From positions 43,165,835 through 43,229,834 of the forward strand of contig CP136066.1 in the NCBI GenBank assembly GCA_032622095.1: a stretch of DNA of 64,000 bases, written 5' to 3'. Shown here piece by piece: positions 1 through 64,000 of the stretch. A model generated the notes under the pieces. It was not told the DNA's origin. It made no database searches and saw only the letters and a list, made by a program, of their open reading frames with translations. The position numbers were made by a program, and so were the translations under genes. The DNA comes from Siphonodentalium dalli. Taxonomy: Eukaryota > Mollusca > Scaphopoda > Gadilida > Siphonodentaliidae. How positions within the stretch are numbered: the first letter of the stretch is position 1; every line of letters begins with the position of its first letter.

Positions 1-153
1 GGTTGAAGAACCTTCTGTTTTTATAAAACATTTGCTAATTTTATGGAATTACCTGCAGACGCATAACCGCATCATGTCGCTCTCTGGCATTCTACAGTCG
101 GTAAAATCATCAAAGTTATGAACTCATATACCATTTCGTTTCAATATTTACAG

Positions 154-315
154 GATTCAAGTACTCTGCGCTACAGTTCTCTAAGCACTGTTTCTGCGAC
201 AACAAATTTGGAAAATATGGTAAAATTGATGCAACGAAATGCAACATGAAATGTCCCGGTAACAAAAAAGAAACCTGTGGAGGAAGTTGGGCCAATATGA
301 TCTATAAACTTGGTG
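154..315 (+). CDS. WSC domain 1, second-half exon (exon B)
   Basis: This 162-nt phase 1-1 exon follows a TTTACAG acceptor and is followed by GTAAGT. It encodes the C-terminal 54 residues of a WSC domain, with the motifs CFC, C-x3-C and CGGSW and a terminal Tyr just before the exon end. These supply five of the eight WSC cysteines. The matching first half lies before the window. The exon is repeated almost unchanged at 2738, 5322, 7904, 10488, 18450 and 21035. Confidence 0.9.
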
Positions 316-3300
316 GTAAGTTTCAGTATTCACAAGCGCCATACGGCCAAAGAAAATTAAATGTCTGGTTGGGGGTATAATTCGAAACAAAATAGATGCG
401 CCTGTGTTGCTATAGACGAACTGCTAGCCCAGTATTCCAATCATTGTCCTCAGTGTTACTGCTTCAACTGATCTTAGATTTTAATGAAGATATAGCATAC
501 AAATTGAACAAGTTCAATATTCATCATCTCAAAGAATTGATAAATGGCTTCTAGACGTGAGCGTAACAGATTTCTTTACTAAATACTCGCTGACGAGTAG
601 TTATCTCCAAAGAAATGTTCAGATAATAAGTTCAACAAACGACCATATGCAATTTGTGAACACAATATATGAACATGCCACTTCCGTAAACAGCGCTCCT
701 TCTGCGTTTGTATTATCTGCATTCTGCTCATTCTTCCTGAAATCCCTACAGATGAATAACTGATCATTTGGATGTATACTCTTTTACCTGGGTGCGAGAA
801 TCCATTTAGTATAGAAATTGTTAATGATCATTTCTCTCAAAGTTTGACTGCAAAACCGTTTTACCACATATTCGTTAATAATTATGTAATCTAATTTTAT
901 AACACTGGGAAACCATCATGGGTAGCAGTTTTCCTGTATATTGAAGCATTATTTAGTTCAAACTTTAACCATTTATTTACTAAATTAAACTTCCACAGCG
1001 GGAATAAAGGTATCAAAGTGAATATCATCAGATGAAAAGTATAGTTACGCTATTAATTCCAGGTAAACGTGTGAGCAGCAGCACATCTGACGGAGGATTA
1101 AGTGGACTTGGTGAGATCCATATATTATTCAGTGTCTCTCCGATTATGTTAGATTACTTCAGCCCGCTTCGATTGTTAGTCATCTTACTCTGAATAACTG
1201 AGCTGGTGTTGGTGTCTCAGATTTACTCATATAAGCTTTGGACACATCTGTGTGTGCATTGGCAATCTTTACACTTGAGTGTTTTCTATTAAATTCCTCC
1301 GGAATCTTTCTAGCAAGTAGTCTTATGTGAGTAGAGGTATCGCCAAATGTCAGAAATGACGTTATTAACCCAGTTATGATTTATACTGTGGTCTCGTTAA
1401 GGTGACCAAAGAAATTGGTCTAAATGAAGCTTATACATCGAATAGTAATAATTAAGAGTTTGTGAAGTAGCCAAGTGGTCCATGCTTGTTGATTCCGGGC
1501 TTTAGCAAACTCCACACACTCCAATCAATGGCCAATCGATACAACATTGGAGCCAAAATATGCAACATAACATTGCCTGTTGTAACATGTCACAACGAAG
1601 TTGTTTCGAGTTTAAATTGTTACATTGTATTTGTTTACAGGAACAGCAATGAGCGTGTCATGGCGTAAGTATTCTAAATATGAGGATAATGAACATATTT
1701 CTGCAACTTTACCTCCATATGTTTCATATTCAAACCGTACTTACATGCGTGTTTAGATTATTATTTTATAATAATTGACACAGATTTTATTTTGAAGTTC
1801 AATTTTGTGTTGTCAACTGAGTTTGTCGGGAAAATGAAATAGGGTGTCGAATAGGTTATGTAATATTCTGGTAACATGGCGCTTGGTGTCGAAACATGTC
1901 ATGTAATACGTGGGTAACATTGTGCTTGGAATGGGATAGCTCGAGTTGAGGTATCGCCATCTTTGTTGTGGTTATAAGGATTTTCTATCTTTAGGAAATT
2001 GTTCAGGGATGAGATAGAAAGATTTTTTTAATTCTCTCTGAATCACTCCTGTTCGGAATGGAAGTTATCAAATGTTAACGTTATTACCTTTGCGTTATTA
2101 TTCTGATCGTTTCTGTTCGCAGGTTCAATTGGATGCTATAAAGACACTCGCAAAAGAGATCTTGTTGGTGATTGGGTCGTACTCAAAGACAACTCTATCC
2201 GGAAATGTGCAAAGCACTGTTTTGACAAAGGTAAGTGTGGATATTTCTTGAATGAGTGATATTGATAGAGACAAACATGTGTTATCTGTGCGACAATATA
2301 ACTGATGATATATGCGAGTAGCATTATAACCCTCCAGTAGTATCAATTTGCATGTGTGGTTGTAAGATTGCTGCAACTCGTAACTTCTTAGAGTATGTGG
2401 ATGTGTTGCTCTTTTCTTCAGTTATCCGATTATTTATATTTGCTATTTACGTATCATGTGATGGTTGAAAATCCTCCTATTTTAATAAATACAAGGGGGA
2501 ATCTCACAAAATAAATGATTATCTTCAGGCTTTAGCATAATTATAAGGGATATCGTTTGTTATCAAGATTTCTAGTTTTATCATGGTTGAAGAACCTTCT
2601 GTTTTTATAAAACATTTGCTAATTTTATGGAATTACCTGCAGACGCATAACCGCATCATGTCGCTCTCTGGCATTCTACAGTCGGTAAAATCATCAAAGT
2701 TATGAACTCATATACCATTTCGTTTCAATATTTACAGGATTCAAGTACTCTGCGCTACAGTTCTCTAAGCACTGTTTCTGCGACAACAAATTTGGAAAAT
2801 ATGGTAAAATTGATGCAACGAAATGCAACATGAAATGTCCCGGTAACAAAAAAGAAACCTGTGGAGGAAGTTGGGCCAATATGATCTATAAACTTGGTGG
2901 TAAGTTTCAGTATTCACAAGCGCCATACGGCCAAAGAAAATTAAATGTCTGGTTGGGGGTATAATTCGAAACAAAATAGATGCGCCTGTGTTGCTATAGA
3001 CGAACTGCTAGCCCAGTATTCCAATCATTGTCCTCAGTGTTACTGCTTCAACTGATCTTAGATTTTAATGAAGATATAGCATACAAATTGAACAAGTTCA
3101 ATATTCATCATCTCAAAGAATTGATAAATGGCTTCTAGACGTGAGCGTAACAGATTTCTTTACTAAATACTCGCTGACGAGTAGTTATCTCCAAAGAAAT
3201 GTTCAGATAATAAGTTCAACAAACGACCATATGCAATTTGTGAACACAATATATGAACATGCCACTTCCGTAAACAGCGCTCCTTCTGCGTTTGTATTAT

Positions 3301-6300
3301 CTGCATTCTGCTCATTCTTCCTGAAATCCCTACAGATGAATAACTGATCATTTGGATGTATACTCTTTTACCTGGGTGCGAGAATCCATTTAGTATAGAA
3401 ATTGTTAATGATCATTTCTCTCAAAGTTTGACTGCAAAACCGTTTTACCACATATTCGTTAATAATTATGTAATCTAATTTTATAACACTGGGAAACCAT
3501 CATGGGTAGCAGTTTTCCTGTATATTGAAGCATTATTTAGTTCAAACTTTAACCATTTATTTACTAAATTAAACTTCCACAGCGGGAATAAAGGTATCAA
3601 AGTGAATATCATCAGATGAAAAGTATAGTTACGCTATTAATTCCAGGTAAACGTGTGAGCAGCAGCACATCTGACGGAGGATTAAGTGGACTTGGTGAGA
3701 TCCATATATTATTCAGTGTCTCTCCGATTATGTTAGATTACTTCAGCCCGCTTCGATTGTTAGTCATCTTACTCTGAATAACTGAGCTGGTGTTGGTGTC
3801 TCAGATTTACTCATATAAGCTTTGGACACATCTGTGTGTGCATTGGCAATCTTTACACTTGAGTGTTTTCTATTAAATTCCTCCGGAATCTTTCTAGCAA
3901 GTAGTCTTATGTGAGTAGAGGTATCGCCAAATGTCAGAAATGACGTTATTAACCCAGTTATGATTTATACTGTGGTCTCGTTAAGGTGACCAAAGAAATT
4001 GGTCTAAATGAAGCTTATACATCGAATAGTAATAATTAAGAGTTTGTGAAGTAGCCAAGTGGTCCATGCGTGTTGATTCCGGGCTTTAGCAAACTCCACA
4101 CACTCCAATCAATGGCCAATCGATACAACATTGGAGCCAAAATATGCAACATAACATTGCCTGTTGTAACATGTCACAACGAAGTTGTTTCGAGTTTAAA
4201 TTGTTACATTGTATTTGTTTACAGGAACAGCAATGAGCGTGTCATGGCGTAAGTATTCTAAATATGAGGATAATGAACATATTTCTGCAACTTTACCTCC
4301 ATATGTTTCATATTCAAACCGTACTTACATGCGTGTTTAGATTATTATTTTATAATAATTGACACAGATTTTATTTTGAAGTTCAATTTTGTGTTGTCAA
4401 CTGAGTTTGTCGGGAAAATGAAATAGGGTGTCGAATAGGTTATGTAATATTCTGGTAACATGGCGCTTGGTGTCGAAACATGTCATGTAATACGTGGGTA
4501 ACATGGTGCTTGGAATGGGATAGCTCGAGTTGAGGTATCGCCATCTTTGTTGTGGTTATAAGGATTTTCTATCTTTAGGAAATTGTTCAGGGATGAGATA
4601 GAAAGATTTTTTTAATTCTCTCTGAATCACTCCTGTTCGGAATGGAAGTTATCAAATGTTAACGTTATTACCTTTGCGTTATTATTCTGATCGTTTCTGT
4701 TCGCAGGTTCAATTGGATGCTATAAAGACACTCGCAAAAGAGATCTTGTTGGTGATTGGGTCGTACTCAAAGACAACTCTATCCGGAAATGTGCAAAGCA
4801 CTGTTTTGACAAAGGTAAGTGTGGATATTTCTTGAATGAGTGATATTGATAGAGACAAACATGTGTTATCTGTGCGACAATATAACTGATGATATATGCG
4901 AGTAGCATTATAACCCTCCAGTAGTATCAATTTGCATGTGTGGTTGTAAGATTGCTGCAACTCGTAACTTCTTAGAGTATGTGGATGTGTTGCTCTTTTC
5001 TTCAGTTATCCGATTATTTATATTTGCTATTTACGTATCATGTGATGGTTGAAAATCCTCCTATTTTAATAAATACAAGGGGGAATCTCACAAAATAAAT
5101 GATTATCTTCAGGCTTTAGCATAATTATAAGGGATGTCGTTTGTTATCAAGATTTCTAGTTTTATCATGGTTGAAGAACCTTCTGTTTTTATAAAACATT
5201 TGCTAATTTTATGGAATTACCTGCAGACGCATAACCGCATCATGTCGCTCTCTGGCATTCTACAGTCGGTAAAATCATCAAAGTTATGAACTCATATACC
5301 ATTTCGTTTCAATATTTACAGGATTCAAGTACTCTGCGCTACAGTTCTCTAAGCACTGTTTCTGCGACAACAAATTTGGAAAATATGGTAAAATTGATGC
5401 AACGAAATGCAACATGAAATGTCCCGGTAACAAAAAAAAAACCTGTGGAGGAAGTTGGGCCAATATGATCTATAAACTTGGTGGTAAGTTTCAGTATTCA
5501 CAAGCGCCATACGGCCAAAGAAAATTAAATGTCTGGTTGGGGGTATAATTCGAAACAAAATAGATGCGCCTGTGTTGCTATAGACGAACTGCTAGCCCAG
5601 TATTCCAATCATTGTCCTCAGTGTTACTGCTTCAATTGATCTTAGATTTTAATGAAGATATAGCATACAAATTGAACAAGTTCAATATTCAACATCTCAA
5701 AGAATTGATAAATGGCTTCTAGACGGGAGTGTAACAGATTTCTTTACTAAATACTCGCTGACGAGTAGTTATCTCCAAAGAAATGTTCAGATAATAAGTT
5801 CAACAAACGACCATATGCAATTTGTGAACACAATATATGAACATGCCACTTCCGTAAACAGCGCTCCTTCTGCGTTTGTATTATCTGCATTCTGCTCATT
5901 CTTCCTGGTCCCTACAGATGAATAACTGATCATTTGGATGTATACTCTTTTACCTGGGCGCGAGAATCCATTTAGTGTAGAAATTGTTAATGATCATTTC
6001 TCTCAAAGTTTGACTGCAAAACCGTTTTACCACATATTCGTTTATAATTATGTAATCTGATTTTATAACACTGGGAAACCATCATGGGTCGCAGTTTTCC
6101 TGTATATAGAAGCATTATTTAGTTCAAACTTTAACCATTTATTTACTAAATTAAACTTCCACAGCGGGAATAAAGGTATCAAAGTGAATATCATCAGATG
6201 AAAAGTATAGTTACGCTATTAATTCCAGGTAAACGTGTGAGCAGCAGCACATCTGACGGAGGATTAAGTGGACTTGGCGAGATCCATATATTATTCAGTG

Positions 6301-9300
6301 TCTCTCCCATTATGTTAGATTACTTCAGCCCGCTTCGATTGTTAGTCATTTTACGCTGAATAAATGAGCTGGTGTTGGTGTCTCAGATTTACTCATAGAA
6401 GCTTTGAACACAATTATGTGTGCATTGGCAATCTTTACACTTGAGTGTTTTCTATTAAATTCCTCCGGAATATTTCTAACAAGTAGTCTTATGTGAGTAG
6501 AGGTATCGCCAAATGTCGGAAATGACGTTATTAACCCAGTTATGATTTATACTGTGGTCTCGTTAAGGTGACCAAAGAAATTGGTCTCAATGAAGCTTAT
6601 ACATCGAATAGTAATAATGAAGAGTTTGTGAAGTAGCCAAGTGGTCCATGCTTGGTGATTCCGGGCTTTAGCAAACTCCACATACTCCAATCGATGGCCA
6701 ATCGATACAACATTGGAGCCAAAATATGCAACATAACATTGCCTGTTGTAACATGTCACAACTAAGTTGTTTCGAGTTTAAATTGTTACATTGTATTTGC
6801 TTACAGGAACAGCAATGAGCGTGTCATGGCGTAAGTATTCTAAATATGAGGATAATGAAAATATTTCTGCAACTTTACCTCCATATGTTTCATATTCAAA
6901 CCGTACTTACATGCGTGTTTAGATTAATATTTTATAATAATTGACACAGATTTTATTTTGAAGTTCAATTTTGTGTTGTCAACTGAGTTTGTCGGGAAAA
7001 TGAAATAGGGTGTCGAATAGGTTATGTAATATTCTGGTAACATGGCGCTTGGTGTCGAAACATGTCATGTAATACGTGGGTAACATGGTGCTTGGAATGG
7101 GATAGCTCGAGTTGAGGTATCGCCATCTTTGTTGTGGTTATAAGGATTTTCTATCTTTAGGAAATTGTTCAGGGATGAGATAGAAAGATTTTTTTAATTC
7201 TCTCTGAATCACTCCTGTTCGGAATGGAAGTTATCAAATGTTAACGTTATTACCTTTGCGTTATTATTCTGATCGTTTCTGTTCGCAGGTTCAATTGGAT
7301 GCTATAAAGACACTCGCAAAAGAGATCTTGTTGGTGATTGGGTCGTACTCAAAGACAACTCTATCCGGAAATGTGCAAAGCACTGTTTTGACAAAGGTAA
7401 GTGTGGATATTTCTTGAATGAGTGATATTGATAGAGACAAACATGTGTTATCTGTGCGACAATACAACTGATGATATATGCGAGTAGCATTATAACCCTC
7501 CAGTAGTATCAATTTGCATGTGTGGTTGTAAGATTGCTGCAACTCGTAACTTCTTAGAGTATGTGGATGTGTTGCTCTTTTCTTCAGTTATCCGATTATT
7601 TATATTTGCTATTTACGTATCATGTGATGGTTGAAAATCCTCCTATGTTAATAAATACAAGGGGGAATCTCACAAAATAAATGATTATCTTCAGGCTTTA
7701 GCATAATTATAAGGGATGTCGTTTGTTATCAAGATTTCTAGTTTTATCATGGTTGAAGAACCTTCTGTTTTTATAAAACATTTGCTAATTTTATGGAATT
7801 ACCTGCAGACGCATAACCGCATCATGTCGCTCTCTGGCATTCTACAGTCGGTAAAATCATCAAAGTTATGAACTCATATACCATTTCGTTTCAATATTTA
7901 CAGGATTCAAGTACTCTGCGCTACAGTTCTCTAAGCACTGTTTCTGCGACAACAAATTTGGAAAATATGGTAAAATTGATGCAACGAAATGCAACATGAA
8001 ATGTCCCGGTAACAAAAAAGAAACCTGTGGAGGAAGTTGGGCCAATATGATCTATAAACTTGGTGGTAAGTTTCAGTATTTACAAGCGCCATACGGCCAA
8101 AGAAAATTAAATGTCTGGTTGGGGGTATAATTCGAAACAAAATAGATGCGCCTGTGTTGCTATAGACGAACTGATAGCCCAGTATTCCAATCATTGTCCT
8201 CAGTGTTACTGCTTCAATTGATCTTAGATTTTACTGAAGATATAGCATTCAAATTGAACAAGTTCAATTTTCAACATCTCAAAGAATTGATAAGTGGCTT
8301 CTAGACGGGAGTGTAACAGATTTCTTTACTAAATACTCGCTGACGAGTAGTTATCTCCAAAGAAATGTTCAGATAATAAGTTCAACAAACGACCATATGC
8401 AATTTGTGAACACAATATATGAACATGCCACTTCCGTAAACAGCGCTCCTTCTGCGTTTGTATTATCTGCATTCTGCTCATTCTTCCTGAAATCCCTACA
8501 GATGAATAACTGATCATTTGGATGTATACTCTTTTACCTGGGCGCGAGAATCCATTTAGTATAGAAATTGTTAATGATCATTTCTCTCAAAGTTTGACTG
8601 CAAAACCGTTTTACCACATATTCGTTAATAATTATGTAATCTAATTTTATAACACTGGGAAACCATCATGGGTCGCAGTTTTCCTGTATATAAAAGCATT
8701 ATTTAGTTCAAACTTTAACCATTTATTTACTAAATTAAACTTCCACAGCGGGAATAAAGGTATCAAAGTGAATATCATCAGATGAAAAGTATAGTTACGC
8801 TATTAATTCCAGGTAAACGTGTGAGCAGCAGCACATCTGACGGAGGATTAAGTGGACTTGGTGAGATCCATATATTATTCAGTGTCTCTCCGATTATGTT
8901 AGATTACTTCAGCCCGCTTCGATTGTTAGTCATCTTACTCTGAATAACTGAGCTGGTGTTGGTGTCTCAGATTTACTCATATAAGCTTTGGACACAACTG
9001 TGTGTGCATTGGCAATCTTTACACTTGAGTGTTTTCTATTAAATTCCTCCGGAATATTTCTAACAAGTAGTCTTATGTGAGTAGAGGTATCGCCAAATGT
9101 CGGAAATGACGTTATTAACCCAGTTATGATTTATACTGTGGTCTCGTTAAGGTGACCAAAGAAATTGGTCTAAATGAAGCTTATACATCGAATAGTAATA
9201 ATTAAGAGTTTGTGAAGTAGCCAAGTGGTCCATGCTTGGTGATTCCGGGCTTTAGCAAACTCCACACACTCCAATCAATGGCCAATCGATACAACATTGG

Positions 9301-12300
9301 AACCAAAATATGCAACATAACATTGCCTGTTGTAACATGTCACAACTAAGTTGTTTCGAGTTTAAATTGTTACATTGTATTTGCTTACAGGAACAGCAAT
9401 GAGCGTGTCATGGCGTAAGTATTCTAAATATGAGGATAATGAAAATATTTCTGCAACTTTACCTCCATATGTTTCATATTCAAACCGTACTTACATGCGT
9501 GTTTAGATTAATATTTTATAATAATTGACACAGATTTTATTTTGAAGTTCAATTTTGTGTTGTCAACTGAGTTTGTCGGGAAAATGAAATAGGGTGTCGA
9601 ATAGGTTATGTAATATTTTGGTAACATGGCGCTTGGTGTCGAAACATGTCATGTAATACGTGGGTAACATGGTGCTTGGAATGGGATAGCTCGAGTTGAG
9701 GTATCGCCATCTTTGTTGTGGTTATAAGGATTTTCTATCTTTAGGAAATTGTTCAGGGATGAGATAGAAAGTTTTTTTTAATTCTCTCTGAATCACTCCT
9801 GTTCGGAATGGAAGTTATCAAATGTTAACGTTATTACCTTTGCGTTATTATTCTGATCGTTTCTGTTCGCAGGTTCAATTGGATGCTATAAAGACACTCG
9901 CAAAAGAGATCTTGTTGGTGATTGGGTCGTACTCAAAGACAACTCTATCCGGAAATGTGCAAAGCACTGTTTTGACAAAGGTAAGTGTGGATATTTCTTG
10001 AATGAGTGATATTGATAGAGACAAACATGTGTTATCTGTGCGACAATATAACTGATGATATATGCGAGTAGCATTATTACCCTCCAGTAGTATCAATTTG
10101 CATGTGTGGTTGTAAGATTGCTGCAACTCGTAACTTCTTAGAGTATGTGGATGTGTTGCTCTTTTCTTCAGTTATCCGATTATTTATATTTGCTATTTAC
10201 GTGTCATGTGATGGTTGAAAATCCTCCTATTTTAATAAATACAAGGGGGAATCTCACAAAATAAATGATTATCTTCAGGCTTTAGCATAATTATAAGGGA
10301 TGTCGTTTGTTATCAAGATTTCTAGTTTTATCATGGTTGAAGAACCTTCTGTTTTTATAAAACATTTGCTAATTTTATGGAATTACCTGCAGACGCATAA
10401 CCGCATCATGTCCCTCTCTGGCATTCTACAGTCGGTAAAATCATCAAAGTTATGAACTCATATACCATTTCGTTTCAATATTTACAGGATTCAAGTACTC
10501 TGCGCTACAGTTCTCTAAGCACTGTTTCTGCGACAACAAATTTGGAAAATATGGTAAAATTGATGCAACGAAATGCAACATGAAATGTCCCGGTAACAAA
10601 AAAGAAACCTGTGGAGGAAGTTGGGCCAATATGATCTATAAACTTGGTGGTAAGTTTCAGTATTCACAAGTGCCATACGGCCAAAGAAAATTAAATGTCT
10701 GGTTGGGGGTATAATTCGAAACAAAATAGATGCGCCTGTGTTGCTATAGACGAACTGCTAGCCCAGTATTCCAATCATTGTCCTCAGTGTTACTGCTTCA
10801 ATTGATCTTAGATTTTAATGAAGATATAGCATACAAATTGAACAAGTTCAATATTCAACATCTCAAAGAATTGATAAATGGCTTCTAGACGGGAGTGTAA
10901 CAGATTTCTTTACTAAATACTCGCTGACGAGTAGTTATCTCCAAAGAAATGTTCAGATAATAAGTTTAACAAACGACCGTATGCAATTTGTGAACACAAT
11001 ATATGAACATGCCACTTCCGTAAACAGCGCTCCTTCTGCGTTTGTATTATCTGCATTCTGCTCATTCTTCCTGATCCCTACAGATGAATAACTGATCATT
11101 TGGATGTATACTCTTTTACCTGGGCGCGAGAATCCATTTAGTATAGAAATTGTTAATGATCATTTCTCTCAAAGTTTGACTGCAAAACCGTTTTACCACA
11201 TATTCGTTTATAATTATGTAATCTGATTTTATAACACTGGGAAACCATCATGGGTCGCAGTTTTCCTGTATATAGAAGCATTATTTAGTTCAAACTTTAA
11301 CCATTTATTTACTAAATTAAACTTCCACAGCGGGAATAAAGGTATCAAAGTGAATATCATCAGATGAAAAGTATAGTGACGCTATTAATTCCAGGTAAAC
11401 GTGTGAGCAGCAGCACATCTGACGGAGGATTAAGTGGACTTGGCGAGATCCATATATTATTCAGTGTCTCTCCCATTATGTTAGATTACTTCAGCCCGCT
11501 TCGATTGTTAGTCATCTTACGCTGAATAACTGAGCTGGTGTTGGTGTCTCAGATTTACTCATAGAAGCTTTGAACACAATTGTGTGTGCATTGGCAATCT
11601 TTACACTTGAGTGTTTTCTATTAAATTCCTCCGGAATATTTCTAACGAGTAGTCTTATGTGAGTAGAGGTATCGCCAAATGTCAGAAATGACGTTATTAA
11701 CCCAGTTATGATTTATACTGTGGTCTCGTTAAGGTGACCAAAGAAATTGGTCTCAATGAAGCTTATACATCGAATAGTAATAATTAAGAGTTTGTGAAGT
11801 AGCCAAGTGGTCCATGCTTGGTGATTCCGGGCTTTAGCAAACTCCACACACTCCAATCAATGGCCAATCGATACAACATTGGAGCCAAAATATGCAACAT
11901 AACATTGCCTGTTGTAACATGTCACAACTAAGTTGTTTCGAGTTTAAATTGTTACATTGTATTTGCTTACAGGAACAGCAATGAGCGTGTCATGGCGTAA
12001 GTATTCTAAATATGAGGATAATGAACATATTTCTGCAACTTTACCTCCATATGTTTCATATTCAAACCGTACTTACATGCGTGTTTAGATTAATATTTTA
12101 TAATAATTGACACAGATTTTATTTTGAAGTTCAGTTTTGTGTTGTCAACTGAGTTTGTCGGGAAAATGAAATAGGGTGTCGAATAGGTTATGTAATATTA
12201 TGGTAACATGGCGCTTGGTGTCGAAACATGTCATGTAATACGTGGGTAACATGGTGCTTGGAATGGGATAGCTCGAGTTGAGGTATCGCCATCTTTGTTG

Positions 12301-15300
12301 TGGTTATAAGGATTTTCTATCTTTAGGAAATTGTTCAGGGATGAGATAGAAAGTTTTGTTTAATTCTCTCTGAATCACTCCTGTTCGGAATGGAAGTTAT
12401 CAAATGTTAACGTTATTACCTTTGCGTTATTATTCTGATCGTTTCTGTTCGCAGGTTCAATTGGATGCTATAAAGACACTCGCAAAAGAGATCTTGTTGG
12501 TGATTGGGTCGTACTCAAAGACAACTCTATCCGGAAATGTGCAAAGCACTGTTTTGACAAAGTTAAGTGTGGATATTTCTTGAATGAGTGATATTGATAG
12601 AGACAAACATGTGTTATCTGTGCGACAATATAACCAAGAAAACTAAGATGCATGCATCAGGTCAGCCATGAACTATTTAGCATAGAATAATTCAGTTCGG
12701 TTGCAGTTTCACAACGTTACAACTGACATACGATTACACAAGACGAACCTTGAATGTAGAACTATGTAAGAGTGAATATTAATGTTCTAAATCCCATGTT
12801 TCACCTTTAGTGGTAATGGGGTCGTACTTTATTAACACGCAAGTAGTGTAATTAAGTACGGGTAATTAGAAGTAACAAATCGTTTAGTTTCTATCGTATC
12901 GGCTAAAAGGGGTGAGCAGATTGCTGATGATGAATGCTCTCGTTAGCTGCCAATATAATGTGCATATTTGCCCCGTTACGTTTATACACTGTAGCATTGG
13001 CGGGCCAGAGTGTGTTGACATGTTAAGTGTTTGGTTCATTAATAACAGATCAGCAGGGATTTGTCGTGATAACGTATACGTGGAAATATGCTACCTAAAC
13101 GGTTAAATTAACGGTTGATCTATTACACCAACGTGTATACTCGGTTTAAATAGGTATATTATATAGGGACGTGTGCTCAATTTTGGTGCGGACCGATGAT
13201 CAAAACAAAATCAGAGGTAAATGTCGGCGGGCGGGAGGGAGGGCCATTTTTTCAATAATTTTTAAAGAAATTGAACAGTTGCAGCAGCAGCAAAAAAAAG
13301 GGTGTACAATTGGCAAATGATGAGGGGCGGCGTGACGTGTAACTAGGATCGAAATTAGATATGCAATTTGGAGATTATTGGATGAGGGATGTTATATAAA
13401 TTATATTAAAGGGACGAGGGGGCTTAGTTGTCGAAAATATTCATATTTGTTCCAAACACCGTAAACAGAAAAATATTAAAACGCATACATTTTGGTTCAA
13501 ATATACGATCACTATCGCGTAAACATCATGCTCACATAAAGACCTACTAAATTTTACCTAAACAAGAGTCTGATTGTGTTATAGAAGGCAGCACAATGCT
13601 ACTGGCTAATCACACACAAATGGTATAAACGCTCTTTATTATTTCCAAATAAGGAATTGAGCAACAAAGAACGCTCTTTATGTTTACCATCATAATATAA
13701 AGAAACACCAAGAAAGTAACTTTTTATGCTTTGTTTACATAACAATCGTCAAATTTGCGACAATAACATACTGTTTATGAGATATTTCTCATTTGTATAT
13801 TAACAAAGTATGTCTATATTTGAATATTATTTTCGTTTGTAGCGGTTTTTGACAGGTGGAAATATGTTCACAGGATACCCACCAAGGCCTTCCGTACCTT
13901 TAAGGTATACTGCAACTTTTTTTCTTGTCAATAGCAGAATACATAATGCTATTAAGAAGTGGCATAAAACACAGAACATTTTTTTTAATTATAAGTATTG
14001 AGCAGTGAGAAATATTTGAGTCGAGGAAACCAGTAACGAAAGGCGATATTAACATGATTTCTGTCAGCGAATAATTGTTTACGTTTCAATGAATATTAAA
14101 ATGTACTGAAAACAAACTGCTAATGGGTGCCAGACTTTCATAAACACAAATTATGTATTAATGGTGTAACGACATATTTCGTTCTTAATTGTCTAAAAAA
14201 ATAGGGGATGGGGATGTTTGGATCTCTAGTTTAACGACATTTTTCGGTCTTTGTAGTTTAACGACATTTTTCGGTCTTTAATAGTTTAATGACATTTTTC
14301 GGTCTTTATAATATCTCAAGATATAGGGGGTATTTGGATCTCTAGTTTAACGACATTTTTCGGTCTTTATAGTTTAACGACATTCTCGGTCTTTAATATT
14401 TCAAGATATAGGGGCCCTTAGTGGGTATTTGGATCTCTAGTTTAACGAAATTTTTCGGTCTTTGATAGCAAAATGGAAGAAGTACATCTTTGGAAAGATG
14501 TGGTGGCCCTAAAAAGGAAAGTTGTTTGGTGATCTTGAAATGCAGTCTTCCTTGATTAAAGTGATGTGAAACACTCCGGCAGACAACGGGCAGAGTGATC
14601 AAATAGAAATTAAGAATAATCTTTCTCAAAGTAGTTATTTGTTACGAATATTAATCTAAATGGATGATACACAACGTCATTCTTAAATATTAGTTAAATG
14701 CAATGACTCTCGATGGCAAATTCATTTTTGTTTAATTATAGCCGATAGTTGCGCCCCGAATCGAGATGTAAAATATTTACAATTTGGAGTAGTTCAGACG
14801 ATGTTCTCTATGAAGTGGTGTGGTAGATTTTTTTTGGAAATTTTCAGTGATGTTAGTAGAATGATAACATTCCCCAGGTTGGCAAAGTGCCTGAGCACTA
14901 ACTTATCAATTTCTCGCACCCGAAAAAGTCCATAACAAGTCCATAATATGTCTTTAAGCATATATATAAATCTCCGAAAACCAAAATTCTAAAGCATTAA
15001 ACGATTTCTTGAAATGCAGTTTTTCTGAACAGTTTTCCTTGATTAAAGTGATGTGAAACACTCCGGCAGACACCGGGCAGAGTGATCAAATAGAAATTAA
15101 GAATAATTTTTCTCAAAGTAGTTATTCGTTACGAATATTAATCCAAATGGATGATACACAACGTCATTCTTATATATTAGTTAAATGCAATGACTCTCGA
15201 TGGCGAAATCATTTTTGTTTAATTATAGCCGATAGTTGCGCCCCGAATCGAGATGTAAATATTTACAATTTGGAGTAGTTCAGACGATGTTCTCTATGAA

Positions 15301-18300
15301 GTGGTGTGGTAGATTTTTTTGGAAATTTTCAGTGATGTTAGTAGAATGATAACATTCCACAGGTTGGCAAAGTGCCTGAGCACTAACTTATCAATTTCTC
15401 GCACCCGAAAAAGTCCATAACAAGTCCATAATATGTCTTTAAGCATATATATAAATCTCCGAAAACCAAAATTCTAAAGCATTAAACGATTTCTTGAAAT
15501 GCAGTTTTTCTGAACAGTCTTCCTTGATTAAAGTGATGTGAAACACTCCGGCAAACACCGGGCAGAGTGATCAAATAGAAATTAAGAATAATCTTTCTCA
15601 AAGTAGTTATTCGTTACGAATATTAATCCAAATGGATGATACACAACGTCATTCTTATATATTAGTTAAATGCAATGACTCTCGATGGCGAAATCATTTT
15701 TGTTTAATTATAGCCGATAGTTGCGCCCCGAATCGAGATGTAAATATTTACAATTTGGAGTAGTTCAGACGATGTTCTCAATGAAGTGGTGTGGTAGATT
15801 TTTTTGGAAATTTTCAGTGATGTTAGTAGAATGATAACATTCCCCAGGTTGGCAAAGTGCCTGAGCACTAACTTATCAATTTCTCGCACCCGAAAAAGTC
15901 CATAACAAGTCCATAATATGTCTTTAAGCATATAAATAAATCTCCGAAAACAAAAATTCTAAAGCATTAAACGATTTGCTATATTTCCAGGGCATATATT
16001 TCATCTGATTTTGCGAGAATCCATATATACTTTTTCACGAGAATCCAGGGGAATTTGCGAGAATATTTACGAGAATCTAGATTTGGATTCTCGCCGAAAT
16101 ATAAGCCCTGATTTCACTCTGAAGTGCGCCTAAATGGCATAAATTGTACCGTGGTTCCCATGTTCGCCAAAGTGGCATAAATTTATTTCAGGATAATACT
16201 AATTTTAGGCATTCATTTATATCACTGATATCAGGACAATAAATAGCCATTTCCATTGCATGGAACAAAGAGCGTTATTGTTTATCGGTGTTGTTTTTGG
16301 AAGTGCTGGTAGTTAAATTTTATACATTTCGACCCCCAATAAGTATTTCCGAACAAATGAATTATTAACAAGCGTGACATGACATCATTGACGAAGATAA
16401 TTAACACCGATCTACAAGCAATTAAAGTCTTAAAATGAGCTAAAATTTAACATTTTCTTAAACAAATTTACATTTTTATCTCTCGCGACATAATTGTCAC
16501 CAATAAAAACAAATTTGATTCATCGTGGAAGTTAGTCGGTGACTATAAATAATGTCACCATTCAACTGAATGTTGTTGAGCATATTTCAACCAATTTTGG
16601 AAGTTTAAATGAATATTTTCTTCACACGCAAAGTAAAATTGACAAATTTCAGGATTTTAGCCTGCTTCGTTGGGACCAAAATTTGTTGTGCACACTCAAG
16701 AAACGTCTACCGACACTCGCTAGGCCAAATTATGCCATGACCATGCTATAAACTAGCTTGAAATTGGCAAAACAATGAATTTTTTTTGGTTGAAAAAATT
16801 TACATGGGAATCTCCAGTCCATAGGCATAGAGAACGATTATTTTTCGATAAAAACGAAAATAATGCGAAATGAAAGTCGGCACTCGTCAGAATGGTGCAG
16901 AATAACATACGAGTCTTGTTATATGCGAAAATTTGACCTCATTCGATAAATTAGTCTCGTAATTAAGGAATCAATAGCGCTCGGACATGTGGAATTCCGT
17001 CGCACTGTTAGTGTTACTGTACAAACAGTACATGGCAGGCGCAATTTTGAAATGTAAACACGCATCAAACACGCATCAAATTTACCTTTTGTGAGAATAA
17101 CAAAAGCGCAACCTTGATCAAAGTAATACAATACACAACAACACATAGAATAAAACTGATATAAACACGGTATAAGTGAGAATAAGACGCGTATTCAGAC
17201 GTGGAATTTGACAACATTTCTTCGCTTCGACGCTATAAATATATCTGATCCAGATAACCGAGATGCAGCTATCTGATTTGAAACAAATACCAAGCAATAA
17301 TCTTAACGTTTCATAATCGAACTGCGGACCTGATAATTATCGAAATATGTAGGCGAAATAATTTTTAATTGGTTAATCACATGATAGAGACTTCAACACA
17401 CTCTTAAAGACGCAATACAGCGCCATTTAATGTCATTATTTAACTGGGTCGGTGTTTGTTGTTATCATTATTGCTTCGTTTTTAGTAAGACCATTGTATC
17501 TGTTTTGCGCACGTCACTTTCCATATTTGGAATTTCCATATATGGGATTTGTGTTAACCTCAATACCGATCAAGTTATCTTAGCATAAACATAAAATATA
17601 TTGTAATTTATGCAACTACGACCCTGGTAACCCTGATAACTAATAAAATATACCGGCCAATTCATTTTAAGATCGTTATTTCACTTTGCTTTAGGCATAA
17701 ATACACTCTTAAACGCACATAAACGACCCATTGGCGTTAAATTAAATAAACTCGGTATTTATTAATATTAGTTTTTTATTGCTCAGTATAGAGTTAGACC
17801 CTTGACACCTGTCAATATATTTGGGCTGAATTCATATGATGCGGTATTATTCCTCGAAATAAACAACAAAGCCGTCGTTACTTAGAAATGTCGTTTGGGC
17901 TAACATTTACACAAATCCTCCGTGTGTTCTCCTCAATTGACACACAGGTTCTCAGTCGACACACAGGTTATCCCAGAAACACGTGTGAAATAAACAGCCA
18001 AGGTTTGGCTGAAATGATGATATATGCGAGTAGCATTATAACCCTCCAGTAGTATCAATTTGCATGTGTGGTTGTAAGATTGCTGCAACTCGTAACTTCT
18101 TAGAGTATGTGGATGTGTTGCTCTTTTCTTCAGTTATCCGATTATTTATATTTGCTATTTACGTATCATGTGATGGTTGAAAATCCTCCTATTTTAATAA
18201 ATACAAGGGGGAATCTCACAAAATAAATGATTATCTTCAGGCTTTAGCATAATTATAAGGGATGTCGTTTGTTATCAAGATTTCTAGTTTTATCATGGTT

Positions 18301-21300
18301 GAAGAACCTTCTGTTTTTATAAAACATTTGCTAATTTTATGGAATTACCTGCAGACGCATAACCGCATCATGTCGCTCTCTGGCATTCTACAGTCGGTAA
18401 AATCATAAAAATTATGAACTCATATACCATTTCGTTTCAATATTTACAGGATTCAAGTACTCTGCGCTACAGTTCTCTAAGCACTGTTTCTGCGACAACA
18501 AATTTGGAAAATATGGTAAAATTGATGCAACGAAATGCAACATGAAATGTCCCGGTAACAAAAAAGAAACCTGTGGAGGAAGTTGGGCCAATATGATCTA
18601 TAAACTTGGTGGTAAGTTTCAGTATTCACAAGCGCCATACGGCCAAAGAAAATTAAATGTCTGGTTGGGGGTATAATTCGAAACAAAATAGATGCGCCTG
18701 TGTTGCTATAGATGAACTGCTAGCCCAGTATTCCAATCATTGTCCTCAGTGTTACTGCTTCAATTGATCTTAGATTTTAATGAAGATATAGCATACAAAT
18801 TGAACAAGTTCAATATTCAACATCTCAAAGAATTGATAAATGGCTTCTAGACGTGAGTGTAACAGATTTCTTTACTAAATACTCGCTGACGAGTAGTTAT
18901 CTCCAAAGAAATGTTCAGATAATAAGTTCAACAAACGACCATATGCAATTTGTGAACACAATATATGAACATGCCACTTCCGTAAACAGCGCTCCTTCTG
19001 CGTTTGTATTATCTGCATTCTGCTCATTCTTCCTGAAATCCCTACAGATGAATAACTGATCATTTGGATGTATACTCTTTTACCTGGGCGCGAGAATCCA
19101 TTTAGTATAGAAATTGTTAATGATCATTTCTCTCAAAGTTTGACTGCAAAACCGTTTTACCACATATTCGTTAATAATTATGTAATCTAATTTTATAACA
19201 CTGGGAAACCATCATGGGTAGCAGTTTTCCTGTATATAGAAGCATTATTTAGTTCAAACTTTAACCATTTATTTACTAAATTAAACTTCCACAGCGGGAA
19301 TAAAGGTATCAAAGTGAATATCATCAGATGAAAAGTATAGTTACGCTATTAATTCCAGGTAAACGTGTGAGCAGCAGCACATCTGACGGAGGATTAAGTG
19401 GACTTGGTGAGATCCATATATTATTCAGTGTCTCTCCGATTATGTTAGATTACTTCAGCCCGCTTCGATTGTTAGTCATCTTACTCTGAATAACTGAGCT
19501 GGTGTTGGTGTCTCAGATTTACTCATATAAGCTTTGGACACATCTGTGTGTGCATTGGCAATCTTTGCACTTGAGTGTTTTCTATTAAATTCCTCCGGAA
19601 TCTTTCTAACAAGTAGTCTTATGTGAGTAGAGGTATCGCCAAATGTCAGAAATGACGTTATTAACCCAGTTATGATTTATACTGTGGTCTCGTTAAGGTG
19701 ACCAAAGAAATTGGTCTAAATGAAGCTTATACATCGAATAGTAATAATTAAGAGTTTGTGAAGTAGCCAAGTGGTCCATGCTTGTTGATTCCGGGCTTTA
19801 GCAAACTCCACACACTCCAATCAATGGCCAATCGATACAACATTGGAGCCAAAATATGCAACATAACATTGCCTGTTGTAACATGTCACAACGAAGTTGT
19901 TTCGAGTTTAAATTGTTACATTGTATTTGTTTACAGGAACAGCAATGAGCGTGTCATGGCGTAAGTATTCTAAATATGAGGATAATGAACATATTTCTGC
20001 AACTTTACCTCCATATGTTTCATATTCAACCCGTACTTACATGCGTGTTTAGATTATTATTTTATAATAATTGACACAGATTTTATTTTGAAGTTCAATT
20101 TTGTGTTGTCAACTGAGTTTGTCGGGAAAATGAAATAGGGTGTCGAATAGGTTATGTAATATTTTGGTAACATGGCGCTTGGTATCGAAACATGTCATGT
20201 AATATGTGGGTAACATGGTGCTTGGAATTGGATAGCTCGAGTTGTGGTATCGCCATCTTTGTTGTGCTTATAAGGATTTTCTATCTGTAGGAAATTGTTC
20301 AGGGATGAGATAGAAGGTTTTTTTTTAATTCTCTCTGAATCACTCCTGTTCGGAATGGAAGTTATCAAATGTTAACGTTATTCCCTTTGCGTTATTATTC
20401 TGATCGTTTCTGTTCGCAGGTTCAATTGGATGCTATAAAGACACTCGCAAAAGAGATCTTGTTGGTGATTGGGTCGTCTTCAAAGACAACTATATCCGGA
20501 AATGTGCAAAGCACTGTTTTGACAAAGGTAAGTGTGGATATTTCTTGAATGAGTGATATTGATAGAGACAAACATGTGTCATCTGTGCGACAATATAACT
20601 GATGAAATATGCGAGTATCATTATAAACCTCCAGTAGTATCAATTTGCATGTGTGGTTGTAAGATTGCTGCAACTCGTAACTTCTTAGAGTATGTGGATG
20701 AGTTGCTCTTTTCTTCAGTTATCCGAATATTTAAATTTGCTATTTACGTATCATGTGATGGTTGAAACCCCTTCTATTTTAATAAATACAAGGGGGAATC
20801 TCACAAAACAAATGATTCTCTTCAGACTTTAGCATAATTATAAGGGATGTCGTTTGTTATCAAGATTTCTAGTTTTATCATGGTTGAAGAAGCTTCTGTT
20901 TTTATAAAACATTTGCTAATTTTATTGAATTACATGCAGACGCATAACCGCATCATGTCGCTCTCTGGCATTCTACAGTCGGTAAAATCGTCAAAGTTAT
21001 GAACTCATATACCATTTCGTTTCAATATTTACAGGATTCAAGTACTCTGCGCTACAGTTCTCTAAGCACTGTTTCTGCGACAACAAATTTGGAAAATATG
21101 GTAAAATTGATGCAAAGAAATGCAACATGAAATGTCCCGGTAACAAAAAAGAAACCTGTGCAGGAAGTTGGGCCAATATGATCTATAAACTTGGTGGTAA
21201 GTTACAGTATTCACAAGCGCCATACGGCCAAAGAAAATTAAATGCCTGGTTGGGGGTATAATTCGAAACAAAATAGATGCGCCTGTGTTGCTATAGACGA

Positions 21301-24300
21301 ACTGCTAGCCCAGTATTCCAATCATTGTTCTCAGTGTTACTTCTTCAATTGATCTTAGATTTTAATGAAGATATAGCATACAAATTGAACAAGTTCAATA
21401 TTCAACATCTCAAAGAATTGATAAATGGCTTCTAGACGGGAGTGTAACATATTTCGTTACTAAATACTCGCTGACGAGTAGTTATCTCCAAAGAAATGTT
21501 CAGATAATAAGTTCAACAAACGACCATATGCAATTTGTGAACACAATATATGAACATGCCACTTCCGTAAACAGCGCTCCTTCTGCGTTTGTATTATCTG
21601 CATTCTGCTCATTCTTCCTGATCCCTACAGATGAATAACTGATCATTTGGATGTATACTCTTTTACCTGGGCGCGAGAATCCATTTAGTATAGAAATTGT
21701 TAATGATCATTTCTCTCAAAGTTTGACTGCAAAACCGTTTTACCACATATTCGTTTATAATTATGTAATCTGATTTTATAACACTGGGAAACCATCATGG
21801 GTCGCAGTTTTCCTGTATATAGAAGCATTATTTAGTTCAAACTTTAACCATTTATTTACTAAATTAAACTTCCACAGCGCGAATACAGGTATCAAAGTAA
21901 ATATCATCATATGAAAAGTATAGTGACGCTATTAATTCAAGGTAAACGTGTTAGCAGCAGCACATCTGACGGAGGAATAAGTGGACTTGGTGAGATCCAT
22001 ATATTATTCAGTGTATCTCCCATTATGTTAGATTACGTCAGCCCGCTTGGAATGCTAGTCAGCTTACTCTGAAAAACTGAGCTGATGTTGGTGTGTCATA
22101 TTTACTCATAGAAGCTTTGAACACAATTGTGTGTGCATTGGTCAATGTTTACACTTGAGTGTTTTCTATTAAATTCCTCCGGAATCTTTCTAACAAGTAG
22201 TCTAATTTGGAAAATATGGTAAAATTGAAGCAAAGAAATGCAACATGAAATGTCCCGGTAATAAAAAGGAAACATGTGGAGGAAGTTGGGCCAATATGAT
22301 CTATAAACTTGGTGGTAAGTTGCAGTATTCATAAGAGCCTTACGGCCAAAGAAAATTAAATGTCTGGTTGGGGGTATAAATCTAAACAAAATAGATGCCC
22401 CTGTGTTGCTATAGATGAACTGCCAGCCCAGTAGGTCAATCATTGTCCTCATCGTTACTGCTTCAATTGATCTTAGACTTTAATGAAGATATAGCATACA
22501 AATTGAACAAGTTCAGTAATCAACATCTCAAAGAATTGACAAATGGCTTCTAGACGGGAGTGTAGTTATCTCCAAAGAAATGTTCAGATAATAAGTTCCA
22601 CAAACGACCATAGGTAATTCGTAAACTTAGTATCTCAACAATTTGCTTCCACAAACAGTGTTCCTTCTGTATTTGTATTATTTTCCTTCTGCTTATTTTT
22701 TTCTGAAAACTCCTACACATTAATTATTAGTATTTCGAGTTTATACTCTTTTACCCATTTTTGACACAATTAGTCATGATCAAACATTTTGACTGCACTA
22801 TTATCCGATTCCCTGAGGATGTTCTCGTCACAAGTACAGTATTTCCATTTTAGGAGCTGTGGTCTCGCTGACAAACGTGGCACTCAATAAGCCATCAGTG
22901 AGATCAACGAAATGGCGTGGAAACAATATAGGTGTCCCTCAGAACGCCAACGACGGGAATCGGGATTCGAATTTCTTTCATTATTCGTGTACAGAAACGA
23001 ATAATCAGCTGAATCCATACTGGTATGTTGATTTGGGAGCCATGCACACTGTTACTGGTGGACTCATTGTCAACAGAAAAGATTGTTGTTGTGAGTATTA
23101 TATTAGGTTGGCGTAAAGCTGGGATTATTTCATCGATAGTTATCACAATTTCTTCCAGTAATGGAGCTTCATCTTCAACATGCCTGAGTTTAGTGTGTCT
23201 CATTTGCAGAATGAGGTCACCAGAGGGTGAATGTAGTGACTCTATCCCGCAAACCCACATTGTATAATCGGGGTTCCCAATGGGTGTACATCACAATATT
23301 CACGACTTGAGAACTTCAATCTGAGTATATGTTTCCCATGTCAGATGAGGCCATGTAGAATGGGGTTCCTAGAGGGTTAATTTGGTGTGCGGGATAGCGT
23401 CACTCAATTGACCCTCTGGGGACCTCATTCTGGAAATGACAGCCGCACTAAACTCAGAATTGCTTCGTTCGACATAACTCGGACATTCAAGTACAAGGAT
23501 TCATTTGTTTTCGGCAGAAAGTTTACTAGATAACAATACCATGTGCATGTATTAAATACAAATGTGATTCTTTTACCGATTCAACTAATTATCGATTTAC
23601 TTTGTTATATTTTTCTGCTGAAAAATGTCATGTTCACTTATGAAATACCCCTTCCTTACATGTTAACGGTTTCTAAAGTTCATGATGAGAGAAATTATCA
23701 AGATATATACATGATCATGATATGATTAGCCAATTAACATTACATAAGAATGAAGCACAGTCCCATAGGAAATGTTCAGATAATAACGACCATCTAAACA
23801 TTTCCCTCAGTAAATAGGACTCCTTCTGTACTTTAATGTATATGTCGCCTAATCAAATACCTGTACATCCCTGCAAATCAAAAACATACCGGGAGAATTA
23901 ATTTAGTATAGAAAGGGTTATTGTTATCCATCCCTTAACTAACACCATTTCCGATTGGGCAAAAGCCGCCACGTGATAATCCCGGAAAAAGTCATATTGG
24001 ACTCCCGAAAGTCATATTGTACTCCCAGGTGTGCAATATGACTTTTTTATCGGGACTCCGTGACGTCACGAATTAACTGTTGCGAAATGAATCGGTGAAA
24101 TTGTGATGCGCGCGCAACACTGGCGGATTTAGCAGACGATTCACTTCCGCATTGAGTTTTTTTTCATATCCGTGTTTACTTTTCCAAATCATGCTTTCTG
24201 GCGATCAAATACAGGCTTTTATAGAGAATTAACTGCTGACAAATACCAAAAATAACCAGAAAAGTTTTATTCCCAAAATTTAGATAAACATACAGATGGA

Positions 24301-27300
24301 TAATAAAAATGTTATTATACAATGTTGTGTACAGTATGAGTTTTTCTTGTACTCGTCCCGGTTGTGGGGTAAAGTCATATTGGACTCGACACTGCGTGTC
24401 TCGTCCAATATGACTTTTCACCACAACCTGGACTCGTACAAGAAAAACACATACTGTACACAACATTGAATAATAACTTTATAATACCACACACAAGGTG
24501 AAGAAGTCACTGCCACTCGTCTGTCGTTTTTGGTTGTGATGTGCGAATTGTTTAAGATAGCTGAAGCAAGATTTCAAAATGCAACAGTCCGACATAATTA
24601 TATTATATTGAACCGGATTGGACAGTGGATAATATGGAAACATATTTTTGTTGCCGTCATCTTGGGAGTGGTTATTATATATGTCAGTATTTCCATATGC
24701 AGTGTAGTGAAACATGCACGTCACAAGCATATGGCAATACAACGACCGCGGTTGCTGACTTTCAACGTGTTGATTTCGAACATAGTCAACTGGTTCGGCG
24801 TATTGCTGGATATAATTATAACGAGCTGCAATAATGTACGTCGTCCCTGCAAATATGATCTGGACTCTCCCCGGTCAAGTTTCTTAGTGATGAACACACC
24901 CGATAAGGTGTTTGTTTCACATAATTTGTTTCAATGCAGCCAAACATCATATGAGGAACTTCACAATTGATGGCGCCGTAGAGATGGCTGCAGCCGACGA
25001 TATGGCAGCTTTCACCAGCAAATGTTTCTACTTTCCTGGGGTCGCGTCGGCTGGACAACTGATTTTCTTCAACTGCACAGAGCCAATCAATGTCCGATAT
25101 ATGCGCATAGTGATATGGGGCAACAATCTGCGGATCATGATGTGCGAGATGGAAGTGTATGGATACAAGTTGCAACAGAATGGTAAGACGAAACGCTGAT
25201 AAATAATCGTAGAGTATCGTGTCAATCAATGGCTTCTAATAAAGTTTTGTTGAAATCGCGTGTAGCTATACCGATGAATTTTGATCGTTCTTGACGATCA
25301 CTGCTAGTAATAAGTAACATGTACATTAAAGACATATTATGGACTTGTTCGGTGCGTGAAATTGATAAGTTAGTACCCATGCGCTATGCCAACCTGGGGA
25401 ATGTAGCATTCGACTAACATCGCCGAAAATTTCAAAGAAATTGACCATACCACTCCATAGAAAACATCGTCTGAACTACGTTCAATTGTAAATATTTACA
25501 TCTCAATTAGGGACGCTACTATCGACGATCAACACACATAAATGACATCGCGATCGAGATTCATTGCATTTAATTAATATATCAGAATGACGGTGTGATG
25601 TCAATTTTGATTAATATTCGCAAAAATAACTACTTTGATCAAGATCATTCTTCATATCTATTTGATCACCCTACCGGGGTGTTTCACACCACTTTAATAG
25701 GAGATTGTTGGTGAGATCGTCGTTGCGATGCAGGCTTTTACTGCTGTTCATGAGATGTTACTCATCGACGGATATGGGTTGACCTCTTGCCTTCTGATTA
25801 CGACGATAGTACCGTTCTACTAGGCGGCATTTCTGGTCTCCACTTGGTCGGTAACTGTTATAAATTGGTGACGTCATAAAATAAGATATAGCCTATCTAC
25901 AAAATAAGGCTTTTTTTCGTTATTACAAAAAACACATACATCCCAATTGTGCATTTGAATTAAAACAGCGTGTTGACTATAAAAACATATTTGCAGGTAG
26001 CCTAAGACACATTTTTACTTATATCGTGTACACTTTCAGTAAATGGTAACTGGAGCAACTGGTCAACATGGAGTGCATGTGGCGCCAAATGTGGGCGTGG
26101 CAGAAGGACACGGTCAAGGACGTGTACTAACCCCGCCCCAGTCCGTGGCGGCAAAACATGTGCGGGCAGCGCCATGTCATCTGGGCCTTGTTACTCAAAA
26201 CCATGTCGAGGTATTTCATTAAATGGTTGCTATATATTAATATTATTAAAGATGTGTTATGTTGTCTGCTAAGATTTTACTTGGTTGTTCGGTATCACAG
26301 TGCTCAGAGTGTCGAACTTGTAATGGTGTTAACGCACCTACATGAGTTCGCGCCCTCCTGTGGCTATCGTCTCCACAACAGTTGCGTGGTAGGATACAGC
26401 TATATGTGTGTTCATGCGCCGCACGCTGTTTAGATCTCGCGCCAGATTGTGACCCCTGAGCAGGTCACTTGTACTGTGCTCACTTCGTCGTACCTAGACG
26501 ATTAATAGAGTCCTGAGTGTTGCGGAAGTCATTAAAATGGTAGCAGACATACAACGCGGCATTACTCGCCAGCTAGGGTGATACTGTGAAGCGCTTAGGG
26601 TCTACTTGTATAGAATATAAGCGCTATATAAGCATCATTATTACCCCTATTTAGTTCTATAAAATAGAATTGCTACATGGTAGTACTTCACTTCCTTAAC
26701 TATAGCTCAGTTTATCACTACCTCCCAAATGTGCACAACGCCGACAAGGATCACTAAATATTTGTTCTGATCAAAGACATGCCACCTTGTGACACATTTT
26801 TACTCATATCGTGTACACTTTCAGTAAATGGTAACTGGAGCAACTGGTCAACATGGAGTGCATGTGGCGCCAAATGTGGGCGTGGCAGAAGGACACGAGC
26901 AAGGACGTGCACTAACCCCGCCCCAGTCAGCGGCGGCAAAACATGCGCGGGCAGCGCCATGTCATCTGGGCCTTGTAACTCAAAACCATGTCGAGGTATT
27001 TCATTAAATGGTTGCTATATATTAATATTATTAAAGATGTGTTATGTTGTCTGCTAAGATTTTACTTGGTTGTTCGGTACCACAGTGCTCAGAGTGTCGA
27101 ATTTGTAATGGTGTTAACGCACCTGCATGAGTTCGCGCCCTCCTGTGGACTATCGTCTCCACAACAGTTGCGTGGTAGGATAAAGCTATATGTGTGTTCA
27201 TGCGCCGCACGCTGTTTATATCTCGCGCCAGATTGTGACCCCTGAGCAGATCACTTGTACTGTGCTCACTTCGTCGTACCTAGACGATTAATAGAGTCCT

Positions 27301-30300
27301 GAGTGTTGCGGAAATCAGTAAAATGGTAGCAGACATACGACTCGGCATTACTCGCCAGCTAGGGTAATAATGTGAAGCGTTTAGGGTCTACTTGTATAGG
27401 AGATAAGCGCTACATAAGCATCGTTATTACCCCTATTTAGTTATATAAAATATAATTTCTGCATGGTAGACTCCATTTTGTTTTTCAGTTCTTGACACTT
27501 CCTTAACTATAGTTAATTTTATCATTGACTCTCTATCTCCCAAATGTGCACAACGTCGTCAGGTATCTCCCAATGATATACAACGACACCCGTCATTTCC
27601 CAAATATACAAAAAGGCACCCCCCTGGGTTGTTCGGTATCACAGTGCTCAGAGTATCGAACTTGTAATGGTGTTAACGCACCTGCACGCTGTTTAGATCT
27701 CGCGCCAGATTGTGACCCCTGAGCAGGTCACTTGTACTGTGCTCACTTCGTCGTACCTAGACGATTAATAGAGTCCTGAGTGTTGCGGAAATCAGTAAAA
27801 TGGTAGCAGACATACAACGCGGCATTACTCGCCAGCTAGGGTGATACTGTGAAGCGCTTAGGGTCTACTTGTATAGAATATAAGCGCTATATAAGCATCA
27901 TTATTACCCCTATTTAGTTCTATAAAATAGAATTGCTACATGGTAGTACTTCACTTCCTTAACTATAGCTCAGTTTATCACTACCTCCCAAATGTGCACA
28001 ACGCCGACAAGGATCACTAAATATTTGTTCTGATCAAAGACATGCCACCTTGTGACACATTTTTACTCATATCGTGTACACTTTCAGTAAATGGTAACTG
28101 GAGCAACTGGTCAACATGGAGTGCATGTGGCGCCAAATGTGGGCGTGGCAGAAGGACACGAGCAAGGACGTGCACTAACCCCGCCCCAGTCAGCGGCGGC
28201 AAAACATGCGCGGGCAGCGCCATGTCATCTGGGCCTTGTAACTCAAAACCATGTCGAGGTATTTCATTAAATGGTTGCTATATATTAATATTATTAAAGA
28301 TGTGTTATGTTGTCTGCTAAGATTTTACTTGGTTGTTCGGTATCACAGTGCTCAGAGTGTCGAATTTGTAATGGTGTTAACGCACCTGCATGAGTTCGCG
28401 CCCTCCTGTGGACTATCGTCTCCACAACAGTTGCGTGGTAGGATAAAGCTATATGTGTGTTCATGCGCCGCACGCTGTTTATATCTCGCGCCAGATTGTG
28501 ACCCCTGAGCAGATCACTTGTACTGTGCTCACTTCGTCGTACCTAGACGATTAATAGAGTCCTGAGTGTTGCGGAAATCAGTAAAATGGTAGCAGACATA
28601 CGACTCGGCATTACTCGCCAGCTAGGGTAATAATGTGAAGCGTTTAGGGTCTACTTGTATAGGAGATAAGCGCTACATAAGCATCGTTATTACCCCTATT
28701 TAGTTACATAAAATATAATTTCTGCATGGTAGACTCCATTTTGTTTTTCAGTTCTTGACACTTCCTTAACTATAGTTAATTTTATCATTGACTCTCTATC
28801 TCCCAAATGTGCACAACGTCGTCAGGTATCTCCCAATGATATACAACGACACCCGTCATTTCCCAAATATACAAAAAGGCACCCCCCCTGGGTTGTTCGG
28901 TATCACAGTGCTCAGAGTATCGAACTTGTAATGGTGTTAACGCACCTGCACGCTGTTTAGATCTCGCGCCAGATTGTGACCCCTGAGCAGGTCACTTGTA
29001 CTGTGCTCACTTCGTCGTACCTAGACGATTAATAGAGTCCTGAGTGTTGCGGAAATCAGTAAAATGGTAGCAGACATACAACGCGGCATTACTCGCCAGC
29101 TAGGGTGATACTGTGAAGCGCTTAGGGTCTACTTGTATAGAATATAAGCGCTATATAAGCATCATTATTACCCCTATTTAGTTCTATAAAATAGAATTGC
29201 TACATGGTAGTACTTCACTTCCTTAACTATAGCTCAGTTTATCACTACCTCCCAAATGTGCACAACGCCGACAAGGATCACTAAATATTTGTTCTGATCA
29301 AAGACATGCCACCTTGTGACACATTTTTACTCATATCGTGTACACTTTCAGTAAATGGTAACTGGAGCAACTGGTCAACATGGAGTGCATGTGGCGCCAA
29401 ATGTGGGCGTGGCAGAAGGACACGAGCAAGGACGTGCACTAACCCCGCCCCAGTCAGCGGCGGCAAAACATGCGCGGGCAGCGCCATGTCATCTGGGCCT
29501 TGTAACTCAAAACCATGTCGAGGTATTTCATTAAATGGTTGCTATATATTAATATTATTAAAGATGTGTTATGTTGTCTGCTAAGATTTTACTTGGTTGT
29601 TCGGTATCACAGTGCTCAGAGTGTCGAATTTGTAATGGTGTTAACGCACCTGCATGAGTTCGCGCCCTCCTGTGGACTATCGTCTCCACAACAGTTGCGT
29701 GGTAGGATAAAGCTATATGTGTGTTCATGCGCCGCACGCTGTTTATATCTCGCGCCAGATTGTGACCCCTGAGCAGATCACTTGTACTGTGCTCACTTCG
29801 TCGTACCTAGACGATTAATAGAGTCCTGAGTGTTGCGGAAATCAGTAAAATGGTAGCAGACATACGACTCGGCATTACTCGCCAGCTAGGGTAATAATGT
29901 GAAGCGTTTAGGGTCTACTTGTATAGGAGATAAGCGCTACATAAGCATCGTTATTACCCCTATTTAGTTATATAAAATATAATTTCTGCATGGTAGACTC
30001 CATTTTGTTTTTCAGTTCTTGACACTTCCTTAACTATAGTTAATTTTATCATTGACTCTCTATCTCCCAAATGTGCACAACGTCGTCAGGTATCTCCCAA
30101 TGATATACAACGACACCCGTCATTTCCCAAATATACAAAAAGGCACCCCCCTGGGTTGTTCGGTATCACAGTGCTCAGAGTATCGAACTTGTAATGGTGT
30201 TAACGCACCTGCACGCTGTTTAGATCTCGCGCCAGATTGTGACCCCTGAGCAGGTCACTTGTGCTGTGCTCACTTCGTCGTACCTAGACGATTAATAGAG

Positions 30301-30785
30301 TCCTGAGTGTTGCGGAAATCAGTCAAATGGTAGCAGACATACAACGCGGCATTACTCGCCAGCTAGGGTGATACTGTGAAGCGCTTAGGGTCTACTTGTA
30401 TAGAATATAAGCGCTATATAAGCATCATTATTACCCCTATTTAGTTCTATAAAATAGAATTGCTACATGGTAGTACTTCACTTCCTTAACTATAGCTCAG
30501 TTTATCACTACCTCCCAAATGTGCACAACGCCGACAAGGATCACTAAATATTTGTTCTGATCAAAGACATGCCACCTTGTGACACATTTTTACTCATATC
30601 GTGTACACTTTCAGTAAATGGTAACTGGGGCAACTGGTCAACATGGAGTGCATGTGGCGCCAAATGTGGGCGTGGCAGAAGGACACGAGCAAGGACGTGC
30701 ACTAACCCCGCCCCAGTCAGCGGCGGCAAAACATGCGCGGGCAGCGCCATGTCATCTGGGCCTTGTAACTCAAAACCATGTCGAG
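154..30785 (+). CDS. Giant mosaic extracellular gene: WSC array, FTP (fucolectin) domain, TSP1 repeats (partial)
   Basis: Thirty-three exons can be placed by AG acceptors, GT or GC donors and continuous reading. They are WSC and linker exons from 154 to 21989, two FTP exons at 22854-23090 and 24940-25182, and five TSP1 exons between 26040 and 30785. All are phase 1-1, so any exon can be duplicated or skipped without shifting the frame. This is the classic signature of exon-shuffled metazoan extracellular proteins. WSC domains are thought to bind polysaccharide, FTP domains bind fucose, and TSP1 repeats bind matrix or receptors, so a secreted or cell-surface glycan-binding protein is inferred. 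No signal peptide, start codon or stop codon lies in the window. That all exons belong to one transcript is inferred from phase, strand and order. The DNA shows one exon with a broken donor (12562) and one truncated exon (22203-22314). Confidence 0.7.
1063..1664 (+). CDS. Interdomain linker 1: 48-nt exon C (1063-1110) and 24-nt micro-exon D (1641-1664)
   Basis: Exon C follows ATTCCAG and precedes GTGAGA. It encodes a Ser/Gly-rich stretch containing KRVSSSTSDGG. Exon D follows TTTACAG and precedes GTAAGT, and encodes TAMSVSW plus split codons. Both are phase 1-1 and join WSC exon B to the next exon A in frame (G at the first junction, R at the second). Together they add 24 complete or split codons of probably unstructured, possibly O-glycosylated spacer. 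The 530-bp intron between them contains no other recognised coding sequence. Confidence 0.75.
2123..2899 (+). CDS. WSC domain 2 (exon A 2123-2230, exon B 2738-2899)
   Basis: Exon A is 108 nt and exon B is 162 nt, both phase 1-1, with acceptor TTCGCAG and donor GTAAGT at exon A. Spliced together they encode about 90 residues with the full WSC cysteine set: GCYKD at the start, C-x3-C, CFC, C-x3-C and CGG. That makes eight cysteines, the family number. WSC domains occur in fungal wall-stress sensors, polycystin-1 and many invertebrate secreted proteins. The 507-bp intron separates the domain between its third and fourth cysteines. Confidence 0.92.
3647..4248 (+). CDS. Linker 2: exon C (3647-3694), micro-exon D (4225-4248)
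   Basis: These are identical in coding sequence and phase to linker 1, with canonical GT donors at both exons. The surrounding introns are almost identical to those of the first unit, so copies 1 and 2 form the closest pair in the array. Confidence 0.75.
4707..5483 (+). CDS. WSC domain 3 (exon A 4707-4814, exon B 5322-5483)
   Basis: This is an intact eight-cysteine WSC domain split over two phase 1-1 exons with canonical splice sites. Exon B carries one replacement relative to its siblings, a GAA to AAA (Glu to Lys) change just before the conserved TCGG motif. All cysteines are retained. Confidence 0.92.
6229..6830 (+). CDS. Linker 3: exon C (6229-6276, GC donor) and micro-exon D (6807-6830)
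   Basis: The coding sequence matches linker 1, but exon C ends in GACTTG followed by GCGAGA instead of GTGAGA. Use of the exon therefore needs a non-canonical GC-AG intron. Exon D has a normal GTAAGT donor. Because the exon is phase 1-1, skipping it would shorten the protein by 16 residues without a frameshift. Confidence 0.7.
7289..8065 (+). CDS. WSC domain 4 (exon A 7289-7396, exon B 7904-8065)
   Basis: This is an intact two-exon WSC domain with eight cysteines, canonical donors (GTAAGT at both exons) and phase 1-1 boundaries. Its sequence is the array consensus. Confidence 0.92.
8813..9414 (+). CDS. Linker 4: exon C (8813-8860), micro-exon D (9391-9414)
   Basis: Both exons have canonical donors and encode the same Ser/Gly linker. 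The acceptor of exon D is GCTTACAG, as in units 3 and 5, whereas exon C has the GT donor found in units 1, 2 and 6. The unit is therefore a mosaic of the two copy types. Confidence 0.75.
9873..10649 (+). CDS. WSC domain 5 (exon A 9873-9980, exon B 10488-10649)
   Basis: This is an intact eight-cysteine WSC domain in two phase 1-1 exons with canonical splice sites. It is identical in predicted protein to the consensus of the array. Confidence 0.92.
11395..11996 (+). CDS. Linker 5: exon C (11395-11442, GC donor) and micro-exon D (11973-11996)
   Basis: Exon C again ends before GCGAGA, the same GC donor seen in linker 3. Other intron variants are shared with that unit as well. Exon D is normal. 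The coding sequence is unchanged. Confidence 0.7.
12455..12562 (+). CDS. WSC domain 6, first-half exon A with destroyed donor
   Basis: The 108-nt reading frame is intact and encodes the usual GCYKD to HCFDK segment. The splice donor, however, reads AAAG followed by TTAAGT instead of GTAAGT, so its first invariant base is lost. Reading through hits an in-frame TGA within about 30 nt. The next half of the domain lies 5.9 kb away at 18450, across an inserted block. The exon may be skipped, spliced from a cryptic donor, or dead. Confidence 0.6.
14200..14470. repeat. Minisatellite with TTTAACGACATTTTTCGGTC motif
   Basis: About six imperfect copies of a 20-27-bp motif containing TTTAACGACATTTTTCGGTC are interspersed with two copies of a GGTATTTGGATCTCTAG spacer. 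No coding capacity is apparent. Confidence 0.8.
14530..15977. repeat. Triplicated 484-bp dispersed repeat
   Basis: Three head-to-tail copies begin near 14530, 15001 and 15485. They share landmarks such as CTTGAAATGCAG, GTGATGTGAAACACTCCGG, CCGATAGTTGCGCCCCGAATC and AAGTCCATAATATGTCTTTA. The first copy lacks a few bases at its start. A diverged inverted copy lies at 25327-25700, so this is a dispersed family and not only a local duplication. Confidence 0.85.
15978..18013. other. Non-coding part of the inserted block
   Basis: This is AT-rich sequence with short tandem motifs such as ACGAGAATCCA near 16010-16090. No splice-flanked coding exon or RNA gene was recognised. Confidence 0.6.
18450..18611 (+). 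CDS. WSC domain 6, second-half exon B
   Basis: This is an intact 162-nt phase 1-1 exon with TTTACAG acceptor and GTAAGT donor, carrying CFC, C-x3-C and CGG. Its natural partner exon A at 12455 has a broken donor, so whether this half-domain is joined to a complete WSC domain in mRNA is uncertain. Confidence 0.85.
19359..19960 (+). CDS. Linker 6: exon C (19359-19406), micro-exon D (19937-19960)
   Basis: Both exons are intact, phase 1-1 and have canonical GT donors and AG acceptors. The encoded linker is the same as in linker 1. Confidence 0.75.
20420..21196 (+). CDS. WSC domain 7 (exon A 20420-20527, exon B 21035-21196), diverged
   Basis: The splice sites and all eight cysteines are preserved. 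Replacements relative to the consensus include Leu to Phe and Ser to Tyr in exon A and Thr to Lys in exon B. The conserved CGG triplet has become CAG (Gly to Ala). Divergence is higher than in the left block, consistent with its edge position. Confidence 0.88.
21942..21989 (+). CDS. Last linker exon C
   Basis: This 48-nt phase 1-1 exon follows a TTCAAG acceptor (AG kept) and precedes GTGAGA. One residue differs from the other copies (Leu to Ile after GG). No exon D follows, because the next unit is deleted. It can splice in frame to the FTP exon at 22854 through a GGA codon. Confidence 0.65.
22203..22314 (+). pseudogene. Truncated WSC exon B remnant
   Basis: The last two thirds of a WSC exon B (from the FGKYGKI region to YKLG, with CGG intact and a GTAAGT donor) is fused directly to linker-intron sequence ending CAAGTAG. 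Exon D, exon A and the start of exon B are missing, so about 1.7 kb was deleted relative to the unit. The only nearby AG acceptor would give TAA in the required phase. The remnant is therefore probably not translated. Confidence 0.8.
22854..23090 (+). CDS. FTP/fucolectin domain, first exon
   Basis: This 237-nt phase 1-1 exon has acceptor CATTTTAG and donor GTGAGT. The protein has the eel-fucolectin/tachylectin-4/pentraxin-1 (FTP, F5/8C-like) signature: NVALNKPSVRST at the start, then NANDGNRDSNF with the calcium-site DGNRDS, HYSCTET, NPYWYVDLG and NRKDCC. FTP domains are F-type lectins that bind fucosylated glycans. The fucose-contact region continues in the second exon at 24940. Its position after the WSC array suggests a carbohydrate-binding segment in the same protein. 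Confidence 0.9.
23184..23458. repeat. Inverted repeat in the FTP intron
   Basis: The left arm contains CTGAGTTTAGTG, CAGAATGAGGTC and CTATCCCGCA. The right arm contains the reverse complement of each in matching order, ending at AAACTCAG. The arms are about 75 bp and imperfect, the spacer about 120 bp. No clear target duplication was seen, so a MITE-like or fold-back origin is possible but unproven. Confidence 0.7.
23760..23935 (+). repeat. Decayed relic of WSC-unit intron
   Basis: Short blocks follow the order of the WSC unit between exons B and C: GAAATGTTCAGATAATA, ACGACCAT, CTCCTTCTG, then TTTAGTATAGAAA near the end. The match is broken by many substitutions and gaps. It indicates that WSC-unit sequence once reached into what is now the intron of the FTP domain. 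Confidence 0.6.
23965..24070. repeat. Short AGTCATATTG-ACTCCC repeats
   Basis: Three copies of a motif containing GTCATATTG next to ACTCCC occur, one inverted as CAATATGAC. The same motif reappears inside the hairpin at 24310-24477, so both belong to one small mobile or fold-back family. Confidence 0.55.
24310..24477. repeat. 168-bp fold-back hairpin
   Basis: The left arm starts GTTATTATACAATGTTGTG and the right arm ends with its near reverse complement CACAACATTGAATAATAAC. The arms are about 75-80 bp and meet near ACACTGCGTGT. It is likely a small MITE or fold-back element in the FTP intron. The intervening intron to 24939 contains open frames but no recognisable domain. Confidence 0.85.
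24940..25182 (+). CDS. FTP/fucolectin domain, second exon
   Basis: This 243-nt phase 1-1 exon has acceptor CAATGCAG and donor GTAAGA. It completes the lectin fold with MRNFTID, a Cys in TSKCF, NVRYMRIVIWG and the terminal MMCEMEVYG, which matches the C-terminal strand of FTP domains. The usual ERL fucose-contact loop after DCC is not evident. The junction reads SKHHMRNF instead, so fucose binding may be altered. Confidence 0.88.
25183..26039. other. Intron between FTP and TSP1 exons
   Basis: No coding exon was recognised. It contains the inverted dispersed repeat at 25327-25700 and ends in a TTTCAG acceptor for the first TSP1 exon. Confidence 0.6.
25327..25700 (-). repeat. Inverted diverged copy of the 484-bp dispersed repeat
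   Basis: Read on the minus strand, this region follows the repeat at 14530-15977 landmark by landmark. TAAAGACATATTATGGACTTG corresponds to its end and TTTCACACCACTTTAAT to its start. Many substitutions separate the two, so it is an older insertion of the same family. Confidence 0.8.
26040..26210 (+). CDS. TSP1 domain 1
   Basis: This 171-nt phase 1-1 exon has acceptor CTTTCAG and donor GTATTT. It encodes a 57-residue thrombospondin type-1 repeat with the tryptophan ladder NWSNWSTWSACG, the basic GRGRRTR strand, GGKTC and six cysteines ending KPCR. The WxxW pattern fits C-mannosylation. The CSxTCG O-fucosylation site is replaced by CGAKCG. This copy differs from the other four at a few residues (for example RTRSRT, PVRGG, PCYSK), so it lies outside the recently amplified set. 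Confidence 0.92.
26284..26660. mobile_element. SINE-like element, full-length copy
   Basis: The segment begins TTGTTCGGTATCACAG. It contains a stretch resembling degenerate tRNA-type Pol III boxes (GGTGTTAACGCACCT and GAGTTCGCGCCC). It ends near AAGCGCTATATAAGCATC, a tail motif typical of many animal SINEs. This copy has the flank of the short copies but lacks their 82-bp deletion, so it looks like their ancestor. The SINE assignment is an inference from motifs only. Confidence 0.5.
26825..26995 (+). CDS. TSP1 domain 2
   Basis: This is a 171-nt phase 1-1 exon with the full six-cysteine TSP1 pattern and the WSNWSTW ladder. It is the first of four almost identical copies. Confidence 0.92.
27070..27440. 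mobile_element. SINE-like element, long copy of the TSP1 unit
   Basis: The features match the copy at 26284, with TTGTTCGGTACC at the start and GATAAGCGCTACATAAGC near the end. Equivalent long copies begin at 28333, 29597 and 30860. They share flank CTCCCAAATGTGCACAACG with the short copies, so flank and element were duplicated together. Confidence 0.5.
27629..27920. mobile_element. SINE-like element, internally deleted short copy
   Basis: This copy is the same element joined directly from GCACCTGCA to CGCTGTTTAG. It has lost about 82 bp that include the GAGTTCGCGCC box. The deletion junction shows GCA microhomology. Equivalent short copies start at 28893, 30156 and 31419. All carry the same junction, so the deletion preceded amplification of the unit. 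Confidence 0.55.
28088..28258 (+). CDS. TSP1 domain 3
   Basis: This exon is identical in protein to domain 2 with the same splice sites, 171 nt, phase 1-1. Confidence 0.92.
29352..29522 (+). CDS. TSP1 domain 4
   Basis: This exon is identical in protein to domains 2 and 3, 171 nt, phase 1-1, with CTTTCAG acceptor and GTATTT donor. Confidence 0.92.
30615..30785 (+). CDS. TSP1 domain 5
   Basis: This exon is like the previous copies except for a single Ser to Gly change in the tryptophan ladder (NWGNWSTW). It is the last recognised exon of the gene in the window. No terminal exon or polyadenylation signal was identified downstream. Confidence 0.92.
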
Positions 30786-31617
30786 GTATTTCATTAAATG
30801 GTTGCTATATATTAATATTATTAAAGATGTGTTATGTTGTCTGCTAAGATTTTACTTGGTTGTTCGGTATCACAGTGCTCAGAGTGTCGAATTTGTAATG
30901 GTGTTAACGCACCTGCATGAGTTCGCGCCCTCCTGTGGACTATCGTCTCCACAACAGTTGCGTGGTAGGATAAAGCTATATGTGTGTTCATGCGCCGCAC
31001 GCTGTTTATATCTCGCGCCAGATTGTGACCCCTGAGCAGATCACTTGTACTGTGCTCACTTCGTCGTACCTAGACGATTAATAGAGTCCTGAGTGTTGCG
31101 GAAATCAGTAAAATGGTAGCAGACATACGACTCGGCATTACTCGCCAGCTAGGGTAATAATGTGAAGCGTTTAGGGTCTACTTGTATAGGAGATAAGCGC
31201 TACATAAGCATCGTTATTACCCCTATTTAGTTATATAAAATATAATTTCTGCATGGTAGACTCCATTTTGTTTTTCAGTTCTTGACACTTCCTTAACTAT
31301 AGTTAATTTTGTCATTGACTCTCTATCTCCCAAATGTGCACAACGTCGTCAGGTATCTCCCAATGATATACAACGACACCCGTCATTTCCCAAATATACA
31401 AAAAGGCACCCCCCTGGGTTGTTCGGTATCACAGTGCTCAGAGTATCGAACTTGTAATGGTGTTAACGCACCTGCACGCTGTTTAGATCTCGCGCCAGAT
31501 TGTGACCCCTGAGCAGGTCACTTGTACTGTGCTCACTTCGTCGTACCTAGACGATTAATAGAGTCCTGAGTGTTGCGGAAATCAGTAAAATGGTAGCAGA
31601 CATACAACGCGGCATTA

Positions 31618-32490
31618 CCCATATAAAAATGTACCCGGGTAAATCCACCCAGGTTTTTTGGGCCAAAACCCGGGTATAAATCTATCTACCAAGACATCCA
31701 CCAACCATCAAGACCCCCTGAAACCTGGGTTTTATCATCATTAACCCAGCTGAAACTGGATAAAAACCCTGGTGTGGATAAACCTGGTGTGATTACCCAG
31801 GTGACCACACCCAGGTGTACCCTGGTGTTTCCTACCTGGGTGTTTCCCACCCAGGTGTACCTTGGTGTTATTCATCCAGGTGTTTCCTACCCAGGTGTTC
31901 CCTACCCAGGTGTATCTTGATTTTTCCAACCCAGGTGTACCTTGGTGTTTTCTTACCCCGGTGTACCTTGGTGTTTTCTTACCCGGGTGGATTTCCCAGT
32001 GTTTCTACCCAGGTATACCTTGGTGTTTTTACCAGGGTATACCGCGGGTATTTTAAGCAGGTACCACTCGCTTATATTTTACCCTGGTGTACCCCATCAT
32101 TTTCACCCAGATGTATCCCAGGTATACTACTCTGTTATATCCTGGTGTTGGAACACCAGGGTCTATCTGGGTGGTTGCACTTGGGTTAAACCTGGGTAAA
32201 AATACTGGGGTACACCAGGGTAAATCCGTGAGTTGAGCCTGCTTAAGAACACCTGGGATATACCCTGGTAGAAACACCTGGGGAAACACTGGGGTCGAAA
32301 ACACCAAGGTACACCTGGGTGGAAACATTGAGATGCACCTGGGTTAGAAAACCCCAAGGTACACCCAGGTAAAGAAACACCAAGGTGCACCTGGGTAGGA
32401 AAACCCCAAGGTACAACTGGGCGGGAAACACAAAGGAACACCTGGGTGAATAACACCAAGGTACACCTGGGTGGGGATACCAGAGTGAAA
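31618..32490. repeat. Inverted minisatellite (ACCCAGGTGTACCTTGGTG)
   Basis: From about 31800 to 32110 many imperfect copies of a 21-24-bp motif around ACCCAGGTGTACCTTGGTG lie in one orientation. From about 32160 to 32480 the reverse complement motif CACCAAGGTACACCTGGGT is repeated. The whole can fold into a long hairpin. Open reading frames of 60-124 codons here are motif artefacts rich in repeated PGVPW-type residues. Confidence 0.9.
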
Positions 32491-32679
32491 TGGTGAGGAT
32501 GGCAATGCAGTAGGTTGGGATGGGATGCAGGGGTATTGTTATCAATGGAGTTGTTTTAGTATAATAGAACATTAAGGAAACTGATTGTGGAGCAATACAA
32601 ATTTATTCAAGATCAACAAACTAACTAAAGATTAAATACATGTATAGAAACACATGTAATACATAAATATATAAACTCA

Positions 32680-33114
32680 TTAAAGGTACTCAATCCGATC
32701 AGAGGGTCCTGTATTACTATTTCTTTTGGCTTTGGGGGTAAAAAATATTTGATTTGAGTCGAGGAACCCATCAAACAAAGCTCAGAGTTATTAGATATTG
32801 ATTTTTGATTTGTTATTTTCTCGAGATTAGTACTAATAATTGCCTCTAACTCCGTAATTTGCTCGAGATATGTACACCAGAAACACTATTCAAACAGACA
32901 AGGATGGATAACTATAAAATCAAGTGGTAATCATAACGCAATTTTGATCGTGTTCTGGGACAGAAAGAATAGAACTAACAAAATTTCAAATATCGATATC
33001 TGATCAGCCTGAGCTTTGATTGGTAGGTTCCTCGACTCGAATCAATTATGTTTTACCCCCCAAAGCCAAAGAAATAGTAATATAGGACCCTCTGATCGGA
33101 TTGAGTACCTTTAA
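32680..33114. mobile_element. TTAA-flanked fold-back MITE
   Basis: The element starts TTAAAGGTACTCAATC and ends GATTGAGTACCTTTAA. The arms stay complementary for about 120 bp, including GAGTCGAGGAACCCA and its inverse TTCCTCGACTCG. TTAA at both ends is consistent with a TTAA target duplication, as in piggyBac-type insertions. No coding sequence is present. Confidence 0.8.
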
Positions 33115-36100
33115 ACTGCATGGGTTGAAACTTACTGTCAAGAGTTGGGTTAAAATTTTGATTAAAAAACACTTTCCCTCTTCATACATGTATATGGTAT
33201 GTTAGGCAAGTTACATGTACATGTAGTTGCAATGTATACCAGTACATGACATACCGGTGGGCACAAAAATCATTATTTTAGTTCCAATGGCATTTACAAG
33301 TATACATGTACCTTGCAACTACATACAGAGTGAGGTAGTTTTGTCTCATTTAATATTTCTAAATGAGTTTCTCCCTTTGAATGACATAAACTAATGTGAG
33401 TATACACATGAGCTCTGATGTGAAATACATAATGTATGTATACCAAAAAATCATTATTTCTTAGTCTAAGGACATGTTTCCTGTCATTATCTTACTGCTT
33501 AAAAATATAGATTTGTAATAGTATGCTGTAATGCTCCAGAAATAGCCATATTTTGTCCTGGTTCATAAGAACACATTATTTCTTAGTGTTAGAAGGACAT
33601 GTTGGCTTATTATATGACTCATAAACCCCCAAATGTACATGTAAACAGTACATTTGGGAAAGAGACACACCATCTTTATCTTTTTTATATCGGTAGCAAT
33701 TGATCAGCTAGCAATATATGCTATAAATAGTATTCAGATGGTAGAGATTAAACAATTACACTAATTGCACCAACTCGAAACAGTTAAAATACCCTGTATA
33801 ATACAGACTCTGATCAAGGACTATGTCACACATACACACCCCCACCCCGCTTTGGTATGCGATATTCAGGCCATTTTCAGGTGGTATGCTATATACATAC
33901 CCAATGTTATCTGGTACTAGGATTTCACACGGCAATATAACCGGCATTCAGGATTCAGCAAAAAGGCTGGTATGCAGATATTATAGCACAAAATTAAATT
34001 TTGAGTATTTTCCAGCCCAAACAGACCCGAGTGATATATTTGTATCTAATTCAGTATAATACCTCTTGATATGTTGATGTTTTGGATACTATTCCAGCAA
34101 ATGTGAGAACACTGTTAACTGGTGATCAGTATTCATGGGTGGTAGGGGGTAACACCCTCATATATGCCAATCACAATTGAATAGACCAGTCTGGGAGGGG
34201 TCGCCGCCTCGCCCCCTCAATACCAGTTAATGTAAAAGGTTGAATCATGCGTACCAGTTACAAGTAAGAAAATATTGAATGAAAACTAATATTAAACTAA
34301 TAATATAGTTTTCATATACATGTACTAGTATTTGCTGAAGTTGTATCCATAACTGCTACATATACTATAGATAATAGATTGAATTACATCATAAATATCA
34401 TTTGGGCTGGTAAATAGTAAAACAAAATTAATTTTGTGCCACAAAATCTGCGAACCAGGCTTTTTGTTGAATCCTGAATACCGGTTAAACTGTGCAAATG
34501 AATCCCGACTACCAAATTAGCAGAGGGGTATGAATCATGCATACCGCCTGAAAATTGTACTTAAATGTTTTCAATTTACTTCATTTACAAGTATATGTAC
34601 CTGCACATGTAGCTGATTCACCTAACAATTTTTTTATCTTTAAATATGTGAGATCCAATCGGAAATCATGTGAGTACTGTGCATTAGTCCGAGAGTCTGA
34701 TAACCTGGGTGTTTAATAGTCCCACTGTTTGGTTATTATACAGTGTATATTGTCTCAAAATGTGTAATCTTCATGCCAAGTTTATAGCGAGGCTGTCAGA
34801 TCACAAAATATCTTCCCAAAAGCATCCTTACATGTATGCATAAACTATCAATTGCATAAATATTGCATTAATTTGTGTACATTTTTATGGGCAATACATG
34901 TTATGTCATGAGTAATTTATTTTGTATGGGGGTAAGACTATTACCATACATGTATATAACTAAAATTAATGTGTTGTAAAACACAATCAATTCTTTCAAA
35001 CCCGGGTACCATGCATTGAACCGTTGGACCATTTGAACCTCATAATATTGAACTTCCTGACAATCGAACTACTAGTAATGAACACTCTGACTAACGCACT
35101 GTACATGATTGAGTTAATTGTTATGTGACCTCAGGAATTGGTCCAAGTAATTTTTCTGATTTACTAGTAAATGTCATTCAAATTGTTCCAATTGTATCGA
35201 CCTACCGATTTTGTGTTTTCATCCAAATTGCAATAAAGGACTACACACATGTACCAGTACACGTAAATGTACCAAGACGGTCCAAGAGTCCCCCATTTAC
35301 AATGAGAGGCCGCAATAATAATAGTCTCCCAAGTTGTAATCTTCAGGCCCAGTTTATAGCGACAGTTACATGTAGGTAACATACTAGTAGTAGACACCCA
35401 ATTATACACGAAATATCTTCCCCGAAGCATCTATCAGTACATCTACATGCCCAGGCCCCTGGGGAAAAAACTGAAATACCAATATAGACTATACCAGTCA
35501 CTGGCATAGTCTATATTGGTATTATTGTATTTTTCTCCAGGGGCTTGTTAAGTTGTGAGTAGATATATTCATAAAATATCAATTGGATAAAACATGCATT
35601 GTGTACATGTACATGTATATCGACAATACATGTTAAGTCTCAAGTAAATAACTTTGTACGACAGTAATTGATACTCTCAACCCGGGTAACACTGAACCTT
35701 TGGACTATTGAACCCTCAAACTATTGAACTTCTTGACAATCGAACCCATCGGACTACTAGTAACGAACACTCGGACTAACGCACTATCATTTAATCATCA
35801 TAAATATGATTGAGGTATATGTAATAATGTACATGTACATGATTGAGGTAATGGTTCTGTGACCCTATGAATTGGTCCAAGCTATATTTCTGCTTTAAAT
35901 GTCAATATAATTGACCGAATTGTATGGACTTATCGATTTTTGGTTTTCATCAATTTCATCCAAAAAGCCAAATTACACTGAGGAACTATACACATGTAAA
36001 TGTATTAAGAGCCCTCCATTTGCAACGAGAGGCTGCAAATGAGTAAGGCGGTGATGCAGTGTGCAACTGCACCAATTCTATAATCTAAACCCACAAAGTG

Positions 36101-36644
36101 ACATATAATGGTCTATCCCTAAATAGAACATATGGTACATGTACGTCATGGTAAGTACTGTAAAAAATTATCTGGCTGAAAGGCTGTCATGAGAAAAATT
36201 AATGTGGTGTACCACGGGTGAAACACTGCAGTAATTCACGTGGTTACAGCCGTTAAAAAAAATATTACTGCAGTAAGATTTAATACCAGCGGATACTGCA
36301 TCAGTGTTGAAATGGTTTGGGTTTTTCATAGTTGACTAATCGACAATAAAAAATCAAGTCGAAGTACATGTAGACTAATCGACCCATTTCCATGGAAAAC
36401 TTCCAATTTACTATGTGGTTATTGAGTTAAAATCAATGAGAGATAACTGTAGTTCCCATTTTGTGTGGGACGTAATGATTCATTGTATTGGGATACACTG
36501 TCAATGATACACGTATCATATCATGTGTATTGTGATACAGGAAATCAAGTAATATTTTAAGATGGGAATGTGTAAACTTGAGCAAAACCTGCAATTTCCA
36601 AAGTTTAAATGCCTGTTATGTGTATTAACTCATATAGCTAACTA
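33115..36644. other. Intergenic AT-rich DNA
   Basis: There are no splice-flanked coding exons. Numerous short TACATGTA palindromes occur. Two diverged copies of a segment containing TGAGTAATTTATTTTGTA-like and ACCCGGGTA motifs lie near 34800-35340 and 35560-36040, and suggest an old local duplication of about 700-750 bp. Confidence 0.5.
35454..35545. repeat. 92-bp hairpin
   Basis: AGGCCCCTGGGGAAAAAA pairs with TTTTTCTCCAGGGGCT, and AATACCAATATAGACTAT pairs perfectly with ATAGTCTATATTGGTATT. The loop is about 13 nt. It is likely a small fold-back element inside one of the duplicated segments, because the other copy lacks it. Confidence 0.85.
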
Positions 36645-37440
36645 TTAAAGGTGCTCAATCAGATTTGAATGTCCCCATATAATCAGATTCCAACAACAAC
36701 ATTTTTAAAAATTCTGCTTCATTTATCAGCATCGATTAATTGCCCAAATATAATGCTAACCACTGTCAACTACATGTATAGTATAAAATTGCCCGATACG
36801 TGATATTTATCAACATGTTGTTCGATGAAGTTTGGCCTTATTATCAACACAAAGCCTCTTGATTTTAGAGTTATCCATTTTCATCCCAATTTGGTCTGAG
36901 ACTGTCGGCTCATGAAATTTTTCTGGGCCACTAATAAGTCTCGATTGTGAAATTTATTAAGATTTCAAAAATTAATATGTAATAACTCTGAGCTTGATAC
37001 ATGTAGGTGGGTTCCTCGACTTGATTCAAATAATTTTTACCCCTGAATCCATATACATGTAAATAGTAATTGAGTGGGCACTTAATCGGATTATGCATCT
37101 TTAAACTGTATTTGAATTTAAAGATGCATAATCCGATTAAGGGCTCCCTCGGTTACTATTTATTTGGACTTGAAGGTTAAAAAATATTTGGTTCGAGTCG
37201 AGGAACCCACCTATCAAAGTTCAGAGCCGACGTTCTCAGACCAAATTTCAGATGAAGATCGATGACTCTAAAACCAAGAGGCTCTCTGTTAATAAGGCCA
37301 ATTTTTTTAGAACAACATGTTGATAAATAACACATGTTGGGCAATTTTATACTATAGTTGACAGTGGTCAGCATTTCTAAATATGTTGTTGTTGGAATCT
37401 GATTATATGGGGATCATCGAACAAGATTGAGTACCTTTAA
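36645..37440. mobile_element. Large fold-back element of the TTAAAGGT family
   Basis: The ends are TTAAAGGTGCTCAATC and GATTGAGTACCTTTAA, as in the element at 32680. The arms of almost 400 bp are complementary through most of their length (for example CAACATGTTGTTCGATGAAG against the inverse near 37310). They meet at a central palindrome near 37100 around ATCTTTAAACTGTATTTG. There is no coding sequence. Confidence 0.85.
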
Positions 37441-37740
37441 AATGAACTGTAGAAAGAGAATAGAAATACTCAGATAATTAGTTTTTGACCATTATTACAA
37501 CTAGAAAACAAACACAACTAACACTAAATCATCAAATAAAGCAATAAATTGTCATTTTATGGCAGTACTAGGGGAGGCCAGCTCCAACTTAGGGCTGTGG
37601 CCTTCAGATATGACTTTGGCATATAAAACAGGTGTCCCCAAATAATTACTGGAAACTACACTGGCTGTTCCATCCGATTATAGTTCTGAATTCATCACAA
37701 TATACGAAAACTACTCAGAATAAACATTCAAATGCACCAC

Positions 37741-38230
37741 TAAATAAATTTGCGCAAAGCTGAAAATAATAGTTACCATGGCGACCATCTTGGGTGGCCG
37801 ACCGGAACCAAAATGGGACGTTCTCATCATGGGGTCATAATGAGTTACTCAACATGCAAAGTTCAAAGAAAATTTATGTATAAATGCGGTAGACTGTGAA
37901 AAAGGAATCCATGATGGCTGTAATGGCGTTCATTTTGTGTGGCCGACAGGAACCAAAACAGGCCGTTCTCGTCTAAACATTAATCCTAACATGTATATTA
38001 AATTTGGTAATGATCCAATTAGAAATACGGCTTGTAGACTATTAGCACATATATTCAATTTTTTAACGTAGCGTGATACGTTGCGGAACTACAAATAGAG
38101 ATTATGTCCCATGGAAAAAAAGATATATGAAGTTAGGTATTTTGCATAAACAAGCATTGAACATAAATCCTACCAAATTATGACTGCGCATTCGCCATTA
38201 CGAGGACCCCCTTATGGGCAATTCTATGAT
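37741..38230. repeat. Dispersed repeat with GGCGACCATCTTGGGTGGCCG motif region
   Basis: Two partial copies of a segment carrying GGCCGACCGGAACCAAAA and GGCCGACAGGAACCAAAA, each followed by GTTCTC, are spaced about 150 bp apart. The arrangement resembles the repeat array at 55080-56110, so both may belong to one dispersed family. Confidence 0.5.
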
Positions 38231-38794
38231 AAGAGACACTCGAGGATGATGTTTATGAGCAATGCGACTGATTTTGACCATCATTTTGTTCAAATTATAG
38301 GAGAACACACGAATAAATTCCAAGCTTCATTATAGTCTCGAATTTCACTTAAAATGACGCAACTGCACGTATTTACACAGCCCATGCTATTTCCTTTCCA
38401 AAAAGGTATGAAGAGTAATATAGGCGACATATGCAGTGCGACAGGGACAAAATACAGACACTACCACCGGACCGGTATACCTGTCTTAGTACGGGATATA
38501 GCAAAGGCCATCAAAGATAAATAAGTCAATTGTTTCCGGTTACGTGGCTAAAAAATTCCAGGTAGGTAGGTAGGAATTGTTTTTATTTTGCATTTAAAAA
38601 AAACTAATTTATTTTGAATTTCACGCTAAAATTATGGGTAATATTGACTGCAATATCCATGGGTGAAATAAAATGCTACCATTATGATTGCATCATTGAA
38701 ATTCCCTCCAAATAATATGTCCTGTGAGGAAATGTTTATCACAGTGAAGATTATTGAACAGCTTCACATAGAGTATGCAATTTATTGACAAGGC

Positions 38795-39394
38795 TTAAAG
38801 GGATACTGTACCCAAATGTTGTTGTTGGTTTCTATAGTCTCTGAGTCGGAGAATAAGGTAACAATTTTCCATTATTTGAAAGTCTATTGAGTACGAAGAA
38901 GTGTTACGGATGGCAAATTTACCAGAATGCAAAAATACAAATTGTTGTTGTCGAGTAATTTTTGTACAGTTTTCAACCAAATGTATCAAATAAAAGTTAT
39001 ATTATATATGCATACTAGTCCCATGTACTCATTTATGTTATTGTATCATCACTAGTCAGTGAGTGGCTTGAGTATTCTCCCCGTATCAGCATAATGTTTC
39101 AAACGATCGTGTGTGCAATGGGTTTACTAATCCAGTATCCCTCAATTATAATTTGATTACGTCTTGTACAAGGAAATTCGTATTTTAATTTACGCCATTT
39201 TATGGCTCCAGCCATAAATTCAATTTATATTAAATTATTAACTTTTAAATTATTAAATTTTAAGATAGCCTATTAACCTGAGCGTTTACAGAATACATCT
39301 TCGACTCAAATTACTTATGTTTCTATATATTATCGATAATAGATCGTTGTTATCACCGGAAATTTATTGCAAATGGCGTACAGTACCCCTTTAA
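38795..39394. mobile_element. TTAA-flanked MITE with AGGGATACTGTACCC ends
   Basis: The element opens TTAAAGGGATACTGTACCC and closes GTACAGTACCCCTTTAA, giving inverted repeats of about 17 bp and TTAA on both sides. The interior of about 560 bp is non-coding and AT-rich. A piggyBac-type non-autonomous element is the best reading. Confidence 0.75.
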
Positions 39395-39633
39395 AATGTA
39401 GACTTCTACCATACAAATCAAATTATGCATCAGTACATAACTGTTGCATTCTAAGGTAAATATATGTTGGAATAGTCAATACAAATGAGTCGCATCAGTT
39501 AACTTTTAAAAATTATTTTTCCAGGTATCACAAATTTTTCCAGGTAGGTAGGGTACTAGTAATAGGAAACAAAAACGTTATTTTGTTAGGCCTAAGTTTC
39601 GAACCAGTATACTCGTCTTACAGGTTGAAAGGG

Positions 39634-40025
39634 TTAAGTTTCCTCACTGTGTACATACAATTTATTGTTTTTTATGAAAAACTTAATCTGGTCCCAGGGT
39701 CGAGCACTAAGGACAGGAGCCTTCCTCATAGCCTCCAGACATTGAAATTTCCCTGGTAGGCTATTAGAAGTGAAATACTTTCCTAACTGCTGATGGATAG
39801 CAGCCTTTTCTTCATCTGTCCATTTTTTCCGGACGTTCGATTTTCTCCTTTTTGATTTTGGTTGTTCTGAGGAAGTGGCATGTGTGACATCTTTCGTCCT
39901 TTGTTTTGTAGAAGACGTATGTATTTCTTCTGATTGCACATGTATGTCTTGTATATCTTCTGATTGTTCTGCATCATCAAATTCTGTCAATTTATCAAAG
40001 AGGTAATTATACATTCTGATGACAA
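39634..40025 (-). CDS. C-terminal exon of the recombinase family protein
   Basis: The exon follows a GTGCGCAG acceptor in phase 1 and ends with TAA at 39636-39634. It encodes VIRMYNYLFDKL, a basic stretch (KSKRRKSNVRKKW) and a C-terminal domain WTDEEKAAIHQQLGKYF, then WDQIKFFIKN. This Myb/SANT-like W..EE..A.....G pattern is usual at the end of proteins in this recombinase family. The frame is intact. Confidence 0.7.
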
Positions 40026-41482
40026 CTGCGCACCCTGAATGCCCTCTAACAGAGAAATGTGCATTGATTGATCACTTTACTTACTTAACACATATCCACT
40101 GAGCTATAAAACAGCCAATGTCAAAAGCTTAGCTTGCAAGAAATTTGACCCAATGTCGGTCACAATGTTGTTTACTGCGCAATACTGATTAGGTTACATT
40201 GCAACATAATTGGGCTGAATATAGAAAATTTGTTGTGCCCATAAAAAGAACAGTCCAGAATCCTCTGGCGATATTTGGGCTATGCCCATCTGCTAGTGAA
40301 GAGTTTGATGCCAAGATATTTGAGATCGCGTACCAGCATGCAGTCCAAAAATGGATTCATTTAATACACACATGTGATATAAGCATGTGACAAACATGAC
40401 AGACAAAGGACAAACACTTCTTCATAATATAAGTATACTAGCTATGTGCCTGCTGACTCCGTTGTAGATTTCATGTCAAGGTCATATGATAGGGGCAGTA
40501 AGACTCCGTAAATATGGTACCCACTGTGAGATTACCCTGCATACAAAAAGTGAAGTCTATCCGAAATATTGTTCCCAAGATAAGGCTAAAGGTCATTGTG
40601 GGTACCTGTATGGAAGGATAGGGACAGACATGATGAGGTTACTGCCCACCCCAAAATACCCCTATATACCAAACTTAATCTCTATAGGCAATTTAGTTCC
40701 TGAGATAACAGTGTCACTTGGTCATACACCGTGTCTGTTTCAAGGTTACAGGAACATCGGAAGGGCAAATCATCTTGACAGCATTCCCAAAATACCCTTC
40801 CAGTCCCAAAATACTTTAGAAAGCAAATTTGTTTGATATAGGCCCAACAGTTTACGTGTGTACCTGATTAAGAGAAAGCATGTATCATATTCTGACCCAA
40901 GTTATAAATTTAAAGGGGTATATGTCAGAAACTATTAGAATTAATATTCTGAGAAATTCGTTTGCTGTTTTAATTAAGGTCTTCAAAATCTAGAAATAAT
41001 CCAGTAACAATTTAAACCAATATCTTTCAAGTGACTGTATAACTAAAGTTATTTATTATACGACAGTATTTCTCTCCCCGTATCTTGCTGAAATATGTTA
41101 TGATCTGAATTAAAAGATGTTCATTTAGTAACTAATTGAACCGTGTTATGAATATTCTTTTGTTATAGCAATCCGAGTTATTATTATTTGCTGATCGTCG
41201 AAGTCTCAAAATATCAATCGACCGTGGGAGAAAATTCTCATTTTTCATTGAACTTTTGGAAACTCTGAATGCCAGTAGACATATAATAAACGCTTTATCA
41301 ATACAGGGTAGTTATATGTATCACAGTATCATGTCTCGTTGAGGAGATCATATCACTGTATCAACCTCACTGCCAAAGGCAGCTCGTTTGATACAGATCT
41401 GACTTCAACTCGACTTGATATGGCAGACCATATCACTATACTGTACTGATAATGGGTATGTATAACAACTAAAGTTACTTAC
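40026..41482 (-). other. Intron before the C-terminal exon
   Basis: The intron is bounded by GTAAGT at 41482 and a GTGCGCAG acceptor at 40026. No domain or RNA gene was recognised in it. Confidence 0.6.
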
Positions 41483-44096
41483 CAACTTCTGAATCTGTAT
41501 CCATCTCTATTTCATCCAAAGATTTGCCCTGATACTTGTGCATGTTCCCCTTCTCTACCTCTAGAAGCAGTTTACTGACTTTACATAGTTGTAGAGTCTC
41601 TTCCGGTAGTCTGTAATATTCTCTGTGAGTGCGTATATATCGTGTCCCATAAAGTTAGCTAAAACATCCAACTCATTGTTCTTCAAATTCATTATCTGTG
41701 ATATAGTTGCCACATGTTTTCTCAATTGAGTTGATGTTAACAGTTCAGGCTTTGTAGCACCACATTCTTTTGACATTCTTCGTATAACGTCACTGCATCT
41801 GATTGGGGTCTCTGTACAACCTGCTCTAGCAAAGACATAAGGGTTGTCCTCCTTTATATTTCCTTACTTTCGACACTTTTCGTCACTGAGAATATCCATT
41901 TGCAGTCTTAGTTTTTTTGTGATTAGGACGGCTACGCGTCTCCCTTTTTTACCCCTCAATTCTACTCTGTCCATTGCCTCAGCAAGTTTTATTTCAAAAG
42001 AAGAGAGTGACTTTTTTATTTCACCCTGAAGTTCTGCTTTATTATTAATTCCAGACTTGTAAATATCAACAGGCAACAGCTCCACCTCACCTCCTCTTCT
42101 TCTGTTGAACAGGACAAGTTGCCCGAGAGTCACCTCTGCTAATGCCCGGAAGTTAATTTCATCGATATCTGAAGATAGATTTGCTGAATACTCAGAAGCC
42201 TTGGACTCCATGTATTTGTGTAATTTTCTCAGATCCTCTGTCAGTGGTACTCGTTTTGGATTGTTAAATTTTCTTCGACTCAGGGTTTCCCTTGCAGGGG
42301 CATTAACTTCATATTTCCAGTTACTTCCACAAAGTTCCATAAATGCAGCAGCATTATCTTTTTCTTCAACTTGGCCAGCGATGCTTGCTTTATCTTTCAC
42401 TATTTGACCACATTGAATTAATGCAGTTCCCAGTTTGACAGCCAAACTTGGAGTTTTGTAAGAAAGGTTTTCCTCATTAAAACATGCAGTGCTCTTCACT
42501 GCTTTGACAACATCCCAGAACACCTTGGGTTTGACGCAATCTGCCATGGTCTGAATATTCGTATTTATTTGCCTTATATTCAACAGGAATCTTGCAAGTT
42601 CTCTTATTTTATTTCTCACATATTGGTACTGTCTTTTATTTAATCCACACGACTTAAGAAGTCTTTGGCCGAAATCAACAATAACCGTATCATTTCTTGC
42701 TGCAAGCGACACTTCATCAACTGATAATTTGTCCAAGATATTTTCTCGAAAAGCAATTTCGGTGTTGTGTGATACTGGCAAAAGCGAACTACCTGCACGC
42801 TGATGGTAGGTTCTTCCCTCGTGTGTTTTCTGGACCATCTTGATGCAATTTTTTGAATGTCTCCACAATTCACTTTTTGAGAAGAAACCTCTGCAATGTT
42901 GACAAGGTAAATAATCCATCCACACATTTTTCCTTGAAGGCCGTCTGATAACACTTCCATCATTAGAATCGAGAACAATCATGTTATGCATGAAGTTTCC
43001 TCGGTTAAATAAATCCTGGAAAGCATCATTACATTCTTTACTGCCTTTCCTAAAATTTGTTGCAATGATAACATCTGATTCATTTTAGTGAATGGATTCC
43101 AAGTATCTTCTTAACTTCTTATACCCTTTCCGACAAAACGAACAATAATTTATTCTATTGTAGATTCTTTTTTCACCACATTTTTCAGTTGTATCAACTG
43201 CTATCAAACTATTAACGTCTTCTGAACAACAAGATGTGCTATCTGGCTCAGTTATGTCAGTAGCCTGTTCTGTACAGTATGTTGATGTGCTTTCTAGCAC
43301 CGAATGAGTAAGTATATTGTCAGTAGATTTGTACTCACTCATACATGTACTTGTGCTTATAGCTTCATTTTGGCACTTCATCAATTCAGGGAATGGATAG
43401 ATGTCTGAGAATTCATCCTCTGAACATGGCACCTTATCCTCATCATCTGAACTTTGTTCCCCACTTGGTTGATACTCAGAACCACTACTTGCCAATTCTT
43501 CCTCACTTGGTTGATACTCGGAACCACTACTTGCCAAATCTTCATCATCTGACAAACTGATGTCCGCAACCTGAAGGTTCTGAGAAGGTACTACATACTC
43601 AATGTTACAAGGAGGTTCCTTGTCCTCGATTTTCTGAGAAGGATCTGCAACCTGTATGTTCTGATCATGTTCCAAGTGAACAATGTTATGAGAAAGTTCA
43701 ACATTATGAACAGGCTCCAAGCAACCAATGTTCTGAGAAGGTTCTGCAACTTTTATGTTTAGAGAAGGCTCCGCATCCTTGATATTTTCAGAAGGCTTCA
43801 AATCGCCCATGCTTTTCTGAGGTTCTGCATACTTGACGTTCTGAGAAGGTTCTACACATTCTATGTTCTGCAACTTTTATGTTTAGAGAAGGCTCCGCAA
43901 CCTTGATATTTTCAGAAGGCTTCAAATCGCACATGCTTTTCTGAGGTTCTACATACTTGACGTTCTGAGAAGGTTCTACACATTCTATGTTCTGAGAAGG
44001 TTCTGCAACTTCTATGCTCTGTGAAGGTTCTGGGTAGTCGATGTTCCCCGAAGGCGCTCCATCATATTCTGATTTTTTCTTTTTTTTAACTGTGAC
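41483..44096 (-). pseudogene. Disabled large exon: acidic repeats, zinc-finger motifs, tyrosine recombinase
   Basis: The exon opens at a TTCCAG acceptor with VTVKKKKKSEYDG in the phase left by the SET exon. It has about ten EPSQNI-type repeats, an acidic region with two ASSGSEYQPS repeats, a C2H2-like motif (CSFCRKGYKKLRRY, first His replaced by Tyr) and a C2HC motif (CQHCRGFF...LWRHSKNC). The recombinase core has an Arg box (FNRRRGGEVELL near 42100), TQLRKHVAT near 41715, FMGHD near 41645 and the nucleophile Tyr in REYYRLPE near 41615. Lesions are TAA at 43085-43087, TAA at 41864-41866, an extra TA near 41634-41640 and a 124-bp duplication. Net length change of the two indels is 126 bp. Confidence 0.8.
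43741..43988. repeat. 124-bp tandem duplication in coding repeats
   Basis: The segments 43741-43864 and 43865-43988 are nearly identical, and the junction shows GTTCTG microhomology. Because 124 is not a multiple of three, the duplication shifts the reading frame of the surrounding exon. A few substitutions separate the copies, so it is not a very recent or assembly-only event. Confidence 0.85.
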
Positions 44097-44465
44097 CTGG
44101 AACAGAAATTATGAGAAATTAGTCAGTATTAGTGTCAACTCAAACATTTGGCTGTTTTCTTCATTTACTGCAATTAGTGTGGAAACAATATGTCAATTAT
44201 GATAAAGATACAAATAAAATTTGATGCTAAATTACCTCTTAATGATTTTGTTGAAAAAACTCCTTACAATGTTTTTAGTAAAATTGAATGTTCGGCGATA
44301 TAAAACACATGTTTATAATGGGTTTTTTCAATTACTTGAACATTCCACTAAAATTATTCAAAAATCTGGCAGACCGGGAATCTATACCCTCATTCTTGGA
44401 CCGAGGTATGAAAACTAAGATAAGAAATCTCTATCAATGTGAATCTGATCTTCCCCTATGTACAT

Positions 44466-45275
44466 TAGGGCTGCAACGATTCACCGCGGTTTCGGTGAAT
44501 CGCGATGTTTACCGGCGGTGCGATACGCGGTTCGTTTCGTAATTATTCCGGTACGTTTTCGATCCGCATTTTTGTCACCCAAGCTCTCTGAGAGGACACT
44601 TTTCATTGGCTGTAACCGCAAAGATTCCGTATTTTCCTTTTCTGTTAACCAATCAAAATCGTTCTTCCGCGAGGGTCAGTTGAATATATTTGACATTTAA
44701 AATCAAAACAAATTAACATGTCGGAAGTATCGCATGATAAAAGTTCTCAGCCAGTCGGAGACGGGCCTGGCGGGATAACTCGAAAAATTGTCGGGGCGCT
44801 GGCGAAGTTTATATCGCCGGTGTGGAAGCACTTTGGGTTTTGTGCGTTCAAGTTGAAAGTCTGATGCCCTAAAGCAGTTTGTTTTCAGTTAATTTTAATT
44901 TTCATTGGAACATAAATTAATTATCCTCAAACAGAAATCATGACAGACGCAAAAACTAAAGGTTACTCAGAAGGATATCTCAAAACATGTGCACCCTTCA
45001 GCACTTTTTTTGGTGAGAGTGATCCTTTGACCTTAGGAATCTTTGATTGCCAAATAACTGTACAGGGTGCCGAGATGGTATAACATCAAGTGTGGTCATA
45101 ATTAAAGTACATGGCTGAATAATAGTACACATAATGGCTATTAATGCAACAGAACAATCCAAAGTTGTAAACTGATCCAATTTTCAGTCTGCAATGTATC
45201 GCGATACGTATCGTATCGTTGCAAAAAATAGTGATACGTATCGAATCGCGAGGTGGGCGTATCGTTGCAGCCCTA
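44466..45275. mobile_element. Non-autonomous hAT transposon, 810 bp
   Basis: The ends are TAGGGCTGCAACGAT and ATCGTTGCAGCCCTA, a classic hAT inverted repeat. They are flanked by perfect 8-bp target duplications ATGTACAT at 44458-44465 and 45276-45283. It lies in the intron between the SET and recombinase exons. The interior keeps only the start of a transposase (44718-44864). Confidence 0.92.
44718..44864 (+). pseudogene. hAT transposase N-terminal remnant (BED finger start)
   Basis: The 48-codon frame begins MSEVSHDKSS and reaches ISPVWKHFGF, the opening of a BED zinc finger as found in ZBED-type hAT transposases. It stops at TGA straight afterwards. The finger cysteines and the catalytic domain are missing, so the element depended on an autonomous relative. 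Confidence 0.75.
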
Positions 45276-45299
45276 ATGTACATTGCGGTCAGGTGGAAG

Positions 45300-45440
45300 C
45301 TCGGATTAAGATCCTTAGTCCTCACAAGGCTACACAAAGAGAAATATCCTCATAATATATAAGGACACATGTTAGCACAGATCTATAGTCCTCACTAAGC
45401 TACACAAATAGAAATGTCCTCATAATATATGTGTGCATAA
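45300..45440. repeat. Short local duplication
   Basis: Two copies of about 75 bp share AGTCCTCAC, GCTACACAAA and ATCCTCATAATATAT-like blocks. No function is evident. Confidence 0.6.
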
Positions 45441-47163
45441 ACTACAAGGCATGTAGCATAATTATCATCAAAGATTATATTTTAAACTGTGAGTGTTTTA
45501 TGTCTAACATATGCTCATTATGCTGCAATACTTGAATGGACCAAAAGGGGTGACACAAAAAGATGGTGCTCATTATATACAATCATCTATTATAGACCTA
45601 CTATCAAATTTGTATTAATTTCTAATAAACTCCATGTTCCTGTAGTCCAAGACCATGAACATGTTCCCTGGGACCTTCACAGGGGACAGAAAATTACAGT
45701 TTTTGTTCTAAAGTCATAGAAATCATGCCTGGTCATCTCATTTTTGTAGTAATTTCAAAGTATTCCCAATCGATCATACAATACAACGTGCCCAAGACAA
45801 TACAATGTGCACTGACATGTTGCCACAATGAGACATAGTTACGTCAGGAGTCTTAATTCCTTGGACCAAAAACTGGTTGCATAAAACATTACATATTTTA
45901 TAGTGAGTTCAATAATATGCAATGACTGCTTTTTTGTGATTAGGTATTTATGATTTCTTCTCCAAGGGCAAAAAAATAAAATGTTGTGTTCAGGGTTTCC
46001 CGACCAACCTTAGTAAAAGTGTGCGACCATAAACTTTTTATTCAACTTTAAACAAAATTTTATTATCAATGTTTTTTATCTTTTTATCCAACGGAAGTCT
46101 GCGGATTCCATGAATTGAAATTTACCCATACGTCGCCCCTCCATTTATAACACACGCACCGGAAGATATCTACTTATGACGTATCTTTTCCGCTTTGTAT
46201 TAAGACACGAAGCCCAAACATGATTTCTGCGACTGAATTGCAGGTTTGTTTTGAATAGGTCCCCAAAACCCCTATAAACCATAATGAAAAATCCCATCTG
46301 CACCTATAGTGTGTGGTTGTCATAGCACTCGGAGGTTCCCAGCGGTAGCTTTATACCCGTATAAAACATAATGAACAATGCCATCTGCCCTTACTATAAT
46401 TTAAACAAATTTATCAAATAAATTCTCATCAATCGACTTGAAATTTCAACATTGAAATACTTCTAAAACACAAACAGCCAAATACCGAAATTTGTCAGTT
46501 AAAATGTCAAAAGAAAATCGCAGTCTGGCGTGTTTGTTTCCTTCGTTTTCGAGATAAAACCTTTACTATTTGGAAAATTCGGTACAGTCGGTACATGTCC
46601 TACTATGTAATTCATTCATATGAAACTACTGTTGTTGAATAAAATATGTAACAAAATTGTAAATTCTTCCGCATGAAATATAATGCTGCCAACAATCCAT
46701 CCCTCGAAAAACTAAGTAGGCAACCAGGAAATCAGCACCAGTTAATCGAGCATTCAGTTCTATCAAGTGTTGTTTTAATACCTGTTTATCGGTTGGTCTG
46801 TGCTGATCTGAATTATACCACCGAAAAAAAGAAGAGAAAAAGACCTACCTACCTGAAATTTTTGAGTGTATGTAACCCTAAACACAGGTATTATTTTTTT
46901 TGGCCCAATGAAAACATCCACAAGTAAATACCAAATAGTATGCATGTTGCTCTGCCTCCCTTCCTCAGACGTTGAGGTTGTTTGCCATGGATTATACCCG
47001 ACACCTATACTATGAGGTAGTGTAGTTTAATGGGGACTATAACCTCTCAAATATTTATTAATTTGTTTCCTCGTGAAATAAAGTAAAAGGATAATGTAAT
47101 GTTAAGTAATTTCAGCTGATGCTCACCACTACTGAATTTGGGAAAATTAAAAAGCTCACAAAC
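45441..47163 (-). other. Remaining intron between SET and recombinase exons
   Basis: No coding exon was recognised. A stretch near 46830-46910 resembles on the opposite strand the CCAGGTAGGTAGG segments near 38560 and 39540, so a small dispersed repeat is present. Confidence 0.5.
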
Positions 47164-47380
47164 CTGTAAGAGATCATCAGTCTCCCACGGTGGATGCTTG
47201 ATTCCATAATCATAGAGAAGTTCTTCTCCTGGGTTGATAGCTTTGATGGCATATAGGCAAAGGTATGGTACCCCATTGTGTTCTACTGCTTGCATTTTGC
47301 AATTTCGTAGATTTTTATTGTCATGGTTGACTAGACGACCCATCACGAAACCCTTAGTACACTCTTCCGTTGCATCAATG
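47164..47380 (-). CDS. SET domain exon 2 (KMT5A-like)
   Basis: This 217-nt exon (acceptor ATTTCAG, donor GTTTGT, phase 2 to phase 0) begins IDATEE and carries GRLVNHDNKNLRNC, GVPYLCLYAIKAI and NPGEELLYDYG. These are the catalytic NH and EELxYDYG motifs of SET methyltransferases. The family RLINHS motif has Asp in place of Ser. After PPW the exon ends without a stop, so the protein does not finish as KMT5A does, but continues or is extended. Confidence 0.85.
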
Positions 47381-47587
47381 CTGAAATTAAACATGACATA
47401 AGTCAAAGAATACATATATTTTGCATAAATCACTTTCAAAACATTTCAAAAATAAGAAATCTTATTTTATTAATTCCTATTTTTTTAATCTTATACATAA
47501 TACAGTCCAAAAATAAATGTGTAAATAACCTAAATATGATTCCACAAGGTAATTTCAACTTTTATGTATGTCCTTATTTAAATGTCC

Positions 47588-47819
47588 TTAACCCTTTGAG
47601 TGCCAGGGGCCGATCTCATCGGCCCTAAATCTACAAAATAAGTCTGTTAAAGAATATAAGAATAAATTATTAAAATTGTAAAAAAAAAAACATTGTTAGG
47701 CCAATGCATTCTCTTATATATGGGAGGCGACCTATGGTCGACTCGCATATATAAGAGAATACATTGGCACAGGGTATATGGGTTGATACAAAAATCGGAC
47801 CTGGCACTCAAAGGGTTAA
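47588..47819. mobile_element. piggyBac-like MITE, 232 bp
   Basis: The ends TTAACCCTTTGAGTGCC and GGCACTCAAAGGGTTAA are inverted. They include TTAA on both sides and the CCCTTTG start usual for piggyBac-type MITEs. A second internal palindrome pairs TTCTCTTATATATG with CATATATAAGAGAA. Confidence 0.88.
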
Positions 47820-48939
47820 TTAACGCTTGAAAACAGAAAAACTAACATAAAAGTTTTTTTTAATATCTAATTCCCCCCGAATGAATAATTCAACAATGTT
47901 GGCAATTTAAATGCAATTACTTTATGACTATAATTAGTAATACAGTTTACAAAATAAAGACTACAAGCTAAAATCTCATTTAATCTTTTTGCGATGTCTG
48001 ATCAAGCTATTGAAAACACAGAGGTTGGTCATGGATGGTCATCTCAACATTCTCATTTTAATGCGTTTCATCTGAAGTTCAGAATTAAATTTATTCGGGC
48101 ACAATCACACAATAATTTTATTTGTGTTAACATTTGATGAGGTATAAAGGGAACATCGTGTTGTGTGTTTGGTGGTGGGTAATTAAAATAACTTACAACA
48201 AACTTGCGTTTATTGCCAAACACCAAATATGTAGACTGAGTCACTTTAAAGAGCTAGTAGGCTTTAGCTACATGATAAAATATTCTCTTGGTAAAAAATG
48301 TAAAAGTCTACAGAACACATATATTCATACAAAATAAGGATTATTATTATTGAATTAGACTGAAAGATTCCAAATTGAGTCTACAAGCTTGATCGAGTCT
48401 TAGGATAGAATCTAAGCTAGAAGTTTAATTGGGCCCTATTATTAATTAAAAATTTTTTAAGTCGGAACAGGGACAACAACTCGTGCAAAAATCATAATAA
48501 ATGAACCACAGCATGACTTTACATCAGAATATTGTTCATTCATAAAACAAGTTTGTGTTGATTGATCAATCCTATCGAAGTTTCAATTGAATCCAACAAA
48601 GCATGGAGCAGAGAAGATAAGTGTCAAATATTATAATCGTCATGTACGACCTTGATCTTCAACGAGACACAATTTTTTTTCCGCTACACATCATCTCCTC
48701 ATGGGGAACAATGATAACAAGTTTCTTTCAACTGAAGCATGTGTTAGTTATGGAGCAGAGACAAAGGCCTCATGTGAACAACCATAGCAAGTTTCAAAGA
48801 AATCCGAAGCATTTAGGCATTATGAAGTGGACATGAAAATCTGTATAGACAGAAAGTCAGAACACTACATGCCCCCCACCCCCCCCCCCCCGAAAAAAAA
48901 ATTCAGGGTCATAAATCAAAGGATATCATATTAACTTAC
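47820..48939 (-). other. Intron within the SET domain
   Basis: This is AT-rich with a C-tract at 48873-48891 followed by an A-tract. No coding exon was recognised. Confidence 0.6.
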
Positions 48940-49099
48940 CAATAACGACATTCCTTGAAACAAAAAAAATATCTAAATGAATTGGCTGATTGATCATGAT
49001 CCTCTCTTGCATCTCCTTCTGCACCTGTCAATAATTCACCGCCATAAACAAGGAGGAAGTCTCCTGTCTCAAATGACTGCTTTGCCCTTATTCCTCGCC
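48940..49099 (-). CDS. SET domain exon 1 (KMT5A-like)
   Basis: This 160-nt exon has acceptor TTACAG, donor GTAAGT and phase 1 to phase 2. It encodes RGIRAKQSFETGDFLLVYGGELL and then RYFFCFKECRYC (residues split to the next exon). The GRG-x5-F-x2-GDF-x3-Y-x-GE pattern is the N-terminal SET motif. YC before IDAT in the following exon matches the KMT5A/SETD8 subclass, which monomethylates histone H4 lysine 20. Confidence 0.85.
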
Positions 49100-50251
49100 C
49101 TGTAATAAAGTAATAATGTAAGTTGATTATCTGTTTCTCAAATACACTTTTTAAAACCTGACAGGCAGGTTTTTATATTTCCTTTTTATGCTGTTTTATG
49201 ACTTAAATTTACTGGCAGGCGGTCGTTTAATTCTAAATTTTTTTAAACAAAAATATATTTTTTTAGATACTTGGCAAGGTCCACATCCCTTCTATTGGAA
49301 AGGATCCATTTTCCTTCCAATTGGGAAATTTTGTAGCATAATGATACAAATTGGGGTGTTTTTATATGCCTTTCAAACTGGTAAATGTTCATATTAGTCC
49401 AAAAAGTTAATGATTTCTTTCACGGGCGTTGGTGCACAGGATGTCAACCTCAACACTAAATCTTTTTATTTTACTTTCAAAAATTTATATCTTCCAAATT
49501 TCAGATTGACAATGCAATCAACAAAATTAAGTGACAGTTCACTATTTTGAAAGTAATGCTAGCTGCAAGGTATTTTTCTATACCTATTGTTTTTCAGTTA
49601 TACAAGGGTAACAACCGATGGGTAACAATCAATGACCAGAAAATACATATAGGAGCAACAGATAGTTTGTAAACATGCACCATTCATGCCCAGATCTATG
49701 GGCGCACCTGCATGGAGGACTCATGTCTTGGAACATGTGCTCTTTATGACAAAAATCAGGACGCAGACTAGAATGGACAAACTGTTACTGTTGTGGTGTT
49801 CGAGACTAGACCCAATGGCAATGGGATCATTAATCATATCTATTTCAAAATGTGGTTTTGTGATATAGATGTTGTTGAAAAATTAAGTTTTTGTTGGCTT
49901 CAACTTATTCAGACAGACTATGGTTAAACGTTTTGAGCCCGGTCACATGCACTTATTAAAAAGTTTCTATTCAAAAGCAGATCAAATAAATGCAGTTATT
50001 ATGGATGTTGGTATAAATGCAATATCGAACATAGTTGGACAGTCCACTTGATATACCTTTGACTCTGCCCTTGCAAATAACCATAAAAACGATTCATACT
50101 TAATAATTCTTGGGACAATATCAAACTGAAAGAGTGAATGTAATTAGAGTATAGCGAAGGAAAGAATGAACAATATGAGTTCATGTTGTATAGGTCTCGA
50201 GAAAATAATAATACCCTCCCTCACTGAAAAACAAATGTAAAAAGAACTTGC
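49100..50251 (-). other. GC-AG intron of the SET region
   Basis: The intron starts GCAAGT on the minus strand at 50251 and ends TTACAG at 49100. No coding or RNA feature was recognised. Confidence 0.6.
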
Positions 50252-50344
50252 CTTTTGGGGGAATTTCATCTATGACAAATCCAGCTGGGTCAGTATTGTT
50301 TATCAAGCAGTTAATAGCTGCATTGATTGGCTTTATCCTCTTCC
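50252..50344 (-). CDS. Pre-SET exon with GC donor
   Basis: This 93-nt phase 1-1 exon encodes KRIKPINAAINC and VIDEIPPKG, leading into the SET motif GRG of the next exon. Its donor is AAAAG followed by GCAAGT, a perfect-consensus GC-AG intron. The acceptor is TTTCCAG. In KMT5A the SET domain likewise begins just before KGRG. Confidence 0.75.
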
Positions 50345-50816
50345 CTGGAAATAATGTATAAATTCAAGCACATAAAAATAGTAGAAACTGCAGATCTGAA
50401 GATGTTTAGAGTTGATAGTTCACAAGATAATTTTTCCAAATTTCTGTTTATTAAAGTCTCAAGCCACCTCCCATCCATGGTTTTGAGAAAGGATTATTGC
50501 AATTCTTCGCAAATTTGTTGTTACATCAGTCTAAAGACACTACATCAATTTCACCTATAGAAATAAATGTTTTAATATTTCCTGATATTATTAGTTGTGG
50601 TAGTTTAGTTGGCAGATATAATGTCATATTGGGTGATGTGTGAACAATGTTGGTGCTTGAGAGTGTATGTTTTCACAAATAATGCTATTTTGCTGAATCT
50701 CGAAATCTGTTACGTCAAACACAATAATTGTAACTGGTCAAATTTCCATTGGTATTAAATAAATACAATAATTCAATATGTTTTTATATGTTTAGGTTAT
50801 ATATTCCGAGACTCAC

Positions 50817-51030
50817 TTCTGGTTCTGCAACTCATGTCTCTCTGGGGCTCTTTCATTGTATTATCTTCATGTGATGATGATGTGTAATGGGGTGAGCCCT
50901 CTCCATATTCAAATCTGAAGTCCCTGCTACCAACTGAAATCACACTTTTATGGAGAACACAGGCAAATCCTAGATATGTAACTGGTAGGTTGTTCAAACA
51001 GGTAGGCTGGCTGATATTCACAAGAAAGAC
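50817..51030 (-). CDS. FHA domain exon 3
   Basis: This 214-nt exon has a TTTACAG acceptor, GTGAGT donor and phase 0 to phase 1. It encodes VFLVNISQPTCLNNLPV, then VLHKSVISVGSRDFRFEYG, completing the FHA beta-sandwich. The RDFRFEY end parallels the RSFRYE end of the Ki-67 FHA. A polar tail (SPHYTSSSHED) follows before the SET segment. Confidence 0.8.
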
Positions 51031-51219
51031 CTGTAAATTATACAAATATATCAGCTATTCACTAGTGTTGCCATAATTTTTTATTCTCAGAATCAATAAA
51101 TCGTTCATCATAATAAAATGTACCTGAGTGGACCACATATTTGATGAAGAAATGGTACAGAATTTCAGATAATTCTGAAGTTTGTTCACTGAGGGACAAA
51201 TACTAGCTAAATAAAATAA

Positions 51220-52590
51220 TGTCTATCGAATCCAGAAGACAAGATTTATTGACAAGAAGATAACTAACTCTCTCATACCTAACAGGGTCTATTATCAACT
51301 GGTACATAAAGTAAAAGTTGAGTGTGCGGGGTATGTGGTTTGGGGGGCTAACCACAGGATGGTCGAATAGTTGAGTGTGACAACAGATGAAGTGCTAAAA
51401 TAGCTTGACTGTGAGCGGATTATACTGAGCATGCATCAACATTAAGAGGCCGGGCAAAATGGCACATATGTGATTGTGTTCGTTTTCGTTGCGTTGGGAG
51501 GACGCATATGTACTTGCACACCAACATTGCGAGGACAATTTTATTTATGAGGACATTGTGTGTACATCGGATGTATATAGAATGAGACGTAGGGATCGAA
51601 ATAACCAGTAACAAATCGCAATTTGCGACACATAAAGGCACTATTACGATAAGATTACACTCATTCTATCAAATTTAGCGACATTATTTGTTAACATCCC
51701 TGTCCGTTCCCGTTCAATCACTAAAATGCATTAGGACTCTCCCATTCTATGGAACCTATCTTTTTTATTTCAAAACTACATTGGAGGAATTATTTACAAG
51801 AGGAGAGTGTAAACTTATTAGGAAAATCATTCAATATAATATAGTCCAACACTCTTGTTCATACGAAAGTATATAGCAATTTGCAATTCATTTTTCAAAA
51901 CTTATTTTGATCCAAGATGAGACGTCTATCGTATCCAGAAGACAATATTTATTGACAAGAAGATAACATTATCAACTGGTACATAAAGTAAAAGTTGAGT
52001 GTGACAACATATGAAGTGCTAAAATAACTAGACTGTGAGCGGATTATACTGTGCATGCATCAACATTAAGAGGCCAGGCAAAATGGCACATATGTGATTG
52101 TGTTCGTTTTCGGTACTTGCACACCAACATTGAGAGGACAAATTTATTTATGAGGACATTGTGTGTACATTGGATGTCTGTAGAATGAATGAGACGTAGG
52201 GATTGAAATAACTGGTAACGAATCGCAATTTGCGATAAATAAAGGCACTATTACGATAAGATTACACTCATTCTATCACAGTTATGTGGTCAACATCTCC
52301 GTCCGTTCCCGTTCAAACACTAAAATGCATTAGGACTCTCCCATTCTATAAAACCTATCTTCTTTATTTCAAATCTGCATTGGAGGAATTATTTACCAGA
52401 GGGGAGTGTAAATCCTCACACTCGTCACACAAACACTTGTGAATACATCCAGTGATATTTCTAATAACCAACTTATTAGAAAAATCATTCAATATAATAT
52501 AGTCCAACACTCATGTTCATGTGAAAGTATATAGAAATTCGCTATTCATTTTTCAAAACTTATTTTGATCCAAGATGAGAGGTCTATGAG
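51220..52590. repeat. Diverged tandem duplication of about 0.7 kb
   Basis: Blocks CAGAAGACAA, GACAAGAAGATAAC, GAGCGGATTATACTG, GGCACATATGTGATTGTG, CATTAGGACTCTCCCATTCTAT and CTTATTTTGATCCAAGATGAGA appear in the same order twice, near 51235-51920 and 51935-52585. It lies in an intron of the FHA segment. No open frame is conserved between the copies. Confidence 0.85.
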
Positions 52591-54513
52591 GACTTTCATC
52601 AAAATATATCCACAGATTGGACTGTTTGCGTGACATTTTTGTTTAATGTATGAAGGGGTATGGACCAATTAAAGTAGTTCGTTCAGATTCACGGGTGAGA
52701 ATGAGAGACAAACCATATTCCTGACCGATAAATCAACCAGTAGCCATAGGAATGAAATCACGGCTTTATTCTGTCGGCAATCAGCGATGAACATAAAAAA
52801 TAGAAGCCTTTCAAATTCTTTGAAGATGACCGACATATGTCGACGTTCATGAATTTGATGGCCAAATTCGTTCAAGGTCGATTTACATCGCTTTCGAATC
52901 ACTTGCCTTCGATAGGGACATGGTCATTAGGTTCTATTATCGGGTGGTCGGCGGGATACACTGAAGCCTTCGTGCCAATTATACCATGGTGAGTGGTCTA
53001 ATCAGGGTTCAAACAGGTTCCCAAAGTCTAAATTTAAGCTCTAAAGTTCAAGGACTTTATGGGCTTTTTCAAGGACCTTCCCATTACTGTACAATGCCAC
53101 ATGTATGGATATGGGAGGGGTATTACTCATGCTCCACGAAGGCACAGAATAAATTCAATGTGGATCACTGAATTGTTACTATCCATGTTTCACTTCAGTT
53201 CGAATTCGCGCCTTGCGCTTGCCTAATTTTGATTCAGAATACGCATTTTATTGCGTGCCTAAAACAAACAATTAATGCTGTGTGCGATGTTGACAATACA
53301 ATGCTTCTCTTGTTCCAAATAAGTATAAATGGGAGATCACCCAATAGCAAGAACCAAACACATATGAACTGGGTTAAATTCAATAGCTGCACCGATTCTT
53401 TGAAGTGCAAACATGAGTGACGTCAGTGACCACGTGTTTCAGAGCAGCGGCGTTGAGTCTTTGATGTTCCAACACCGATCACTACCTCGGATCGTCGAGC
53501 ATTGTCTCAAAATGAAAACTGTGTCATAATGTTATGATGGCAAGACGTGTCTTGGTTGATTGACAGGCGGGATTGCATTGGACAACCTTGCAAGTTGTAC
53601 TTTTTGCCCACATGCCGGGGTTACTAGGCACATTCCACGTACGCGGTTTATCGTGTTTGTGAAACAAACATTCAATTCCATGACCATAACAATTCCATGA
53701 CCCATACACCACTTACATAGTTCCAAACTAGTAGACAGACGATCACTCAAGAGCGGTAACAAAATTCCATGCGCGCAGGCAGCAAATTAACTGGTATCGC
53801 ATCGCAATTTGCTACCCATTTTGGATAATAGCTATGCAATTTGGTATGAATTTTATATGATTTTAGAACAATGCTTTCTAATCATGCCAATGTGAGGTTA
53901 TATGCTAATAACAATTTCAAAAGTAATTTGCTCCCTGCATGCGCGGTGTTAAATTCTACAGCGACATCATGTCTTTGAAGTCGTGTTGACATCTTTCGGT
54001 TATCGCATGTATTCAGATAGAGTTCAGAGCAGCATCGAGGCTTTGAGTTGTAAACACCAATGAGTTCCGACTTTCGTAAATCAGTATCCCGATATATTTT
54101 ACAGCGATATGTCATGACGTAAGTGCTGCGTGCTTTGGTTGACAAGATCGTCATGTGTCATTCCAAGATCTTCCGCGCTGTATTGAACTAATTTATTAAT
54201 TGTTCTGGAAAAAGTGGATTGATTTTGTACTCTGCATGTATTGTGATTTAATTCTTCGTGTAAAATGGAATGAATTACATACAAAAATCACAGCATATTA
54301 TTCAGGAGAGCGATTTGCCCTCCTAAGTAATCTGTCAGGCAAGCGATTTTCTGCCACCCTGGATTTTATATAAACACCAGGCCTGGACAATGGAAACAGA
54401 TATAATTTTGTTTGGCCCAGTTCAGTTTAATAACATAATACCCCACACTGTTAATTTTTCAGAACGTATTATCAACTGGTCCTATTTCTCCACTTCCATA
54501 TATTTAAACATAC
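52591..54513 (-). other. Intron sequence without recognised features
   Basis: Open frames are short and lack flanking splice signals or recognisable domains. No RNA gene was seen. Confidence 0.5.
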
Positions 54514-54595
54514 CTCACCATCTTTATTAACCTCAAGTTGACAGTGTCTTTCATCAACAGTGGGCAGTCCAATGCAAATGTCACAACTTTTATTC
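54514..54595 (-). CDS. FHA domain exon 2
   Basis: This 82-nt exon has a TTTTTCAG acceptor and GTATGT donor, entering in phase 2 and leaving in phase 0. It encodes NKSCDICIGLPTVDERHCQ and on to KDGE. With the GR from exon 1 this gives the FHA core GR-x3-CDI...HC, where the phosphothreonine-binding Ser of typical FHA domains is replaced (VDERH). FHA domains bind phosphothreonine peptides. Confidence 0.8.
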
Positions 54596-55079
54596 CTGAA
54601 AAAAAAGCCACACATCATGGATGGATATTATATTTTACATATATCTGGGTATGGAGGAGCTCTATTAACAAATACATTAAGTGCACATGACATTTACATC
54701 AGAGATGACAGGAGATTTATTTAAATAGGTAAAGAAAGAATATGATAAGATTTTATTGTAAACCTAGTTCAGCCAGACCGCTGATCAGATTGCGGTTGTT
54801 AGCGATGGCATATGGCTGATCTATTGTAAATCATGGAACAATCAAACAATAGAAAATGTGACTTGATTTCTTTCACAGATGACATGTACAGCATGCTTTC
54901 CAAAAACAAGTACATTGAAACCTCCGCTCATAAGCATTTTAAAATGCCATGGTTGAGACTCTTTCTCTGAACGTCAACTAAATAGCAAGACAAGTTCATC
55001 TTTTGAACTTGAGTATTATAAATCAACACATCTTCCTTTCCAGCTTCCGTAAAAGTTATATTTGTTGGGCTAGATTGTC

Positions 55080-56110
55080 TTGTTTCAATATTAATAACAT
55101 AAATTTAGTGAAGCAAAGAGTAAATTCTAAAATGGCCACCGGCGCCTTGTTTTTTCTGCCGAATGACACCAAAATGACTCGTTCCCATCTACATGTCAAC
55201 ACCCATGACAAATTTCATGAAGATCAAAAAACAGACCAGTCTATAACCCATGATAATGGATTTTGTAAAAATATTTAGTCATACAAAGAGTAAAATCCAA
55301 AATGGCCATTTGTGGCCATATTTTTTTGCCAAATGACCCCAAAATGACTCGTTCCCATCAAGAGGTCACCCTGATGATCCATATGAAGTTTGGTGATGAT
55401 CGAATCAGGGATGTGGTCTGTAGGATGTGTCAAAGGATTTAGTGATGCAAAGAATAAAATCCAAGATGTTTTTTTGGCCGATTGATCCTAAAATGTCTCG
55501 TTCCCATCTACATTTAAATGTCAACATTCATGACAAATTTTATAATGATCATACTTACAGTATGGCCTGTAGCCCGCGCCAATGGATTCAAATTTGAAAT
55601 CCAAGATGGCCACCAGCGGCCATGTTTTTTGGCCGAATTACCCCAAAATGATTCATGCCCAACTAGGTGCCACCTCAATGATGAATATGAAGTTTTGTGA
55701 TGATCGGATCAGGGTTGTGGTCTGTAGGGTGTGTGAAAGTATTGAGTGATGCAAAGAGTAAAATCCAAGATGGCTGACAGTGGCCATGTTTTTTGGCTAA
55801 ATGGCCCCAAAGTGACTCGTTCCCATCTACATGTCAATTTCAACATTCATGAAAAATTTCATAAAGGGATCCGACCAAGATACGACCTGTAGCCCGCGCG
55901 AAAGCATTTAGTGATGCAAAGAGTAAAATCCAAGATGGCTGACAGCGGTCATGTTTTTTGGCCAAATGACTCCAAAATGACTCGTTCCTATCTACATGTC
56001 AATTTCAACATTCATGACAAATTTCATGAAGAATAGACCAAAGATACGACCTGTAGCCCGCTCCAAAAGAAATTGTTGACGGACACACGGACGATGGACA
56101 CCAACCCATG
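55080..56110. repeat. Tandem array of about 145-190-bp repeats
   Basis: At least five imperfect copies share GCAAAGAGTAAAATCCAA, ATGGCC(A/G), GTTTTTTGGCC, CAAAATGACTCGTTCC, ATTTCAT and GTAGCCCGC. The array ends with GACGGACACACGGACGATGG and ATGGCAATAGCTCA, an end typical of a repeat class in marine invertebrate genomes. It lies in the first FHA intron. Confidence 0.85.
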
Positions 56111-56531
56111 GCAATAGCTCAAACTTAATGTGCAAAGTAAGTTGAGCTAAAAACAAAGTTACATGTATATTGATACATTAAACAGAGGCGAGTGTGTATT
56201 TAATGTATGTGATATCCATGCACTGACGAAGGTATCATGATTTCTTGCATTTCATGTCAAAAAATATATTCAGCTATGTTATATACACCTCTTTTTGGCG
56301 ACGTATACATTGTGTAAGACAGCTTTGAAATTGGGCTGATTTAATCGGTCCCAAATCTCCCCCTTACCCATCCACCTTTCCAGTTTATTTCCATAAATTC
56401 ATCAAAAGTGGTGTTACAATGAATTTCTGTTATTCCGTAAAAGTAGTCTCTTTATACTAGTATTCCCAAATAGCATGAAACACTAAAGAATTAAAAAATA
56501 CATGGCTTTCTAAAACCACTAATTTTAATAC

Positions 56532-56620
56532 CTTCCAAACAAACAGACTGTCGACACTAATGGGAAATGAGCACCATCTTCACCACCATGTTTGATAACA
56601 ACAATCGTTCCATATAACAT
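56532..56620 (-). CDS. FHA domain exon 1 with start codon
   Basis: ATG at 56620-56618 is preceded by an in-frame TAG. The exon encodes MLYGTIVVIKHGGEDG, then HFPLVSTVCLFG, ending in phase 2 before GTATTA. The start position and the HFPL...CLFGR motif match the N-terminus of the cell-cycle protein Ki-67, which begins with its FHA domain in the same way. Any 5' untranslated exon was not identified. Confidence 0.75.
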
Positions 56621-56925
56621 CTAACACAGTCTGAATAATAAATTAATAAATAAATAAATGATTTGAAAGTTAAATTTAATTTAATTTTTCCAAGACTTCT
56701 GAAGCAACAAAACAATATTAGTATTGCACTCACATGTCGGCTACCGGAAACAGAATCTAAATTGGACACTATATATATTATTGGCTGTTGTAATCCAATG
56801 TAATTGAATGACAAACTGAGTTCACTGTGAATTAACGAAAACAGTGCTATTTTTATATTATGCCCTATGAGGACCTATGAAATGTCCTCATTTAAAACCA
56901 AATTGTCCTCACATAGTTGGTGTGC

Positions 56926-57031
56926 AACACAGGTCCTCAGAAAAAAAATTGACCCCACCCCCAATAGTACTTAATCCTACAGGATTAAGTACTATTGGGG
57001 TGGGGTCAATTTTTGTTCTGGGGACCTGTGG
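56926..57031. repeat. 106-bp near-perfect hairpin
   Basis: TTGACCCCACCCCCAATAGT pairs with ACTATTGGGGTGGGGTCAA, and the arms continue outward through CACAGGTCC and GGACCTGTG. The centre is ACTTAATCCTACAGGATTAAGT with only three unpaired bases. It lies about 300 bp upstream of the FHA start codon. Confidence 0.88.
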
Positions 57032-58973
57032 TGTGCAACAGTGCAAACTACTTTAAAGATGTACACGTATGTCCTCTCAATGCTAAATACAAACAGTACA
57101 TTACTGAGATCATGCACATAAGTCAGAAGTTTTTACGTATAAGTCTGTATTTAGTTCTTCTGTAGGGACTCATAACAAATTTAAAATTTTAGATTTTCTT
57201 TGATAAGTCTAGCATTTCAGCTAGCAAGCAACATACAAAACGTAAAACATCAATTGACCATTGATCTCAGATTGAAATCAGAGCATTCTATTCACCTAAA
57301 CTGTCTAAGCTAGTTGATTAATGAAAGTGTCAATAACACTGAAGCTCAACTTGTGTAGCAAATTTTTGGAGAGGTCTTTGTGCATGATTTGTTGACTGTT
57401 ATCTGAATGTAGAGGAATATATTGAAGCAGATGACCGACACTAAATTGATGCAATAGGCTATGTTTTCTGGGCTGCTAATCGGAATTGGAAAACATCATC
57501 AGGAATATGAGCTAGGTCCTAGAATTGTTCAACTGTGCATTATATAAGCTTTTCGCAGTTTATACGATTACCAAGTGGTTTTCATGGAACTTGTCCACAT
57601 GTACTTCCTAGCGGCAGCACTGAATGTTTATAGTCTGAGTCTTTGCATACTGTTACCGCTAATTCTGACTTGGCTAACAGTCTTGAGTGCAGAGTTCATG
57701 TTTGCAGGTCGCAGAAACCGAATTGATCTTAAAACTTCTCTCTCTGGTGACAAATAAAATAAATGAAGCTTATTGTTAGTACGTTCATATGAACACAATG
57801 TTCCACCGATAGTAATTTCACCTAGACATACCTGAATGCGCAAGTTCGTATGAAAATGTAAACAAAATAGGAGTAATCATGTTTTAGGCCCAACAAGTAT
57901 AGCTGAAATCTTCTGGGGAATAAACATATCTTTTCGCTGTGGATTTGGTTTGACCGGAAACTGAAGTTATGAGACCTCGGTACATAACCTTCAAAAAAGT
58001 GTGCAGACTCGTCTGCTCCAACTGCCAATCATCCAAACGTCAATTTATCCAGCAGTGTTAATTTGGATTGATCTGCATATACCTTGATGCTCTAGACATA
58101 CTAGTAACATTTTCAAACAGTGACACTGTTAAACCATATATTTTTCACCCAAGCAATAGGAGAGATACTACTCAATGCATATCAAAAAGTATATTCTTTA
58201 TGGCATGAACACCAGAAGGTTTCGCAAATAATGGGAAAAACCATGTGAAGAATAGGGTGCATCAAAGGAGTATACATAGAATTTGTCATCCTTCATAAGA
58301 CTGAATATTTTAAGGTTCCTATAACTATGAGTCTATGACAGTATAAAAACGCTTGTGAATAAAATAGTATAAATACATGCAGATATATATTTAAACTCAG
58401 GCTATGTATTTATACTACGATCGCCATTGTAAAAGCATTGCACGCATTATGTGACTCACTGTTTGTTATTTTCCAATAACAACAGAGTCGCAGGTCATTC
58501 ATTATAGCCAAAACAGGTGCGTTATTCTCACCTACAATGGCTTCCGTGACTTGCGTTATTAAATTGGGCGTATTTGAACTTATTCTGGGATTCCCACAAT
58601 CAGCTGCTTCTTTGCGACTATAAGGGGAGACAATACACAGTTTATAAATCCACATAATTCAGTGTTCGAGTTTTACATTTTTAATTGTTTTATTCCATGA
58701 ATAATTGTTATTTATTCAAATAATTCACATCGAAATAATAGAACTTCTTCCTGTGACTCAGTCGCCGACATATACTCGGCAGTTTTTGTTTGGGTTCAAG
58801 TTGGTTTGCAGGTGTGGCGAGATCATTTTCACTGGGTGTGTTTTAGCATCATTCTGTATATCTTGTCTCATTTAAGTGTGTAAATATAAGTTAAAGTATG
58901 AATCTACGTAGTCCAAAATTGACTATACATTGAAATGTATCTTTAGTATCCCGTAGATTTTCGACTAGAATCT

Positions 58974-59088
58974 ACGATGTTCATGCGATTTGACACTAGA
59001 AAAAAAAATCAACAAATTCTTTTTGAACTCCTTCGGGGTTCATAGAATTTGTTGATTTTTCTCTTGTGTCAAATCGCATGAACATCGT
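58974..59088. repeat. 115-bp hairpin
   Basis: ACGATGTTCATGCGATTTG pairs with CAAATCGCATGAACATCGT, and the arms continue to a TCCTTCGGGG-like loop. A few mismatches occur in the middle of the arms. Confidence 0.88.
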
Positions 59089-59147
59089 GAATATTGGGCT
59101 GACTTTTTGTAAGTATCGTATCCCAAACCTCCCCGATCGATGCAGTC

Positions 59148-59721
59148 CAGGGTCCGCGCTGGACCGAAATTTACTTTTGCCAAATAATTTGCCAAATGAA
59201 AATATTTTTTGCCAAATTCTATTAGAAGTTGCCAAATGTTATCCCTGATAGTATCATTTTTTTGCAACATTGATTTAGTTTTTTTTCGACGCTCGTTTGA
59301 ATGACATTTGATACCGATAGGAAAGCAGTTAGTTAATTATATTCGCATCTATATTGTGGTTTATCATTTAATAATAGATCAATCACCGAACAATAAAATG
59401 TTAGAAGGGTTGCTTCATCAGAAGGGAACATCACAAGATGATTAGCTGTGTAAACCTACCATCACATTAAATATTGATAATCCCTCCACCCATCGATAAT
59501 AATGTTACCAGATAAACTGCATATTAATGGAGGTGTTAAGGTTTCCGAAAGCATATAAAACACCACTAATATAATGTTATTGTAATAGTTTCCTAAAATG
59601 AATGGTATTGATTGATTGATTAAAGTGACTTGCCAAAATTTTTGCCAAATGAAATAATTTTTTACCAAATGTGAATTATTTCTGCCATTGGCAAAATTGG
59701 CAAGTGGCAGCGCGAACCCTG
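59148..59721. mobile_element. hAT-like MITE, 574 bp
   Basis: The ends CAGGGTCCGCGCTG and CAGCGCGAACCCTG form a 14-bp inverted repeat with one mismatch. Perfect 8-bp duplications ATGCAGTC flank it at 59140-59147 and 59722-59729. The sub-terminal regions are rich in TTGCCAAAT motifs on both sides. No transposase frame remains. Confidence 0.9.
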
Positions 59722-59855
59722 ATGCAGTCCCATCCTATAACAATTTCATTTGCAATATACATCAGAGGATTTTCGCCGAAAATGGTGTTTTAAAGAATAC
59801 ATGTTATTCAGTAAAACTGACTTTTACTGAGTAACACACTTTAGAGTTATCGACA

Positions 59856-59972
59856 CAGCCCTCGAAATTAGGATTTTTCATCTACGGCATTTTCTACGGC
59901 AGTAATGTACAAAGATACAAAATGTATGATTCATTTCGGCAAATTCTATGGCATTGCCGATTTCGAGGGCTG
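59856..59972. mobile_element. Small inverted-repeat element, 117 bp
   Basis: The ends CAGCCCTCGAAAT and ATTTCGAGGGCTG are perfect inverted repeats flanked by TCGACA on both sides. The flanks give a 6-bp duplication, shorter than the 8 bp of hAT. The family is therefore uncertain. Confidence 0.75.
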
Positions 59973-60188
59973 TCGACAATTGTTGACTTCAACATTGGGA
60001 GTCACCGCTGACGGGCTTAATCAAGTTAATGTAATAGTACTAATACAATGCCCAACTAAGAACATATCTTCATTTGCGACTAATATTAATAATAAAATAT
60101 GATCATGTACGTAAACGTAATTTGCGCCCGCTTGTTACATGGGATTATCGGATGAATTGTTATCTTTATAGAAGGATTTGATAAACCC

Positions 60189-60961
60189 TAAGGGTGGATA
60201 CACACGTGCATGTAATCTCTGTAATTATCGTGTATTTGGCGTTTTACATGGATCATACAGACGATGTAATAGGTGTCCACTGACAACCCAATCATTGCCT
60301 ACGTGTTGAACGCACTGAGTTCTAGTTCCAATTAAGTCGGAATGTAGATAAGCCGTTATCTTGGACCGAGTCGACAGGCCACTTAAAATAATTGATCGTG
60401 GGATAACACATATGGTAGACTTTCTATTTAAATAATTACCAGTCGTCTCTATTGGACTGGTGGATCACGATTTCCCCGACGCATGCAGGGGCTATATATG
60501 ACCCCGAAAGCAACCAGGCGGGGGTGGCTAACCCTATTTAAGTAAAACATATCATATTGTACCTTCTTGCCCAGATTATTCCGACCGATACATTCAACTA
60601 AGTCCCTTAGCGATTTGAAGCTTTCGAGACCCCACCCAAACAAGCATCATGGTTGAAAATGTTTTACATCAAGCCTGTATATACCATACGTATGGATTCT
60701 GGTGGTCGTGCATTAATAAAATGCCAGTTATCACACAGACTTGACTAATTTCGGCATCCGTGAGAGAAGACATGTTTTGGACTGGCCTTAAATGAACTGA
60801 AAGAAGACAATTTGACTTCGCTTAGCACTGCTCACTTGTCTGGCCTGTTAACAATGAACCGCTCGCACGCAGGTGATTATTGTTGTCAATTATTGGTGTG
60901 GCCATGTAAAATACATGTATTTTACATACATAAATTACATGCATGTGTGCATCCACCCTAA
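60189..60961. mobile_element. PIF/Harbinger-like non-autonomous element
   Basis: GGGTGGATACACACGTGCAT at 60192 is inverted as ATGCATGTGTGCATCCACCC ending at 60958. Flanking TAA at 60189-60191 and 60959-60961 gives the 3-bp TWA duplication typical of PIF/Harbinger. The interior of about 720 bp has no recognised transposase. Confidence 0.75.
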
Positions 60962-61950
60962 TTATAATGGGACACAAGAAAATGATATATACAATGTATG
61001 TAAATAATCACATATAACGTAAATGTGGATATTTAGCCTGCCATGTAATACGAGTCTCAGCTGTCTGGCCATCGACGCAGTCCTGTCTGGAATTTTGCGC
61101 GCCGGTGTAGGTAGTGACGTCATGATGTACGTCTTGATGTCATGACGCCTTTACTGGTTTCCCAAGAAGCAATCTTAAAATGACTCTGCGATCTTTCAAT
61201 CGGAATTTAAAGTTTCCGTTTTTCGGCCTTGAACTTTAAGAATATTTCATCAATTGTTTAGGCAGAAATACCGTTAGAAAATTGAAGATAATATGTAAAC
61301 GGACAGCAAGGTCGCTAGATTCCTCTTTCGGGGTAAATATTTTTTATAATTTTATGAAATATGTAAACAAAACTTTTTCATGCAATTTAACTTTTTGTTA
61401 ACCAGAGCTTTTGTTCAATTTACATTCACTTTTTGAAAATATATTTGGCTTTAGGAGCTGATGTTCCTACATATGATGAAGTATAGCTAACAGTTGCTAG
61501 ATCAAAGTTTTTTATTTTTGCCCTGGAGCATTTTGCCCAATTACACATTTCGAGGTGGCATGATTAATCTACTAGTATACAAAATGGCGACCGTTGCCAA
61601 CAATATAATTTTGGACTCCGCTGACCCTGGCTGACCCTTCAGTTATGAATAAATTATCCTATTTTAGGTGCTTTCAATTTATTTTTAGATTGGGCCGAAA
61701 AAGTCGATTAGTATATATCTCATATTCGCATACGTATACCCTGGTCGCTTCGCTTCCGCGGCTTCGCCGCGGGAGAGCGGGCGCTATAATATCAATTAGA
61801 ATACTGTATGAACTTGAATTTGTTTGGTGAAAAGAATACACTGGAAATATTTTACATACTTCCCCTGGACCCACAAATATCTGTGTTGGGTGACAAGCAC
61901 AACCATGACACAATTAGTTGATTTTACATGAGGTCAAGACAGACAAAAAT

Positions 61951-62090
61951 CACAGTTACTGGACATAAAGTCCCAAAAATAAGGTTTTAATCGAGTTTAG
62001 AAATCGGTATCCTTCTACTTCGTTATAAGGATACCGATTTCTAAACTCGATTAAAACCTTATTTTTGGGACTTTATGTCCAGTAACTGTG
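61951..62090. repeat. Perfect 140-bp hairpin with 64-bp arms
   Basis: From CACAGTTACTGGACATAAAG to AAGGATACC and back, the two arms are exact reverse complements for about 64 bp around a 12-nt loop CTACTTCGTTAT. Weaker flanking inverted bases ATGACACAATTAG (61908) and CTAGTTGTGTCAT (62110) suggest the hairpin is the core of a larger fold-back element at 61908-62122. Confidence 0.92.
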
Positions 62091-62519
62091 CAAAAATAGA
62101 ACAATCTAGTTGTGTCATTCCGGACAGGCCACTGGACCTGGACGTATATTTACTCGACGATTACATGTACCTAATTTGGATTTAATTCTTCTACTAGCTT
62201 ACAGGTTGGTTTGGTTTTTTTTAAATCTCGGCGTCTTTCGCCCACAATCGCAAAACATTGAAAACCGAGAATGACAAAATTCGCGCTGTACCTAAAAATA
62301 TTAATAAACTGGTCACGGAGAACGGGGACCAAAATAGAGCGACAAACACGCCCGTAGGCCCTCGCAAATTAAATGATATTTTGTAAAAATCGATCCCAAT
62401 AGTATAAGTGATCCAGATTCCCATAAATATTAAATTGAATAAGATCTGGACAGCCTTTATATTGCTCATTCAAATTTCGAAACCACTGTTGCAGTGTCCT
62501 TGAAGGTGTCAAACTAACA

Positions 62520-63208
62520 GGCCCCATATGAAAACGGCCCCATGCGAAGTCGGCCCCATTAATTAGAAGGGATTAAATCGGCTTAATTTTATTGACATAG
62601 TGTTTATGTTGGCTAATTTTGAGGTCCCCAACTTAATTTGATTGATTTAGTATAGTGTTTGTGCAGGCCAATTGTGAAGTCCACAATGTTTTCTTAGTTG
62701 TCATAACAAAATGAACTACACTTTTGGGCAGTCACGGACTGCGGCTCAGTTATAATAACAATGATAGTTGTCGACAGACAATTAAAGAAAGCGCGAAGTA
62801 CATGTACTGTTGATTGCTGCTTTATAGCGAACGAAGCCATTAGCTCATTATTCTCACTCGGATTTATAGACGTAGCCTACTAATATAAGGTTAGCCCAGC
62901 TGTCCGATTTTTATACATTCCTTAATAATTCGGCACAATGCCTGTTGACTGCGTTTTCTCATAGGCCTACATATGATTTGATAAGTCAGCTACTACGATG
63001 GATCGCAGAGATTGAAATTGTTAATTGAATTTATTATTATATTGTCATTATTATTATTATTATCAGTTTCATAATTCATATCATAAAATAACTAAAGAAT
63101 GATTATAATCAATGGTTTTGTTATATTTGGGTGACAACTTATCTGGGACCGACTTCGCATGGGGCCGTCTTCGTTTGGGGCCGACTTCGTTTGGGGCCGA
63201 CTTCTCAT
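62520..63208. repeat. Inverted GGCCCCATGCGAAGTC repeat pair
   Basis: The left block carries three GGCCCCAT repeats including CATGCGAAGTCGGCCCC. The right block at 63146-63208 carries four inverted copies such as GGGGCCGACTTCG. The roughly 590 bp between them is AT-rich and non-coding. They may be sub-terminal repeats of one mobile element, but no target duplication was seen. Confidence 0.7.
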
Positions 63209-64000
63209 GTATTCCTTGCATCTTTTGAACCATATTCGTATATCCTAATTTCCATGCATCACAATACTTTTCCTAAAACTAAACTGTTTTAATATAATTT
63301 CCTGAATATTACTTGGTTAAAACTGGACAAGAAGCCAACAGTTATTTATTATATTTGCAGTTCAACTTTACTGATGATATGAAGCACCGATGACAGCATA
63401 CACATGTAGTGTTTAACGTACCAAGGGTCAAGCAAATTTGAAATTATTGTTGTTGTTGTGTTGGACATCCCTCCTTTATTAATGAGGAGCACCCCACGTG
63501 TGGGTTAAAATAAATATAAAACCTAGTCTTAGTTGTGAGACAATAAAATGTGAGGTTAAACTGTAATGGTTAAAAGGTAATGGTTAAGAATAAGATTGCA
63601 TTACTTATGTACACTTGGTTTGTTTGTTTGTTTTTTATTTTCTGTGCGATGTTTATGTACATGTGATTTTGAGCTTCAATTAGCTCTCAGTAGCTCATAC
63701 AGCTCTATTATTACAGCACCAGGACCTTGAAATTGAATAAACGATAGAGAGATCACAGAACACAACAACAATGTCAACATTAACAGTCAACAACAATTCA
63801 ATTTAAAATTAAAAAAAAATCTCCAATTTAGTCAGATAATGTTTGTTTGTTTTATTCTGTAGTCACTCTTCACTGACTAAATTGTCACTGGTGAAAAGTA
63901 TTCTCTGGTGTTTAAGTTTAATCACATGTGCTGTTCACGGAGCTGCGACAGACATTTCCAAATCACGAAAAATGAAAATCAAATGGTCAATCCCGTTTTC

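Follow-up and report, generated by a model that had tools for sequence, protein, structure and literature searches.

A probable decayed copy of a multi-copy, Crypton-like recombinase unit linked to SET and FHA exons

When exons for an FHA domain, a SET domain and a recombinase follow one another on the same strand, do they encode a single chimeric protein, or has the neighbourhood some other origin? The question is raised by a stretch of 64,000 nucleotides, C6:43165835-43229834 (hereafter the window), in a genome of 2.2 Gb represented by nine contigs, in which long introns and the types of domains suggest a probably animal source. The original prediction was that of one fused gene; what we find instead is a multi-copy, probably mobile family with 68 recombinase loci, some of which have linked SET or FHA exons. 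The explanation that we favour, with moderate confidence, is that the window locus is a decayed copy of a large, intron-bearing, Crypton-like unit of this family that carries chromatin domains, and that the window member is possibly rearranged.

Exons of the window and the domains they encode

All coding features of the window discussed here lie on the minus strand. Six exons between positions 56620 and 47164 can be spliced in phase into 855 nt without a stop codon, giving a frame of 285 aa, and the splice sites of these exons are usable, one donor (in the linker exon, see below) being GC and not GT. FHA exon 1 (56532..56620) starts with an ATG that is in frame at 56620 and immediately preceded by TAG, in agreement with the proposal that the FHA domain has its own start codon; the exon ends in phase 2 at a splice site, and over 25 aa it is 60% identical to Ki-67. 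FHA exon 2 (54514..54595), bounded by splice sites, is recognized by the Pfam FHA family (1.1e-5). FHA exon 3 (50817..51030), likewise between splice sites and with a donor in phase 1, is part of the joined FHA that matches Ki-67, and has near-identical copies on C2 and C3. The linker, or pre-SET, exon with the GC donor (50252..50344) aligns with KMT5A. The N-terminal SET exon (48940..49099) has a Pfam SET match of 0.0062 alone and matches KMT5A once joined, and the C-terminal SET exon (47164..47380; donor phase 0) matches both Pfam SET (1.8e-10) and KMT5A. By eye, an exon resembling the linker also precedes SET at C8:182.68M.

Further along the same strand, the recombinase exon (41478..44096), which is broken, has an acidic, repeat-rich start, two zinc-finger-like motifs and a tyrosine-recombinase core. 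The frame of a basic C-terminal tail (..KKWTDEEKAAIHQQLG..; 39637..40071) resembles, by eye, the corresponding tail in L020, a relative that is intact. The FHA, SET and recombinase exons are in the order that had been claimed for them, and the phases of all six junctions fit (2, 0, 1, 1, 2, 0); the two joints proposed earlier, 50817 to 50344 and 47164 to 44096, are both in phase and plausible. An Rfam search of the window gave no RNA match.

The labels given to the two chromatin domains were well chosen. Ki-67 is the closest solved relative of the FHA domain formed by exons 1-3 (6e-16, the next best match being 0.0016), and KMT5A is the closest solved relative of the SET domain formed by the last three of the six exons (3.3e-23), followed by a Toxoplasma SET protein (2.2e-15) and KMT2A (5.7e-10). 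Thus, the Ki-67-type FHA is nearest to Ki-67 among FHA proteins, and the KMT5A-type SET is nearest to KMT5A among SET proteins. KMT5A (SETD8) and Ki-67 belong to the host and are not known to carry a recombinase. Several members of the family depart from them at key motif residues: the NH pair of SET is replaced by ND in five of the six recombinase-linked or dispersed SETs compared, with the window SET, which retains NH as well as YDY, as the exception, and the serine of SxxH is substituted in all three FHAs that cover the motif, while the window FHA retains GR. The residues compared, NH in SET and GR and SxxH in FHA, are presumably those with functional roles. Because of the ND pairs and the lost serines, methylation of H4K20 and reading of phosphothreonine are not safe to assume for the predicted SET and FHA domains of the family, which may be mere binding modules.

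The core of the family is probably a tyrosine recombinase (YR), a label taken from motifs typical of such enzymes and from a comparison of profiles in which the match was weak. In the open relative L015, putative counterparts of the catalytic motifs of tyrosine recombinases (R-H-R-Y) can be recognized, namely the boxes R-x-G-E and LRKH, then GHD and after it a tyrosine; both arginines, the histidine of GHD and the tyrosine share one frame, and threonine occupies the usual place of the first histidine. When the profile of seven relatives was compared by HHalign with ten phage integrases, P was 5.8e-5 (probability 66%) in one direction and 0.0015 (17%) in the other, as opposed to 0.015 and 0.085 for the reversed controls, and in the alignment GHD and the boxes of the first arginine and of LR line up with the phage integrases. 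Pfam reported no recombinase family for the recombinase proteins scanned (E up to 1), the PDB sequence search gave no recombinase match, and the viral contigs contained no relatives of the recombinase alignment or of the C5 SET frame. Of the earlier notion of a Crypton-like recombinase with zinc fingers, two zinc-finger-like motifs are present, and the recombinase label is probable. We use "Crypton-like" by analogy, for a likeness in description.

Copies of the unit, linkage of the domains and their order

Parts of the region 38357..64000 (without strand assignment), which extends beyond the right end of the window, recur mostly at 94-99% identity (one piece at 89%), as overlapping portions at C3:52.08M, C3:29.52M, C2:76.78-76.80M and C6:90.0M; these copies have differing internal deletions and, in one case, an inverted duplication. 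Elsewhere, open YR exons form near-identical pairs, with 4 differing sites in 797 codons between C4:2.42M and C6:99.6M, and about 6 in 610 codons between C3:139.4M and C6:179.0M. Judged by their sequences, such pairs are products of very recent inter-chromosomal copying by a process that retains introns. In one attempt to find the ends of the element, made with one pair of copies, there was a break on one side only, beside another repeat, and element ends, target-site duplications or empty sites were not seen in the copies compared.

For the study of linkage, 113 recombinase matches were pooled into 68 YR loci, 115 SET matches into 82 loci, and 31 stronger FHA matches, from three joined-exon queries, into 13 loci, the last figure being a lower bound. 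Second SET exons of dispersed repeats and weak matches, such as the SET and FHA at C9:74.18M, were excluded, and only the best-scoring candidates were scored, so that all linkage counts are lower bounds. For at least 12 of the 68 YR loci, a SET is located no more than 25 kb upstream and in the same orientation, where 0.03 such loci are expected; within the same distance, SET was found downstream on the same strand at one locus and on the opposite strand at none (0.03 expected per class). For FHA, the count of YR loci with the domain upstream in the same orientation, again up to 25 kb away, is at least 5, with 0.005 expected. Genome-wide, the association of both SET and FHA with this recombinase is far stronger than chance would give, and 56 of the 68 YR loci and 8 of the 13 FHA loci are without such linkage. 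The 12 SET-linked loci belong, by our own grouping, to about seven lineages and do not count as 12 independent cases. In the lineage of C6:71.3M, a dispersed SET repeat is found with a recombinase array, a pairing that may be due to chance.

Outside the lineage of the window, every locus with all three domains clear has the order SET-FHA-recombinase; these are C8:17.2M, C6:99.6M and C4:2.43M, three loci from two lineages, each with SET, FHA exons 1-3 and YR in one direction. SET is ahead of FHA at six loci. The reverse order on one strand was seen at three loci, each a member of the window's lineage, where this order may be a later rearrangement. The introns within SET match in position and phase between the window, C8:17.2M, C6:99.6M and C8:182.68M, as do those within FHA between the window, C8:17.2M and C6:99.6M, which argues for common ancestry of the domains with reshuffling of their order; the dispersed SET repeat L053 departs from the SET intron phase of the other loci. 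Between domains, phases fit from SET to FHA exon 1 at C8:17.2M (1/1) and from FHA exon 3 to YR at C6:99.6M (1/1), and clash from FHA exon 3 to YR at C8:17.2M (0/1) and from SET to FHA exon 1 at C6:99.6M (0/1). The clashes would allow for extra exons or separate genes; splicing of SET(-FHA)-YR into one protein nevertheless appears likely in the intact members.

The order seen in the window might also have arisen by deletion between neighbours, in which case there is no encoded fusion: the FHA would belong to one SET-FHA-YR unit, now without its YR, and SET-YR to a second unit, from which the FHA has been lost. The layout at C9:74.18M, where an FHA exon, a truncated YR, a SET exon and another YR follow one another, shows how neighbouring units can yield the FHA-SET order, and the confinement of this order to one lineage, as opposed to the six loci with SET in front, points the same way. 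A product of deletion is less easily reconciled with the distance between FHA exon 3 and the linker exon, only 470 bp with fitting phases, and with the fit of all six junctions, and we consider this origin unlikely, if worth keeping in mind. Less probable again is segmental duplication, in which the host would have copied SET and FHA genes along with the YR gene downstream of them, each gene having its own transcript and the YR playing no part in the movement. The differing internal deletions and the inverted duplication, the failure of the one attempt to reveal element ends, and the several clashes of phase between domains speak for such copying; linkage that is strand-specific and has one direction in about seven lineages argues against it.

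State of the recombinase exon in the window copy

Decay of the window copy, as required by the preferred reading, is evident in its recombinase exon, which has two in-frame TAA stops and two frameshifts. From 44096, where the exon is entered in phase 0, the reading frame stays open for 102 aa, as exon 7 shifts frame in the repeat stretch; the two TAA stops lie further on, in the recombinase frame, and the end with the catalytic tyrosine is in another frame. Because of these stops and frameshifts, the window copy does not encode the three-domain FHA-SET-recombinase protein that was predicted from it; the FHA-SET part of the supposed fusion is preserved in the open 285-aa frame, and the recombinase part is not. 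At most, this copy could encode a protein of about 387 aa, made of FHA-SET and a repeat tail of 102 aa.

The sister copy at C3:52.08M, aligned with the window over 3636 columns with 42 mismatches, is free of the four window lesions, but gaps elsewhere break its frame. Between the two copies, 22 of 1982 sites in the recombinase frame differ, distributed 6/7/9 by codon position, 6 of the changes being synonymous and 16 not, as expected without constraint. In the other exons, changes are too few to argue selection: three comparisons of SET exons between copies each gave one synonymous change and nothing else, linker exons had 0, 0, 1 and 1 changes and a 10-base gap in one copy, and for FHA exon 3 the amino-acid changes numbered 2, 3 and 3, with a 6-base gap in addition.

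One functional host gene for FHA, SET and recombinase together, to which the order and phases of the window exons might otherwise point, is very improbable in view of the broken recombinase exon, the pattern of substitutions relative to the C3 sister, and the membership of the domains in a multi-copy family; for the window copy it is rejected by the stops and frameshifts. Chance neighbourhood of unrelated exons, which might be imagined in a 2.2 Gb genome with long introns and many repeats, is scarcely credible and is rejected by the genome-wide counts of SET- and FHA-linked loci, except in the event that all these loci go back to one duplication.

Relation to known systems and a possible role in chromatin

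Animal Cryptons are portrayed by Kojima and Jurka 2011 (PMC3212892) as having no C-terminal domain. Measured against that account, the present family is similar to Cryptons in that it has a probable YR core protein and dispersed copies, many of them decayed, and by description it differs in the SET and FHA exons, the long introns and the C-terminal tail; L020 continues for about 110 aa beyond the YR in the same frame. Neither "SET domain" nor "FHA" is present in the main text of that paper. SETMAR, as presented in PMC9062482, is a single primate gene with SET located N-terminal to a mariner transposase. The likeness is in the placement of a SET domain ahead of an enzyme of transposon origin; the differences are that here the enzyme is a recombinase, the family is repeated and the SET is nearest to KMT5A. 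Pfam scans of the recombinase proteins gave no transposase family, the mariner type of SETMAR included. In the case of the Starship elements of fungi, the captain protein has DUF3435 (PF11917), according to PMC12134995, and the resemblance there lies in large units that combine a tyrosine recombinase with other coding sequence. Neither DUF3435 nor the DUF3504 of domesticated genes is among the Pfam matches (E up to 1) of the recombinase proteins scanned.

In the open-licence literature, we found no account of a unit that joins a KMT5A-type SET, an FHA and a Crypton-like recombinase, and its full text had no co-mention of Crypton with KMT5A, of Crypton with FHA domain, of KMT5A with tyrosine recombinase, or of Ki-67 with FHA domain, SET domain and transposase. 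Co-mentions of Crypton, SET domain and tyrosine recombinase in this literature are, by their titles, in reviews of element silencing.

The core of the proposed mobile unit would be the Crypton-like YR exon with its zinc-finger motifs, accompanied upstream, on the same strand, by SET exons of the KMT5A type, to which certain lineages add FHA exons of the Ki-67 type. In intact members, the SET, (FHA) and YR exons would probably belong to one transcript and be spliced into one SET(-FHA)-YR protein, and the unit would be moved by the YR, as DNA to judge by the retained introns. From what is known of the respective families, the YR would cut and insert the unit, the zinc fingers and the tail would bind DNA, the FHA domain would dock the complex onto a phosphorylated chromatin protein, and the SET module would bind or methylate nucleosomes. 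FHA and SET might direct the YR towards chromatin that is mitotic or of the H4K20 type, or might alter the chromatin at the insertion site. Chromodomains of some retrotransposon integrases steer insertion.

We tentatively envisage a class of large, recently active YR elements, probably of animals, in which the recombinase protein would have its own Ki-67-type FHA reader and KMT5A-type nucleosome-binding or methylating SET, reshuffled between lineages, and would thereby choose when (mitosis) and where (chromatin state) to integrate. The idea of chromatin targeting can be put to the test, as there are near-identical copies whose recombinase frames are open. If it is true, a recombinase that carries FHA and SET would represent a new coupling of DNA insertion to chromatin state and the cell cycle, and such elements would offer their hosts chromatin regulators that are ready for use.

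Long SET-bearing reading frames on contig C5

Two loci on contig C5 of the S. dalli genome, L005 (C5:11.71M) and L006 (C5:0.454M), have long frames of 1136 and 1156 amino acids, respectively, which run without interruption and carry a SET domain at their end (Pfam, 4e-14 for L005 and 8e-14 for L006). The closest relative of the L005 SET domain is SETD8/KMT5A (1.4e-9). The region upstream of SET in both loci looks recombinase-like by eye, but profile comparison gives only weak matches to the recombinase family (0.12) and to integrases (0.043), the reversed control scoring 0.61. These loci possibly represent a second architecture, in which a recombinase is joined to SET.

Dispersed and tandem copies

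A dispersed repeat bearing SET is found at 17 places on eight of the nine contigs. Two copies that were compared, L053 (C1:70.90M) and L054 (C1:226.34M), are 99.7% identical across 7.9 kb, and the repeat extends further; its SET domain is without the YDY end. Nine SET matches stand in tandem, spaced at about 4.5-4.7 kb, in C5:4050794-4088129, and 18 recombinase matches form an array with spacing of about 2.2 kb in C9:153781685-153818804.

Within the window, positions 31614-37451 are a common repeat, parts of which (at least 2.6 kb, 90-95% identity) recur at 20 other places; Pro/Gly-rich frames lie inside it at about 31.8-32.5 kb. Another repeat, 1.7 kb long at 60096-61787, recurs in over 30 further copies that share about 91-95% identity with it.

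FHA exons in the window and on contig C2

The intron preceding FHA exon 3 contains a direct duplication of about 0.6 kb (51221-52587), and the intron following FHA exon 1 contains tandem repeats of about 165 bp (55084-56066). Elsewhere, sets of three FHA exons at C2:22.900-22.907M and C2:23.061-23.068M share 53-68% identity with those of the window. None of the genome-wide SET and recombinase search matches lies near either set, and both may be host Ki-67-like genes.
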